From positions 35,447-99,446 of the forward strand of contig JAKSYS010000166.1 of the NCBI GenBank assembly GCA_022925895.1: 64,000 nt of DNA, read 5' to 3'. Under the pieces are notes generated by a model. It saw only the letters and a list, made by a program, of their open reading frames with translations, did not search any database and was not told the origin of the DNA. The position numbers and the translations under genes were made by a program. This document shows positions 1 through 64,000 of this stretch, piece after piece. Each line of letters opens with the position of its first letter. Position 1 is the first letter of the stretch. This stretch comes from Fragilaria crotonensis (lineage: Eukaryota > Bacillariophyta > Fragilariophyceae > Fragilariales > Fragilariaceae).

Positions 1-540
1 CCCGTTGATAACCTCGATGGAGGAATTATCGGCGTCGACTACTTCGGTTCAAAGGATTTGCACAATCCTGTCGTTGTCAGTCCCGACGCTGGGGGTGTGT
101 ACCGTGCGAAGAAGTTCAAGGATGGGCTCGCTCACAAATACGAAATGAACGATGTCGGCCTTGCCATGATTATCAAGCAGCGCGCTCGCGCTGGCTCTGT
201 TGATCAGATGGATTTGGTTGGCGATGTCAACGACTGCGACTGCATTATTGTCGATGACATGATTGATACCGCTGGAACACTCTGCAAGGCAGCCGAAGTA
301 TTGAAGGGCCACGGTGCCCGACGTGTCTTTGCGTTCGCCAGTCATGGACTCTTGAGTGGTCCCGGTAATGACAGAATCGCCACGTCGCAGATGGAAGAGG
401 TTGTCATTCTCAACACTATTCCAACTTCTCCACAACGAGAAGCAAATGAGCGACTTACGCAACTGAGTGTCGCACCGCTTTTGGCCAAGGCCATTTTCAA
501 TATTCACGCGAAAAAGTCCATCTCAGCACTTTTCAAGTAG
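1..540 (+). CDS. PRPS: Ribose-phosphate pyrophosphokinase (PRPP synthetase), 3' part
   Basis: Makes PRPP from ribose 5-phosphate and ATP for nucleotide, His and Trp synthesis. The window opens inside the gene. Frame 1 is open from base 1 and begins PVDNL, a typical mid-protein PRPS sequence, so the N-terminal half lies outside the window. The PRPP-binding loop is visible as VVDDMIDTAGT (about bases 247-279), followed by the conserved FAFASHGLLSGP stretch, and the C-terminus aligns with the family to the TAG stop at 538-540. No frameshift is seen. It converges on the sigma-factor gene across about 400 bases. Family assignment is firm. Compartment (cytosol or plastid) cannot be told without the N-terminus. 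Confidence 0.93.
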   Translation, partial: PVDNLDGGIIGVDYFGSKDLHNPVVVSPDAGGVYRAKKFKDGLAHKYEMNDVGLAMIIKQRARAGSVDQMDLVGDVNDCDCIIVDDMIDTAGTLCKAAEVLKGHGARRVFAFASHGLLSGPGNDRIATSQMEEVVILNTIPTSPQREANERLTQLSVAPLLAKAIFNIHAKKSISALFK

Positions 541-940
541 AAACTAGGAGTGTAAAACTCTAGTAGTGAGCATTGATTATACATTCAACATGTAGTGCCA
601 AATTTCATAGCCTGCCTATTGTAATATTGTAATATTCCGAGACGTGCCATGAGCACATAGATTACGACGATAATCCTGGATTAAGACGCTTGTCATGCTC
701 AATCAGATTCTGAAGACGTGGTCGACCCCAGCAATGACCCAGTGGTAAGACACACTCGCATAGCTCTTCGTCAGAATCACCGGCCATCCGTACGTATCGA
801 GATCGCTGACGACGGGTAGTCACAAGGGTGGTCCAACTTCGACCACGAAGCGGAGGTCAGGCCGCCAGTGTCGTTATGTATTAGTCGGGACGGGATCGAT
901 TCCATGTACGAGGTTTCACATAAGCATTTAAGATAACGTT
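541..940. other. Convergent 3' flank between PRPS and sigma factor
   Basis: This holds the 3' UTRs of two convergent genes. Short open frames here overlap the sigma-factor end and have no recognisable product. I see no RNA gene or strong terminator structure. Confidence 0.5.
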
Positions 941-3098
941 TCAACCAGTCAAAGAGTTCTGGTGCTCCTTCAGTCGCTTTTCGTACCAAGGACGGCGCAA
1001 TTTGCGGAGTGCCCTGCACTCCTTAGAGCGAACCCACGCCTTCGGCATCATCATTTGAGCAGCGACAGCTGTTACGGTTCTGGAGAGCCCATCGTCAAGG
1101 CCGTAGCGAGCGCTGATAACGCGTCGCTCATCCTCCTCAAGGATACTCAACATCTCCTTAAGATCATCGTGGAGAAGTCCTCTATCCACACCCTTTTCAG
1201 GTGTACATTCGTCAGGGAGAACCCGCGCTGAATCAATGGTGTCTCGAAGAAGATCATCGCCTTCATGGCCAAAGTCTTTTGGATTTTGCTTGTATTTTGG
1301 GGTCTCGAGAGAAATCGACCGCCTTGTGAGTCGCATCATTTTGTTGTACTTCGAGACAGACATATCCATTTGTTTCGCCATTTCCTCAGCCGTTGGAGGG
1401 CGACCAAGTTCCTGTTCGAGATTCTTTCGGATCTTGCGAATACGGTTGAGCAGGTTGTGGACGTGAACTGGCAATCGGATGGTGCGAGAATGGTAGGCAA
1501 TGGAGCGAAATACGGCCTGCTGAATCCACCACGAGGCATAAGTCGAAAATTTAAACCCTTTTTTCGGTTCAAACTTTTCCGCTGCTCGCGACAAACCAAG
1601 ACTGCCCTCTTGGACTAAATCTTGCAGGTTAACTCCGACGTTTGCATATTTCCTTGAAATACTAAGAACGAGCCTCATATTAGAGGATACCATTCGCTGC
1701 TTTGCGTCTTTAGCATCCATCAAAAGCTCCACAAAATCAGTGGGCGTGCCAGTGTTCATGAGAACAGGCCGAATTCTGGGAGTTCCATGCGGACGAAATT
1801 TATTCTCAGTGTCGTCGTAAAACTCGGGGAGTCGTTGCAAGGGATTCTTCTTGGCTCTCCCCCTGCCTCTTCCGACGCCCATCTCACTTGCCAAACCATT
1901 ACCCACAAACATGTTCGGGTCTTTCACTTCGAACATGTCGTCGCACCCAAGTGGTCGCAACTCCGAATATGCTTCTCTGTCAAAGAAGGTTTTGTCTTCA
2001 GTTTTGAACCTTAGGATGACAACGGTTAGCTCGGAGTTCTTAAGAAATGGAAAATCAAATGCTGGAATTCGCCAGCTAAACTTACCCACATGCGTGAGCC
2101 CACTCGACCATTGAAGGCAATCGTTCCAGTCGGAGGGCCAATCCTTCATGGACACTCTCGCACTTGACCATGAATTGAACTTGGATTCCGAGCGAGTATT
2201 CTTCCTTGGCCGAAAGCAGTTCCGTTCTGTAGTACTTTTGCAAATCAGCAGCAACCGTGGTCTTGCGTCGTTTGCTGCTGATAAAGGTGACACTTTCATC
2301 AACCTTCTCTTCTAGTGCTTCCTCCTCGCGGCCTCTGGCTTTTGGAAGATTCTTCATCACTCGTTTTCGTGTTCTCGACTGTCCAACAGACAACTTCGGA
2401 CCGGGTTTGGATTCGGCAGTCGCTGTAATCCTGCGGCCTCCCTTGGCCCCCCTATCGATCTTTCTCGGTCGCCCACGGCCGCGAACTATCGCGGTTTCCG
2501 TGACTTCGGGAGGCTCGGTGTGATCAAAGGACGCATCAACATCTTGTTGACCCTTATCGAAATCGTTCACGTAGGCGGACACTGAAATTTTCCCGTCTTT
2601 AAGCGCCTTCGCTCGCTGACGATAATTCAGCATCGTTTCGTATGTCATGGCCCCGGGAACCATATCGGGCCGCCCTCGGGGCCTTGAATACGTTTTTCGT
2701 GACGAGGGGTATAGAAAAGAGTCTGATAGCATTTCTAGGACGTGACCATTCACAACAGCAGCCTCATGCTCCTGTTGCTGAGCCATCGCCTCGACAGCAC
2801 GTTCTCGATCTTTCACGGATACACTTCGTGGCTTGACCTGATGCAGAAGCAAATCTTCTTGTTTTTTTCGTGCGCCTAAGGTTGCAGATGATCGTTTCGG
2901 CGGTTTCGTTGTTGCAGAGTGAGGAGTAAAGCATGATACCACGGCTATGGAACATATTGCTATTGCACATTTCAAAGCAGTCGATGCTGATAAGGGTTGA
3001 ACTAGTATTCGACGACACTTGTGGTCGAATCGGGTTCGAATGATGCACTCGCGACTCGACTCCATAATGGACGTAGAATCCTCGTGGTCTGATATCAT
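941..3098 (-). CDS. Plastid-type RNA polymerase sigma-70 factor (two exons)
   Basis: Directs the bacterial-type plastid RNA polymerase to promoters. Exons are 3098-2086 and 2009-941, giving about 693 residues. The first exon carries an AT-hook-like RGRGRPRK and ends in region 1.2 (LLSAKEEYSLGIQ, MVEWAHACG). The second holds region 2 (NMRLVLSISRKYANVGVNLQ, DLVQEGSLGL, FSTYASWWIQQAVFRSI), region 3 (IRLPVHVHNLLNRIRKI) and region 4 with its helix-turn-helix (TVTAVAAQMMMPKAWVRSKE). The N-terminal stretch AIAICSIAVVSCFTPHS (about residues 45-60) looks like a diatom signal peptide ending before a Phe (ASAF-like), which supports plastid import. The n-region before it is long, so the true start may be Met12 or further downstream. 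A 50-80 residue basic/acidic insertion lies between regions 1.2 and 2. Confidence 0.9.
2010..2085 (-). other. Spliceosomal intron in sigma-factor gene
   Basis: A 76-nt intron with donor GTAAGT, branch-like GCTAACC and acceptor CATCCTAAG. Splicing joins ...HACG to FKTEDK in frame (phase 2) and removes the TAA that otherwise follows HACG. Other nearby AG dinucleotides (for example at 2039-2040) do not restore the frame. Confidence 0.85.
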
Positions 3099-3532
3099 TG
3101 TTTTGGAGAAATGAACAGCTACAGGTATGCAAATGCCAAGGTGTTCGACGTGCTTAGGGGTCGCAATCGTTGGCGAGCGCAGTAGCCTGGATAGTGAATT
3201 CGATTATAGCTCGTCGTAATGATGATAGAAATGGCCAGCAGACAGCCGTTGGTAGCGACAGACGAAACCCGAAACTCCACTCTGAACTTCCCCAAGAGGA
3301 GATCGAAAGTTGATGTTGAGTGCATTATGGATTCCGAGTAAAACCTACTGTGCTCACACTACCATGAACTTTTGGGTACCTGGTAATGTGGATTCGTTTC
3401 AACGTCGAGAATGCTGCATGCGTCATCATGTCGTCATGCCTCAAGCTGTCGCTACGGTATGATAGTCCGCCAGTGGCAAGACCCAACGACAGTACGGTAC
3501 ACCAGTACCCGGAATACTAGTATGTCATAGGG
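3099..3532. other. Upstream region of sigma-factor gene
   Basis: Presumed promoter and 5' UTR of the minus-strand sigma-factor gene. I see no convincing ORF, TATA box or RNA gene. The end nearest the MITE is rich in GTAC-containing words. Confidence 0.4.
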
Positions 3533-3764
3533 GGGAGGCCGTGCATGTCCCCTAATCGAGCCGATCGAACTTTTCTAAAGAATCGACTCCATAAATTATA
3601 TTGCTAATCAACTAACAAATCAACTTTACCTACAAATCTCAGACTGCTCCTCGCTGAGGATAGAAATACCGTACACTGTACCAGTAGTAAGGAGAACTCA
3701 GTGCTCCCGTACACCACTGCAGGTGATGACCGGCTCCTCGATTAGGGGACATACACGGGCTCCC
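3533..3764. mobile_element. Foldback/MITE-like element, 232 bp
   Basis: Imperfect terminal inverted repeats of about 31-34 bp face each other at 3533-3563 and 3731-3764. They share ATGTCCCCTAATCGA flanked by GGGAG..CCGTG outside and GCCG inside, with a 3-base GGA difference. The interior has no ORF. No target-site duplication is obvious, so this could be a short non-autonomous DNA transposon or a chance foldback. The length and match of the arms favour a transposon. Confidence 0.6.
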
Positions 3765-5240
3765 GCAAAGTTCTGGACGAGTATGACAGACGAGTGCCCG
3801 CTACTGATGGGAGTTTTGTTGGTTTATTGATGAGCTGTTTGCCTTGGGTTGTCAGTTGCCAGGGAACCACACTGAGGATATACAATGACCAGATGGTAGG
3901 AGAAGAAGACAACAGACTGATTGAAGGCCTTTCAGTTGGAGGATGAGAAGCAATGTATAGTATGCTATGCAATAGGGAGTTGAACCTTCCGTGGGTGCCA
4001 GTGATGGGACCTGAGACTTGCTATCCTTGATGGTGAGGTCCTCCTGTACTATGATCACCGCTCTTGAATAGACTGAGGCCAAACAAGTGCTTGCTTTGTT
4101 TCCTGCAGTATTTTGAGCTGATAGCAACAATGAAACTGTGTAGCCAGCAAGCAGAATAGCACCCATCCAAAACTTCTTTCCCTTAGGCAGAGAATTGCAT
4201 CATGATCTAGCTACATGTAGTATCTGCAGTCTCCTCTCTGACTTATGTGACCATTTGTGTGAAATTGACCCTGATTAGGATTTGTGAGCAACAGGGATCT
4301 GGACAGAAAGCAGATGGACAACTAGTTTCTTCTGGAATATGTTGGCAGTTCGCACCATGGTAGGACATGAGAGTGGAATCGCTGCAACCACTATTGAAAA
4401 TGATAGAGCACGGTAGATATTACACCAAAACACAATAAAAGTAGGTTGATAAAATAAGTTTTCCTTGCAACTTTTCACTATGATAACGGACAAGGGTGTA
4501 AAATGAAAGCACCATCTCGCCCACAAGGTCGTGCTTTAAGAATATGCAGTGCGAGCGACATTGAAAGTGGATTTGCTGTTATACTTAGTAACAAAGAAAT
4601 ATGCAAATATATGTCGCATGCCTTTAAGATGTCATTAACAAGGTGAAGGTGATGGACAGATCAGGTGATCTTCCCCAAGCAAGCCCTGTCATAAGCTGTC
4701 GAAATCAAGATGGGTCATTTTCTGTTCGACAATTGAACTAGGTTGTTTAACAATATCCTCCATCTATTGAAAAGCATTTATTCCTGGTGACATCGCCCCA
4801 GGTACCAGAACAAGAATAACAATACTAGCTAGCTACTGCTGGTGGAGTCAGATGGACCTCTGGAGGAGTCCTTTAACTTGTGTAGCAAGTACATTTACAT
4901 TCTATATGAATACCTACTAGCTGTGATGGTGTGCTTCTGAATGATTTTTTTGCCCATAAAGTATCCTCAGAGTATCAGGTAGTAGGTCTGATAATCCAGG
5001 TTATTTCATGAATTCAATTTATTCAAAAAGTTTGATATTGGTGAAGTATTGGACATAAACACAACACACGGGTTCCATGGCTACCCCATACCCCACCATG
5101 CATCTTGATTCAACGGATGAACATAATAACATTGTTTTTGTATTGGTGCTTTCCCATCTGAACAATAAGTGTATTGCAATGTACGTCATCACCAATACAA
5201 TATATATATTGTATGAATACCTACAAATTTCCGATGTACA
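3765..5240. other. Long intergenic stretch without recognisable genes
   Basis: Short open frames on both strands (for example 3852-4166 and 4275-4526, both minus) have no motif I recognise and weak composition. Nothing is supportable as a gene. Confidence 0.4.
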
Positions 5241-5269
5241 AGGCATGCATACTGGAGTACGAAAGGTAG

Positions 5270-5475
5270 TTGTACCAGCTACCAGTACTAGTACTAGTAC
5301 TACTAGTACTCTAGCTAGTACTGGAGTACTGAACAACATTGAGTATGGGAAGCCTATGATGAGTGGTACTACTAGTACCGGTACTAGTAGTACCATGGAA
5401 CATGGATGTGGAGGAATGGCTACTATCGTACGGAGTAGATCGTAGGTACTTGTACTGGAGTACTGTACCAAGTTC
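5270..5475. repeat. AGTACT/GTACTAGTAC-rich palindromic cluster
   Basis: Dense overlapping palindromic words (AGTACT, ACTAGT, GTACTAGTAC) run through 5270-5350, 5370-5395 and 5440-5475. Because the words are palindromic, open frames appear on both strands here and should be disregarded. Similar clusters recur at about 17.95-18.06, 23.5-23.8, 26.7-27.0, 39.8-39.9, 44.8-45.2 and 51.7-51.9 kb. Confidence 0.7.
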
Positions 5476-5556
5476 CGGTACTTGTAGCAAGTAGCGTATG
5501 ATACATTGTTCCCAATTCCCGATTGACTTCTTTGACTGGTTCAAAACCCGGCGCTC

Positions 5557-5928
5557 GTGCTCTCAACTCCTTTACCTCTTTACTCATCATCTCCGCGTGA
5601 AGATATACTGAAAATCGGCCACTCATTTGTCAGTAATTTTTTCCGAGGTGTGTACGAGGCAACGATGGCGGTCGCATGGACTTGCTCTGGTTTCTTTTTG
5701 GCCGTATTCAACACCATGCAGTTGCGGTTGCATGTCATCAAAACTGTGTGGAGGCGCGACGACAGCGACTTAAAGCGACAGCTGCCATGGTGGTTTCGAT
5801 TCGTGTTCTTGACTGATACCGTGATTAGCCTTGGCTTGAGGGTAATTGATCGCTTGGCTCCTTTGTTTGATGTTGTTGGCTTTAGTTTCGTTTCCGATGT
5901 TTCGTCGCCAAGATTACTGCCAGCGTAA
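5557..5928 (+). CDS. Small hypothetical protein with possible membrane segment
   Basis: A 123-codon open frame ends 65 bases before the RPL27A start. An internal Met at 5665 begins a more plausible product of about 87 residues. It has a hydrophobic segment (VAWTCSGFFLAVFNTMQL) and a second moderately hydrophobic part (FRFVFLTDTVISLGLRVI). I recognise no family. Its 3' end lies so close to RPL27A that it would overlap that gene's promoter and 5' UTR, which argues against it being a separate gene. Confidence 0.3.
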   Translation: MLSTPLPLYSSSPREDILKIGHSFVSNFFRGVYEATMAVAWTCSGFFLAVFNTMQLRLHVIKTVWRRDDSDLKRQLPWWFRFVFLTDTVISLGLRVIDRLAPLFDVVGFSFVSDVSSPRLLPA

Positions 5929-5993
5929 CCCTCGTACTTTCGTCACTAACGTACCGCCTCCTGAATTCTTCAGTCTAACGCACAGAACAGAAC

Positions 5994-6434
5994 ATGCCAA
6001 CCCGCCTTTCAAAGTCCCGTAAGAAGCGCGGCCACGTCTCGGCTGGTCACGGTCGTATCGGAAAGCACAGAAAGCATCCTGGTGGTCGCGGTAATGCGGG
6101 AGGACAGCACCATCACCGCACTCTCATGGATAAATATCACCCGGGTTACTTTGGTAAGGTGGGTATGCGCCAATTCCACAAGCTGCAAAACCGCTCCTTC
6201 ACTCCGACTTGCAACCTTGACAAGCTTTTCAACATTGCTGGTGATGGTGTCTATGAAGCTGCCAAAAATGGTGGTGGAAAGGCCCCAGTTATCGACCTTG
6301 TGAGCCTAGGAGTCTTCAAGCTCCTTGGTAATGGCCAGATCAACGTTCCTGTCATAGTGAAGGCGAAGTACTTCTCTAAGTTGGCAGAACAGAAAATCAA
6401 GGCTGCTGGCGGCGCATGCTTGTTGACTGCTTAA
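5994..6434 (+). CDS. RPL27A: 60S ribosomal protein L27a (uL15)
   Basis: A structural protein of the large cytosolic ribosomal subunit. The 146-residue product has the expected eukaryotic length and starts [20 protein letters not shown], followed by the Gly/His-rich [39 protein letters not shown], and a C-terminus ending [11 protein letters not shown]. The ATG context (GAACATGCC) and the basic N-terminus support this start. It has a single exon and no frameshift, unlike several neighbours. Confidence 0.97.
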
Positions 6435-7743
6435 ATTAAGATCTATTATACCAAGCGCGAGTGTGAAGGAAGTGCTTGTATAATGTAGTTACATCTTCGT
6501 ATGGCACAGATGTTTGTCACGATGATATGTCCTTCCTCAGATGTCTGACATGATTCAGGAAACAAGAGACTCCTATTGCAATGTTAATAGGTAACCTGAC
6601 TGATGGATGCGAAGTGTGTTCGAATAGCGATGAATCATCGGACGTGTGAAGTGTAAAGTGTAAACTACAGACATGGGATAGGGAAATTCATCAACACCGT
6701 TGGAAAACTACTATGATTATTCCTTGTTTCACAGGCTAGTCAACAAGGCATTCTTTAACTGCGGTGTCTCCGAGGAAGGTTAGTGGGATTGTAGGACGCC
6801 GATCGCTACCGGCAGGCGACGGGCATCGAATGCTCGGGTCCATGAGAGATGTGATGATAATCCAGGTGTCAACGAATGACACATCACAGTGTTACAATAT
6901 TGGAGTTTATGAGTTTTTCCAAGCAAGACGACTGATAACTTATAACACATTTTGACATGTTGACGTATTACTTTGGAGAAATGAAGTACAATGGCCTGGA
7001 AAAAAGGAACCAACAACATCAAATCAAAACAAATGCTTGCAAACAACACATTCAAAACTAGATGTGGTTCTGATGCCTTTTGCCTGCACTGCTAATAGCT
7101 CTACTACTTCTAAAAAAGCAAGTCATGCCTCCATGTCACTCAAATAAAGTCATCCTTGTTCAGTTCAGCAAACATAATGAAGGAGCAATGACTGCTGGTC
7201 CTCACCATTTCTGCTATAAGACCCCAGTAATTTTTGGGCGACCCCAAAGTATTTGTCCTAGGTAAATCCACCCACAGTTTTTCTTCCACAATTTTTTTCA
7301 GCAATTCTTGTAAATGGCAACAACTGAAGGTTACTTGTTGTTGCGTGAACGTATCCAGAGCCCAGTTGTGCACCCAGTCCTTGTACTAGAAGTCAAGCAC
7401 CGTGTACACCATAGGTTTTACGTGCAATGAGAAGTTTTTGTACAACTCCATACAAAAAATTGTTTAACTGGTCTGCAAAGTGCACAACAACAACCAGAAC
7501 ATCATCTTCCCTTGATTGCAACTTCTTCAAGGTGTTGCCAATCATGACAGGCAGCAATTGCAGCAACATAAGTGACCCTATTTGTGGTGAAACACCGTTT
7601 ATCATGTCCATTCTGCTGATTTGGATGATGCCAAAGTGTTGGCCCTTTGTGGCCGTATTCCTTCTGCTGGCCATGGGATACAAGAAAATGCTTGACCCCA
7701 TCTCTTTCACCAACACTTGTACTCTATGCATTCCAGGAGACAT
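6435..7743. other. Intergenic region with degraded minus-strand coding relic
   Basis: Directly after RPL27A there is 3' flank. On the minus strand, 7140-7373 (KKIVEEKLWVDLPRTN, GLIAEMVRTSSHCSFIMF) and 7393-7746 (GSLMLLQLLPVMIGNTLKK, HFADQLNNFLYGVVQKL) read like worn-out protein-coding sequence. Frames are broken by stops and shifts, and I cannot name the family. The relic is cut by the LINE: a matching minus-strand frame resumes beyond the element at 16767-16999. Confidence 0.35.
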
Positions 7744-7757
7744 CATTGATTGGGACT
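7744..7757. repeat. Target-site duplication of the LINE, left copy
   Basis: The 14-base word CATTGATTGGGACT lies immediately left of the LINE and recurs exactly at 16753-16766, immediately after its 3' tail. This fixes both ends of the insertion. Confidence 0.9.
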
Positions 7758-7852
7758 ACACAATTTTTTATTTCAGCTTTTCGCAAGTACGTTCAGTCCG
7801 TTGTCCGTAATTGCGTATCCCGAATAGGAAGTTGTCGCGTAGCAGCACCACC

Positions 7853-10800
7853 ATGACAATGACCGCTCAAGCGGCGATCAAGTCTCCTCCCGACCCCGCG
7901 GCGTATCATGATCCGAACCACCCAACGTATGGATTTCATACGACTGAGTGGCATGACATGCCTCGACCACCAAACCACTCTGACTGGTTTTCAACTGAAG
8001 AACGGTACCGCCGCGAAGCCAACGCTCACGCGTATCGACAGCATGGAACACCTCAGAATTGGTACCGATACCTATCCCTTGGCTTCTTCGCGTATGATGA
8101 TTGCACAAAGTTTGACACTCTTTGGATGAAGTACAGTTCGGATCCCGTCAACTGTCACCGTATGGTACTGTACAACTTTATGTATCACGTTGACAGGAAA
8201 ATGGATATACCACCCAGATTGTCGGCCTGAGCTACCGATGTTTCTCAACCATATCTTCAACGATATGCTCCACAATATCTTGCCATCAACACCATCGATA
8301 TCACATGGAATGATCATATCCGCGGAGATCACGACGTTATGGACATCGAGGCGACTCCATGGACGCAGGTCGGAACTAAGAAGCAGAAGACCACACGCAG
8401 TCAGTCTCCGCCAGGATCGCCAGGACAAACTGCACTTACCTCCAAGAACTCTAACAAGGAAAGCGAGGCACATCCTGGTAACAACCCTGACGGTGGCACC
8501 GTAAATTCTTTCCCATTAAAGAAGCACAATGGAGACAACTCCAACAGCGGCTACACTCAAACCCCCACTACCACTCACCACGACAAAACTGCCCCCCCGG
8601 ACCCTCCGATTGGTGCTCGCCATCCGCATCTACTAGCATCTTCCAACAAAACCACCGCATCAGAGTCATCTTACACAGAGGGGAAACAATCCGCCCTGTA
8701 CCCAGATATCAACATCCCAACAAACGATGGAACGTATCGTCTCACCTTTCGGTGGAGCCCAAATGGCGATTTCACTCGCTACAACGAACAATCAACTTTC
8801 TGGTTGAACGAAGTCCATGCCATGCTTTGCGACCTTTTTCCGGCAGATGATTGTTTTTTCTATCGATGGGAAAGTATTGACCTTCAACTTCATACGACCG
8901 TCACCGCTTTGTCCCCAGGGGAACTACGCGATTTCCTGTCACCAAACATCACGTTCTTATCCGCAACCTCCCAAATTATTTTTGGGGCGAGAGTGTGCTT
9001 TGCATCCAAGTATCCCGGCCAATGGCGATACAAAGAGACAACAGTACAAAAGCTCGCCGAACATCACGTTCAGGTAAAAATTTCAAACTCCACAACCACA
9101 AGCGGAAAAATTGTAACGGCTGGTTATATCTTGTTTAAAGCCGCCAGGACCACCCATCGTGACCGTTTCCTACAAAGTCTTCGTCAACAACTACCACCCG
9201 CGACTCCGTTCTTTGATATCTTACTGTTCCACCGTACACCTATGGAACAAAAAATATCACATCTGGTTATTCAATGTGGAGAAACTCACGTGGCTCCCTT
9301 GTCACAATCCCTTTCTGCTCTTTTGACGGGAAGGAATTCACCTCTATTCTTATCGCGCTTAGCACTCACTCAACTGCAACCATTGCAAATTAGTGCCTAC
9401 TTCGAGATGCAGGATGCCTATGCCAAATCATTGAAGTCATTCCCCTTGTTTCCGACCTTAATTAATTTAGATCGCACCAGGACGGAATTCTTTGATGACG
9501 GCACGGTTCTTGAACGGTCAACCAGAGCTTGGGCAACCACCATCTTCAAGGATAGCGCAGAAGTCAGCGCCCGATGCGAGGTTGTGAATGGCGGCTTGGA
9601 TCAAAAAGCTTACCTTTTAGTTCCTAAACCATTTGCCGCCACCGTAGAGGACCATCTACGCCAGTACAGACTTCGCATCAACCCCATCGGACGACGGGAA
9701 GCCAGATTTCGTGACAGCTTGCCTGGGCTTCCATCAGTAATCCACATAGACAACTCCACACAACAAAATCTGGAATTGTTAGAACTAATGTCATCAATGG
9801 AAATGTGGCAGAGAGCCCCTCCTGCCGTTCGAGGACTCTCCGACAAAACGACTGAAATCGAGGATCAATCCGCCTCAGCCAATGATCGCCGTCAGGAGAA
9901 GCCACGGGCCAACAACACCCCCAGCATTGGCAAAAGGAGCGCATGGGGACCAACAGGACCGACGAACATCCCTGGCAAAGCATCAAACAGAACTACTACA
10001 GCATCCGAGCACGACGACAATACAGCTCTTACACAATCTGCGACACACTCCATAGGAACACCATCGATGATGTCGTCGGCAACAACGCGCCGACTGAACG
10101 AGTTGGAATCGCTCTTTCGTCAACAACAGCAGGAAACAGCCGAACACTCCACACTCACGTCACAGACTGCCAGCAGGCTCGAACACGTAGAGTCCAAACT
10201 CGGCCGTATTGACGACATCGATGCTATCCTCAACGATAACAGGGACAAATTAGTCGTTACCATGGAGCGTCAACAGGATTCTCATGTCCAAATTCTCGAT
10301 TTAAATATTCGAGTGTCCAAACTCATGGATGTTATTGATCGGATGGCATCACGCATTGAAACGTTAACGGAAGCTTTGATCACCCACGGAGAAGAAACCG
10401 CCACTGAAGAACCTTTCATGCAATCATCTAATCGTCCTTCCCGCCCTCGACCAGACGCCAACCGCAGGAGAACACTTGACGAAATGAAAGATCTTGTCGG
10501 CACGGAGGTGGATTCTCCACCTGATCCAGAGTCAACAACACAGTATGTCCCTCCTGAAACAACGCCTCCATCGACACACAGTCCAAGCCAGCAATGATCA
10601 ACGCCCAATATCTCCACACATACCGTCACTTCACCATCGAAGAAGAAGACCACATCCCTTCAGGAAGATCTAGAGGGGATGTCCCTAGAATCAGACGCAC
10701 CCGAGAGGGAGACGACCAACTTTGTCGACACAACACACCTGCCCGTAACCCAGATGGATTCATCTCTCCAATACGTGTCTCTTATGGATAACTCAGATGA

Positions 10801-10879
10801 CGATTTTTCCACAACTACGCCCGATCTGGACGCTCAATACAATACAAAAAGCGATTCAGAGGGAGGCGGAATCAAATGA
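7853..10879 (+). pseudogene. LINE ORF1 protein (two in-frame TGA)
   Basis: One frame runs from the ATG at 7853 (context CACCACCATGAC) to TGA at 10877-10879, about 1,008 codons, broken by TGA at 8228-8230 and 10595-10597. The longest uninterrupted part is 8339-10597. The middle (about 8700-9800) has a folded-looking region (TYRLTFRWSPNGDF, LFPADDCFFYRWES) without a motif I can name. The C-terminal quarter (about 10080-10380) is a likely coiled coil (RRLNELESLFRQQQQETAEH, LDLNIRVSKLMDVIDRM), as in many ORF1 proteins. The rest is Ser/Thr/Pro-rich. The final stop overlaps the ORF2 start as ATGA, suggesting reinitiation-coupled translation. RNA-binding chaperone function is inferred from position only. 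Confidence 0.7.
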
Positions 10880-13800
10880 CTGCAACACCGTCATTACCCA
10901 TCGAACGACAGCAGAACAGATCGGAGTTGGAAGCAGGATCTTTTTTCGACCAAACTGTTGCCGAACACTCGCTCCATACTCTCCCGACAGCTCCTTTACT
11001 TCTCCTCCAGAAACAGCGACCAGGAAGAAAAGCATGGTCGACCCCATCAGATCCTCATCCTCACAATAGCTACGGCGATACAATTAGAGAAAAACCAAAG
11101 AACGGCATTCGAGTATTCTTCCAAAATGTCAAAGGATTGTCACATTCTACCGGTTTGGAAGACTACAATTATTACATGTCAAGTCTAAAAGCCTACGACG
11201 TCGATGTCGCTGGACTAGCGGAAACCAATACCGCGTGGCAACACCCGCATCTTCAACAAGACTTCCGGAAGATTGTTCATAAGCATTTCCGACAGAGTAA
11301 AATCAGCTTTGGGAGTCCCAATCAAACTGTCGATTCCTGTTCCTTAAACGAAACGTATCAATCTGGAGGGGTAGCAACAGTGACTCAGGGTACTATGACC
11401 GCCAGTATATATGGCAATTCCATCTATGATGATACCGGTCTTGGTCGATGGGCAGGATTTACACTGCGGGGAAAGGAGGACTACAAACTCAGCATTATAA
11501 CGGCATACCGGACCTGCGGAGGAAATGTCAAAACATCATCGGTTGGCAGCGTCTATAGTCGCGAATACTTATATTTTCGCTCACAAGGCATCGCACACCC
11601 AAATCCTCGGAGACTATTCTTCACTCAGATCGGGGAAACAATACGTCGATTGAAAGAGGCTGGCCACATTATCATTCTAATGATGGATGCAAATTCCGAC
11701 CTGTCGACCGACCACAGCTTTCAGGAATTCGTAGCCGAATGCGATCTACACGACGTCCACCAAAGACATCCACCCCCATCCACGTACATCGGATCAGCAC
11801 ATAGGCGAATTGACTACATTTTTGGATGTGAAACCCTGATTCAAACTCATTATCGGTCAGGATCCCTATCATATTATGAAGGCCCACATTCAGACCACCG
11901 CGGACTATTTGTCGACATAATTCTACCTGAGTTCGCGAAGTATATGTATCAGCAGAAGATGGCACCAGCATCTCATCGCGCATTACACACGGGTAATCCT
12001 GAACTAGTCTCAGCTTACTTGAGCGAGGTAAGGAAAAATTATCAAGCACATAAGATGGTCGCGCGCATCAATCATCTATATCAACGTCATGAAACCATGG
12101 AGAAGGACGAGCTCACTCGTCTCCTCACCGGCTGGGACGCCGATCAGGGACGAGCATTAGCGGCAGCCGAGCACAAACTTAGCCGGCCCCCGAAAAAATA
12201 TCAATGGTCGCCAACTCTCAGAAATTCTGCATTGATAAGAAAGTATTGGGTAAGGCGTCTGAGGGAGTTAACACATAACGAGTGTTATCACGATTGTTTT
12301 CAACGATGGCAACGCGACATCCAAAGGTACGATCCACAGTTTGTACTTCCTCGTTTAACTGAGGTTTTGTCTATCGAGTCGGTCAGGAGGGAATTAAACT
12401 TGGCAACCAAAGCATTTCGTAAGGCGCAATCGAGCTCTGTCGACCTTCGACTAAAGTCATACGAGGATCTCATCGGGGTATACACAAGTGATGCAAACCC
12501 CTCCACAAAGGCAGAATCTCAAAGGAAAGCAAAAGTACTTATGACAACGATTCAGACCGAAACATGTAGAAAAACATTCGGATGCCTACGATCTGTTGTG
12601 AAACCTATAGTGCACTCGGGATTGTCATCGCTCCTGGTCCCTCAACATCCATCGGATCCACACCACAATGCAAACTCCGGAAAATCTGTGCATGAAATAC
12701 TTCGGGAGACACCATCAGAAGACCTACAATGGGAGACTGTTATCGACCGCTCTGACATGAAACGACATCTTTTGGATTATAATCGGGAAGCCTTTAGAGC
12801 GGCAGCAGCCTCCCCATGCGGGCATGGCCTCATCTATAACGCAGTCAAGTTCACAGGTTTATCACCTGCAGCAAATGACGTATTGAAAGGCATTGTTCCC
12901 CCGGAGTGGCACGGCGACGATCAAGCCTTGAAAGAGTTTCTTGCATCCTTCACAATACCCAATCATATTGCGGACGTCGGCCCAATTGGCACCAATATAT
13001 CGGAAGAGGACGTCACAACAGGGTTTCGCAGATGGCGGGAGACGACCACGACCTCACCCTCTGGACGTCACCTTGGTCATTATAAGGCTCTCATTCAAGA
13101 TCCGGAATGCCTCGCATGTCTAACGAAGTTTCTCCACATGACCCTATTCCATGGAATTGCTATCCCTCGTTGGTGCCAAGCCACTAGCGTATTAATTGAA
13201 AAGGATCCAGGTAGACCATGCATAAATCGTCTACGTATTATACATCTGTTCGAGGCTGACTTCAATTTCTTGCTAAAAATTTTGTGGGGCTCAAGGTTGG
13301 TCAAGAGGGCAGTTGAACACGACTTATTACACGATGGACAGTTCGGATCTGTCCCAGGGAAAACAACGATGGATCCCATTATGTTGACGCAACTTACCAC
13401 TGATTTATCCAGGATCCTGAAAGTGAACATGGCAAGATTCGACAATGACGCCTCCGCTTGCTACGACCGGATTATCGTGGCGTTTGGTATGTTAGCGGCA
13501 CGGCGCTGTGGAATGCCGGAGAACGCCATTCGGACACATTCATCCGCGCTCCAACTCATGCAGTATGCAGTAAAGACGGTGTACGGAGTCTCGATTGACA
13601 AATACCAAGGTACCGATATCGAGCCTTTGTTTGGCACAGGTCAAGGGAGCGGGGCCTCTCCAGCAGTGTGGTTGTCCTTGGTGGTCTTATTACTCAATAC
13701 CCTAGAAAAGTTAGTTCCCGAACGACTCAATTTTGAATCCCCGAACGGACTTTTGACTCACTCTTGACTCGTCGACGCGTTCGTGGATGATACATCATTG

Positions 13801-16631
13801 GGTATCAACGATTTTTACTCAGAAATGCCTATGGATGACTTGGTACAGCGCCTTCAGGAGATTGCCCAAACATGGGAGCGCATCTTATCTTTATCCGGTG
13901 GAGCTCTAAATCTCAAAAAATGCAGTTGGTACATCATGTATTGGGATTGGGTCAAAGGCCGACCACAATTGAGAGTGCGCGATCAGGATGACCCAATGGT
14001 GAACCTAAAAATGTCGTTCACTCCCGTACCGTCACAAGTCATCCCTAGAATGTCGCTTCATACATCCTCTCGGGTTCTTGGAGTTCAACTATCTCCATCT
14101 GGGAATTTCTCGGAGGCGATACGTGTTTACAAAGCGAAGGCTGATTCTTTCGCCGCCAGAATTAAGTCGCCGCGTATCGGCCTTTCTGAGGCAATTATTT
14201 TCCATCGTTCCATTTATGTTCCGACGATGAGGTATGGACTGGCTGCCATTTCGGCATCTGAGGAGGATTTGGCGGGAATCCAGAGCAAGGTCCTCGCGTC
14301 TTTGCTGCAAAAAATGCACGTCAGTGAAAAAATACCAACGTCTATCCGGCATGGCCCGATTGAGCTCGGAGGGTTAGACTTATATGACATGCGCACAGAA
14401 CTCGGAATTGAAAGTCTGAAATTCCTCCGCAATTCAGTATTCTCAAACTCGGCGGCCGGACAAATGATAATCATGAATCTTCAATACTTACAACTCGAGG
14501 CAGGAATCGGTGAATCTATCCTGGAAAATCCTCAAATTGACATCTCGTACTTGACCCCTTCATGGTTGACTTCCGTCCGAAACTTCCTGTCCAAGCACAA
14601 CATGTCCATTACTCTGACTGACCAACCCACAATCCAAGCAGCCGGACCACATGACCAATTCATTATGCAATCCCAACATTTGTCTCGATATACCCCCGGC
14701 AACAGCATGACCTGAATCTGGTCCGCATATACCTTCAAGTGAGCACTCTGGCGGATATGACTGATGCGGACCAACCGAACCGAATCCAATTACCTTACTT
14801 GGAGGGGCAAAGACCGAGGGAGTGGGAAGAGACCATGACATGGCCCAGACAATCGACACCATCACATTCTCAGCGGCGATTATGGAAGAGGTTCATCGAA
14901 TCATCTTATTTAAGATATATTCCATACTGGAAACAAAACCCACTGTATACAGCATCACGCACGAGGTCAACTTTTCGTGAATCAATGGAGGCTCCTCCAC
15001 AGACTGAAACTTGCGCGACCAAGATGCCTCTCCTGGAGTACCTCAAGACCCTACCGAGGACGCAACGTCGTCTTGTGGGAGATGTAGTTCAAGTTGCAGA
15101 CGACGTCCAAGTCTGGCGAGCCTTCCGTTCCAAAGAACGCCTTTTCTTCGCAACGGACGGAGGTCTTCTCGGAACTCACGGTACATTCGGATGGATTTTA
15201 ACATCGTCAAAACATATCTTATTCACATGCGGGGGGCCTGTTGACGGACCGAGGGACACAGCAAACTCCACAAGGTGCGAATTGAGCGGTATTGCATCTG
15301 CTCTACTTGTTATCGCATCGATATCACGCAATTGGGGACTTCCTCATCGTTGCACGTTTCGCTGCATCACCGACAGTCGCGCAGCACTCTCAAAGATACA
15401 CAAACAAATTCGTCGACGCCATGTGGATCATCGACAGCCATATGACTCGGATCTGCTGCTCCTCATTCGATCTCTTTTAATTGAAATTCGACGAATCGTT
15501 GCATTCAAATGGGTCAAAGGTCACCAGGACGCAATCAAATCATACGATAGTCTCCCTCGTTCAGTCAAATTAAACATTGATGCAGATTTCATTGCTACTC
15601 GTTATCGAGAACGGGGAAAACTGAAGTCTACCCCTAAGGTCGATCACTGCTTGGCGCAACGAGTGTCAATATCAATATTGGGATCCCGCCTAACGAGTCA
15701 ATACGACTCTTGTATCCGGTATCATATCAACGGCTACCATCTGAAGCAGTATATGCAGGCGAGGAAGGATTGGAACGAAGACACCTGGAACACAATCGAT
15801 TTCGGAACGTTCGGACGACACTGTCGCAGGCTGTCAACATCACACAGAGCGTTTAACATGAAACTTGTTCATAATCAACTCCCACTCGGCTTTCGACGAC
15901 ATCAACGATCAACCAGCAAGGACGACTCTTTAAAGAAGTGTCCCTGTTGCGGCATGGCAGACGAAGATGAACACCATTTGTTCCGATGCATTGCAAATCC
16001 ATTCCATACAACAGGAATTACGCAACTACGAAGAGATACAGTGAGTGGACCACATCCGTTACGAAAACTCCTTACGGAAGGCATCACACATTGGGTGAAC
16101 ACCGGATCTTCCAATTTTCAGGTATGCATAACCGATTATCCATCCCATATGCGAGAAGCGGTCCGAACCATTACAGCAGAGCAAGCGGCGATTGGCTGGG
16201 AAAATGCCATCAAAGGGTTTTTAAGCAAATCTTGGATGGACATCGCATCGATGGAATACGGGCATACAAACAAGTCGATCACAGAGGGGGAACGCCGCAT
16301 GCGTCGGTGCATGGATGCACTGTTCAAATTTTCGCGCGGCATATGGAAATCCAGAAACTCCGTGCTCCACGAATCGGAAGAGGCCGTAAACCAGCGAATG
16401 AGATCAGCGACGGCGGATACTATCATATATCTGCATTCACAGGCGGATCAAATATGCCATGAAGACCGATACTTATGTGAGCTTCCACTCGACAAGATAC
16501 TGAGGAGTTCCCCGTCAACTCAACGCCGCTGGCTCAAAAGAATGAAGGACTCAAAGATACTTCATACACGACGGGGTGAACGCCAAACGCTGATAACGTC
16601 CTTTTTTCGTCGTTCTGACCCACCGCCATAA
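10876..16631 (+). pseudogene. LINE ORF2: endonuclease, reverse transcriptase, RNase H
   Basis: About 1,918 codons when read across one TGA (13765-13767) and one base loss in a C5 run near 14690-14697. The APE-like endonuclease is at about 11100-11930 (FFQNVKGL, LAETNTAW, MMDANSD, RRIDYIF, GPHSDHRGL). The RT spans about 13180-14250: DGQFGSVPGKTTMDP, ARFDNDASACYDRI, GTGQGSGASP, then the catalytic FVDDT just after the TGA. RNase H at about 15150-15600 keeps its acidic residues (FATDGG, TRCELSG, CITDSRAAL, LNIDADF). A CPCCGMADEDEHHLFRC cluster follows at about 15941-15991. The protein would nick target DNA and prime reverse transcription. Outside the two lesions the frame is intact. Confidence 0.92.
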
Positions 16632-16752
16632 TCTTTGAATATTTTTAGCATAAAATACCTCGCGCTACGGCGCCGGGTAGGGGTACACATTCGAGTCCGT
16701 GCGGTCTTGAAACGGTGACAACCCAATAATTAGGTTTTGTTTTGTTTTGTTT
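16632..16752 (+). other. LINE 3' UTR and TTTTG-repeat tail
   Basis: Non-coding 3' end terminated by a short run of TTTTG units (about 16735-16752) in place of poly(A), directly abutting the target-site duplication. Tails of short tandem repeats are known in several LINE clades. Confidence 0.75.
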
Positions 16753-16766
16753 CATTGATTGGGACT
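16753..16766. repeat. Target-site duplication of the LINE, right copy
   Basis: Exact second copy of CATTGATTGGGACT, which also occurs at 7744-7757. Confidence 0.9.
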
Positions 16767-18690
16767 GGGAGATCTTGGTAAAGATCATGTCTGAGCAGAT
16801 TAACTCCAAGAAGTATCTGATGTGTTGGAAGTGTCAGATCATTGGGATTGTCCACCAAACCAAGGATACTTCTGCACAGCAGCTCTTTCATCTTTATCCG
16901 TGACACTCTAAGCAGACGAAAAGTCTGCAGAGTAGAGTCGTGCAGCATGACGAAGACTGTTTTCTGTAACTCCTTCATAAACTTCAAGCCCCTAACCAAG
17001 TTGGGGACTCCGGCTTCTTGTTACTAGTATCTGCCTTCCTAGTAGTAGATGTATGCTGGAATTGTTAAGCAGAACTTACAGTGTGGAGCATGTAGCAAAA
17101 GTGCCTATGAGAAAAACAAAAAACCTTTTGGGGATCTGGAAAGTGGGTTTTTAATGGATTCAATAGTTGAAATACTAAAACACCTTTATATTCCTCCTTG
17201 AACATTCCGTAACCTCATTTCGGTCCATTCCATTATTGACTAGTAGTGCTACGATGGTGCAGCCAAAGTTGTGCCAATTGTAAATAGTTGAAATAGAACT
17301 TGACTTAAGGATACTTCTGCCGTTGCTTCACACACAACAAGCAAATGTGAAGGAAAGTAGGATAAGCGATACGCACCAAGAAAACCTCAGTTGTAATTTG
17401 GTTTTGCAAGGCCTTGTATGTGCATTCACAAATTTTACCAGTACTATCGATAGTAGCGCAGATGACAATTGACGAAAAAAGAAATGTTGCGAGTTGCGAC
17501 CCTTGTCTTCGTTTTTTTTGTGCTACTGCACTACTCGCTACTCGGTGTACGGTTTCTGTGCACCCAGTACCCAGTACGAGTACCGTTCGCGCCATTCAAC
17601 GATACGGGCAGGAAGTGTATGTTCATAATTAATAGAGAGGTCCGGGCTACTGTAATTTACAGTGTGAAAGCCCTTAACCTTGCGAAGATATAGTTTTTTC
17701 TGCAACGTAATTTACACTGTAAAATAGATGTCCGGGTAAACTTGTTTTACAAACAAAAAAACAAAACGAAGATTCCTAAGGAGTCTTTCATGATTTTAAA
17801 GTAAGATTCCATCCATCTACCGGCGGATGCACCATTTGAGACCTTCCATCAATCACTCATCGCGCGACAAGAACGTCACCATGTCGACACGACGATGGTC
17901 ATCGTTTCTGGAACGCCATTGTTGTCTCGTTCATTAACTTGTTCTCCCTATAGTCACTAGTACCAAATACTCCAGTACAATATTGGTCTACTAGAGTCTA
18001 GAGTCGAATAGTAGTACTCCAAATACACGTCGTTCCAGTCGATGACCTACAGTACTACCGGTGGCTACTCTCAAACGTCTGAGTTGGCATGCTGAGTTGT
18101 TCGAAAGACGAAGCAAAACATCGCAGTTTGAAACTGGAGCTGCTGCTTCTGCAACTTGAAGGCATTGTTATCCATCCATGACAACGGTGACGGTGACGGC
18201 GCTCATCCACCTGAGATGACGAGGAGCACCTGTCAATGATCTAGCTTTTTTCGATGGGTCTTAAACGGAAAAATCGTCATTTCTTCCATTGTAGCTATCA
18301 CCCAAATTAAGGGCGTTCACCACATTGCTATTGCAATCATCATCTTTGGCATCAGCACAGACGACATGGAATTTTTGTGTTTGCGCCCCAGAATCCAGAC
18401 TTCTGCAAAACATAGCCGCCACATGATTAGTTCGAATGCTTTAACATAAACTTGTATCCAACTACCTGGTACCACCTTCAACGTTGGTCAATGTAAAGAT
18501 GCAACGTGGAACTAAGAACTGAATGAATTGAACACGTGGAATGGAATTCTGGTGATGTGAATTTGTTTGCAAATGTGCTCTTCAAATGTACGGTATGTCC
18601 TGAAATAACATAAGTTTGAGAGCGAGTCCCGTTTCACTTTGAACGGAACATTGGGCTCAGATCCGGTACTGGGGTTAAAAAGGGAAAATT
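16767..18690. other. Intergenic region, remainder of the LINE-split relic
   Basis: The minus-strand frame at 16767-16999 (LHDSTLQTFRLLRVSRIK, SILGLVDNPNDLTLP) appears to be the other part of the relic left of the LINE. Beyond it I see no gene. ACTGTAATTTACAGT at about 17649-17663 is a perfect palindrome with a related copy near 17708-17727. An AGTACT-type cluster lies at about 17950-18060. Confidence 0.35.
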
Positions 18691-18707
18691 AGATCCGATT
18701 AGGTTTC
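18691..18707 (+). repeat. Solo copy of the 12-kb element's end sequence
   Basis: AGATCCGATTAGGTTTC is identical over 17 bases to the outer end of the right inverted repeat of the composite element (complement of 39568-39584). It sits about 165 bases upstream of the DHHC gene. It may be a transposon remnant or a shared binding motif. Confidence 0.5.
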
Positions 18708-18869
18708 GGCTAATGGCCAACAAAGGAAAAAATCACTGGGGCGAAATCGAAAAACCACGAATCCAAACAACGATTAGTAGATTATCGACCAATCCGACCC
18801 CTCTGAATACACACATTTACCACCGCCTGAAAAGCACAGTAGCATCTCATTCACTTCACTATATTTACG

Positions 18870-20067
18870 ATGCAGACAACACGCGAACGGCGTAAAGCAA
18901 AGGACGTTACGGTTTTGTCTCCGTCAGGTCTTTCATCAACACCTTCAACACCTCAAATCGCTGCTGTTCGACGACGAAAGTGGGGCACTGGACCTTTCGA
19001 TGAGAACTGGTTAAACCTCGATTGCTGCGGGCTCGTGTGTGCTTTTATCACGTACTGTTTGCACTGCTACGGTATTTTTGCCGTATGTTTCATACTGATT
19101 CCACCTTGGATGTCAGATACAGTAGAAGAGCGACGATCCATTACTCCCTTTGGACATACTCACCGTTTGCTCTTCTGCATTGTGGCCGTGCTGGCGTGTG
19201 TGGCGCATTTCAAGGCCATGACGACTGATCCGGGTGCAGTTCCACCGGATGCGTCCCCTTTAGAGTTTCCTGAAGAAACGAACACGGAGGAAGAAGGTGG
19301 GGATGTCATCATCTCAACAACGCAAAAAGGGAAGCGTCTCTGTCGACGTTGTAGGTCTTTCAAGCCACAGCGCGCGCATCATTGCAGGTGAGTTTTCCAA
19401 CAGTATGCGTCTGTTGAAGTCTTAATCGACCAGTTGCCTAAATTCTTCGAGTCTCTCTCTGCACGACTCAAATGATTTTCCAGTGTCTGTCGGCGATGCA
19501 TTGTCAAGATGGATCACCACTGCCCTTGGGTGAACAACTGCGTCGGAATTGGCAATCACAAGTATTTTTTTGCTGTTCATCTTCTACACGTTCCTCTCCT
19601 GCATCTATAGCATGTCATTGGTGGTCCTTCGATTTGCCATTTGCATGCAGCGGGCACATCCCTATGTCCACCAGCGAAGCATGCATTGCTTCGACCAACC
19701 GACTGATTTGTTGTACATTCTAGGGTTGGTTGCTGAATCGTTACTGTTCGGACTCTTTACATCTTGCATGATGATTGATCAGTGGGATGTCGTTAACAGC
19801 AACGTGACTCACATCGACCGGTTGAAGGGAGAGTCCGGAGGAGATCGTGTGGCTGGTTTGATCGAAGTTTTTGGACAGCTCAAGGGCAACATGTCTTCTC
19901 TCAGATGGGATTGCTTGTCGCCATTTGCGAAGGTTTACTTTCCGAAGGGAATGCACGATGATATCATGGGTTTTTGTCGCCCATGTAGCGGCTTTATGGA
20001 AACATCCAGTGTCGAAATGAGCACGTCTAGTGGGCGAATGGTACGGAGTGTCGCTGAGATTGTATAG
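18870..20067 (+). CDS. DHHC-type palmitoyltransferase (one intron, one frameshift)
   Basis: Transfers palmitate to protein cysteines at endomembranes. Exon 1 (18870-19387) has two membrane segments and starts the Cys-rich domain ([15 protein letters not shown]). Exon 2 starts at 19484 and continues [20 protein letters not shown], with the catalytic DHHC intact. After NHKYF the frame must shift by one base in a run of seven T (about 19565-19571). Six T would read into [20 protein letters not shown], the third membrane segment, and on to the stop at 20065-20067. The C-terminus includes [19 protein letters not shown], resembling the post-TM4 region of the family. The extra T is more likely a consensus error than decay, because everything downstream is well preserved. 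Confidence 0.9.
19388..19483 (+). other. Intron in DHHC gene
   Basis: A 96-nt intron with donor GTGAGT and acceptor GATTTTCCAG. It joins HHC-AG to T-GTCTGT, giving HHCSVCRRC, exactly the family spacing. Confidence 0.88.
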
Positions 20068-20480
20068 CTTAATATCATTAGTCTTCGCTGTATAAGCAAT
20101 GTCATTTTTTTTCTACTCCCGCTTGGAAAAACGAATTGTTGCCGCAGTTGACGCGGAACTTGACATTGACCAATTCGATTTCGCAAGAACCCGCAGATGC
20201 CTAGGGTAGAAGTACGAAGTGCTTGCAAGTCGATAGCACGTTAGATCTCGTGCCTTCGGCCCTATGCATCGATACATTATCAGAGAGTCCTACACAACCA
20301 CCTATGAATACAAGTGCTGATTGGTTAAAGCATCTACGTCCCTTTTGTGTGGAGTTGGGGTTGGCAAAATCGGGCTCGGAGATTCTTCTATGACACTGAC
20401 ATGATGAGATTCCAATAGCTGCCATAGTTTGCAGCGTGTCAAATCCTTGGTCGATCAATGTTCTTTCCAGTGCTTTGGTA
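20068..20480. other. Convergent 3' flank between DHHC and spermidine synthase genes
   Basis: About 410 bases between two convergent genes. No further ORF or RNA is supportable. Confidence 0.4.
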
Positions 20481-22818
20481 TCAGCACATAATTTTCTCTC
20501 CCTTTGCGACGTCTCTCGTTAGGACGTCCAAGTCGAGCATGTGCAGATGTCTGTTACGAAGCGGACTGATCTTCCTGCTCCAGCTCGTGTCTAACAGCTT
20601 TTTGGTCACGCCACAGGAAGAACTACTGGTTGTGCTTTTTTGTCCGAAGTAGGACGCAATCTCTCCGAAAGCTGTCGCGATAAGCTCTTGCCGGGGAAAC
20701 GAAGTCGCGGGAAGATTCGAATCCGTATTGTGATAAACGACAGATCCCTTCGACAGACTCAATTTCGCGATAAGTGTGGCCTCCCCTTCTCCCGAAACTC
20801 TTTCAAAGGCGTCAGACCAAGACGTCACGCCGTTGACGTTGCGAAAAATTCGGCACTCCTCTGGCTCAGGATATTGACGGCAGTGAGCTGTTTCCCAAGA
20901 CTTGTAGGGCCGTTGATAATCCTGCATGGTCGCTCCGTCAAAGTATTTAAGTGAAGACTCGCCAGATTTCGTGGGAAGAAGCCTTTCTCGGATTCGAAGG
21001 TTGATCTGAGCTTCGTTTCGATTCCATTCCTTGGCACACGCCTCAGACTTGCAGGCAGCGAGATAGCTCCAGTCGTATTTGAAGTCGCTGTGAATGTCGT
21101 GGTAGATAAACACGTGTTGGAACCCAACGGCTTCGATCGTTTGGAACAGACTCGCCCTATTCTTGTTTATTCCAAACTGTTCACCATAGGCAGCACTACG
21201 TGGAGTCATACCAAGCTGCACAACGAGAATGCCATCTTCCGTCAGCGCCTCATTCATGGTTCGCCAAAATGTTTATCCTGGTACAATTGAACGGCGAAGG
21301 TGACATTGTCCTCAGGGTCCAACGCATCCATAACAATGACATCAAAAGGGTTAGTCTTCAATTCCTCAGGGACGTCGCCGTCGGTGTTGAATCGGTTCAC
21401 AAACCACCCAAAGGCATCTTCACACCTTAAATCAGTCCTTTCGTCGTCGAAACAATTGTCACTTCCGAAACCGGAGCAGTTGTTCATTTTTGGTAGCCAA
21501 TCACGAGCAGCCTGGACGATTCCAGGGTCAATTTCGATCATCATGCACACCTCAATAGACTTGTGCTTCAGAATCTCTCGAAGAGTCGCGCCCTCACCAC
21601 CTCCTACAATGGCGGCGCGCTTTGGTGCACGAGTGTGAGCAAACATAGCCGGATGAACAAGTGCCTCGTGGTAGGCCTCGTCTCCCTTCAAAGTGCTCTG
21701 CATAACCCCATCCATGAAGAGCAGTCGGTTGGGAGCAAACAGTTCTGGATGCTGGGTGTAATAATTGTCGGCTCCCGCTTCTTGGCTCCTCTCGTATGAG
21801 TCAACGGATTGAAGAGTGGTGTGGAGTGTTTCCCATACATGAATTGCTTGAAAGTCAGTTTCGGTGGACCCAATCTGTGTGAAACAACATGTTAGAAAGC
21901 CGCCAATGCAAGGCATTTATGCAGACTCAGGCAACTACTAACCTCCTTCTTGTAGTAATTCCGATCCTTCTCATGCAGTAAGAACTCAGACAGGTCATGT
22001 TCGAACTTCGTTCCTTGGTATTCGAAAACAGCTCGAAGGGCGTGGCGAAAGAGTGCTCGTTTCTTGTCACCTACTCCAAAGTACGTTTCAAGAATAGGTA
22101 CCGCGTCGAGGAGATGGTTATGCATGCCTGCAGAGTAAAGATCCACCGAACAGGAAAGATTTTCTGGGTCCGTTGCGACTATCATGTGGCTACCACCAGT
22201 CAGCACCGCAACGCATGTAACAGCCACAAGCTTCTGGCAATGCAATGACAAGATCGCGAGATCGAAATCCGTGGAAACGTCCCAAATGGTGTCCATGATG
22301 GCGTCTTGGATCCGGCTTTGATCAGCCAAGAAATCCGCATCCAACCTTTGAAACTCCATAATGACCTGAAACGCAAATGGGCCGTCACGACCATCCGCTT
22401 TGGACGGGGCGCCGCCTCCATACTGTCCGTAACCTTTGGCGAAGAAAATTTCATCCAGAATTAGCTCGTCAATCGCAGTGCATTGAGTTTCCTCACACGA
22501 GGAGGCCACGACTTTCACCAATGATCTTTGGTATCGGGCTGTTGATCGAAGGAATTCTTGTGTCATGAGCGAAGCGGAGCCCATGGACGAGAGTGCCAAT
22601 CGGGAATTCAAAAGTGTGGCAAATTGCGTCTTGTACATCGTACCAGCAAAATAGGAGAGCACAGCTACAACAAGAAGTGAAATCATAAAGAAAAATGAGG
22701 ACACCTGCAACCCAGGGTGCGACGCGCACATCTCAACCTTGGTGTCATCTATGATCGGAATGAACTTTCCACATATAACAACAGTATTAGGGCTCGAAGT
22801 CCTCTTTGGATCAGACAT
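20481..22818 (-). CDS. Membrane-anchored AdoMetDC-like / spermidine synthase fusion
   Basis: Exon 1 (22818-21943, 292 codons) has a membrane segment at residues about 41-59 (SFFFMISLLVVAVLSYFAG), then a region resembling S-adenosylmethionine decarboxylase (GGSHMIVATDPENLSCSVDL, residues about 208-227). Exon 2 (from 21874) is a spermidine-synthase fold: GGGEGATLREIL AdoMet-type loop, MMIEIDPGIV, and VMDALDPED with the catalytic Asp. A single T is missing in CATTTTGG near 21264, shifting the frame before MNEALTEDGILVVQLG, which then runs to 20481. Aminopropyl transfer from decarboxylated AdoMet to putrescine or a related amine is expected. The decarboxylase part lacks the canonical ESH and FTCG residues (GSH and YSAG here), so its activity is doubtful. 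Fusions of these two domains are known in diatoms. Confidence 0.85.
21875..21942 (-). other. Intron in spermidine-synthase fusion gene
   Basis: A 68-nt intron, phase 0, donor GTTAGT and acceptor TTTCACACAG. It joins NYYKKE to IGSTETDFQ. Confidence 0.82.
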
Positions 22819-23223
22819 AACTGGACAGAGCCTCGCCTAAATGCTGCGAATGTGTCGGATGACTAACACAGAGATCTGAATGATGTAGAAGACGGGCTGT
22901 GCGGTGGTTATGAGAGCTTCTTTTGGTGTTCCTTCATTTCGTGTGTTCTGAGGATAAAAACCAACTTCCGGCGTACGAGTACACCGTGAATTGAACTGTT
23001 GCGTGCCCGTGTCTCATTCACAAAGGAATCAGGACAATATGACAGGAAACGCACAAGTTTTTCTATGTCGAAACGTATATGATAATAACCGCCATTTGCA
23101 GCATACATACTGCTTGATTCGTGAATTGGTCCCAGTCGTCGTGTGTATTGGAGAAGGGTCGGCGTAATCTCGGTGAGCTACTTAGCAGTTAGGACTGGCG
23201 CGCTCGAAATCTCACTCTGTTCA
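22819..23223. other. Upstream flank of the spermidine-synthase fusion gene
   Basis: Presumed promoter region. I see no ORF with coding character and no recognisable motif. Confidence 0.4.
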
Positions 23224-23233
23224 AAAAAAAAAC
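23224..23233. repeat. Target-site duplication (A9C), left copy
   Basis: AAAAAAAAAC directly precedes the inverted repeat that starts GAGATTTTCC. The same ten bases follow the right inverted repeat at 27222-27231. Because the word is nearly a homopolymer, its exact length is uncertain. Confidence 0.6.
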
Positions 23234-23569
23234 GAGATTTTCCAGTCTTTAGGCAGACATCGCATGTTTTTTCCAGTCTTTAGGCATGACCGTCATTCAA
23301 GGCATGCTTAGTTTATATCGTATACACCGTTGTATTATTTATAAGCACCGAGCATGGCATGCACGATTTCACGCATTGCATGCCCTGAAATCAATTCTGT
23401 ACTACGTACCAGTATCGTATTCTCTGTTTTCAACAATGTATGCTGCTATGTTCATACCCTACAGTGCAATGTGTAAGACATGCTGCACATTTTCGTAGGC
23501 GAGCGATCTCCTACTAGCTACAGTAGTGATACTACTACCGGTAGTACTATACCACTAGCACCACTACTG

Positions 23570-23760
23570 TACTGGTCCCACTACCAGTACCAGTACCACT
23601 ACCACTACCACTACCACTACCACTACCACTACCACTACCAGTACAAGTACCAGTATCAGTACCACCACCACTACTGCACAAGTGCTACTGCTAAACCAGT
23701 ACCACTGCCACTACCAGTCACAGTACCACTACCACAACAGCCGCTCCACTAACACTACAA
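23570..23760 (+). repeat. CCACTA/CCAGTA microsatellite
   Basis: An imperfect hexanucleotide run (TACCACTACCACTACCAC...) in the left sub-terminal region. Its inverse (AGTGGTAGTGGTAATGGTAG...) occurs at 26675-26830. Long open frames here are compositional artefacts. Confidence 0.75.
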
Positions 23761-24389
23761 ATACCACTACCAGAACAATCAACCCCGCAGCTTCTTTTCC
23801 AGGGAACTCGTCTATAATTCATGTCGGCACAATGTGTACCTTGCTGTGTTGCTATTTGACAATGTCAACAAGTCCACACTCCAAGTCTCTGTTGTAAGAT
23901 TCAGGATTTTTGAAATGGATTCACTCAAAAAGGTTGTGTCACAATTCATGCGACATTCTTTACTTCATACTGGAGACTTCAAGCTAGTAGCCATTGGATA
24001 AATTTCAACAAATCTTTGAGTAGATCACTGCATCTTAAAACAAGCAGTTGAGATCCAATTTCATGGCAATTGGTCAGGCATGATATCATTATGATGTCTG
24101 TGGTACACTTGTTGACAAAGATATTTGTTCTGAGGCTCCAGAAGATGCAAATCCTCAACAGTCTTGGCAGTGAAGAGACCGCACATTCCAGATACTGTGA
24201 ACCTGCTGATGTGATGCATGGTATTGACCACCCTCTTTGTATTGGATTCATGCTAGATCACTTGACGGTGTTTTGGCACAAGTGATTGTAGGTTTTTTGG
24301 CTTGGAGCAACAGTCACTCCAATCAAGCAAACTAAGTGGTGACACAATGTGGGTTATTGTCTTGCAGCACATATCTCAGATTTGCCTTC

Positions 24390-25100
24390 TGCCACAAAAT
24401 ACACCAGCAAGGCAACCACCACTTTCCTAGCCAAAATTGCAAAAGGAGAGGAAGATGCTACACAAGAAATGGTGCTCCTTACCCGCATGGAAGGAGAAGA
24501 AGAAAGTTTTGAGTGCAACAATGATTCAGCAGGTGCATCCATTGACGCGTATAGGAGACAAAATGGAAAATATTCCAGGTTTAACAACAACAACAACAAC
24601 TTGCTGTGCACCTCCCACAACATTGCCACACCCCTCCAGCAATGTAGGCAAATTGACAAGAGAAGTAACAAAAATTAATGATTTGATGCCATTCAGACAT
24701 AGCAATTGTATTGCAGAGAAGATGGCATCGGCACCAAACATGGAGCTCCTCAAAGGAAAGAAGCACCCATTGCTGCTCCTGCTGTTTCTACTGGAAAGTG
24801 AGAAATGCCGAGTACCGGTAGAATGAAAGTTGGTAAAGGTAAAACTGTGGAAAGGGGCTTGACCCATCTTTCTCACAAGCACCAGCTGCTGGCTGCTGTG
24901 ACAGCTACAACAGCAGCAAAGAAGAAGGCAGCTAAGTGAAAGAAGAAGGTTGGTGCATCATCTGACAAGCAAAATGTGCTATTGGAGGAATTAAAGTCCA
25001 ATACATGAAAGTAGGAACAAAGATGGATGCTTATCTAAGTGACAACACTGATGATGAAGACTACGTTGCCAAGGTACGCAAAACTGTAGACGTTTAATTC
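24390..25100 (+). pseudogene. Decayed coding remnant, unidentified
   Basis: Plus-strand fragments in several frames have protein-like composition (TFLAKIAKGEEDATQEMVLL at about 24420-24480; Lys/Ala-rich TTAAKKKAAK at about 24905-24935; MDAYLSDNTDDEDYVAKVRK near 25023-25080). They are interrupted by stops and frameshifts. A transposase N-terminus is possible given the element around it, but no motif proves this. Confidence 0.3.
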
Positions 25101-25906
25101 AAGATACTATGAAAACAAGCCTATCAGCAAGTTGCGGTTGTCATTCTCTCTACGCACAAAACTTGTCTACAAATGGAGGTTCACAAGACAGAGAATAAGA
25201 TTTCCATGGATGTAACTGAGGCAGTATTTTGAGTGTTGTAATCATATAAGAACAAGTTGAGCCTGCATCTTGCAGGAGAAAAGCTCAGTCTGAAGAAGTT
25301 GGGAACCACTGCTATTTTATTATTGCAATTACTGTGGATGTTGTTGAAATCACAAGTTCTTGAAGGTTTTACCTGGTGATTGCTCTGTGGACTCAAATAA
25401 TAGTGACATTGCATTCTTTTCAAAGTTTCAATATCCATGTTAGCAAAAATTTTGAGAAGACAGTTTTGAGAGAACTTGTTTGATCACACAATTTGACCAA
25501 CAAGGATCATAGAGTTGCACACAAAATGTGATGTCCATAGGATCAGAACTCAAGAATTGGAAGATTGTTTAGCTTCTAATTATGCTGTCGCCCGCTATTG
25601 TAGGGTTCAATACAAAGGACCTGCAGCACACTCCTTTAATCATACCAACTTAAATGATCATGGAGTTGAGGTGGACGTGGCTGCTGAAGTTGAAGTGGAT
25701 GTGGCTGCTGAAGTTGAGGAGGAGAGTCCTATTGAAGTTCCAATAGTTTTAATGTTGAAGATGCATCAAATTTTTGCGCGCAGGGTTTTGGTGTGGATGA
25801 TGATAACAAACCTACCCCAGGATGAGGACAACATTGAAGACTGTGATTTTTCTTTGGCTGGGGTGAGATGACTCTAGATGAAAGGAGGAAAGCCGCTTTG
25901 AGCTGA

Positions 25907-26125
25907 TCCAAACATCTCAAATTCAATATTGATGTTCCTCCTCCCTTGAAGCATCCATCCCACTCTGTCAATCAGTTGATTGATGCACTCAATAGTCACA
26001 CACAGGCTTGCTCCAGTCCTGGGTGGGTGAAGTGTCTTGACAAGAGCGTGTCTGTTTGGACGAACCAATGGATATGCCTTGGATGGATGTTTGTTCCAAG
26101 AAAACCCCACCCAATGTTTGCTTAA
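25907..26125 (+). pseudogene. PiggyBac-like transposase relic
   Basis: An open stretch without its own start, between TGA at 25904 and TAA at 26123, reads CLDKSVSVWTNQWICLGWMF then VPRKPHPMF (26033-26119). This matches the pattern around the first catalytic Asp in PiggyBac-type transposases (DESMS.W..., MF.PRKP.P.G). The Glu after Asp has become Lys and the sequence stops soon after, so it is dead. PiggyBac elements normally duplicate TTAA, which does not fit the A-rich TSD here. The relic may therefore be an older nested insertion. Confidence 0.5.
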
Positions 26126-27221
26126 CTCCATTCCAGGACCAATGTTACTCACCATTTCACATCATACAGCACTCTTATGGATACGTAGACACAACAACAC
26201 TGCATTTTGCTTAATTGATGCCAGCACCATAAGCATCACCAACTTCAGCAGCAAGAAACGGTATTGATGCACTCTTCACAACTAGCTACCTTTTGATTCC
26301 CTAAGAATTCAGTTCAATCTGCTATAATGTGCGCTCCAATGAATCATATGCCAAGTCAATTCCATCTTCAGTTACTCTTTTAGTCTCTGAAATGACAAAC
26401 AATCAGTATTGTCATCAGTATTTGTCCTTCTAAAGAATGTAGGACAATCTTTAGCATTCACAGTCAATAGGAAACGACCATCACTATAGTTTTGCCGCTA
26501 TTTACGGACCCCAAAATCAGGGCAATGTTGCCAATGAGTGCCCAAAAGACTTGTAACTTGTTGACATTGTCAAATTGCAGCACAGCAAGTTACACAGTGT
26601 GCCAACATGGATTACAGAGACATGAATTATACATGAGTCCCCAGGAAGGGAAGCCACAGGAGGGGTTGGGTTGTAGTGGAAGTGGTAGTGGTAATGGTAG
26701 CGTTACTGTTACTGTTAGTGATACTGTTAATGGCAGTGGTAATGTTTATGGTAGTGGTACTGTTAATGGTAGTGGTACTGTTAACAGTACAAAGCGGTAC
26801 TGTTAATGGTTTTGCCAGTGGTACTAGTACTGGAAAGTAGTAGCACATGCACAGTAATCTGGTATTGGTACTGCTACAGTAGAGGTAGTTGTACAGTACT
26901 GGTACTGGAGTACTAGTATCGGTGCTAGTAGCTGTAGAAGTATACTGCTACCGTTAGTAGTCACGCTACTGTAGCTAGTACTGGTATGGTAAGATCGGAC
27001 ACCTATGTACAAAAATGTGCGGCATGTCGTACTGTACATTCATTGTTGTATAACCAACAGTTGATTTCAGGGCATGCCATGCGTGATATCATGCATGTCA
27101 TGCTCGGTGTTTATAAATATTAAACCAATGAATACGATATAAATTAAGAATGACCTGAATGACGGTCATGCCTAAAGACTGGAAAAAACATGCGATGTCT
27201 GCCTAAAGACTGGAAAATCTC

Positions 27222-27231
27222 AAAAAAAAAC
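27222..27231. repeat. Target-site duplication (A9C), right copy
   Basis: Second copy of AAAAAAAAAC, directly after the right inverted repeat ending GGAAAATCTC. Confidence 0.6.
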
Positions 27232-27334
27232 GAAGGTTGGTTCGCTCGATTTGTACTAAAGATGTATGTTATTAATGTATGAAGATAAAAGAGTAATATG
27301 CATTTTATGACGTCTGACATACGTCATGTATGGG

Positions 27335-27365
27335 TCCGATTAGGTTTCACCAATTTGACGTCAGC
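27335..27365 (+). repeat. Left terminal inverted repeat of the composite element
   Basis: A 31-bp repeat containing the palindrome TGACGTCA near its inner end. It matches the complement of 39551-39581 without mismatch. Confidence 0.85.
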
Positions 27366-27830
27366 ATTTTTTAGCACTTTAGTTGTGGAATTTAACTTGC
27401 ACGGAATCTTTCTCTTTGACTTTATCACCGCCCTCTTTTCAAACCAACTCTTGTGCAAAACTACGTTCTAGATAAGGAACATAAATCTGCTCCACATTTG
27501 TTTGAATAGAAATAAAAATGATCGTGTCTAGATGTGTATAAAACATGGTACCAGTAGTGGATTTGAGTTTACTCGCACAAAACTCATCATTTTGATATTT
27601 TACGACCACGATGGTATGGCACTTTGTCTCCCTGTCATTATTGTTTCTCTTGTTGTTCTTGCTCTCCTTGCTGCTTTTGTTTCTCTTGTTGCCCTTGTTC
27701 TGTTTTCGCTCTTGTTTGCTCTCTATCTGTTGTCATTTTGCTTGCATTACTATAGCAACCACCTACCGATTAATTTGTTGCCAACCCCATGTTTCGGTCT
27801 CTTTAGGATCATCCACAACAAGAAGTACCA
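27366..27830. other. Left sub-terminal region of the composite element
   Basis: AT-rich sequence followed by a TTG/CTT-rich Leu-coding low-complexity stretch (about 27610-27740). I see no convincing gene. It may be the 5' region of the transposase gene. Confidence 0.35.
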
Positions 27831-30800
27831 TTGATGCAGGATCCCCATGCTGTGGACCAGACTCTATCTGCTCTCAAGGCTATGTCATGGACTGCTTCTT
27901 TGCCTTTCAAAGGTCATTTTTGTCATGCAACCGATGATTTCAATGCATCATTGGAAACGGAGTACGACCTCTTTCAGTACACTACCTCCATGTACAAGGG
28001 TTCCAAGCATATTATTCGGTTCAGTCCATCTCTTTATCCCATCAATGGTGGATTTGAAAGGATTCAGGAGGCCATAGTCTTATCACTGACTTACTCCAAG
28101 CTGCCAAATCTGTTGGGAATTGTGCCCTTGTTTCCAATGGTTATGGTTTGCGTTCCCCAACCAATGTCACAGATGTACTACTGACTGACCAACGCGTATT
28201 GAAATGCAGTAATTTCCGCCAGTATTCATCAGAAGAAGGAGGAATGTCCTGCACACGAACCAAAGTACTGGAACCGATTCTTATCGTGTTACCACCTACA
28301 CTGGTGATAAGAAGAATGCCCGTGGGTGCAAGAGTTCTGGCATCGGATTGAAACGTCGCAATTCAACTCTACGTGGTAACTCCTGCACTTGTCGTGTCAA
28401 ATTCACACTCGAATTGACCATAATAGCTTTTTCCTTGTTTGCGGAATTGGAAACAATCAGCACACTGGCCATCCTCCTCTTCTTTCCAATGAAATAAGGA
28501 ATCGTAAACGCTTTCTTGACATTACAACCCTGGAAACTGTTGCTGCAATGAGTGTTGCCAACATCCAGCCTGCCCAAGCGGCTCTGTTTACTAAAACCCG
28601 TACGGGTCAGATTTTTACTCGTGGTCAGATGGCATATGTGCAAGGATTTACAAAAATGGCAAAAGACTTCATGGCTTCCCCAAATGTTCATGCTACCACA
28701 ACAGCATCGGAGTCTTCACCCTGTGAGAATATGTTGAGTTACTTACAAAAAAGTGGTGCCTCGTATGTCTGTCTGTATCATCATGGCAAATCAAAAGAAC
28801 TACGTGGTAACAGTGTAAAGGCTGCACGTACTGAAGCCATTCCTCATGATTTATCAGGTGAACTAACCAGCCTTTCTGTTATCCCAACTGATGATGACAC
28901 TGATGACACTTCACCTATTCACGAGAAGCCAGTACCTCTGGAGGTGGCAGAGACATCCACTTTTAAGAAATATGCTTTGGAAAGCAGACTTGCGGTTGGT
29001 GCAAGGGAAGACCAGGATATACTCATTGCCTGTTGTTGGGTTTTACCAGAAGGCAGGCGCCTGTTCCACGCTTTTCCTGAAGTTGTATGCGTTGACGGCA
29101 CTCATGAGACGAACAATGAAAGCAGACCATTGCTGACACTCTCTGTGAAAGATTCAAATGGAAAGGTGACTGTGGTTGTTAGGTGCATTGCCCCGAATGA
29201 ACGATCTTGGTTCTTCCGTTGGCTATTCCAAGAAGCCATTCCTGTTCTTCTTGGTGCACAATCACTACATGCTGTGAAACTTATCATGACTGACGGTGAT
29301 TCCCAAGAAATGACACAAGTTGACTATGCCATCTCCACACATTTTGTCAATGCAGTACGTACTCGATGTGGGTGGCACCTTGTTGATCAAGGCTGGCGAC
29401 GAAATTGTAAAGGCTTGGGTTATCGGAGAGGCAAGGATGATGCCGCCAAGAGGCAGGTAAGAGTAATAAAAACCTGGATCTACAGCTGGATGCGCCGAGG
29501 GATACTTTTCCAAGACGAGTACGAAATGTGAGTACACCTACATGTTTATTCTGTGTGTTATCTGTGATACCATTTTTCTAAAAGAATCGTCAACATCAAA
29601 GAAGTTACGCCCTTTTACATATGTACTTGAAATCAGACACTATTAAGGCAATTTTTGGGGAGGACGGTGGAGAAAAGATATTGCACTTTATCCGCAATTA
29701 CATAATTCCACAAGAGCAGAGTTATTGCTTTTATCTGAGGAAGGGGGTGAGACACTTCGAGACCAACACAAATTCTGGGCACGAAGGTACAAATAATGCT
29801 ATCAAAGCTGGTCCTTCCTGTGTGCTTCCACAGCACGGTGTTGACAAATCTGTCAAAATTCAAGTTGACACCGATTCCAACAAATTTGACCTATACCAAC
29901 GATATATGGCTAGTGCCCTGTTTGGAAGAGCAACCTGGAGTAACTCTCCCACCGTCAATGATGTCACCCTTCCTGCAGAGTTCATGTTGAAATTCGCTCT
30001 TGATCAATGCGAGCTATGCTTCTTGGAGAGCAAGCCCTTTCAAATGGCTTGTTGTTCGGTCAGTTGACCGTGATGTCCATTCTTTGATTCCATGCTTCCA
30101 CAGAGTGTACACTGTCACCTCACAAGACTTTGACAACAGGGTTTGTCTGATGTGTGACTGCAACTACTACGAATGCAATGGTGTCATCTGCCCACACATG
30201 ATGCATGTGAAGAAGTATTATGCAAGCAATCCAAACATCAGTCACCACGACATTTCAGTACGTTGGTGGAAATCATATATTTATTTCTCAATGAAGAAGG
30301 AGAGTGATTGCTCACTAACTGAGAAAGAGATAAAGCAGAAGCTGGAATCAATACGTGAGAATGATTGCAAAGGCCCAAACTTTATTCCAAAGAATGACGA
30401 TCATACTTTCTCTCCATTCCATCGTGTCTACAAGTGTGGGAAGAATTCAAATGAGCAATTCAGAAATGCCACTGAAAGTACCATTGACTCCCTTTTCAAA
30501 AACCCTCAAAACTGGACAGTGTCGTAAACTACACCAGGGATGAGGTTGAGATTGCCCTGAAGAATGCCAAAAATACTGTTCCCGTATCAATGTCGCAAGA
30601 GATCCACTTGCCTGAGGAACCACTCATCGACGCTGGTCATGAAACTGAGCACACGAATACTCATCTTGACGACAATGACGACATCCTCATGGAATCTACG
30701 AGTTTAGAAACTGACTGCATTGATTTTGGATCACGTGCTCTTCACCATGAAGACGTATCCGAATTGGAACGTTACAATGCGTACGACAGCATTATGCCAA

Positions 30801-31003
30801 GAGCAAAGGAACTAGTTAGTCTTGTTGATGCCTCAAAAAGCCCACAAGAGAGAGGTCTTCTTGTTGAGGAGGCACTCGACAAGATTATCTTCACCGAGAA
30901 AGCCAACATGGCTTCTGAGAAACCACCACCCAAAGGGTCCCTAGTTTCGGGGTGTCCTGTTGGCAAGGTGTGCAAAACATATGTCTCATCATGGAGTTTT
31001 TAA
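27831..31003 (+). pseudogene. Mutator-like (MULE) transposase with SWIM finger, several frame breaks
   Basis: DNA cut-and-paste transposase. An N-terminal DNA-binding-like part (SNFRQYSSEEGG, SCTCRVKFTLE) is followed by the DDE core in 28389-29531: EVVCVDGTHETNNE (first Asp), LIMTDGDSQEMTQ (second Asp), CGWHLVDQGW. Frame 29621-30067 holds HFETNTNSGHEGTNNAIKAG, with the likely catalytic Glu. A one-base shift near 30030-30050 leads into the SWIM finger (CDCNYYECNGVICPHMMHV, about 30157-30213). A further shift near 30500 opens an acidic tail to 31003. A GTGAGT at 29529 may be an intron donor. The key acidic residues are kept, so the breaks could be sequencing indels or recent decay. Confidence 0.8.
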
Positions 31004-31077
31004 AAGTAGTACATTTAGAATTAATAACAATGTTGACTTAGACTTTCGTTCTTGTTCGACATCATGACTAGGATGGG

Positions 31078-32110
31078 GACTATTTGGTGATCGAAATTCG
31101 ATCTTCAAATAGTCATCACAGTACGAGTATCACCAGTACAGTACGAAGGTGACTATTTGGTGATCGAAATTCGATCTTCAAATAGTCGTCACAGTACGAG
31201 TATCACCAGTACAGTACAATGGCGACTATTTGGTGATCGAAATTCGATCTTCAAATAGTCGTCACAGTACGAGTATCACCAGTACAGTACAATGGCGACT
31301 ATTTGGTGATCGAAATTCGATCTTCAAATAGTCATCACAGTACGAGTACCACCAGTACAGTACGACGGTGACTATTTGGTGATCGAAATTCGATCTTCAA
31401 ATAGTCGTCACAGTACGAGTATCACCAGTACAGTACAATGGCGACTATTTGGTGATCGAAATTCGATCTTCAAATAGTCGTCACAGTACGAGTATCACCA
31501 GTACAGTACAATGGCGACTATTTGGTGATCGTAATTCGATCTTCAAATAGTCGTCACAGTACGAGTATCACCAGTACAGTACAATGGCGACTATTTGGTG
31601 ATCGAAATTCGATCTTCAAATAGTCATCACAGTACGAGTACCACCAGTACAGTACGGTGACTATTTGGTGATCGAAATTCGATCTTCAAATAGTCGTCAC
31701 AGTACGAGTATCACCAGTACAGTACAATGGCGACTATTTGGTGATCGAAATTCGATCTTCAAATAGTCGTCACAGTACGAGTATCACCAGTACAGTACAA
31801 TGGCGACTATTTGGTGATCGAAATTCGATCTTCAAATAGTCGTCACAGTACGAGTATCACCAGTACAGTACAATGGCGACTATTTGGTGATCGAAATTCG
31901 ATCTTCAAATAGTCGTCACAGTACGAGTATCACCAGTACAGTACGAAGGTGACTATTTGGTGATCGAAATTCGATCTTCAAATAGTCATCACAGTACGAG
32001 TACCACCAGTACAGTACAATGGCGACTATTTGGTGATCGAAATTCGATCTTCAAATAGTCGTCACAGTACGAGTATCACCAGTACAGTACGACGGCGACT
32101 ATTTGGTATT
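31078..32110. repeat. Hairpin repeat array 1: about 14 copies of a 73-bp unit
   Basis: Each unit holds a near-perfect hairpin (GACTATTTG ... ATCGAAATTCGAT ... CAAATAGTC, 37 bp) plus a 36-bp linker of the type TCACAGTACGAGTATCACC. Unit starts at 31078, 31151, 31224 and 31297 give an exact 73-base period, and one unit is 3 bases short. Copies are almost identical, implying recent amplification or homogenisation. The array lies between the converging transposase and oxygenase-like genes. It is in inverse orientation to arrays 2 and 3. Confidence 0.92.
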
Positions 32111-33129
32111 ATTGTTTCCTCCAACAACTGCTGTCTTCAGGTATAACGACACACAAAACACATCTTTCTCTTGATATTGCAATGTGCGGGATGTCAAACA
32201 GTGCTGATACAATGGATTGAAAAGTAACATATCTCGGCCTCAGTGCCACGGCAACCTTGTTCTGCAAATGCAAAGTAGTTCGTTACGTCGGCATCCAATC
32301 GGTATTTATCAAACCGACCCGGTTGCAATCCATGTTGCGAAATAATGGTTGTCAAGGAATAGAAAAAATCCTCATCGGTATGCGAATTCAAACAATAGTT
32401 TTTGCCACAGGCAAGACTACCCCAAATTGGTTCAGATGGCATACCTACCATACTTGGCCAATCGGCAAACCATTGGGCACTACGGAGTCCTCGAAGATCA
32501 TTCCCTGGAATGAATCCTTTTGCAACTTCATGACACCTCTTCATTAAGTCACGGATTTGTGTCTTGCTCCAGTCACTTAATGTTTTCGGCCAAGACTCGA
32601 TAATACCAGTTGAACCACGGTTTGGCTTTAACCCAACAGTGGTGTATTTGCCATTATCTTCCGCAACAGGTACTCGTTTAATTCCACGCACTTCTGCTTT
32701 GGATTCTGCATCCTCAAGTGCATGAAGTGCCTCGATGGTTTGGTTAACCCTTGTAAGTTTTTCAACAACATACGGACGTGGGATCAAAGTGAATACGTTA
32801 TCCCCACTCGGTAAAATCAAACGGGCACCAGACATAGTGTCAATGACTTTAAGATCATTGATTGCAAACAGCATGTGCGCATCACCTATGCATTTGCGAA
32901 GTCTCGTTGAGTTTTCCATATCGGCTCCACTATAGAATAATGGTTTACAACTGTTCTGCAACAGTGTTTTGCCCAGTGAATGCTCATGGGACGACGAAAC
33001 TTGCATCAAACTATCTAGCCTTTTCTTCTTCAAATAATTGCGCTTCTTTGCATAAACACTCTTTGGCTTGCCATTTTCTATTGCCTTCTTGTATGCTTCC
33101 TGCGTCGTGATGCTTGACTTTTCCTTGAT
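32099..33129 (-). pseudogene. 2OG-Fe(II)-oxygenase-like protein, 5' end missing, one frameshift
   Basis: Open from about 33129 (TQEAYKKAIENGKPKSVYAK) through an uninterrupted stretch 33033-32194. It carries NSHTDEDFFYSL (His-x-Asp, the metal-binding pattern of the double-stranded beta-helix oxygenases), then DADVTNYFAFAEQG. A frame change near 32235 is needed to reach VAVALRP, DMLLFNPLYQHC (candidate second His), then LTSRT (candidate 2OG-binding Arg) and CVSLYLKTAVVGGNNNTK. The stop codon TAG (32099-32101) is supplied by the CAAATAG of hairpin array 1. Substrate is unknown. No start codon was found upstream, where the frame closes near 33130, so a 5' exon is missing or was replaced by repeats. 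Calling it an oxygenase rests on motif spacing alone. Confidence 0.5.
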
Positions 33130-33196
33130 TTATATACATGTTGAAAACCTCGTTTTCCAGTCTTGCCAATGTTCTCACTTGTGGTATCATTCTGTA
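33130..33196. other. Short spacer between oxygenase-like gene and 132-bp repeats
   Basis: No ORF or motif. It contains the upstream stop that closes the oxygenase-like frame. Confidence 0.3.
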
Positions 33197-33708
33197 CAAC
33201 CGTACTCCTCATCATGCTTTTGTGACGTCAAGGTTGGAACTGCTGTTACTGTGCCCCGAGTCACAGATAACAGTGACCTGTTTTGACGTCCTCATGATGG
33301 TTTCCTCGTTGCTACATTTGCATTCCACAACCGTACTCCTCATCATGCGTTTTGTGACGTCAAGGTTGGAACTGCTGTTACTGTGCCCCGAGTCACAGAT
33401 AACAGTGACCTGTTTTGACGTCCTCATGATGGTTTCCTAGTTGCTACATTTGCATTCCACAACCGTACTCCTCATCATGCTTTTTGTGACGTCAAGGTTG
33501 GAACTGCTGTTACTGTGCCCCGAGTCACAGATAACAGTGACCTGTTTTGACGTCCTCATGATGGTTTCCTCGTTGCTACATTTGCATTCCACAACCGTAC
33601 TCCTCATCATGCTTTTTGTGACGTCAAGGTTGGAACTGCTGTTACTGTGCCCCGAGTCACAGATAACAGTGACCTGTTTTGACGTCCTCATGATGGTTTC
33701 CAAGTTGC
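33197..33708. repeat. Four tandem copies of a 131/132-bp unit
   Basis: Units starting CAACCGTACTCCTCATCATG at about 33197, 33328, 33460 and 33592 are nearly identical. Each contains two GACGTC sites about 60 bases apart (GTGACGTCAAGG and TTTTGACGTCC). Because 132 is a multiple of three, open frames appear on both strands and are artefacts. The TGACGTCA word is shared with the inner end of the element's inverted repeat. Confidence 0.9.
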
Positions 33709-33860
33709 TTCTGCCGTTTGATAACCATTCGCAACAGCGTTGGGCAAGGGAATCGAAGGAGGAAAAATGTGATCAGAGTTTATACTTTCTGTCACGTCGC
33801 ATGTGTCAGAAGTACGTCAGTGCTCAAGGGCGACATCACTCAGAACACTCGTCAAAGAAC
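33709..33860. other. Spacer between the 132-bp and 73-bp arrays
   Basis: About 150 bases with an open plus-strand frame (QQRWARESKEEKCDQSLYF) of unknown meaning. Nothing identifiable. Confidence 0.3.
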
Positions 33861-34795
33861 AAAATTCGTACACCAAATAGTCGTCATCGTACCGTCATAC
33901 TGTTACTTGTCCATTCGTGACTATTTGAAGATCAAAATTCGTACACCAAATAGTCGTCATCGTACTGTCATACTGTTACTTGTCCATTCGTGACTATTTG
34001 AAGATCGAAATTCGTACACCAAATAGTCGTCATCGTACTGACATACTGTTACTTGTCCATTCGTGACTATTTGAAGATCGAAATTCGTACACCAAATAGT
34101 CGTCATCGTACTGACATACTGTTACTTGTCCATTCGAGACTATTTGAAGATCGAAATTCGTACACCAAATAGTCGTCTTCGTACCGTCATACTGTTACTT
34201 GTCCATTCGTGACTATTTGAAGATCAAAATTCGTACACCAAATAGTCGTCATCGTACCGTCATACTGTTACTTGTCCATTCGCGACTATTTGAAGATCGA
34301 AATTCGTACACCAAATAGTCGTCATCGTACTGACATACTGTTACTTGTCCATTCGTGACTATTTGAAGATCAAAATTCGTACACCAAATAGTCGTCTTCG
34401 TACTGACATACTGTTACTTGTCCATTCGCGACTATTTGAAGATCGAAATTGTACACAAATAGTCGTCATCGTACTGACATACTGTTACTTGTCCATTCGT
34501 GACTATTTGAAGATCGAAATTCACACCAAATAGTCGTCATCGTACTGACATACTGTTACTTGTCCATTCGTGACTATTTGAAGATCAAAATTCGTACACC
34601 AAATAGTCGTCTTCGTACCGTCATACTGTTACTTGTCCATTCGCGACTATTTGAAGATCGAAATTGTACACCAAATAGTCGTCTTCGTACCGTCATACTG
34701 TTACTTGTCCATTCGTGACTATTTGAAGATCGAAATTACGGGTTACTTCGTCTAAGAAGACTATTTGAAGATCAGAATCTGTACACAATTAGTGC
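33861..34795. repeat. Hairpin repeat array 2: about 12 copies of a 73-bp unit
   Basis: The unit consists of GACTATTTGAAGATCGAAAT, then TCGTACACCAAATAGTC, then a linker of the type GTACTGACATACTGTTACTT. The hairpin arms are the reverse complement of those in array 1, so this array is inverted relative to it. Units vary by single bases (GTCATC/GTCTTC, CGTGAC/CGCGAC) and a few are 1-3 bases short. A decayed last unit lies at 34760-34795. It is immediately upstream of the GNAT/C48-like gene. Confidence 0.9.
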
Positions 34796-34872
34796 AATCG
34801 ACACTGTGAGCATCTGCACCTGATTTGTATATGTTGAAGGTCGTCAAGTCTTAAACAACTCATCTCCTCAGT

Positions 34873-36923
34873 ATGCCCCGAAGACAAAGAGCGCGCCGAA
34901 GGCAACCAGTACGCATGACGATGATCCATTTGACGGATGTGAACCCCAGTAATGAAGACGATGATTGAGATGATGAAATGGCACCACCGCATTCCACGTG
35001 ATCAATTACCAACGTTCCTACAGGAATATCGTATTCTTCACTTTGTTGGAAGAGAAGATGAATACAATGCGAGTGATACTGTTTATGAATTGTATCATGT
35101 TATATTCGACGACCATTCAGATCGGAAGTCACTGTCATCTTGCCTTGGTAAGGGCGAGACACTTAGTATATGGGAAAAGGAGAAACCCACTGCTATATGC
35201 GCTATAACGTTTGTACAACGAGAGAACGCTGTTTTGGTTCTTTTTTTGGCAACAAAGGTTGACTATCAGGCCAACGGAATGGCAACTTTTTTGCTTTCGA
35301 TTATGCATCAAGTTGTAAGGTGTAGGGTGGGTGTTGATGAAGTAAATGTTTATTTGAAAGCAAATCCGACCGCGAACAAAGTGGCATGGGGTTATTATTC
35401 AAGACGCAACTTTGCCGAAATGGCTGAAGGGACTGAAGCATTTCCTAAAGTTTTGAGAGACTGTTTTGTCAATGAGGTTGATGATAGTCCACTCAAGGAC
35501 TATCTCGGATTCAGCAACGATTTGAAGTGGTTGACGATTTGCCTTACACGTGAATATTTTGCCTTCCCACAAGAATCCAGAAACCAGATAGTATTGAAAA
35601 GGTTGTTCAACAATCCCAATGACAACACCATTGATTGTCCATCCGTGTATGCCTTCTTCCCGGAAACTTAACATACGAAGAGGCAACATTTTGTACACCA
35701 ACTTATGATTGTTACTCGGGTGAATTTTGGGATGACAAGGCCTTCCATCCGAAGAACTCGATAATGGAAAAATACCTATTCCAAGGTCCAAGTGCTCGTC
35801 TGACTTGGATAGATCGTTGCCTTACGCGCAAAGGTGACGCTCTTTCTCCAGACTTTGTGGACATTGCTCTGGGATGGCTGCAGCGGTATTGTAAAGCTGA
35901 AATTTGGTCGACCCTGACCATCATTCCTTGTAAGATCATGACTGAGGTGTCAACAATGGAGAGCCTTTTTACATCCTTCATTGAAGGACGGAACGTTGCA
36001 TCTTCGGTTCGCGACCTAAAAACCGATACAGAGAGAAGACAGTTTGTAAACCACATCTTTCATTACGAGATTGACCAAAAGAGGTTTATGGAGGCAACAA
36101 TTCTGGTGGTGGAGTTCATTATACAACACAAGGATCTCCTCACGAAGCCGTTTATTGTCATTCCTGCACAAGAGGATGAAGATTGTTCATGGACTGTTTT
36201 CGTAGCGGTGAATTGTGGAAAACTGGGAACAATGATAACGATACAAAATGTGGATATTTTTGTTTGATCCAACTGGAAAACGTCGCCGTTCTGACCCACC
36301 GCCAATTTGCCGGTTCTTCCTCAAATTGGTGCACTTCATACTCAGTCCTGAGAATGATCCAAATGCAAAAGCACGAAAACCAAAAGAAGAAAAGAAAGGG
36401 AAAGCTCACCATGGAAAGACAAGGTTGTTGCACCATGGTTTTTCAACATGCATTCGTTTTACGTCGGTTTCACACGGCAAAGCGTTAATTTTGGTTGTGT
36501 CGTCACTGACAAGAACAATGAGACATGTGACATCGAGAAGGGCGCTTCCGACCGTTGAGTTTACCGCCAGATTACATTCTAATTCAGGAAACGTCAAAGG
36601 ATGTGGCGCAAAGTGGTTTAAAATCATTGATTTTCATCCGCGATTTTTGTGTCATGGTGCACGACGTCACATTCGACACGAGTGGGAATGTGAAAGGTGA
36701 CATCACTTTTGACAGGAATGACAATGTCAAGGGCATGGGCAGGAACATTCCCACATCAACACGAAAATTTGCTCACTATTTGCATGACGTGTACGTGAGC
36801 TTGTTTCAACTGATTGACAGAATAGCAAGCAGCAACTTTGGGTCGGTTCGAGAAGAAGCTCATGAGTACAAAAATATCTTCGTCCCAGCAAGGGATAGAA
36901 CGGTCGCTTTCGTTGGAAACTAA
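34873..36923 (+). pseudogene. GNAT-like and C48 (Ulp1)-like protein, frame-broken
   Basis: A basic leader (MPRRQRARRRQPVRMTMIH, 34873) may be the true N-terminus in another frame. Frame 34952-35671 has an acetyltransferase-like pattern: ICAITFVQRENAVLVLFLAT, then VDYQANGMATFLLSIMHQ, resembling the beta4/alpha3 acetyl-CoA loop, and AWGYYSRRNF. One base shift near 35660 continues as TYEEATFCTPTYDCYSGEFW, FVDIALGWLQRYC, FIVIPAQEDEDCSWTVFVAV, a layout like a Ulp1/C48 cysteine protease with Ser where the catalytic His is expected. Later frames (36248-36700 and 36555-36923) probably hold the remainder, and the nucleophile cannot be fixed. Ulp1-like proteases are known cargo of Mutator-like elements. 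The GNAT call is tentative. Confidence 0.45.
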
Positions 36924-36965
36924 CGATGCGGACCACGACATGCGTTTCCTGATTTAGCCAAGATA

Positions 36966-37352
36966 TTGCAGTGGCAACCTTTGTCGAAAGAAAGAGTGTT
37001 GCTTGGCAGGGAAACAGATTTGTGCCAGATGAATAATGATGATGTAGCGAAGCGGTTGCGAAAGACTTCGCGAAAGCCTCGACAAACAAAGAAAAAAGGG
37101 AAGACGGATAGTGGTGAAGAGCAGTCGGGTGGTCTAGGCCAGCGAAAGCAGGATGATCCATCGTTGACGAAGTCGCCAGCACGAAAGGGTGAAGCAGAGG
37201 CAGTACAGGAACAAGATCATACATCACCAGAAAAGATTCAAGACACCGAAAAGATGCCTGATGGAGCACATACGACCACGGCGCTCTCTCGCAGGGAAGT
37301 GAATTTGTGCCATTGTCTATACAGCATATTGCTACATTTATTTCAAGTTTAA
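36966..37352 (+). CDS. Lys-rich hypothetical segment in the composite element
   Basis: A 128-codon plus-strand frame, very basic (RKTSRKPRQTKKKGKTDSGE), of low complexity and with no recognised domain. It most likely is a linker within the protein that starts at 34.9 kb or the one that continues at 37.4 kb, broken by indels. Confidence 0.3.
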   Translation: MQWQPLSKERVLLGRETDLCQMNNDDVAKRLRKTSRKPRQTKKKGKTDSGEEQSGGLGQRKQDDPSLTKSPARKGEAEAVQEQDHTSPEKIQDTEKMPDGAHTTTALSRREVNLCHCLYSILLHLFQV

Positions 37353-37359
37353 AGAAGGA

Positions 37360-38516
37360 CTTCCGAATATGCTGCATCAGAAGATGAGAAGAAGAATCTG
37401 TGTTGGCAAATCCTTGCTCTTTCACACGAGAAGTCTCCATTGCCATTTGTCGAAAATGCGTTGAAGTTTATACGCGATAATTTTGAAAAGGAAAATGAAA
37501 GTGTTTCGATAATCGCCAAACCTGGGAAAAAGGATGTACTGTGTGGGAAGGGGCACCGCAAATGCATTCCGTACCTTGATCGCACATTGGACTTCAAGAA
37601 AATGCACTTGTCAGCAGCTAATCAGGCAGAAAAATATGAGGTGCAGCGTACCATTTACACAACTCTAAAAAGGAGGGATTTCGTTTCCTCGAGATGACAG
37701 AAAAAAAGGGTGGAAGGAAAAAACATACGATGGTGGAATGGCGTATATTAGATCGCGAATGAAACGTGTGTGTAACGAAAAGAAGGGGAGGGCATGACGC
37801 CGTCAATAAATGAATTGGAGGCCGGACCAGGTCCATTTGAAAGTACATCTCTACCGCCAAATGGTATTGTAGTACGTAAACGCGATGAACCAAAGGGACA
37901 TCCACCAAACATGGCTTTCCGTCGGATAATCCGAAGAGCTGCAGATGCCACGTTTGAAAGTCGAACAGAAAGCGCTAAGGACAATATTGCAGGTGAAGTG
38001 CTAGAGGAGATGCGGAAAAAAGGTTACATCTTTGTCAATAAAGAGGAAAACGTTTGGAAAGGTGTCAACACAGAAAAAGTAAGGAAAGAGGTTCGGGATC
38101 GTCTAAGGAAATCAGTGTACTTTGGGAAACAAAGTACGGTGACGGGAAAGAGGAAAGCTGGTGACGACAATGATGCTGGCATTGAATGCAAGCAACCTTC
38201 AAAACAGCGGATGACAGGAAGTTTGAAAGCTGGTGACGAGGATGATGCTTGTATTGAATGCAATAAGCCTTCAAAGAGCGGATGACAGGAAGTAAGAAAG
38301 CTGGTGACGAGGATGATGCTTGTATTGAATGCAATAAGCCTTCAAAGCACTCGTGTCGGAAATGTAAGAAGCATGTATGTTCCATGTGTTGCAATGAAAA
38401 GAAAGCTCGAAAACACTTGGTGGTGCAACGTGTGTTTCAATAGACAAAGTGTTTGGAAGCAAACATTAATTCGGGACGGCAATTACAGTACTTCGGATGA
38501 AGAATGCAAGAAATGA
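37360..38516 (+). pseudogene. Tandem DUF6824-like domains with Cys-rich tail, frame-broken
   Basis: The first copy (about 37500-37790) reads KKDVLCGKGHRKCIPYLDRT, then YEVQRTIYTTLKR, and needs two one-base shifts to give GFRFLEM and YIRSRMKRV. The second copy, 37794-38285, is intact: VVRKRDEPKGHPPNMAFRRI, SAKDNIAGEVLEEMRKKGYI, ENVWKGVNTEKVRKEVRDRL. Both match the DUF6824 pattern common in diatom proteins (V..G.G...HP.N..FR, K..IA..V...., W..V). The tail has CIECNKPSK repeats, and in a shifted frame CRKCKKHVCSMC followed by WWCNVCF, a zinc-binding-like cluster. DUF6824 function is unknown. DNA binding is often presumed but not shown here. Confidence 0.6.
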
Positions 38517-38548
38517 GTTCATCGTAGTCGTACATGCTGTATGTAGTA

Positions 38549-39230
38549 GCCTATTTGAAGGTCAAAATTTGTACACCAAATAGTCGTCTTCTTACTGTCA
38601 TAGTGTTACTTGTTCATTCGTGACTATTTGAAGAACAAAATTCGTACACCAAATAGTCGTCATCGTACTGTCATAGTGTTACTTGTTCATTCGTGACTAT
38701 TTGAAGATCGAAATCGTACACCATATAGTCGTCATCGTACTGTCATACTGTTACTTGTTCATTCGTGACTATTTGAAGATCGAAATTCGTACACCAAATA
38801 GTCGTCTTCTTACTGTCATACTGTTACTTGTCCATTCGCGACTATTTGAAGATCGAAATTTGTACACCAAATAGTCGCATCGTACTGACATACTGTTACT
38901 TGTTCATTCGTGACTATTTGAAGATCGAAATTCGTACACCAAATAGTCGTCTTCTTACTGGCATACTGTTACTTGTCCATTCGCGACTATTTGAAGATCG
39001 AAATTTGTACACCAAATAGTCGCATCGTACTGACATACTGTTACTTGTTCATTCGTGACTATTTGAAGATCGAAATTCGTACACCAAATAGTCGTCTTCT
39101 TACTGGCATACTGTTACTTGTTCATTCGTGACTATTTGAAGATCGAAATTCGTACACAAAATAGTCGTCATCATACTGACACACTGTTACTTGTCCATTC
39201 GAGACTATTTGAAGATCGAAATTCGTACAG
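38549..39230. repeat. Hairpin repeat array 3: about 9-10 copies of a 73-bp unit
   Basis: Same unit and orientation as array 2 (GACTATTTGAAGATCGAAAT, then CACCAAATAGTC), with linker variants GTCTTCTTACTG and CTTGTTCATTCG. It ends about 320 bases inside the right inverted repeat. The first unit is degenerate. Confidence 0.9.
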
Positions 39231-39550
39231 AAAGAAAGTTCTGTTGGTGTTGATTAAGAAGAAAAGTGTACTTGTATTCAAGGAGATTTGCAACCCTACT
39301 AGGTTGTAATCGAATACAAAGTAATGTAAGTTCGAGTGATTCAAAACAAGGGAAACACATGAATCACTGATAGAAGGAGATATGTAGCAGTTATCTTTCT
39401 GGCATGACAAAGGGTTGACATGCGCGTTAGGAAAAGCGCCGACAGAAGTCAACAACAAAGATTCCGTGTTTTGTCAGCCATTCAAATTTCCGATGTCTTC
39501 AAAAATCTTCTACAGGAGGACTCACTGTAGTTTATTACTGTGACGTGGGT
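39231..39550. other. Right sub-terminal region of the composite element
   Basis: No convincing ORF. This is AT-rich sequence between hairpin array 3 and the inverted repeat. Confidence 0.35.
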
Positions 39551-39581
39551 GCTGACGTCAAATTGGTGAAACCTAATCGGA
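39551..39581 (-). repeat. Right terminal inverted repeat of the composite element
   Basis: Perfect inverted copy of 27335-27365. The next outer bases (39582-39584) continue the match with the solo copy at 18691-18707 but not with the left repeat. Confidence 0.85.
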
Positions 39582-40100
39582 TCTAGAGCACTCAATTCTC
39601 TCAAAGAGTTGATGTATGACAAATGCGTACAAAATTCAGATTTTTGACACGATTCACAAGCGCCACATGCTTTTGGCGCCGTTAGATTTAGAAACGTAAA
39701 TGATTACTCATCAGTCATCAGTACATAATACACTACCGGCCGGCGTGGGCGGAAACGCGAACAATTGAACTTGACGTACTCCAGTATCCGGACTCCGGAG
39801 TACAGTACTGGAGTATGTAATACAGTAATACAGTACGTCACGCACTGCATAGTACTCCAGTATTTGCAATGTACAGTACGAAACTTGACTGCATTTACAC
39901 ACGAAGGTCAGACAGATCATCACTATCTCCATTCATCGTAGAAGAGTCGCGAGCAGGAAGGTCCGGCCCAAGCACGTTTCAGCCGTTAAGTTTGTGACCG
40001 TCGTCAGATATGCGTCAGGGATTTTCCAAATTGTATGTATTGCGAGATTTGTAGCTCGATTGGTCGATGCAAACGAGCCGGCAAGGTTTTCTCCTCGTAA
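39582..40100. other. Intergenic spacer
   Basis: Contains an AGTACT/CCGGAGTAC-rich patch at about 39775-39865. No gene is supportable. Confidence 0.4.
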
Positions 40101-40106
40101 GTAAAA

Positions 40107-40392
40107 AATTGAAGACCGTCAGTAAAATATTGCTGACCGACAGTAAATATTTACTGACCGTCAGCAAAAAATTGCTGACCGTCAGTAAAAAATTGCTGAC
40201 CGTCAGTAAATCTGATTTGTCTTTAAGAAGCTTTCATGGACACATGGTATATTCTTACGTCAGTAATTTCTTCTGACCGTCAGTAATTTCTTTCTGACCG
40301 TCAGCAATTTTTTACTGACCGTCAGCAAATTTTTACTGACCGTAAGTAAATTTTTACTGACCGTCAGCAATTTTTCACTGACCGTCAGTAAT
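40107..40392. repeat. Foldback array of CTGACCGTCAG motifs
   Basis: About 11 copies of the palindromic core CTGACCGTCAG (with T/C and GACAG or GTAAG variants), spaced about 20-22 bases by A/T runs, form two arms (about 40107-40212 and 40255-40392) around a non-repeated centre (40213-40254). AAAAATTG spacers predominate on the left and AATTTTT on the right, so the arms are inverted relative to each other. It resembles a MITE or a cruciform-forming repeat. No coding potential. Confidence 0.75.
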
Positions 40393-40538
40393 TATACTCT
40401 TTAAGCCATTCACATGATAATAGAGCCAGCCTATGCTTCACGTTGCGTCACCACGACTCAGAATGGAAGCGATTTTCACCTCAAGGGTATCACGTGTTTT
40501 CATCTTATTCACGATTCCCTAAGGTATGGCTGGACCTT

Positions 40539-41848
40539 CCAGGCCTCCTTATTTTCGTGTAACTCCGAAAATAACGAAAATAGCTAAATTCGGGAGTTTT
40601 GAAAACTTATTTTCGGATTAAATTCGGGAATTACCTAAATGGCATTGTTTACTCACCATTAAGTGCCCAAAAGTACACCCTTTTGTTCCATTGATGGACT
40701 ACTTACTAAATAGAAAGGCTCATGAAGGTTCCTGTGTTCTTGTGTGCACTGTAAAAGTGATTCATTGGGGCAGGTGATGTTGGAAATGCTTCACTCTCTC
40801 CTAGTGTTGATCTCTTTGCAAAATGATGATGGCAAAGCCAGATTCCACCAAGCTCATACTGGGCAACACACTAGCAGTGAGCCAGAGGTCAAACAGTCTC
40901 TGAAGAAAGCAACTTGTGCATTCTATTGCATCCAATCTTGTCACTGCCTTTCAAGCTACTACACACTACTTCCCTTCATGATCACCATACTAGGCTATTC
41001 TGGCTTAGATGTCCAAAGTCGCGGCATCAATGCTCTCAATTTTTCCTCTCAGATGTTGCCAAGAGGCCAATATTCTGATGTTGTAATGCTCTTATGATAT
41101 CACTTGGTGCCATGAAACACAGATCTTAGTTCTTGTTGAAGAACCATGCAGGAATCTCATCATTGATTTCCCAGCATTCTCTGCAACTCCATTGCTCCAC
41201 AACACCCATCCACAATTGAAGGAAAATGAGATGTCATTGACTTCAGACCAGCACCATGGTATGGTGATCTTGATGCACTGCTTCCACTTGCTTCATAGCT
41301 ACTTTAATTCAACATGCATCTGCTGCACTCTTCTTGCTTATTCTACGATTTCAGTAAAATTCTTGCTTCAATCATCCTCTTAAATCAATGCAGATGTTTG
41401 CAAAGATGGCTCACAATGCTATTTGAATTGTTCAATGGTAGATCTGTTAAGATTCTATTATGTTGTGTCCACTTTCATGTCCAGTTTGCTGTCAAGAGTA
41501 CCAGTATTGCCAAAGCCGACGGTTGTACGCAACAAACATACCACAGCCAACGCAGCTTTTGACACAAACACACACTCACAAATCTGCACAGGACACTTCA
41601 TATTTTAATTTTTATTGAATTCCAATGCACCTATGGACTTCTTGGGTGTGATGGGGAGATGGTTGTAACTTCAGAATTGAAATTCCGACAGTTTTTCACC
41701 ATCCCTTCGACCGTCAAAGTTCGACCATTTTTAACACGGCGTTGTACGAGAGAAAAGTGCCACGTCACCGTTATTTTCGGGAGTTTCTCAGACCTTAATT
41801 TCGGGAAAATTCCCGAAATTAATAAAACCCGAAAATAATGAGGCCTGG
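40539..41848. mobile_element. TIR element, 1.3 kb, probably non-autonomous
   Basis: The ends CCAGGCCTC(C/A)TTATTTTCG face each other at 40539-40557 and 41830-41848. Just inside both ends are repeated TTCGGGA(G/A)TTT words and a strong palindrome (TTTCGGGAAAATTCCCGAAA, near 41799-41818). The interior has no convincing ORF; short frames at 40744-41097 and 41192-41562 look compositional. No clear target-site duplication was found, so superfamily is unassigned. Confidence 0.6.
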
Positions 41849-41948
41849 TCGCGAGTGTGGGTTTTCATCTCTTCACCACCTCGATGCGAGCCGCCACGAC
41901 GCTCTAACACATCACGACGCGATCAACCGGACAGCAACATAGCCGACG

Positions 41949-42465
41949 ATGGGTGTTAGAAACAGACAGGGCAAGGACAAGAAGCGTCGAGCTGGCCGGT
42001 ACGGAAAGACGAAGTTGAAGAGCAAGAATTTTAAGCGATGGGATCCCAACCCGAAAATCTCCGACGCTCAAGTCAAGAAAGTATGGGATCCTCCAAGTCA
42101 CCATCAGCCAATCTCGCTTCGATGGGCTTGTGTGCGAAACCCAATGATTTGCACGCAAGTAAGAAAAGTACAATCTCCCGACGAGTGTGATTGAATTGTT
42201 TGATGTTCCTCAATCAGACGATTTAACGAGCAAACCAAAGAGAATCATACCGTTGGAAGAAACCGAGCAGACATACATTGCCAAGTGTCTTCAAAAGCAT
42301 GGTGAAAACTACAAGAAAATGTTTATGGATGTCAAGGTAAATGATATGCATCACACTGAGTCACAATTGCGGAAATTGGCGAGTCGCTTCATGTTGCTCG
42401 ACTCGTCGCAGAGAGTCGTGCCAGTGCCCGAAAAGGTGAAGCATTTGCTCAGCAGTAGTATCTGA
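41949..42465 (+). CDS. NOP16: Nucleolar protein 16 (two one-base gaps)
   Basis: 60S ribosome biogenesis factor in the nucleolus. The N-terminus MGVRNRQGKDKKRRAGRYGK and the segment ISDAQVKKVWDP match Nop16. One base appears lost after KVWDP (near 42090; reading resumes as SKSPSANLASMGLCAKPNDL) and another in the A run near 42167, after which the frame runs YNLPTSVIELFDVPQSDD and ends with YIAKCLQKHGENYKKMFMDV, the typical C-terminal block. Both breaks are single-base losses at or near homopolymers in an essential gene, so sequencing error is the simplest reading. The starting ATG is supported by the conserved N-terminus. Confidence 0.85.
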
Positions 42466-42768
42466 TTGCCGCTGAACTAAGGCGTCGAATTGTAGTCTGC
42501 TGGTGTGCCATCATTGTGTCGCATGATGACACGGTCAACGACCACATAGAAAGTTTTGTCCCAACTGAATGAGAACATTGTATCATGCCACACCAGCAGT
42601 GCACTATGGCGGAACAATCACTCTAGGTAGATTAGTTCGAGTACATTATCTCCTAGTAGGTCTTCCAGCAAAAGTTACTTCATTCGCGCCTTCTAAAGCT
42701 CTGAGTAGTGTTTCGTTCCAGTTGTCAAACTATGCTTCCATTTCTGACATCCATGTTGAGTGTTGAAT
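42466..42768. other. Convergent 3' flank of NOP16 and the membrane oxygenase-like gene
   Basis: About 300 bases with no ORF of coding character. Confidence 0.4.
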
Positions 42769-44676
42769 TCAATAGCTCGACGTAAGCATCTCCTGCACCA
42801 TGTGGGCAGTGTAGAGAGCCATATGAGTACCAATCAGAAGCTGGGTTTCGACGTTCAAATCAAACCACCAAAGAATACTCGAATAAGCCGTGAGTTGTCC
42901 CACAATCATCGGATGAGGAATATAACCGTAAGGGAATCCCTCAATCCACTTGGGTTTGACAAAACCCAATTCTGAACCGAAGTATGTACGGACAAATCCC
43001 AAACGAGCAGTAGCCATCATGGTGATACTGAAACCAGCCACCGCCATTAAAACGCCTGGCCAATCGCGGGGCAAGTCAATAAGAGGCAAGATTCGACGAC
43101 CCAGGTGGCAAAGGGCGATGGTCTTGTACAGTTTCGCATCACGCATCAAGTACCCATGAGCGACAGGCTTCTCGCGGAAGGCGAATGTAGTCATGTATAC
43201 AACGTAGTGACGGAAAGACGTCAAAATCAAAAAGGGAAGCGGGCCAGCAAGGTAGCAAGCAGCAATATAAACCAGATTCTCCCATCCAATGTATTCAGCA
43301 AAGAGAGCATTGGACCAGGTGGTGAGCCAAATCCACCAGGCCATCACAAATTCGTAGGCGCCGCTGGGCTTGAGGGTGCGGAGGAAGTTGCCACGGGCCC
43401 AGGTATTGTAGGTCTCGTTGAAGTTGGCGACCAAGTTCCCATACCAGTGCCATCCCTTAGGGTAGACGACATAGTGTAACTTAATGACTGAACGACGCTC
43501 TTCGTTAACCTCACCGGGGACGTGATCAATCCAATGGAGCTCCCGATTGTAGTCGAACCCGATTGTATCGTACACGGAGAGAACTCTATCCTGAGACTCA
43601 TGCTGCAAGTTGAATCTGGTACGAACCATCTTGTTAGCAGTGACTCCAACTAAGATCCGGTAGCACGATCCGAAGGGAGTCCACCAGAAAGGACCATCAA
43701 CATGAGGCGTGTAAAACACAGCATCCGAGTTGATTTCCTTCTTGGCACCGACAGCGGTGATGTAGATCTCATTCATCCCCTGGATTGGTCTGATATCGAA
43801 ATGCTTCGCGCTAAAAACTTCTCGAAAGGCCGCGTAGATGGCTGAATCGTTTTCCAACTTGAGAAGGGGTCCGGATGTTGCATCCTGCTTGTGTGGCCAA
43901 ATATGGGTTGTGACCTTGGTCTCCTCGACATTATCTTTGACCCAAGAGCGGAGGGTATCAATCGATTCCTTGTTCGCCACTTGCACCCAAAGGTTGCGAT
44001 TGCGCGTGACAATCCATGGGAGGAAGCAATTGCGCATCAAAACGCAGTCAATGACAAGCGGCATGAGATAAACAGAGTGGACAATAAGCATGAGTGGGTT
44101 AGCACCAATGTACGAACTCATGTAAGTCTTTTCACAGAAGATGATGTGAAGAAGATCTTGAAGGGTGTAACCCAGGACAATGGCAATAAGAGAAACGTGC
44201 AGATCATTCATTTCGATAGGCAATGACAGAGCGCTGGCCTGTAGCTGAGGAACATAGAAAAAGGCCCCAACAATGACGGTGTGGAGAACGGCTGTGATGA
44301 GGAGTTGTCAACGCCACCAAGACGACGTATGCTTGCACGACAATCGCCAGATCATAATGACGGGCAAGCATAACAGCACCCCAAATCCAGGCCCGGTGGT
44401 CCAAAAGTGAAGCATCGCATTTACGTCATGTTTGTGAAAGGGATGGAATTCGTCCGAGATCTTCTTATACGCAGTCTTGGAGATGAACAGGCCATCGAGA
44501 CTCAATGGGTTTGCGCCATTCTGGATCTTAGAGTTCGACATGGCGGTGTGGTAACAGGCAAATCGACGAACTAGCAAGCCTACTTTTAGGTAGTAGTCTG
44601 TGACCAACGTGAATCCAATCCGAACCAGAGGGTAAATGATATGTGAGAGAGCACCCTTACGGCTTTCACGTATCAT
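42769..44676 (-). CDS. Multi-pass membrane protein with 2OG-oxygenase-like motif
   Basis: The first ATG is at 44676 (MIRESRKGALSHIIYP). The frame upstream of 44223 contains a TGA at 44308-44310. A neighbouring frame gives a better membrane helix there (DLAIVVQAYVVLVAL), so two compensating one-base indels are likely. The middle shows YTPHVDGPFWWTPFGSCYRI (His-x-Asp) and, later, IGFDYNRELHWIDHVPGE (candidate second His), consistent with an Asp/Asn-hydroxylase-like or related oxygenase fold. Hydrophobic segments occur at the N-terminus and through the C-terminal half (LVYIAACYLAGPLPFLILTS; WPGVLMAVAGFSITMM). The substrate is unknown. I am sure it is a membrane protein and less sure of the enzyme class. 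Confidence 0.65.
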
Positions 44677-44715
44677 AGGTCTATCGACACGGGTCGGCTT
44701 TCGTCGTTGAGTCAC

Positions 44716-45824
44716 CTCCCTACAAAGAATACAACAGAGGGGCCGGTGGATTTCAGACGGTACGTTTTCCCGGTAGTGCTGGCAGTACCAAAGACTCGTA
44801 CGACGTCAAGGTACATCATTGGAAGTACCAGGTACAATTACTCCGACATGATACAGGATACGTAGATGATAGTGGTATGGCTGATAGCACATTCCTACTA
44901 CAATTTTACAGTGCGCCAAGTACGTTCTTGTTGACGTCACTGTTGCGTTTAACTAACCTTCATGTCGATTAAAATGGATCAGGATGTGGTAGAGTGTTCG
45001 ACTTACATACGCTTATATACATGTAGGATGTGTTCCTAATGATAGGTCCAATGATTCGGCGGTGGGCCTTCGAGCTCCAAGCGTGGATACACCACACCTG
45101 CTTTGACCGTATTCGTGGTACATCGACGTACAAGTACCTGGTACCAGGTACCCGTCTCCATTTATGATGTGATACCACGCTGCGTTATCAGAGAATCGCA
45201 CGCCTGTTACATATTGTTTTGCTGTAGAGACATACCGGCGACTAATTGCCCTTCATTAAGATTTCCTGGACTCTCTGAGATAACTCTTGGGAGCCGCAGC
45301 CCAATGACGATGCTTCAACGACCACTCAATTTACGTATAACGCCTACGTGGCGAGCAAGATTCCCCCCAGCACAACAGCAGCGCATCATCACCCTCGCGG
45401 CTGCAGCGTGCGCGTAACGACTCTGCGGCAACAAGTGTTTACTCACACGATTTGCCTAGGAATGTAGGGCGCAACAATATGCGCGGAAACCAAGGATTGA
45501 CTTTTCCCCGCCCCACAAGGATTTGGTTTTTATCAGTGGACGATGTGAGTGTTGGAGCGCTTCTGCATCAACTTCGATGTCGATCGCAATGCCGCATATG
45601 GTGTCGTGATTCGGAGGTCGCATTATGTGCTGTGGCCCGACATGAGCTTCTGGATAATGTGACTGGCCTTGCAGGAAACTGATAAGACCGATGCCGTGGT
45701 ACATTCTCATTTTGTTGTTTGCTGTCGAATTCCTACCTCTGGCATTTTGAATTGTCGCACGCGTCGCCATATCTTCTCATACATATTTTTGATTCTTGCT
45801 CTCTCTATTGTCAGTCAGTTCAAC
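44716..45824. other. Divergent intergenic region
   Basis: Holds the promoters of two divergent genes. GTAC-rich palindromic patches (GGTACCAGGTACC near 45139-45150; others about 44775-44850) are present. A frame upstream of BTA1 from 45669 is open into the gene and hydrophobic (FLILALSIVSQFN), but the conserved protein starts at 45825. Confidence 0.4.
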
Positions 45825-47928
45825 ATGTTCGCCGAACTCAAGGATTCTGCCATTGCGGCCTTTCAGTCGATTGACTTTGAAGCGCCTAGTACGTGGGTCG
45901 CAATTGGAGTCATGGCTCTGTCAATGCTCTACTACCTCACCCGAAAGTCGTTCGACATGATTGAAATGATTTGCAATCGTACTTACATCTACAACATTTG
46001 CTGGGAAGATCCAGCTGTTGACCATCAAATCCTCAAGATTGACAAGAACGATGTCATCTTCAGGATTTGTTCTGCTGGCGACATTGTCTTGGATTACGCT
46101 ATTGAAGGACCAAGCAAAATTGTCATTTGCGACATGAACCAGCATCAACTCTACCTCTTCGAACTCAAGATTCGAATGCTCCGAGACCCCCTTCTCACCT
46201 ACGAAGAGTGGTGGGCCATTTGGGGATCCTCTGATTCTACTATTGCCGTCAAGGTTTGGAAGCGCATGCGTCACACCATGTCGTCGGCGGCCCGCCAGTG
46301 GTGGGATCCAAGGGTCGAACGTACCTTTCGCAAGGGATTTGCCAATTCCGGATCTTCCGGCTTTGCTGCCAAGTTCATCGTTCCATGGCTCATGTATGTG
46401 GTGGGGTTCAATCTTAGGGAGTGGGCGGAACAAGGATTCTCTCATGAATATATTAGCAAAACTATCACATGATTGAGCGTTCGGCTTGGTGGTTCCGACG
46501 TCTCTTTCCAAGTATTATCGCCCCATTTGCTGGTGTGCCAACGAACCAGATTGGCCCTGAGTTTTACACGACCGAGTTCTACGAAGGCATTCTCCGTGAG
46601 ATTTTCCTTGATCCAGACTTTGGATCCACAACTACTTTTACCGTTTCTACTACGATAAGGGCTACAAGGACCAGACCTGCTGCCCACGCACTCTTAAGAA
46701 GGAGCACTTTGAGGCTCTCAAGGCTAACGCCGGATGCTTCGAATGGCACCACGCTACCGTGCAAGAAACCATGGAGCGTGTACAGCCGAATTCCTTTACC
46801 AAGCTCATTCTCCTCGACCACATGGACTGGATGCCCAATGCGATTGTCGCAGACGAATGGATCGCACTTCAGCGCGCCACAGTTCCTGGTGCCAAGATTC
46901 TTTGGCGCTCAGCTTTTACTGAGATGGATGACAAGCCGTTCTTCAACAATCTCGACATCGAGGATATGAGTCCTCAATGGTACTCCAAGGACCGGGTAAA
47001 GATGTACCCAGGTACCTTCCTTTCCTACATGCCCAAGGACGCACTCCCTTGGGTCGATCCTGTGCCGTCTCCTTGCCAGCGCGCTTCTGCCATTCGCAAA
47101 ATGAGCACAACTACCAAGATGATTCTCCACCCTCTTACTGCAGGCAAGGTGAATGCTCATGGCGACAAGATGTCATCCTTCTACGCCGACCAAGCCAAGG
47201 GATACGACGCCGTTCGTGAAAACATGTTGGTCGCCAGGCCATACATGATGTCTGGTTTTGGACCAATCAAGAAGGGTCACACTTGGCTCGATGTTGGTGG
47301 TGGGACTGGACGAAACCTTCATTACCTCCGCGCACAGCTCGATCTTTTCGAGCGTATTGTGGTCTTGGACATCTGCCCGGAACTTTTAGAGATTGGAGAA
47401 ATCAATGCGAAGAAGTCCTTCACCGCATCACAATTTGAGCGCATCCGCTGGGTTTGCCTCGATATCAACTCCCCCAACGTCCGTGCCCTCCTCGCCCCTC
47501 ACCTTCGCAATGACTTGACTCGTGGCTTTGACACTATCACATTCTCATACTCGTTATCCATGATCCCCCAATGGGAGAAGGCTCTCGAATCTGCCAAGTC
47601 TCTCATGTCGGATGAAGGTCGCGTCCTTGTCGCTGATTTTGACACTTACACCGCTGAGGGCAACTCGATTAAGGATTTTATTATCCGAATGTGGTACAAA
47701 CAAGATGGGGTACGAATCGAGGCCAAGACTCGGGATGTCATTTGCAATCAAGTCTTTAATCGCGAGCAGTTTTCCATCACGGTCGCTAGGTTCCAAAAGA
47801 AGTTGGTTGGCGTCAATATTCCACACATGGTGGTTTGCTGCCGCAAACCTATGACCACCACTGATACCGGATTCCGAAGACAAAGTCATCCTGACCTTAC
47901 CAAGCTTGAGGAGAAGAAGTGCGACTAG
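45825..47928 (+). CDS. BTA1: Betaine lipid (DGTS) synthase, BtaA-BtaB fusion
   Basis: Makes the betaine lipid DGTS from diacylglycerol and AdoMet at the ER. The first domain (BtaA-like, 3-amino-3-carboxypropyl transferase) shows YIYNICWEDPAVDHQIL, DIVLDYAIEGPSKIVICDMN and HQLYLFELKIRML. The second (BtaB-like N-methyltransferase) has HTWLDVGGGTGRNL and FDTITFSYSLSMIPQW. An N-terminal hydrophobic segment (WVAIGVMALSMLYYL) probably anchors it. Two single-base losses break the frame: near 46462-46472 (ISKTI to MIERSAWW) and in the T run near 46618 (LDPDF to WIHNYF). From 46759 to the TAG at 47926-47928 it is open. The conserved sequence resumes exactly across both gaps, so the gene is probably intact in the cell. 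Confidence 0.93.
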
Positions 47929-48134
47929 GCGCCTGGTCAGCAACAATCGCGCATGTGGGTTGACTAGTAATGAAAAGCTGGAATATTTGCTGTCTCCACG
48001 TTTTCTTGTAATTAAAATTTGTCGTTGTGCTAGTTGTTCACGCCGACCAAAGGCCGCGTTAGGCATTAGATGATAAACATAACAAGCCAGTGAATGTAAC
48101 TTTGTTTTCCACAAAATAGAATTTAGTAGTCTTT
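47929..48134. other. Convergent 3' flank of BTA1 and SEC15
   Basis: Short spacer between converging genes with nothing identifiable. Confidence 0.4.
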
Positions 48135-51100
48135 TCAATGGTCTTGCGATCGCACTATGCGGACAAGTTGCTGCACTTCTTTTTTCTCCATGATAAGAAT
48201 CTCGGTTTTCTTCTGGTTCGTTCCCATCAGCTTGTCTCCCAAACCCACTCTGACATATTTCTCCAGTATGTTGCCAACCTTTGAATGCTCAAGAATGGAT
48301 ATTTCTTTCTACGCTCGGTGGCATTCTCTCATCAAGAGTCGCGGCAAGTCGCGATCCAGCATGGCCTCTGTCAGGCTCTTGAGCTCGTTGAAGCATTCGC
48401 TCAACTGGGAACACCCGTCGCATCTGCGAATCGTTCAAACTCCTGCACATCAAGGGCCAAGTTCTTTAGACCAAAGGCATCGATTCGCGTTATGGGAGGA
48501 ATGCCTTCTTCGCCCCTGCTTGGCTGGCATCGCTATTGATGGGATCAGTTAAAAGTTTCACCAGGCGCTCAGCGACGTGTCCACAACAGGAAAATGCAAA
48601 CCAAATTTGGACCCTTCATCCATCGGGCCCAGTTGCGAGAAGACAGTTCTCATGTACTGAATGAGCCCCTCGCAATAGGCGTTGGGCATGTCGCGCGCAG
48701 CCTTGCTGACCCATTGAAAGTTATCTAGAGCAAAGTTGATATGCGAATCGATCTTGCCCCTACAAATTTCGTAGACCAGATTGTACATGTGACCAACCTG
48801 TGCGTCACAAGACTTGTCAGCGCCCTTGAGGCGCGCCTCGGCGTATTGAAAAGTTTCGTCAAGCTGGTCGGAACGGATCATCCCAACATGGCACATTCCA
48901 CGCATGACTGTTCCAAAAAGACGAGGAAGACTGTGTTGGACGGCAGAAATATTGGCCATCGTCTGAACTGCCTTGTCGACGGATCCTTCCTCAAGCATAC
49001 TGTCTCCATCCTGCATGCCCACTGCGGCAACAGACACACATTCTTCAAGACAGTCCAACACATAGCTGGCGCCGGGGCTCCCCTTCTTTTGAGAAAAGAT
49101 TTGGCCCAATTCCTCCTGAGTGAGTGTGAATGCGGCACATGAAATAGCACGCGCATGAACCGACCTGATGACTTCAGGCACGGACTTGCTGAAGGTATAG
49201 ACCTCATCCTTTTGATACTTCGTGTTGCGCGTGTTCTTTCCACCAATGTCGTTGAAGGGCTGAACAGTGGCACTCGATTTTTGCTTAAGCTCGTGGAGCC
49301 CGAACGGTACCCCAACAAGCTCTTCGTCGGGAATTGCATCCGTTCTAGATTTTCTGGACTGCAAATGATCCACGGTGGTGACCGCCATTGGTTCCTTGCG
49401 ATCTTCGCTTGCAATCTTTTTGGTTACCTTCAGCTGTTCGTCTTGAGCAACCTTCAAGGCAGTCACGACGATGTCGATATCCATAGCGAGTAGCTCCTTG
49501 TCCGCCCGTCGAGTGGTCGAAGACGGGTGTACAATTTTGAGAGCCGATCGAAAGGCAGAAATCAAACAGGAAGCTCGAACCAGCTCTGCCAGACTTGCCC
49601 CAATGGCACGGCCACGAAGCAAGTTGCCAAGTTCTGCAACCAGAGAGCGCTCGTATCGGGACGATGAGTCACGAAAGCGACTGGCGCTGCTGGCGCCGGC
49701 ATGCACAATTTTCTTTCCGTCCTTGTCAAGTTCTTCCTCATCGTCAAAGTTGCCTAACTCCAGAGCCGCTTCAACAGCGCTGAATCCAACAACACTTGCG
49801 CACAGATGGGGTAAACTCTTGGCAAAAAAAACTCTGTCCGTTCCGACGCTAACATCATCTCCAGTGAGAGAGGACAACGACGACCTAGTCTCGTTCTTCT
49901 CCCCCTTGTTATCGCCATCGTTGGTTCCCCCACCAATCTTCATGTCTCCGAACCGATTTTGCTCATAATATTGAACAAACTCGTCGGAACGTCGCAGGAG
50001 ATTAAAGGCAAGTTCAGCGCGACGGACTGGATGAACCGATTCAGGCAAACCCAACAGCTTGTCGTCGTCTTCTTTTCTGTGGAGTAGAACGAGAGTAAGC
50101 ATTCATTTGTCAATGGGTAATCTGCATGTTAAAGGAGTCCAACTTGCTCACCTTGACGGAGAATCGTGAAAAAGGATAGAAGGAGTTAGCAAAGTAGCCC
50201 ACGCTGAGTGCTTTTGTTCGTTGCCATCCTTTGTGACCACGATGGGTTGTTTACTCGCAATGGCTCCAGCAGGCGGAGCCCGGTTGGACCCACGGAAACC
50301 AAGATTACCTCGCTTTCCGTGACGACTGCCGTGACGAGAACCTGAAAGACCTTGATTTTCGACCGTTAGATTAAGTTCGGCGATATCAACCATAAGTGGG
50401 GCATTCTCATCCCAACACCTGTACCAACCGAATGCCAGGGCAAACGCATCTGCACGTCGCGCCATACCAGGTACTGTCATCCCCTCCAATCGCTGTGCTT
50501 CCTTATTCGCATCCCGATCAAACCAATACCCTTGTCGGACAGCCCGCGCCACTTTACCATTCTGGTCAATACGAGCCAACAAGTTATCCGCCACTTTGGC
50601 CCTCCAGACATAAGATGGTGGCAGGTGCCCTCCCAGTCCCAATTGTCCCGGCCCAATGCTCATGCTATGCGCGCACTTGCGTAAGACAGCACGGCCAGCC
50701 TTGGCACCGTCCCCACCGGAACGCAACGCGAGAAACCAACGATTCAGTCCGCGGCGAGCGCCAATGAGAACTTCGTTCTCGATTTTGGGCAACATGACCA
50801 TGGCACGACGACCGAATGGGGTTTCTTCCAGCGATATGGCTTCTTCTGTGGATTGCGACACCTTGTTATGAGCAGCTCCCAAAATGAGGGATGAAACTGG
50901 CGCATTCAAACATGTACGGGCTTCGTCAACTGCATCAAGGGCAGCTCGGGGTCGTCCGAGAGATGCTTGCTTGCGAGCTCGTTCCAAGAGCACGGCAACA
51001 TTGCGACATGCAGTTACCATGCCAGCCAAAGTTCTCGCGCGCTGATTGGCTTGTCTCGAATGTTCCAAGAGTGCTGCGGATGTCAACATTTTTCCTGCAG

Positions 51101-51538
51101 TGTCGTTTTGCAAGGATTCATTGCTTCGCTCCAACGTCATAGCCAAATCCCTGGCGGGTTCTCCCAGAGCCACAACACGTCAACCGACGCCAAGAAGGCG
51201 TCAGGTGATCATGGCATACTTGTCCAATACGCGCGGCGTTTTCTTTCCTTCTGGACCAACTCTGAATGCAAATCCTTATCCAAACCTCGTTCCAAGGCTG
51301 TTGCAACCGTACTGGCCACAATCCACTCGTGAGAATCCATTTGAAAGCCAGTGGGGTCCGGACGACGATGCACGTCCGCGACCAATCGACGAACGGCTTC
51401 TTCGCGACGACGGCGAGCGCGAGACGTTACCACAGCCATGTCTTCGCGAGCGGCAGCATCGAGGCCTTTGGCGCCTAAAATATCAATCACATCGTCGTCA
51501 ATGTCATCCGACGCAATCTGAGACTTTGTTTCTTCCAT
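48135..51538 (-). CDS. SEC15: Exocyst complex component Sec15 (EXOC6), one intron, several frame breaks
   Basis: A subunit of the exocyst, which tethers secretory vesicles to the plasma membrane. Exon 1 starts [12 protein letters not shown] (ATG 51536-51538). Single-base losses near 51180-51235 separate [16 protein letters not shown] and [20 protein letters not shown]. The rest ([40 protein letters not shown]) is continuous to 50152. Exon 2 begins at 50076 ([37 protein letters not shown]) and is open to 48558. The C-terminus continues through further shifts ([63 protein letters not shown]) to about 48135. The arrangement matches Sec15 but similarity is moderate, and the final residues are the least certain. 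Confidence 0.78.
50077..50151 (-). other. Intron in SEC15
   Basis: A 75-nt intron with donor AAG|GTGAGC and acceptor CTACTCCACAG|A. It joins HDSPSR to KEDDDKLLG in frame (phase 2). Confidence 0.85.
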
Positions 51539-51894
51539 ATTGTCCTTGCGAGAGTTGCGGTGAGGGTCAGAATTACAAAAACAAACAGCAATCAAGCGAG
51601 CAGTGCAATTTGGCTTCTGCTGATTCCTCACACAAGTGAAATCACAGTTGGCTCATGGTGCAATGCTGAATGTACAACTACGATACCTGCTACCTGGTAC
51701 AAGTACGCAAGCAAGTACTTGGAGTACGAGGTACGAGTACTCGTACGCTTGACTCTTGACTACGCACTACATAGAGTACAAGAACTGTCCAATGCAGCCT
51801 GCGAATTCGTATTCAGCGTCGTGAGATCGGATCCTCTTTTTGGTAATATCACATTGCAGACTTTGTACAGTACTGGAGTAGTAGTACCAGGTAG
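51539..51894. other. Upstream flank of SEC15, AGTACT-rich
   Basis: Presumed promoter. It contains GTAC-rich palindromic words (about 51690-51745 and 51868-51890). This is the site into which the LTR element inserted. Confidence 0.4.
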
Positions 51895-51899
51895 CGGCG
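51895..51899. repeat. Target-site duplication CGGCG, left copy
   Basis: Five bases directly before the LTR that begins TGATAG. The same word follows the other LTR at 63830-63834. Confidence 0.8.
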
Positions 51900-52803
51900 T
51901 GATAGATTCTGCGTGCGAGCGCGGAGTGGAGGCCAGACCATGGTTAAATCGGGCGCACGCCAGACCGGGGTCGCAGGCAGGTGGTGACGTCACGGTGACG
52001 GTATCGGTCGCTACAGTACGAACGTTGACCGGTGCTACGGTTTCAGGACTACTGGATGCTACGCTAGCGGCAGAGGAAGCGGGAGTGCTAGTAGCAGACG
52101 CGACGGTATACGCGTGGGAGTCTACTGGACGGGTATACTGAGCTACGGTATGACTAGGCGTAACTACAGTACATGTAGACGTAGACACAGTGCTAGTAGG
52201 CGAAGCAACTGTGCTAGTATCTGTAGGTACGATGCAAGTAGATGGTGCTACGTTGCGCGTAGGTGACACTACAGTATGTGGACGTGGGTGGAGTCCTACG
52301 GTGACGTCGGTAGCCAAGTGGGTACTAGTACACTGGCTATCGCTACAGGGGGACTGAATCGTGACGACGGCGGGTAAAAAGTCGTCATGGTCAGTTACGC
52401 TGCTACGAAAATTGTACATTGTTAAAAATCGGGGGCCGGCTAAATATATTTACAGTGGTAGACAAATTTGTGAGAAATTGTTGATCATCAAATGATGATC
52501 AACTTCTTTTGATGAGTGTTCTTCAGGAACACTCAGGATCACAAAAGAAACGGTGCACGTCTGAAGAGTGCACGTCTGAAAAGGTGTACGTCTGAAGAGG
52601 TCGTACGAGGCCGAGCGTTGGGCGAGAAAATGGTCGTTTATGCAACGAACGACATGAATTTGATCGTTGCAATTTTGGAGTGGGATATGATTCCCGTACG
52701 ACAGTAACGATACGACGTATACTGTTTACTAGCCTAATGTGAAGTGTCGTACTGAATAATGTAGATAGTAAAAATACGTAGGAGCGGTACTAAAAGTCTG
52801 TCA
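51900..52803 (-). repeat. 3' LTR of the Copia element
   Basis: 904 bp. It starts (minus strand) TGACAGACTTTTAG and ends GAATCTATCA. It contains an open frame (minus, 52419 to 51900) rich in Thr/Ser/Val (TNRNVAPS-like repeats such as STSTCTVVTPSHT) that in the 5' LTR leads into the internal region. It also has an inverted pair TTGATCATCAAATGATGATCAA near 52481-52502. Confidence 0.93.
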
Positions 52804-54270
52804 CCCTCTTGAATCAGATCTCCGTAGAAATTGGTGATGGAGAAAGTAGGTGATCAGGGAGTTTGCAAAGATTTTGTCAAGGTGAGGATCAATCTTGGAG
52901 GATGTCTGAGTTTTGGTTAGGATGTCAGCAAGTTGAGAGTCACAAGGGATCCAATAGAGTTGATGAGTACCATCTTGTTGGCCTTGGCGGACAAAGTGAA
53001 AGCGTCTTTCAATGTGGCGAGTTTTGCGAGTTAGTTTGCCATTCTTGGCAATTTGAACAGTTGCTTCATTGTCAATCATAAGGACAGATGGGATTGTAGG
53101 TAAACGTTGGGATGATTCGCGCCATTGTTTAGTGCCAAGGTATGTCATATCATATAAAAGCATTCTGATGTGGGCAGTAGCCATAGTTGCAGAACAGGCA
53201 GCCATGTATTCAGCTTCAGAGGTTGACATTGCAATTGGGGTAGGCATTGTTGAGTTGGCTTCAATGAGGGCACCATTGTGAAAAATCATGTATCCAACAG
53301 TTGATCTGCCAGTGTCAGGGCAATCTTGCCAGCTGGCATCAGAGAAGACAGTCAGGTCAGAGTATGGAATGCTGTGTTGGGCACAGATGCTATAGATTGG
53401 GTTAGAAGTGCCATCAGGATAGAATTTCAAGGCATAGCTGGGTCGGCGTCTGAGATAGCCAAATAACCAGATAAGGGCGCGGAAGTCAAGTTCACCGGGG
53501 CAGATGCAGGCTTTTGCAAGTTTGCAGACTGCAAAAAGGATATCGGCACGTGTGTTATATGCTAGATAAAGTAGGGTGCATACGGCTGAGCGAAATGGGA
53601 GGCGGGAATGTCTTTTCTCAATTATAGACTTGTCATGATCGGTGACAGGACGGTTATCTTTGGTGAAGACGTAATCGGGTGGGAAGGGAGTTTCGCGTTC
53701 AGGGAATTCGGAATCTGGGTCATAACGTTGGAGAGCGTTTAAGACATAACGGTGTTGGTCTAGAGTGTAAGTGGAATCTTTGTGGCGGTGGATGCGCATT
53801 TGCAGGAACCATTGTGCAGGACCAAGGAATTTCACGTCAAAGCGGTTGCGGACGGAATCTTCGAAAGATTTCTCGATGGAATCGTTGCTTCCAACATAAA
53901 GCATGTCATCAACGAAGAATAGGAGGCGAAGCCATTGGTTATGTTTATCATAGTAAACAAAATAGGATGGTTCTGCTTGGGATTGAATGAATCCTTGAGA
54001 GTATAGCCATTCAGAGAATTCAATGTTCCAATATTTGCCTGAGTAGACAAGACCATAGATTCCTTTGTCAAGAAGAAGTGGGACTCCAAAGTATTTGGCA
54101 TATTCTGGGAAGTGGTAAGCAAGGTAAAGTGGCAGGATCACAAAGTGACGTCCAATAACTTTGGCTTGAAGATAGGCTCCAATGAAGTCAGCACCTTTAA
54201 GGATGCGGCGGAAAGCACAGGTTTTGGATATGAGGAGCTTGACCCTCTTGAAGATGCACAGGGTGACCAT
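52801..54270 (-). CDS. Copia reverse transcriptase and RNase H
   Basis: The C-terminal part of the pol polyprotein, 489 codons. RT: DFIGAYLQAKVIGRHFVILP, GIYGLVYSGKYW, and the catalytic LLFFVDDMLYVG. RNase H: TVFSDASWQD, MSTSEAEYMAACS, PSVLMIDNEAT and SQLADILTKTQ. The TGA stop (52801-52803) is formed by the first three bases of the 3' LTR. The frame is separated from the upstream pol frame by shifts in 54241-54380, across the RT N-terminus (EDTWSPCAS-like sequence in another frame). Confidence 0.93.
   Translation of the reverse strand: MVTLCIFKRVKLLISKTCAFRRILKGADFIGAYLQAKVIGRHFVILPLYLAYHFPEYAKYFGVPLLLDKGIYGLVYSGKYWNIEFSEWLYSQGFIQSQAEPSYFVYYDKHNQWLRLLFFVDDMLYVGSNDSIEKSFEDSVRNRFDVKFLGPAQWFLQMRIHRHKDSTYTLDQHRYVLNALQRYDPDSEFPERETPFPPDYVFTKDNRPVTDHDKSIIEKRHSRLPFRSAVCTLLYLAYNTRADILFAVCKLAKACICPGELDFRALIWLFGYLRRRPSYALKFYPDGTSNPIYSICAQHSIPYSDLTVFSDASWQDCPDTGRSTVGYMIFHNGALIEANSTMPTPIAMSTSEAEYMAACSATMATAHIRMLLYDMTYLGTKQWRESSQRLPTIPSVLMIDNEATVQIAKNGKLTRKTRHIERRFHFVRQGQQDGTHQLYWIPCDSQLADILTKTQTSSKIDPHLDKIFANSLITYFLHHQFLRRSDSRG
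52804..52812 (-). promoter_or_regulatory. Polypurine tract
   Basis: On the minus strand AAGAGGG directly precedes the 3' LTR (TGACAG), the expected position for plus-strand priming. It is short, so the call rests on position. Confidence 0.55.
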
Positions 54271-54373
54271 GTGTCTTCAAAAGGTTGAGGGATCTCAATT
54301 GGGATAGTGTTAGATTTATTTACTTTCTTGGTGTTTTCCTCTTTGTTTGAGTAGTTGTTGCTGGTACTTTGCT

Positions 54374-56494
54374 TTAGTTTTCTTGATTCTTCTCTTTTCC
54401 ATGTCGCCGTGCAACAAGGCGGGCTTTGAGTTTGTCAAGTTTGCCAGATGCTGTTTGCTTTGCTTTGAGCACAAGTTTAACTGGGATAATCAATTCATCT
54501 ACATGGGGTTTCTGGCCAAGGATGAAGGTACCATGATCAATGAGGTTCTTGATTTCCATTTTGATTGCATGAAGCCAGGCAGAGCGGATGTCATCATCAA
54601 GTTTGAGGACAGCTTGAAAGGATTGGGGTTCTGGCAAGTATTTATCAACAGGATCATCATTTTCTGTGGATGTGTCAGCAGAGGCATCAAGGGTAAGCAT
54701 GGCAGTGTGGATAGGGTCAATGGATGGTGGTGATTCAGCACATTCTTGGAAGTAAAGTGTCATCTCTTTCTGAAGGGGTGTGTGTCTCTTCTGGTGATGA
54801 GTGAGGTTGAGCAATTGAGGTGCAGGTGGTGTTGGACCAGGTTGTAGATCATCATCATCAGTGTCATCATCATTGTCAATAGTCTCAGTAGGAGAGTGGT
54901 TTTCATCATTGTTAGTGGGTTCTTCAATGAAGGAAGAGGGATTGATTCCAAGGTTGGCAACAGATCCAGTTTGGTGAATGATGGTGGGTTCTGAATTCTC
55001 AACATTTTCAAGTCCATTAGGGTCCATGTGGGAGCGGATGGGAATGGCTCCAGCAAAGGGTTTGGAGTCAAAAGCAAGGGCAGAGCTGAAATCTTCATCA
55101 AAATAAGCGTCACGGGTTGTGATAATTCGTTGAGGATGGTCTGGGGAATAGACAAGCCAGCCAGCGGAGTTTTCAGGGAATCCAATAAAAGTTCCACGGG
55201 ATGCACGTTGGAGCTGTTGTTTATAAGTGATTAACTTGTTCCGAAAGGTCGGTTCGTAACGTTTGAAATAGACTGGGCATCCAAATACGCGGAAGTTGAT
55301 GAGGCTGGGTTTTCGGCCATAACTATAGTGGAAGGGAGTTGTAGGATTTCCATCTTGATCAGTAACATTCTTTGCAGGGCAAGCATTGACAATTTGGACT
55401 GCATAGGCATGAGCATGGTGAAAGAAGGCACCTCCAAGTCTGGCAGTGTTGAGCAGAGTGTTTGCAATGTTGTGGACTTCTCTCCATTTGGCTTCACAAA
55501 TTCCATTCATTTCTTGATGTTCAGGGGCTGCAGCTTCAACTTTGATTCCAAGATTGGTGCAAGTTGAGATAAATTTGGCAGAAGTAAATGCTGTTCCAGC
55601 ATCAGTGCGGATAAAGCGGACAGATTGGGTGCGGCCAAGAAGTTCTGATTGTGTGAGCCAAGATTGCAGTGCAGTGAGAATGGATAAGGTGCTTTCAGTG
55701 GGTAGTCCAATCCAACCAGTTAGTTTGCCAGGAGTTGTCACAATGAAAAGGTAAGCAGAATAGTTAGTGCTAGTTGTCAGGCCAAAGCGGAATGGGTTTC
55801 TTAGAAGGTCAAGGTGAAGTTGATGGAATGGTTCTGAACCTTGGCGGAGTGGGACTTTGCTTCTGGCGCGTTTTTGGCTGATTGAAATTCTGATTGGCCA
55901 AGTTTGAGTGTCAGTGGCTGGTGACAAAATGTGATCATTCCAAACATGGTGAAGGGATCCAGTCATAAGATTGCGGAAATTACGATGTGCAAGGCGACGG
56001 GATGTGATCTCAAGTGGCAAGGTTGCAGTGGGTTGGTCTGGGTTTGGATTGGTTGAAGTGTCCAAGTGTTGCTCAAAAGTGATGGCAGGTGAGTTTGAAG
56101 TGTCATCAGAAGTTGGATTGGGTTGGGAAGTCATGGAGAAAGCTTGTTCAGAGGGTAGCTCTTGAAGGATGGTTGGCCATGTGTATGTTGAGTTGTTGGG
56201 AAAACGGATTGTGGTTGCTCTGTTCTGGATGATGACTGTGAAGTTTTGGGTGGCAGAGATGGCAGTCAGGGAAAGCAGACGGTGACTAAGACCTTCAATG
56301 TAGTAAACATCAGCAAGACCAAGGATAGCTTTCTGTCCTTCTGTGGTTGTAAAGAAACAGTCAGTTGTGCCTTTGAAAGTGGATATCTTGGTGGTTCCAT
56401 CAGCAAGGGAAACAGGTACATGGCAGGGTTCAACATCATGGAGATCACTGAAAACAGGAGTGTAGTGACTTGTGGCACCACTGTCAGGAGCCAA
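54374..56494 (-). CDS. Copia protease, integrase and RT N-terminus
   Basis: 706 codons. Aspartic protease: DSGATSHYTPVF at the start. Then the Copia pre-integrase region (RRLAHRNFRNLMTGSLHHVW), and the integrase core with FHQLHLDLLRN, VRFIRTDAGTAFTSAKF and APEHQEMNGICEAKWREV supplying the three acidic residues. Also RVFGCPVYFKRYEP and, near the C-terminus, SAWLHAIKMEIKNLIDHGTF, which opens the RT domain. It overlaps the gag frame end (56266), the protease being entered by a frame change near 56480-56500. Confidence 0.93.
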   Translation of the reverse strand: MAPDSGATSHYTPVFSDLHDVEPCHVPVSLADGTTKISTFKGTTDCFFTTTEGQKAILGLADVYYIEGLSHRLLSLTAISATQNFTVIIQNRATTIRFPNNSTYTWPTILQELPSEQAFSMTSQPNPTSDDTSNSPAITFEQHLDTSTNPNPDQPTATLPLEITSRRLAHRNFRNLMTGSLHHVWNDHILSPATDTQTWPIRISISQKRARSKVPLRQGSEPFHQLHLDLLRNPFRFGLTTSTNYSAYLFIVTTPGKLTGWIGLPTESTLSILTALQSWLTQSELLGRTQSVRFIRTDAGTAFTSAKFISTCTNLGIKVEAAAPEHQEMNGICEAKWREVHNIANTLLNTARLGGAFFHHAHAYAVQIVNACPAKNVTDQDGNPTTPFHYSYGRKPSLINFRVFGCPVYFKRYEPTFRNKLITYKQQLQRASRGTFIGFPENSAGWLVYSPDHPQRIITTRDAYFDEDFSSALAFDSKPFAGAIPIRSHMDPNGLENVENSEPTIIHQTGSVANLGINPSSFIEEPTNNDENHSPTETIDNDDDTDDDDLQPGPTPPAPQLLNLTHHQKRHTPLQKEMTLYFQECAESPPSIDPIHTAMLTLDASADTSTENDDPVDKYLPEPQSFQAVLKLDDDIRSAWLHAIKMEIKNLIDHGTFILGQKPHVDELIIPVKLVLKAKQTASGKLDKLKARLVARRHGKEKNQEN

Positions 56495-58000
56495 TTATCA
56501 AGATCTGGTGGTCCAAAGCGCTGATATGCAGACATGGGATCATCTGGGAAGTATTCAATTGCATCAGTGCTGGGAGGTGAGTGTGACATGGAGGGTACAA
56601 AATCATTGTCAGTCAGTGATGGGTTGATTTCCATTTGAGGCAAGTTGGTATCAGGCCAGATTGTTGGTGGTCCATTGTTAAAGACAGGGTTGGTGTTTGA
56701 TGAAGCAAGGAAGGCTTGATGGTAATGGGTTGTTTCAGCATGAGGTGAAGATGAATCAGTGACAAAATAAGCTCTTTGATTTCTGGGAGCAGTGTTCTCA
56801 TTATTGGTTGGTGACCTTGGGTTTCCTCCATTTCTGTTATTGGTGTTCTGAGGTCTGTTAGTTGCAGTTGGGCATTGTCTTGCATAGTGACCAGTTCTTC
56901 CACAATTGTTGCAAACAATGTTGGTAGCATTATTGGGTGAAGGATTTTGCCGAAATGGGGTGGAATTGCTCTGCGGTCGACGCTGGTTATTGGAATTTGA
57001 TGAAGTTGGTCGCAAGGGCGGTCGGTTGCCATGATTCGATCTAGGTGGCGGAGCGTTGCGACGATTGTTTTGGTGATTGTTCGGACGGTTTGAATGCTGA
57101 TTTTGGTTGCTCTGGGGTCTGATTGGTGGCCGATTGCTGCTGCTGTTTTGTTGGGTATAAGGTCGCAGAATTGAGCTGAGAGCTTGATGTTGTCGCGGGG
57201 TGAATTGTTTCTGGAAAGTCGGACGATGGGTAGGACGATGGAATTGTTGACGGGCAGCATTGGCATGTTGGTTATAATTGCGTTGATTTTGTGATGGCAA
57301 AGTTAGGCCACGGGATTCGTCAATATTCAAAAGATGGCTCTCAAGTTCGGAGAAAGCGGGCAATTCTTCATCGTTAAGTTCGGCTCTGCGGAGGTCGGCA
57401 TCAAAACGTTGGTAAGAGGCAGCATAAAAATGGTGATTGCTTCCACCGCGAATGGCTCTTTTAATAAGATCTGCGTCAGTATTGGGAATGCCGGCGTGGT
57501 AGCAATCGCGCGTCAAAACTCGGATGCGATTCAAATAGGAGGTTGCAACTTCATTGTGGCCTTGTTTGATTGAATAAAAGGCTTCTCTTGTGCGTTCAAC
57601 ATGATCTGGAGTAAGCGGAGCACAATGTCGGCGGAGAGTAAAGATTGCAGTTCTGGCATCTGGTGGGCCATCAATAATGTGTTTCTGGCAAGGGTCACAA
57701 ACATGTGTAAAGATTAGGTTGTAAATTGCAGTGCCAATGAAGGGATGGGAGTAGGAAATCTGTTTGGGCCAAAGATCAAAGACTTGGCGTGTCAGGGAGA
57801 GATGTTACAAACGATGCGGAGGTTATCCATGAAGGCATTGAATTGTCGGCGTCGGGCGACAAGATCGGTTGGATAAGAAAGTTTGCGGAGATTGGCATTT
57901 TTGGCATATTTCAAAAGGGTTTTAGTTAAATCTTCAATGGGTGGATAAGTGAAGTCAGTTCTGGTTGAAGAAGTAAGTGCATCTGGGGATTGCAAAGGGA
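56266..58000 (-). CDS. Copia Gag capsid and zinc knuckle
   Basis: Capsid-like sequence begins near 57995 (ARRRQFNAFMDNLRIVCN), passes a frame change near 57800 and 57540, and continues as MNRIRVLTRDCYHAGIPNTD, LIKRAIRGGSNHHFYAAS, then an Asn/Gln/Pro-rich linker. CNNCGRTGHYARQC at about 56878-56919 is a CCHC zinc knuckle that binds RNA. The frame ends at 56266 inside the protease-coding region of the next frame, so one base is missing or a programmed shift is used. Confidence 0.85.
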
Positions 58001-59740
58001 TCTGAGGAGGGTCATCCTGTTGGTCTTCATTATCTTCATCATCAGTAAAGAATGTTTCATGAATTGGAGGATAGGCAAAAGTTGGATGTTTTGCAGGTTT
58101 GTCCTTTGCTGCAGGTTTGGAGGAGTGTCTGTCTTTGGTGAAGAGGATGTTTCAATTTGGGTGTCTGGTTGCACAGATTTTGGAGACAGAATTTGTGTTA
58201 CAGTTCGTGAAAGGCGTTTCAAAGGATTTTCGGCAGGTGTGTCAATTTCTTGAGCTTGGACGTCAGAAGATGGCTGATTTGCATCAATATTTGGTTTCGT
58301 GTCGGGAAATGTCAGTTTCGGAAGAATTGTCAGAAGTATCTGGATCTGCAGTTTCTGGTTCAATTTCAGGGGATTTTCTTCTTGAAGAGACGATCTACGG
58401 GTGCGGACAACCATAAGGGCTGTGTGTTCACAAAAAGATGATTCTTGTTTGTCCAATTGAAATCTTACTACATTACAATTACTGCTGTCCATTCTTGTAG
58501 CATTTACACCAATGTGTCTGTACAGGCAAGAAGGATCAGGTAAGTTGCAAGTAGTAACCTGGTTGTTAAAGAGACTAGTGTTCACACCAGACTCACCAGG
58601 GGGGTTGCTCAAGATATTGGGTTCAGAGTCTTTGATGAAAGGATATTCAGGATGATTGTGTTGTTGCCAGTAATATGAAAAAGGATTGTGAGTGATCTGA
58701 GACAATGGGTTGCTGAGGGCATTCTCAAGGTGTGGGAGGGCCCAGGATCCATAGACATCGGTGGATCCACGTTTTGTAGTAATCACTTGGATGAGGCGAG
58801 TTGCAAGAGACAAGGGAATGGTTTTGGGATCATCAATGACATGATAAACAGGGTTTGGTTGGCGCCAAAGTTGGCTAGGATTGTTGGGGCAAGTCCAGGG
58901 ATTGGCAGCATAACAGGTGTTCATTGGAATGCAAGCTTGGTCATTGAAAAGCTGTTGGACTGTTGTTGTTGTGTAAGGTTTGATGGTCCCATTGTGTTGG
59001 TGAAAAATGATTGGTTTGTTCTCCTTGTTGTAGATAATAGGGAAAATGTGAGCACTTGGCAATGGAATAGGAAGCTCAGTTGGGGATCCTGGAGTGTAAG
59101 AAGGAGTTGGCTGATGCTCTTGGGTGTTGCCTTGGTAGATAAGGACTTTGGTTGGCAAGGGTGTTTGAGGTAGGACACATTGAGGGTCAGTGACATTGAT
59201 GTTGGAAACAACTCTGAACATGGTGTATTCATGATCTGGCAGGAAATCAATGGAATGGTTGATGGTATCTGTCTTGATGGGGTCAAAGTAAGACTTAAGG
59301 GTTGCATAATCACAGTTTCCAATTGGGATGGTGAAGTTCTGAAGATCATTGGAAGTGAGCGGACGGCAGATGACAAAATTGACGGCAATAGCAGTGGCTT
59401 TTGAGTGCATGATTGATAACTGTTCAGGTGTGGGTGATGTGGCCATTGGGAAGGCTGAGCAATTGTGATTCATGAGTAGGTCAACAGGAGGAAGGGAACC
59501 AATGCAGATGTTTGAGGGTTGCAAATGTAAGTCATCTCCAGTTGTGAGTTTGGCAGTCAAAGTTGCATGTTGGCGGAGTGTTGCTGAGATTAAGACACGG
59601 GCAACATGGGAAGCAGATGGAGATATTCCAGTTGTAGGTTCTCCAAAACCGTTGACAAGCGGTGAATGAGTGAATGCAATGAGGGATGCAGAGTCCAAAT
59701 GTGTAGGAGTTTGAATATGGGAAGTCCTGGTGCTGTCCAA
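57926..59740 (-). CDS. Extra 5' ORF of the Copia element, unknown function
   Basis: A 604-codon minus-strand frame upstream of the capsid, Pro/Thr/Asn-rich with some globular-looking parts (VNFVICRPLTSNDLQNFTIP, YATLKSYFDPIKTD, VYGSWALPHLENALSNPLSQ). I recognise no domain. Its 3' end overlaps the start of the capsid frame, so it may be the N-terminal extension of Gag. Standard Copia elements lack this segment. Confidence 0.6.
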   Translation of the reverse strand: MDSTRTSHIQTPTHLDSASLIAFTHSPLVNGFGEPTTGISPSASHVARVLISATLRQHATLTAKLTTGDDLHLQPSNICIGSLPPVDLLMNHNCSAFPMATSPTPEQLSIMHSKATAIAVNFVICRPLTSNDLQNFTIPIGNCDYATLKSYFDPIKTDTINHSIDFLPDHEYTMFRVVSNINVTDPQCVLPQTPLPTKVLIYQGNTQEHQPTPSYTPGSPTELPIPLPSAHIFPIIYNKENKPIIFHQHNGTIKPYTTTTVQQLFNDQACIPMNTCYAANPWTCPNNPSQLWRQPNPVYHVIDDPKTIPLSLATRLIQVITTKRGSTDVYGSWALPHLENALSNPLSQITHNPFSYYWQQHNHPEYPFIKDSEPNILSNPPGESGVNTSLFNNQVTTCNLPDPSCLYRHIGVNATRMDSSNCNVVRFQLDKQESSFCEHTALMVVRTRRSSLQEENPLKLNQKLQIQILLTILPKLTFPDTKPNIDANQPSSDVQAQEIDTPAENPLKRLSRTVTQILSPKSVQPDTQIETSSSPKTDTPPNLQQRTNLQNIQLLPILQFMKHSLLMMKIMKTNRMTLLRSLCNPQMHLLLQPELTSLIHPLKI

Positions 59741-59763
59741 AGTGGTATCATAGGGACTGGGAG

Positions 59764-61202
59764 TCAGTTGCTGATCTTGGAAGAATTTGATAATGAAGCG
59801 CGGGACATCTCTGAAGTTACTTCGGTTCGGGAAAAGTCGTAGAGCGGTCGCAAAGTTGGGATATTGCGAATGATATCAGCAAGTTCAGGGGTTGGTGAGG
59901 GCATGAAGATGTTTGTCCCTGAATATAAAGGTGGATGAGGTACATCATTTTGAAGGCATAAAGGATGGATAGGGAGCATTCATGTCCAAAGGATCCAGGT
60001 TCATAGTCACTCAAAGGGATACAAATAATGATGGGGTGCCATTAGTGAGTTGAGATCTGTGCTCAGAAGAAAGATTGTCCATGACCAAATTGGTTGTTCT
60101 GTTGAAAGTGTGTTGGATGCATTGAATGAATTCCTCTTGATTGGGGTCTTTGTCAGATCCAGCAATGAGAATGGGATAAAGGTTGCACATCAGGTGGCGA
60201 AGATGTTCGGTCGTCAAGTCGCGAATGCATTGTTTGGTGACTGGATTTGACTGAATATAACGTAGGCAGAAGCTTGCAGCTGTGATACTTGAATCAACAC
60301 ATGTTGGAAGGTTGCACATGGTGATTGGCCCATTGATGTCATCTTGAAGAGTTGCATCAGCATAGAAAAGAAGTGAGGCATGTGGATTGGTTCTGGAATC
60401 CAAATCAGAATGGTGTTGCAAAAGGGGACATGATGGATTGGGTCCAAGACATTGTCTTCAGGGCAAGGGTGTGCAGTTTGTCAAGGCGGTATGGAAGCTC
60501 CAAAGTTTCATCATCATCAGATAGTTCAAGAAATGCTGTGATTCCAGTTGATGTGGAAAGGCAATCAAAGGTACTGTCATTGCTGCTGCTCAAATTGGAA
60601 AACAAGGGACTGAAAAGTTCTGAATTGAGACTGATTGCTGGAGAAGGTGGTGCATCAAGATTCCTAGGTCCAGAGGTGTTGAAGGTTTTCAAATAATTGT
60701 CTGACATGGTTGAGTTCTGTTTCTGCTTGAAGGAGTTGAAGGGGTCTCAGTTTCATCATCATCAATTGAAATGGTGAATGGGATTGCAGCATTGATAGGT
60801 GGCTTGACATAAAAGGGTTGGCAACATTGATGGAGTTGCAAATTGCATTTGCTTGGACTTGGTTGGTGGTAACAGGCTTGCTGGTCTTGGAATATTTTTC
60901 GTCATTTTTATATTTTTGGTAGCTTTTCTGGTTGTCATCCTGTCCATGAGAGTTAGGGAATCCAAAGTTTTAACTGTGAAGGAATCTGGGATAAATGAGC
61001 TGGTGTCTGTGCTGTCATCATTGTCTGAGGAATCTGGGACTGAGTAGGGAGAGTTTTGAATCATTGGGAGTGCATCAAGTTGTTTTGGAGATTCCTTTTT
61101 GTCGCCGTTGCTTTGTTCTTCAACTTCAACGTCAGCGGGAGCTTTTGTGCTTTGGTGGGCAGCGTCTGATCGCGAACGGAAAGGCATAATTGTTTGGGAC
61201 AC
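59764..61202 (-). CDS. Further extra coding-like segments of the Copia element
   Basis: Minus-strand frames at 61202-60762, 60707-60405, 60421-60011 and 60014-59764 follow each other with small shifts and look like one broken coding region. Compositions are protein-like (TKQCIRDLTTEHLRHLMCNL; IQCIQHTFNRTTNLVMDNLS), with acidic Ser-rich linkers. No domain recognised. Single-base indels probably separate what was one frame. Confidence 0.5.
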
Positions 61203-61274
61203 GGGCAGTAGATGGAGAAGACACTTGAAGCATTAACTACGTCACTATCGTCGTCGTCATCGTCATCCATATCG

Positions 61275-62066
61275 TCATCGCGATAAATGTTGGTCGTGGA
61301 GCGCTGGAATGTCGTCAGACGCGTCAGTCATTTCGTCATCGTCCACGGGATCGCCGTTGTAATTAGGAACACGAGCATGGCCGTTAGGTTGGTCACGAAT
61401 TGGACGTTGGTAATTAGGAGAGGGGACGTCAGAAGGCGGGGTTGGCGCGCGCGGACGGATAGGCGTGGGTAGGATTTCAAAACCGGTCGGACGCAAGATG
61501 ACGTTTGCGTTATGGGGAAAAATATGGACGGACGGGCTGCCAAATGTCGCAGCTGCAGTACTGAAAGAGATCTGTACGATCGTCGTAGAAATGTCATTGG
61601 CAGTTCGGCGCGGGGGTCCAATGTGTCCCAAGTCCAGGACTCTTGGGAGCTGATGGTGCGAATCACCACGATCATGGTCGTGGTCGGAAATGGGAAATGG
61701 GGTTCGCCATGGGGTCGCTTTGAGCGGCGATATCTCCGGATTGGTCGCTCCGATTTTCGTAAGTGGGAGCTCTTTTTGCAGGTCTTGGAGCGCCGGAGGA
61801 GTTTCTGACTTTACTTTTTGTCGTGTGAAGGTCCGAACGCCCAACGAAATTGATTTGTTGACTTCCACATTCACGAACATATTGGCGGGTTTTATAACGA
61901 ATCTCTGGCTGTTTTTGCGTCTGAAAACGCATCCTTTTCGCAGGGGAAGCATCAGGGGAGGAGGCAGGGACGTCTGAGTCATCGAATTGTCGCTTCCTGG
62001 TGGATTTTGGGCGGGTGGGAGCAGGAATCTTGCGGTCGTCGTCACTGCGAACGCTGTAGTCGTCAT
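61275..62066 (-). CDS. Pro/Arg-rich extra ORF of the Copia element
   Basis: 263 codons overlapping the end of the upstream frame (61672). It is rich in Pro, Arg and Asp (PTPIRPRAPTPPSDVPSPNY; DDDEMTDASDDIPAL). Likely a disordered part of the same extended protein. The overlap implies a frameshift, real or artefactual, near 61.7-62.0 kb. Confidence 0.45.
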   Translation of the reverse strand: MTTTAFAVTTTARFLLPPAQNPPGSDNSMTQTSLPPPLMLPLRKGCVFRRKNSQRFVIKPANMFVNVEVNKSISLGVRTFTRQKVKSETPPALQDLQKELPLTKIGATNPEISPLKATPWRTPFPISDHDHDRGDSHHQLPRVLDLGHIGPPRRTANDISTTIVQISFSTAAATFGSPSVHIFPHNANVILRPTGFEILPTPIRPRAPTPPSDVPSPNYQRPIRDQPNGHARVPNYNGDPVDDDEMTDASDDIPALHDQHLSR

Positions 62067-63348
62067 CTTGGTCGTCGTCGTCGACGTCGCTTTCGTCGAA
62101 TAAGTCTGTCTGGGGTTGGTAACTGCGAATAGGGGAAGGATGGTGAGTGCCCTGGATGTCTGGAATGTACTCCTGCTTGATTCTCATGACTTTATGAGTA
62201 GTAGAGCGCTCTGCAGTCGCGCTGTCGATGGCCTCGGCGTTGCTAGCCGCTTCATCGTTGTCGTCGTCGTCGGTTTCGGTGGCCCTGAATGTTTTGTTGC
62301 GCCCAATAGGAGTAGTAAGGATGCCCTGGGAGAAAGTTGCAGCTGTTGGATGGTTTCTGGTGGCGCGGGAGGACTTGTTGTTGCGCTCGGAGTTGGCGCG
62401 TTCGATGGCCTCGGCGATGACGGCCGCTTCATCGGTGTCGGATTCGTAGGTAGTGATTGCAGCAGGTTTAGGAAGCTTCTTCTTTTTCATTGTAGTTTGT
62501 TGATTGCCCAGTTTGGCTCTCTTAGAGCGAGTTAGATAGAGGGTGGGATGGGTGGGCGTAGCGGCAGGAATGTTGACATCTGCGCTCATGACGACTGGAG
62601 GCTCCGTTTCGGAGGCAAGAAAGGGGGACGAGTCCTTCTTCTTCGACTTCTTGTCGGCTTTCGTAAGGTTGAAGCGAATGGTGGGCATGGTGGGTGGGGC
62701 TGAAATGCTGCTGAAGGGGCTGGGGCTGCTGTTAACTAAGTTCTTAAATATTTGTGCACTTTGAATCTGGGGAGCTCTGTTGAAAAATTCTGTTATTTTC
62801 AGTTGCTTCAGATCTGACAGTTTAGATGGAAGCATAACTGAATTCCTGAGCCTAACTAACCTGAAGGTATCAGAGTTAAAAAGGGCAGAGGACGCCTGCC
62901 TAAGTCGGTTGATTCTAGGCGAGTGAACCATGATAGATTCTGCGTGCGAGCGCGGAGTGGAGGCCAGACCATGGTTAAATCGGGCGCACGCCAGACCGGG
63001 GTCGCAGGCAGGTGGTGACGTCACGGTGACGGTATCGGTCGCTACAGTACGAACGTTGGCCGGTGCTACGGTTTCAGGACTACTGGATGCTACGCTAGCG
63101 GCAGAGGAAGCGGGAGTGCTAGTAGCAAACGCGACGGTATACGCGTGGGAGTCTACTGGACGGGTATACTGAGCTACGGTATGACTAGGCGTAACTACAG
63201 TACATGTAGACGTAGACACAGTGCTAGTAGGCGAAGCAACTGTGCTAGTATCTGTAGGTACGATGCAAGTAGATGGTGCTACGTTGCGCGTAGGTGACAC
63301 TACAGTATGTGGACGTGGGTGGAGTCCTACGGTGACGTCGGTAGCCAA
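61672..63348 (-). CDS. ORF starting in the 5' LTR and crossing the primer-binding site
   Basis: 558 codons open from within the 5' LTR (ATDVTVGLHPRPHTVV) through the LTR end and primer-binding site into the internal region (MVHSPRINRLRQASSALFNS; SDLKQLKITEFFNRAPQIQ), ending in an acidic and Lys-rich tail (KRMRFQTQKQPEIRYKTRQY). In the other LTR the same frame reaches farther upstream to an ATG (MYNFRSSVTDHDD), because it has one more A in a run. An internal ATG at 62932-62930, on the LTR border, is an alternative start. Function unknown. Confidence 0.55.
   Translation of the reverse strand: MATDVTVGLHPRPHTVVSPTRNVAPSTCIVPTDTSTVASPTSTVSTSTCTVVTPSHTVAQYTRPVDSHAYTVAFATSTPASSAASVASSSPETVAPANVRTVATDTVTVTSPPACDPGLACARFNHGLASTPRSHAESIMVHSPRINRLRQASSALFNSDTFRLVRLRNSVMLPSKLSDLKQLKITEFFNRAPQIQSAQIFKNLVNSSPSPFSSISAPPTMPTIRFNLTKADKKSKKKDSSPFLASETEPPVVMSADVNIPAATPTHPTLYLTRSKRAKLGNQQTTMKKKKLPKPAAITTYESDTDEAAVIAEAIERANSERNNKSSRATRNHPTAATFSQGILTTPIGRNKTFRATETDDDDNDEAASNAEAIDSATAERSTTHKVMRIKQEYIPDIQGTHHPSPIRSYQPQTDLFDESDVDDDDQDDDYSVRSDDDRKIPAPTRPKSTRKRQFDDSDVPASSPDASPAKRMRFQTQKQPEIRYKTRQYVRECGSQQINFVGRSDLHTTKSKVRNSSGAPRPAKRAPTYENRSDQSGDIAAQSDPMANPISHFRPRP
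62915..62930 (-). promoter_or_regulatory. Primer-binding site
   Basis: Immediately after the 5' LTR, minus strand TGGTTCACTCGCC. This would pair with a tRNA 3' end reading GGCGAGUGAACCA, whose CCA supports the call. I cannot say which tRNA this is without a tRNA set from the same genome. Confidence 0.7.
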
Positions 63349-63829
63349 GTGGGTACTAGTACACTGGCTATCGCTACAGGGGGACTGAATCGTGACGACG
63401 GCGGGTAAAAGTCGTCATGGTCAGTTACGCTGCTACGAAAATTGTACATTGTTAAAATCGGGGGCCGGACTAAATATATTTACAGTGGTAGACAAATTTG
63501 TGAGAAATTGTTGATCATCAAATGATGATCAACTTCTTTGATGAGTGTTCTCAGGAACACTCAGGATCACAAAGAAACGGTGCACGTCTGAAGAGTGCAC
63601 GTCTGAAAGGTGTACGTCTGAAGAGGTCGTACGAGGCCGAGCGTTGGGCGAGAAAATGGTCGTTTATGCAACGAACGACATGAATTTGATCATTGCAATT
63701 TTGGAGTGGGATATGATTCCCGTACGACAGTAACGATACGACGTATACTGTTTACTAGCCTAATGTGAAGTGTCGTACTGAATAATGTAGATAGTAAAAA
63801 TACGTAGGAGCGGTGCTAAAAGTCTGTCA
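62931..63829 (-). repeat. 5' LTR of the Copia element
   Basis: 899 bp. It differs from the 3' LTR by four transitions (near 63058, 63127, 63691, 63815) and seven one-base indels, six of them shorter here and mostly in A or T runs. Promoter and polyadenylation signals cannot be placed by eye. Confidence 0.93.
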
Positions 63830-63834
63830 CGGCG
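63830..63834. repeat. Target-site duplication CGGCG, right copy
   Basis: Matches 51895-51899. Confidence 0.8.
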
Positions 63835-64000
63835 TTGCAGCTATGGATGTGTATGTTTCGTATGGGTATAATACAAATTGTATAATACCGTGGTATAATA
63901 CCACTCCCTTGCGGAGGCTGTTGTATAATTGTATAATTGAAATTGTGTTTAGGGTTAGGGGTTAATGGTGATGTGCGTGTTTTGAGCTTCGAACATCATC
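63835..64000. other. Flank after the Copia element
   Basis: AT-rich TATAATAC words, then GTTTAGGGTTAGGGGTTA (63947-63964), a short interstitial telomere-like run. No gene. Confidence 0.5.

Follow-up and report, generated by a model that had tools for sequence, protein, structure and literature searches.

A 12.2-kb stretch of Fragilaria crotonensis DNA in which perfect inverted ends enclose a MULE transposase, further reading frames and satellite arrays

The inverted ends and what lies between them

In a window of Fragilaria crotonensis DNA (64 kb, the whole stretch that we analysed), the segment between positions 27335 and 39581 (12,247 bp) carries a MULE transposase gene, further ORFs and satellite arrays inside inverted ends. 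A preliminary description made from the sequence had reported perfect inverted ends enclosing a transposase, cargo ORFs and four repeat arrays, and this overall picture held when we analysed the locus further. The features are the following:

27335-27366, plus strand: left terminal inverted repeat, 32 bp, including TGACGTCA (sequence comparison within the window)
27834-31003, plus strand: MULE transposase gene of the SWIM type, spread over several frames (Pfam; DDE and SWIM by eye)
about 29082-29384, plus strand: MULE core of the transposase (Pfam)
29088-29111, plus strand: transposase acidic motif CVDGTHET (by eye)
29283-29306, plus strand: transposase acidic motif IMTDGDSQ (by eye)
29774-29797, plus strand: transposase acidic motif SGHEGTNN (by eye)
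30153-30197, plus strand: transposase SWIM motif CDCNYYECNGVICPH (by eye)
31069-32107, minus strand: array A1, 14.2 units of 73 bp, inverted relative to A2 and A3 (repeat search, 31073-32107)
32099-33129, minus strand: 2OG-oxygenase-like gene, assigned by motif only, with one frame change near 32.23 kb
about 32186-32221, minus strand: FNPLYQHCLTSR of the oxygenase-like gene (motif reading)
32362-32382, minus strand: HTDED motif of the oxygenase-like gene (motif reading)
33196-33709, no strand assigned: array of 3.9 units of 132 bp directly upstream of the oxygenase-like gene, with four occurrences of TGACGTCA (repeat search)
33855-34737, plus strand: array A2, 12.2 units of 73 bp, in a divergent intergenic region (repeat search)
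34943-36267, plus strand: GNAT-like ORF that continues, past a frame change near 35.67 kb, as a possible C48-like ORF (motif, weak profile match)
35264-35284, plus strand: GNAT-like motif YQANGMA (motif reading)
37518-37740 (end approximate), plus strand: first DUF6824-like domain, spanning a frame change near 37.67 kb (below the Pfam cut-off)
37794-38443, plus strand: DUF6824 protein; a frame change near 38.29 kb precedes its Cys-rich tail (Pfam PF20710)
38551-39229, plus strand: array A3, 9.3 units of 73 bp, in the same sense as A2 (repeat search)
39550-39581, minus strand: right terminal inverted repeat, 32 bp (sequence comparison within the window)

The ends are identical and inverted, as first described, and measure 32 bp rather than 31; identity is complete and divergence starts immediately inside. 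When we searched the 64-kb window for this sequence, allowing up to three mismatches, we found two sites only, both of them the ends of the element, and none in 100 shuffles. Perfect inverted pairs of at least 20 bp with arms at most 25 kb apart, leaving out pairs with both arms inside tandem arrays, occur three times in the window: one is formed by the element ends and two belong to a neighbouring inverted-repeat element. In 20 windows simulated with a first-order Markov model the longest inverted pair reached 14-17 bp, versus 32 bp here. The perfect 32-bp ends are far beyond chance. The neighbouring element has a 10-bp target-site duplication (TSD) and few CpGs (o/e 0.33), and the window is rich in other elements. 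As already remarked in the preliminary description, the borders of the 12.2-kb element show no TSD; we found none of at least 3 bp, even when the borders were allowed to move by as much as 3 bp. An imperfect GGGTC/GGATC repeat at the borders was judged by eye to be due to chance. A single copy that lacks the scar normally left by insertion does not suffice to prove joint movement of the parts. Rfam returned no matches at gathering score between 26900 and 40600.

All four arrays that had been noticed are present, and they occupy 3,115 of the 12,247 bp. A1, A2 and A3 have a 73-bp unit in common, whose palindromic half is conserved in 32 of 35 columns, versus 24 of 38 for the other half (p 0.005). 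Of the 71 occurrences of GACTATTTG in the window, 69 fall in the arrays. Array A1 is uniform, with 12 of 14 units measuring 73 bp, 95% matches and no visible junction between unit types.

The transposase and the accompanying reading frames

Two of the proteins first proposed were borne out by profile matches. The transposase matches the MULE (PF10551, E 1.7e-13) and ZSWIM RNaseH-like (PF21056, E 8e-14) families above the Pfam cut-offs, and its SWIM motif can be read by eye. With regard to the MULE superfamily, a DDE transposase domain is present, as are terminal inverted repeats (TIRs) around the transposase, and a TSD of 8-11 bp is absent. The DUF6824/Cys-rich protein matches PF20710 at E 2.2e-7 (31.7 bits, cut-off 27). 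Its gene holds a 71-bp tandem repeat of 2.7 copies, and in the protein a peptide of about 24 residues is repeated in tandem. Upstream of it there is likely a second DUF6824 domain, predicted from a match that lies below the same cut-off of 27 (19.7 bits, E 0.0012). A literature search for the name DUF6824 found it in no paper.

The other two were assigned by motif or by a weak match. For the suggested 2OG oxygenase the motif is present, with its HxD...H metal site split over two frames, and no profile match accompanies it: no Pfam model at all matched the read-through protein up to E 5, and therefore TET/JBP membership is not supported and we ruled it out. In the case of the proposed GNAT/C48-like protein, the GNAT-like part retains a weak match to rimI (NCBIfam TIGR01575, 14.7 bits, E 0.025, cut-off 86.4), whereas the C48 part found no profile or sequence match in Pfam, NCBIfam, PHROGs or PDB sequences. 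A Q-x5-C spacing can be made out by eye in the possible C48-like ORF, with Ser in place of the expected His; the frame containing FDPTGKRR ranks fourth of six in codon usage and the adjacent frame ranks first. A putative continuation of this ORF extends to about 37.35 kb. Single-sequence structure models were too poor for use, both for the N-terminal oxygenase frame without the C-terminal piece, which lies in the other frame (pLDDT 32.5), and for the GNAT-like ORF (pLDDT 38.0).

We looked for copies and relatives in viral_contigs, genome_contigs and phages, none of these being a collection of eukaryotes. In viral_contigs nothing was confirmed for the TIR 31-mer, the array module, the oxygenase motif pattern or the transposase, oxygenase, GNAT and DUF6824 proteins; genome_contigs yielded 57 pattern matches for the transposase and 83 for the oxygenase, none of them a relative by tblastn; the oxygenase had no match in phages. 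Searches of PDB sequences gave nothing convincing.

Composition of the element and its possible origins

The CpG content changes along the element. In all seven 500-bp bins of 27501-31000 the CpG o/e is 0.42-0.68, and in the 17 bins of 31001-39500 it is 0.70-1.99; the rise comes at about 31.0 kb, close to where the transposase gene stops and array A1 starts. The transposase (0.57) is depleted, as is the neighbouring element; the border bin 27001-27500 (1.02), part of which lies beyond the element, shows no depletion. Synonymous NCG codons account for 15 of 221 in the transposase, 42 of 208 in the cargo (p 5e-5 between the two) and 133 of 712 in host ORFs. However, the C3|G1 measure does not separate cargo (39/170) from transposase (34/176; p 0.43), which speaks against a clean difference between the halves; host ORFs (265/618) are higher than both. 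The transposase half and the cargo half may differ in history, through late capture, chimera formation or shielding. When ranked by host codon usage with stops omitted, 10 of 16 element pieces come out ahead of the other five frames, including four of the five transposase pieces, the oxygenase, the GNAT and both DUF6824 pieces, and six do not; host ORFs rank first in 9 of 9 cases (leave-one-out). The in-frame scores of the element are low. Apparent frame changes number seven in about 7 kb of element ORFs and three in 9.5 kb of host ORFs, and since host ORFs have them too, some of those in the element may be assembly errors.

Most likely, the locus is either a MULE that carries several genes or a chimera made from two copies of the same family. 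We give a probability of about 0.5 to the first, namely that the whole 12.2-kb stretch is one DNA transposon of the MULE superfamily, with cargo acquired later and arrays grown inside. A transposase made by the present copy, or by another that is intact and lies elsewhere, would bind the inverted ends, excise the element and insert it at a new site, so that everything between the ends would move along. The oxygenase-like, GNAT-like and DUF6824 ORFs were probably acquired after the transposase lineage arose, because the cargo resembles host genes in NCG codons and the transposase does not, and the arrays would have expanded within the element via unequal exchange centred on a palindromic module that resembles a binding site. 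Judging by its motifs, the cargo may modify DNA or chromatin. In favour of a single transposon are the perfect ends, the MULE and ZSWIM matches, the codon-usage ranks, the NCG counts and the published precedents. Against a single transposon stand the missing TSD, the single known copy, the seven frame changes, the 6 of 16 pieces that do not rank first, the low in-frame codon scores and the C3|G1 result; the step at 31.0 kb fits two joined pieces equally.

Possible, and clearly less probable than a single transposon, is a chimera formed through recombination or deletion, in which one MULE copy contributed the left end and transposase and another of the same family the right end and cargo. Its two borders would never have been one insertion and therefore would carry no TSD, as found, and both the CpG step near the transposase stop and the difference in NCG codons between the halves are consistent with it. 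Nevertheless, array A1, at the step, is uniform and shows no visible junction between unit types, an identical step would arise if capture time or methylation varied along one element, the halves are not told apart by C3|G1, and the border bin is not CpG-depleted.

We consider it unlikely that the element counters silencing in the manner of Arabidopsis VANDAL/VANC. By this analogy a cargo protein, the DUF6824 protein being the best candidate, would bind the palindromic units of 73 bp, where silencing marks would be removed or opposed by the oxygenase and the GNAT. Consistent with such a role are the conservation of the palindromic half between inverted arrays, the concentration of GACTATTTG in the arrays and their retention of CpG (o/e 1.55, 1.94 and 1.73), in contrast to the depleted transposase and neighbouring element. 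The tandem peptide repeat of the DUF6824 gene also fits, as VANC proteins are described as having tandem peptide motifs and targets in tandem repeats (PMC5735166). However, the enzymes are identified by motif, recent amplification by itself would leave arrays CpG-rich, and CpG columns vary more than other columns (4/14 vs 2/59 in A1, 3/14 vs 2/59 in A2, 4/12 vs 8/61 in A3), which fits some methylation there. Moreover, the transposase region is CpG-depleted, and any shield therefore does not cover it. Slightly less likely again is a stramenopile MULE with its own anti-silencing kit, independent of plants, whose DUF6824 protein would bind the array units and bring in oxygenase and acetyltransferase to keep the arrays free of silencing marks. 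The poorest candidate is a chance mosaic of unrelated genes and arrays that happen to fall between two repeat remnants: the single copy, the absent TSD, the many other elements in the window and the NCG difference between the halves would suit it, but the ends are perfect, in terminal orientation around the transposase and absent elsewhere in the window, and the 73-bp unit is repeated in array A1 next to the transposase as well as in A2 and A3 in the right half.

Comparison with known systems

Both MULEs with several genes and giant DNA transposons of algae that carry accessory genes have been published (PMC6446971, PMC13317346, PMC12477816). MULEs are described as normally producing a TSD of 8-11 bp, and Table 1 of the same source has 'No TSD and not indicated' for diatom MULEs (PMC6446971). 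The MULE-Diatoms listed there, group 37 of Dupeyron et al. 2019, likewise have a MULE transposase with SWIM; they are given with TIRs of 123-124 bp and one ORF, whereas the present element has 32-bp TIRs and several ORFs. Phytophthora MULEs with SET methyltransferase genes (group 16, 'SET for 14 members'; PMC6446971 Table 1; PMC12730594) are already a published case of a stramenopile MULE with a chromatin-modifying gene, although their cargo is SET and here it consists of oxygenase-like, GNAT-like and DUF6824 ORFs with satellite arrays. The giant DNA transposons of Ectocarpus are also large, stramenopile and equipped with extra genes, and their transposase is often a predicted pseudogene; as described, they are KDZ, EnSpm and Sola-1 rather than MULE, and their accessory genes differ from those found here (PMC12477816). 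Fungal DNA transposons carrying TET/JBP genes likewise combine a transposon with an oxygenase-like gene, but MULE is not among the superfamilies in the abstract of PMC12730594, and the ORF in our diatom lacks a Pfam match.

The plant VANDAL and Kaonashi (KIU) MULEs are also multi-gene, and they share with the present element a short motif multiplied as noncoding tandem repeats, a likeness of layout only, and tandem peptide repeats in a cargo protein (PMC13317346, PMC5735166). In contrast, VANDALs are described there as non-TIR MULEs while our element has perfect TIRs, and the Ulp1/C48 domain of VANDAL/KIU has no profile match here. If the locus is a chimera, it is an ordinary instance of element recombination. 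If the gene set recurs between identical ends, it could serve to test whether sequence-specific transposon anti-silencing, as known in Arabidopsis VANDALs, had more than one origin, and it would suggest what DUF6824 may do. The SET genes of Phytophthora MULEs are a precedent for a chromatin-type gene in a stramenopile MULE; to our knowledge, the present gene set together with common palindromic arrays would be new.

Inverted ends and borders

The 12.2-kb element, a candidate MULE with extra genes and arrays, is delimited by inverted ends that are perfect, as the preliminary description had them, and one base longer than the 31 bp it gave:

27335-27366, plus strand: left inverted end, identical over 32 bp to the right end
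39550-39581, minus strand: right inverted end, identical over 32 bp to the left end

Inward of both 32-bp ends the sequence differs immediately, and no further site with up to three mismatches from the end was found in the window, nor in 100 shuffles. Setting aside pairs with both arms inside tandem arrays, the window contains three inverted pairs that are perfect over 20 bp or more and have arms at most 25 kb apart, namely the 32-bp ends and two pairs that are part of the neighbouring element at 23234-27221. When 20 windows were simulated, the longest inverted pair per window measured 14-17 bp. The absence of a visible target-site duplication (TSD), already remarked on, was confirmed: no exact direct repeat of at least 3 bp appeared when both borders were shifted by up to 3 bp, and the two 200-bp flanks showed no adjacent duplication. 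The usual TSD of MULEs is 8-11 bp (PMC6446971). Lack of a TSD is by itself no reason to dismiss a MULE, because Table 1 of that source enters 'MULE-Diatoms' as 'No TSD and not indicated' and gives them TIRs of 123-124 bp, SWIM and a single ORF.

The neighbouring element lies to the left:

23234-27221: inverted-repeat element, 3,988 bp, with 66-bp perfect ends

These ends are nested in longer inverted repeats, which are imperfect (68% over 725 columns) and contain microsatellites, and the borders carry a 10-bp direct repeat, AAAAAAAAAC (A9C, low complexity). Its CpG o/e is 0.33, or 0.36 without simple repeats, and no ORF of at least 150 aa was found within it; it appears MULE-like by repeat layout and TSD length only. 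Immediately right of the 12.2-kb element, two blocks of 21-bp repeats (e.g., CGTCAGTAAAAAATTGCTGAC) occupy 40096-40393, and beyond them the tract 40501-41500 is poor in CpG.

Genes and reading frames

28380-29531: transposase ORF
32197-33129, minus strand: oxygenase-like ORF, stops after HTDED
34943-35671: ORF with a GNAT-like motif
35635-36267: possible C48-like continuation
37776-38285: DUF6824 domain, above the Pfam cut-off

The proposed MULE/SWIM transposase held for its MULE part, as the ORF scored above the Pfam cut-offs for both ZSWIM1-3 RNaseH-like (E 8e-14) and MULE (E 1.7e-13); the SWIM motif, CDCNYYECNGVICPH, and the DDE residues were identified by eye from the reading frames, and no profile for SWIM gave a match. 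As for the possible 2OG oxygenase, HTDED together with FNPLYQHCLTSR, which sits in a different frame, forms what we take to be the HxD...H pattern of these enzymes, but the read-through matched no Pfam model with E 5 or better. The protein described as GNAT/C48-like combines the GNAT-like motif and a weak rimI match (E 0.025, positions 4-120 of 132) with, after a frame change, C48-like features recognized by eye alone: D and Q-x5-C are there, and Ser stands in place of the expected His. The DUF6824/Cys-rich protein was borne out, and its gene also encodes a peptide that is repeated in tandem and carries CxxC motifs; a likely second DUF6824 domain lies upstream (E 0.0012, below cut-off). Besides DUF6824, a sigma-70 gene is recorded in the window, and both families would be in keeping with a diatom origin.

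Seven apparent frame changes fall within the element (near 28.42, 30.04, 30.52, 32.23, 35.67, 37.67, and 38.29 kb), and the pieces joined at them leave no space for an intron. The change near 30.52 kb could be the genuine transposase end, and the extra breaks near 28.2, 29.6, and 36.25 kb could represent either introns or additional frame changes. Such changes occur in host ORFs too (9,495 bp examined), one in an ORF pair at 21.26 kb and two in the following gene:

45663-47928: host DUF3419/methyltransferase gene, two apparent single-base frame changes

The latter hint at residual assembly indels. Given that host ORFs show similar changes, assembly errors are likely part of the cause in the element. 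By codon usage, the frame in use was the best of six in 10 of 16 element pieces (about 7 kb in total; low scores) versus 9 of 9 host ORFs.

CpG content, codons and arrays

All seven 500-bp windows of 27501-31000 have a CpG o/e of 0.42-0.68, and the 17 windows of 31001-39500 have 0.70-1.99; the border window 27001-27500 reaches 1.02 and host stretches 0.93-1.00. To control for amino acid, NCG codons were counted in the TCN/CCN/ACN/GCN boxes, with the transposase piece at 28.24-28.41 kb, the stretch 36.25-37.35 kb, LINE 13768-14712 and the Cys-rich tail excluded. The transposase has 15/221, the cargo (the oxygenase-like, GNAT-like and DUF6824 ORFs) 42/208 and host ORFs 133/712 (transposase vs. 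cargo, p 5e-5; vs. host, p 8e-6); elsewhere in the window, the LINE has 117/658 and the Copia element 19/695. Neither C3|G1 (34/176 in the transposase vs. 39/170 in the cargo, p 0.43; host 265/618) nor Arg CGN (26/45 vs. 40/60, p 0.42) distinguishes transposase from cargo. The cargo therefore looks host-like in NCG and overall CpG, though not by every measure. Outside the element, CpG o/e is below 0.57 in 15 of 89 1-kb windows: ten in the Copia element, three in 3501-5500, one at 7001 and one at 40501. The CpG step within the element may reflect late capture, a joint between two copies, or shielding by arrays.

The four repeat arrays noted previously are present and together cover 3,115 of the 12,247 bp, three of them having a 73-bp unit in common:

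31069-32107, minus strand: array A1, in the opposite orientation to A2 and A3, lying where the transposase and oxygenase genes converge
33855-34737, plus strand: array A2, within the divergent region separating the oxygenase and GNAT ORFs
38551-39229, plus strand: array A3, ahead of the right end
upstream of the oxygenase: fourth array, 132 bp x 3.9, holding TGACGTCA four times

Once end pieces below 69 bp were excluded, 33 units remained, and across these the majority sequences of A1 and A2/A3 are alike in 32/35 columns of the palindromic half and 24/38 of the other (Fisher p 0.005), a comparison biased towards the palindromic half, at whose first columns the units were cut. Of 71 occurrences of GACTATTTG on both strands of the window, 69 lie inside these three arrays. 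The palindrome TGACGTCA, presumably a bZIP/CRE-type site, is found in both element ends besides the fourth array, and its six occurrences in the element compare with a simulated mean of 0.45 and maximum of 3.

TGACGTCA also occurs in both LTRs (51900-52804 and 62931-63830, 98.8% alike) of a Copia-like LTR element at 51900-63830, named by eye. A LINE-like element at 8231-16631, with a CpG o/e of 1.04, matches endonuclease and RNase H at scores below cut-off. It contains a stop within the frame at 13765, and the frame changes near 14.66 kb.

Proposed mobility and comparison with known MULEs

On the most likely reading, the transposase would act at the 32-bp ends and thereby move the whole interior, and the cargo would have been gained at a later stage. 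No relatives of the element were found in viral, bacterial and archaeal sequence collections, which says little on eukaryotes, and no MULE with its gene set was found among the open-licence papers searched, a scope too narrow to prove it new. Chromatin-type genes are already known from MULEs of stramenopiles, namely the SET genes of Phytophthora MULEs (Table 1 of PMC6446971; PMC12730594). One genome paper describes Class II elements as rare in earlier diatom genomes and reports that MULEs have expanded in Nitzschia inconspicua (PMC8329260). The boldest reading, drawn by analogy, is the possibility that the element is an anti-silencing platform resembling VANDAL, a group of Arabidopsis MULEs, and their anti-silencing protein VANC, which binds a short motif amplified as tandem repeats within noncoding regions (PMC5735166, PMC10398659).
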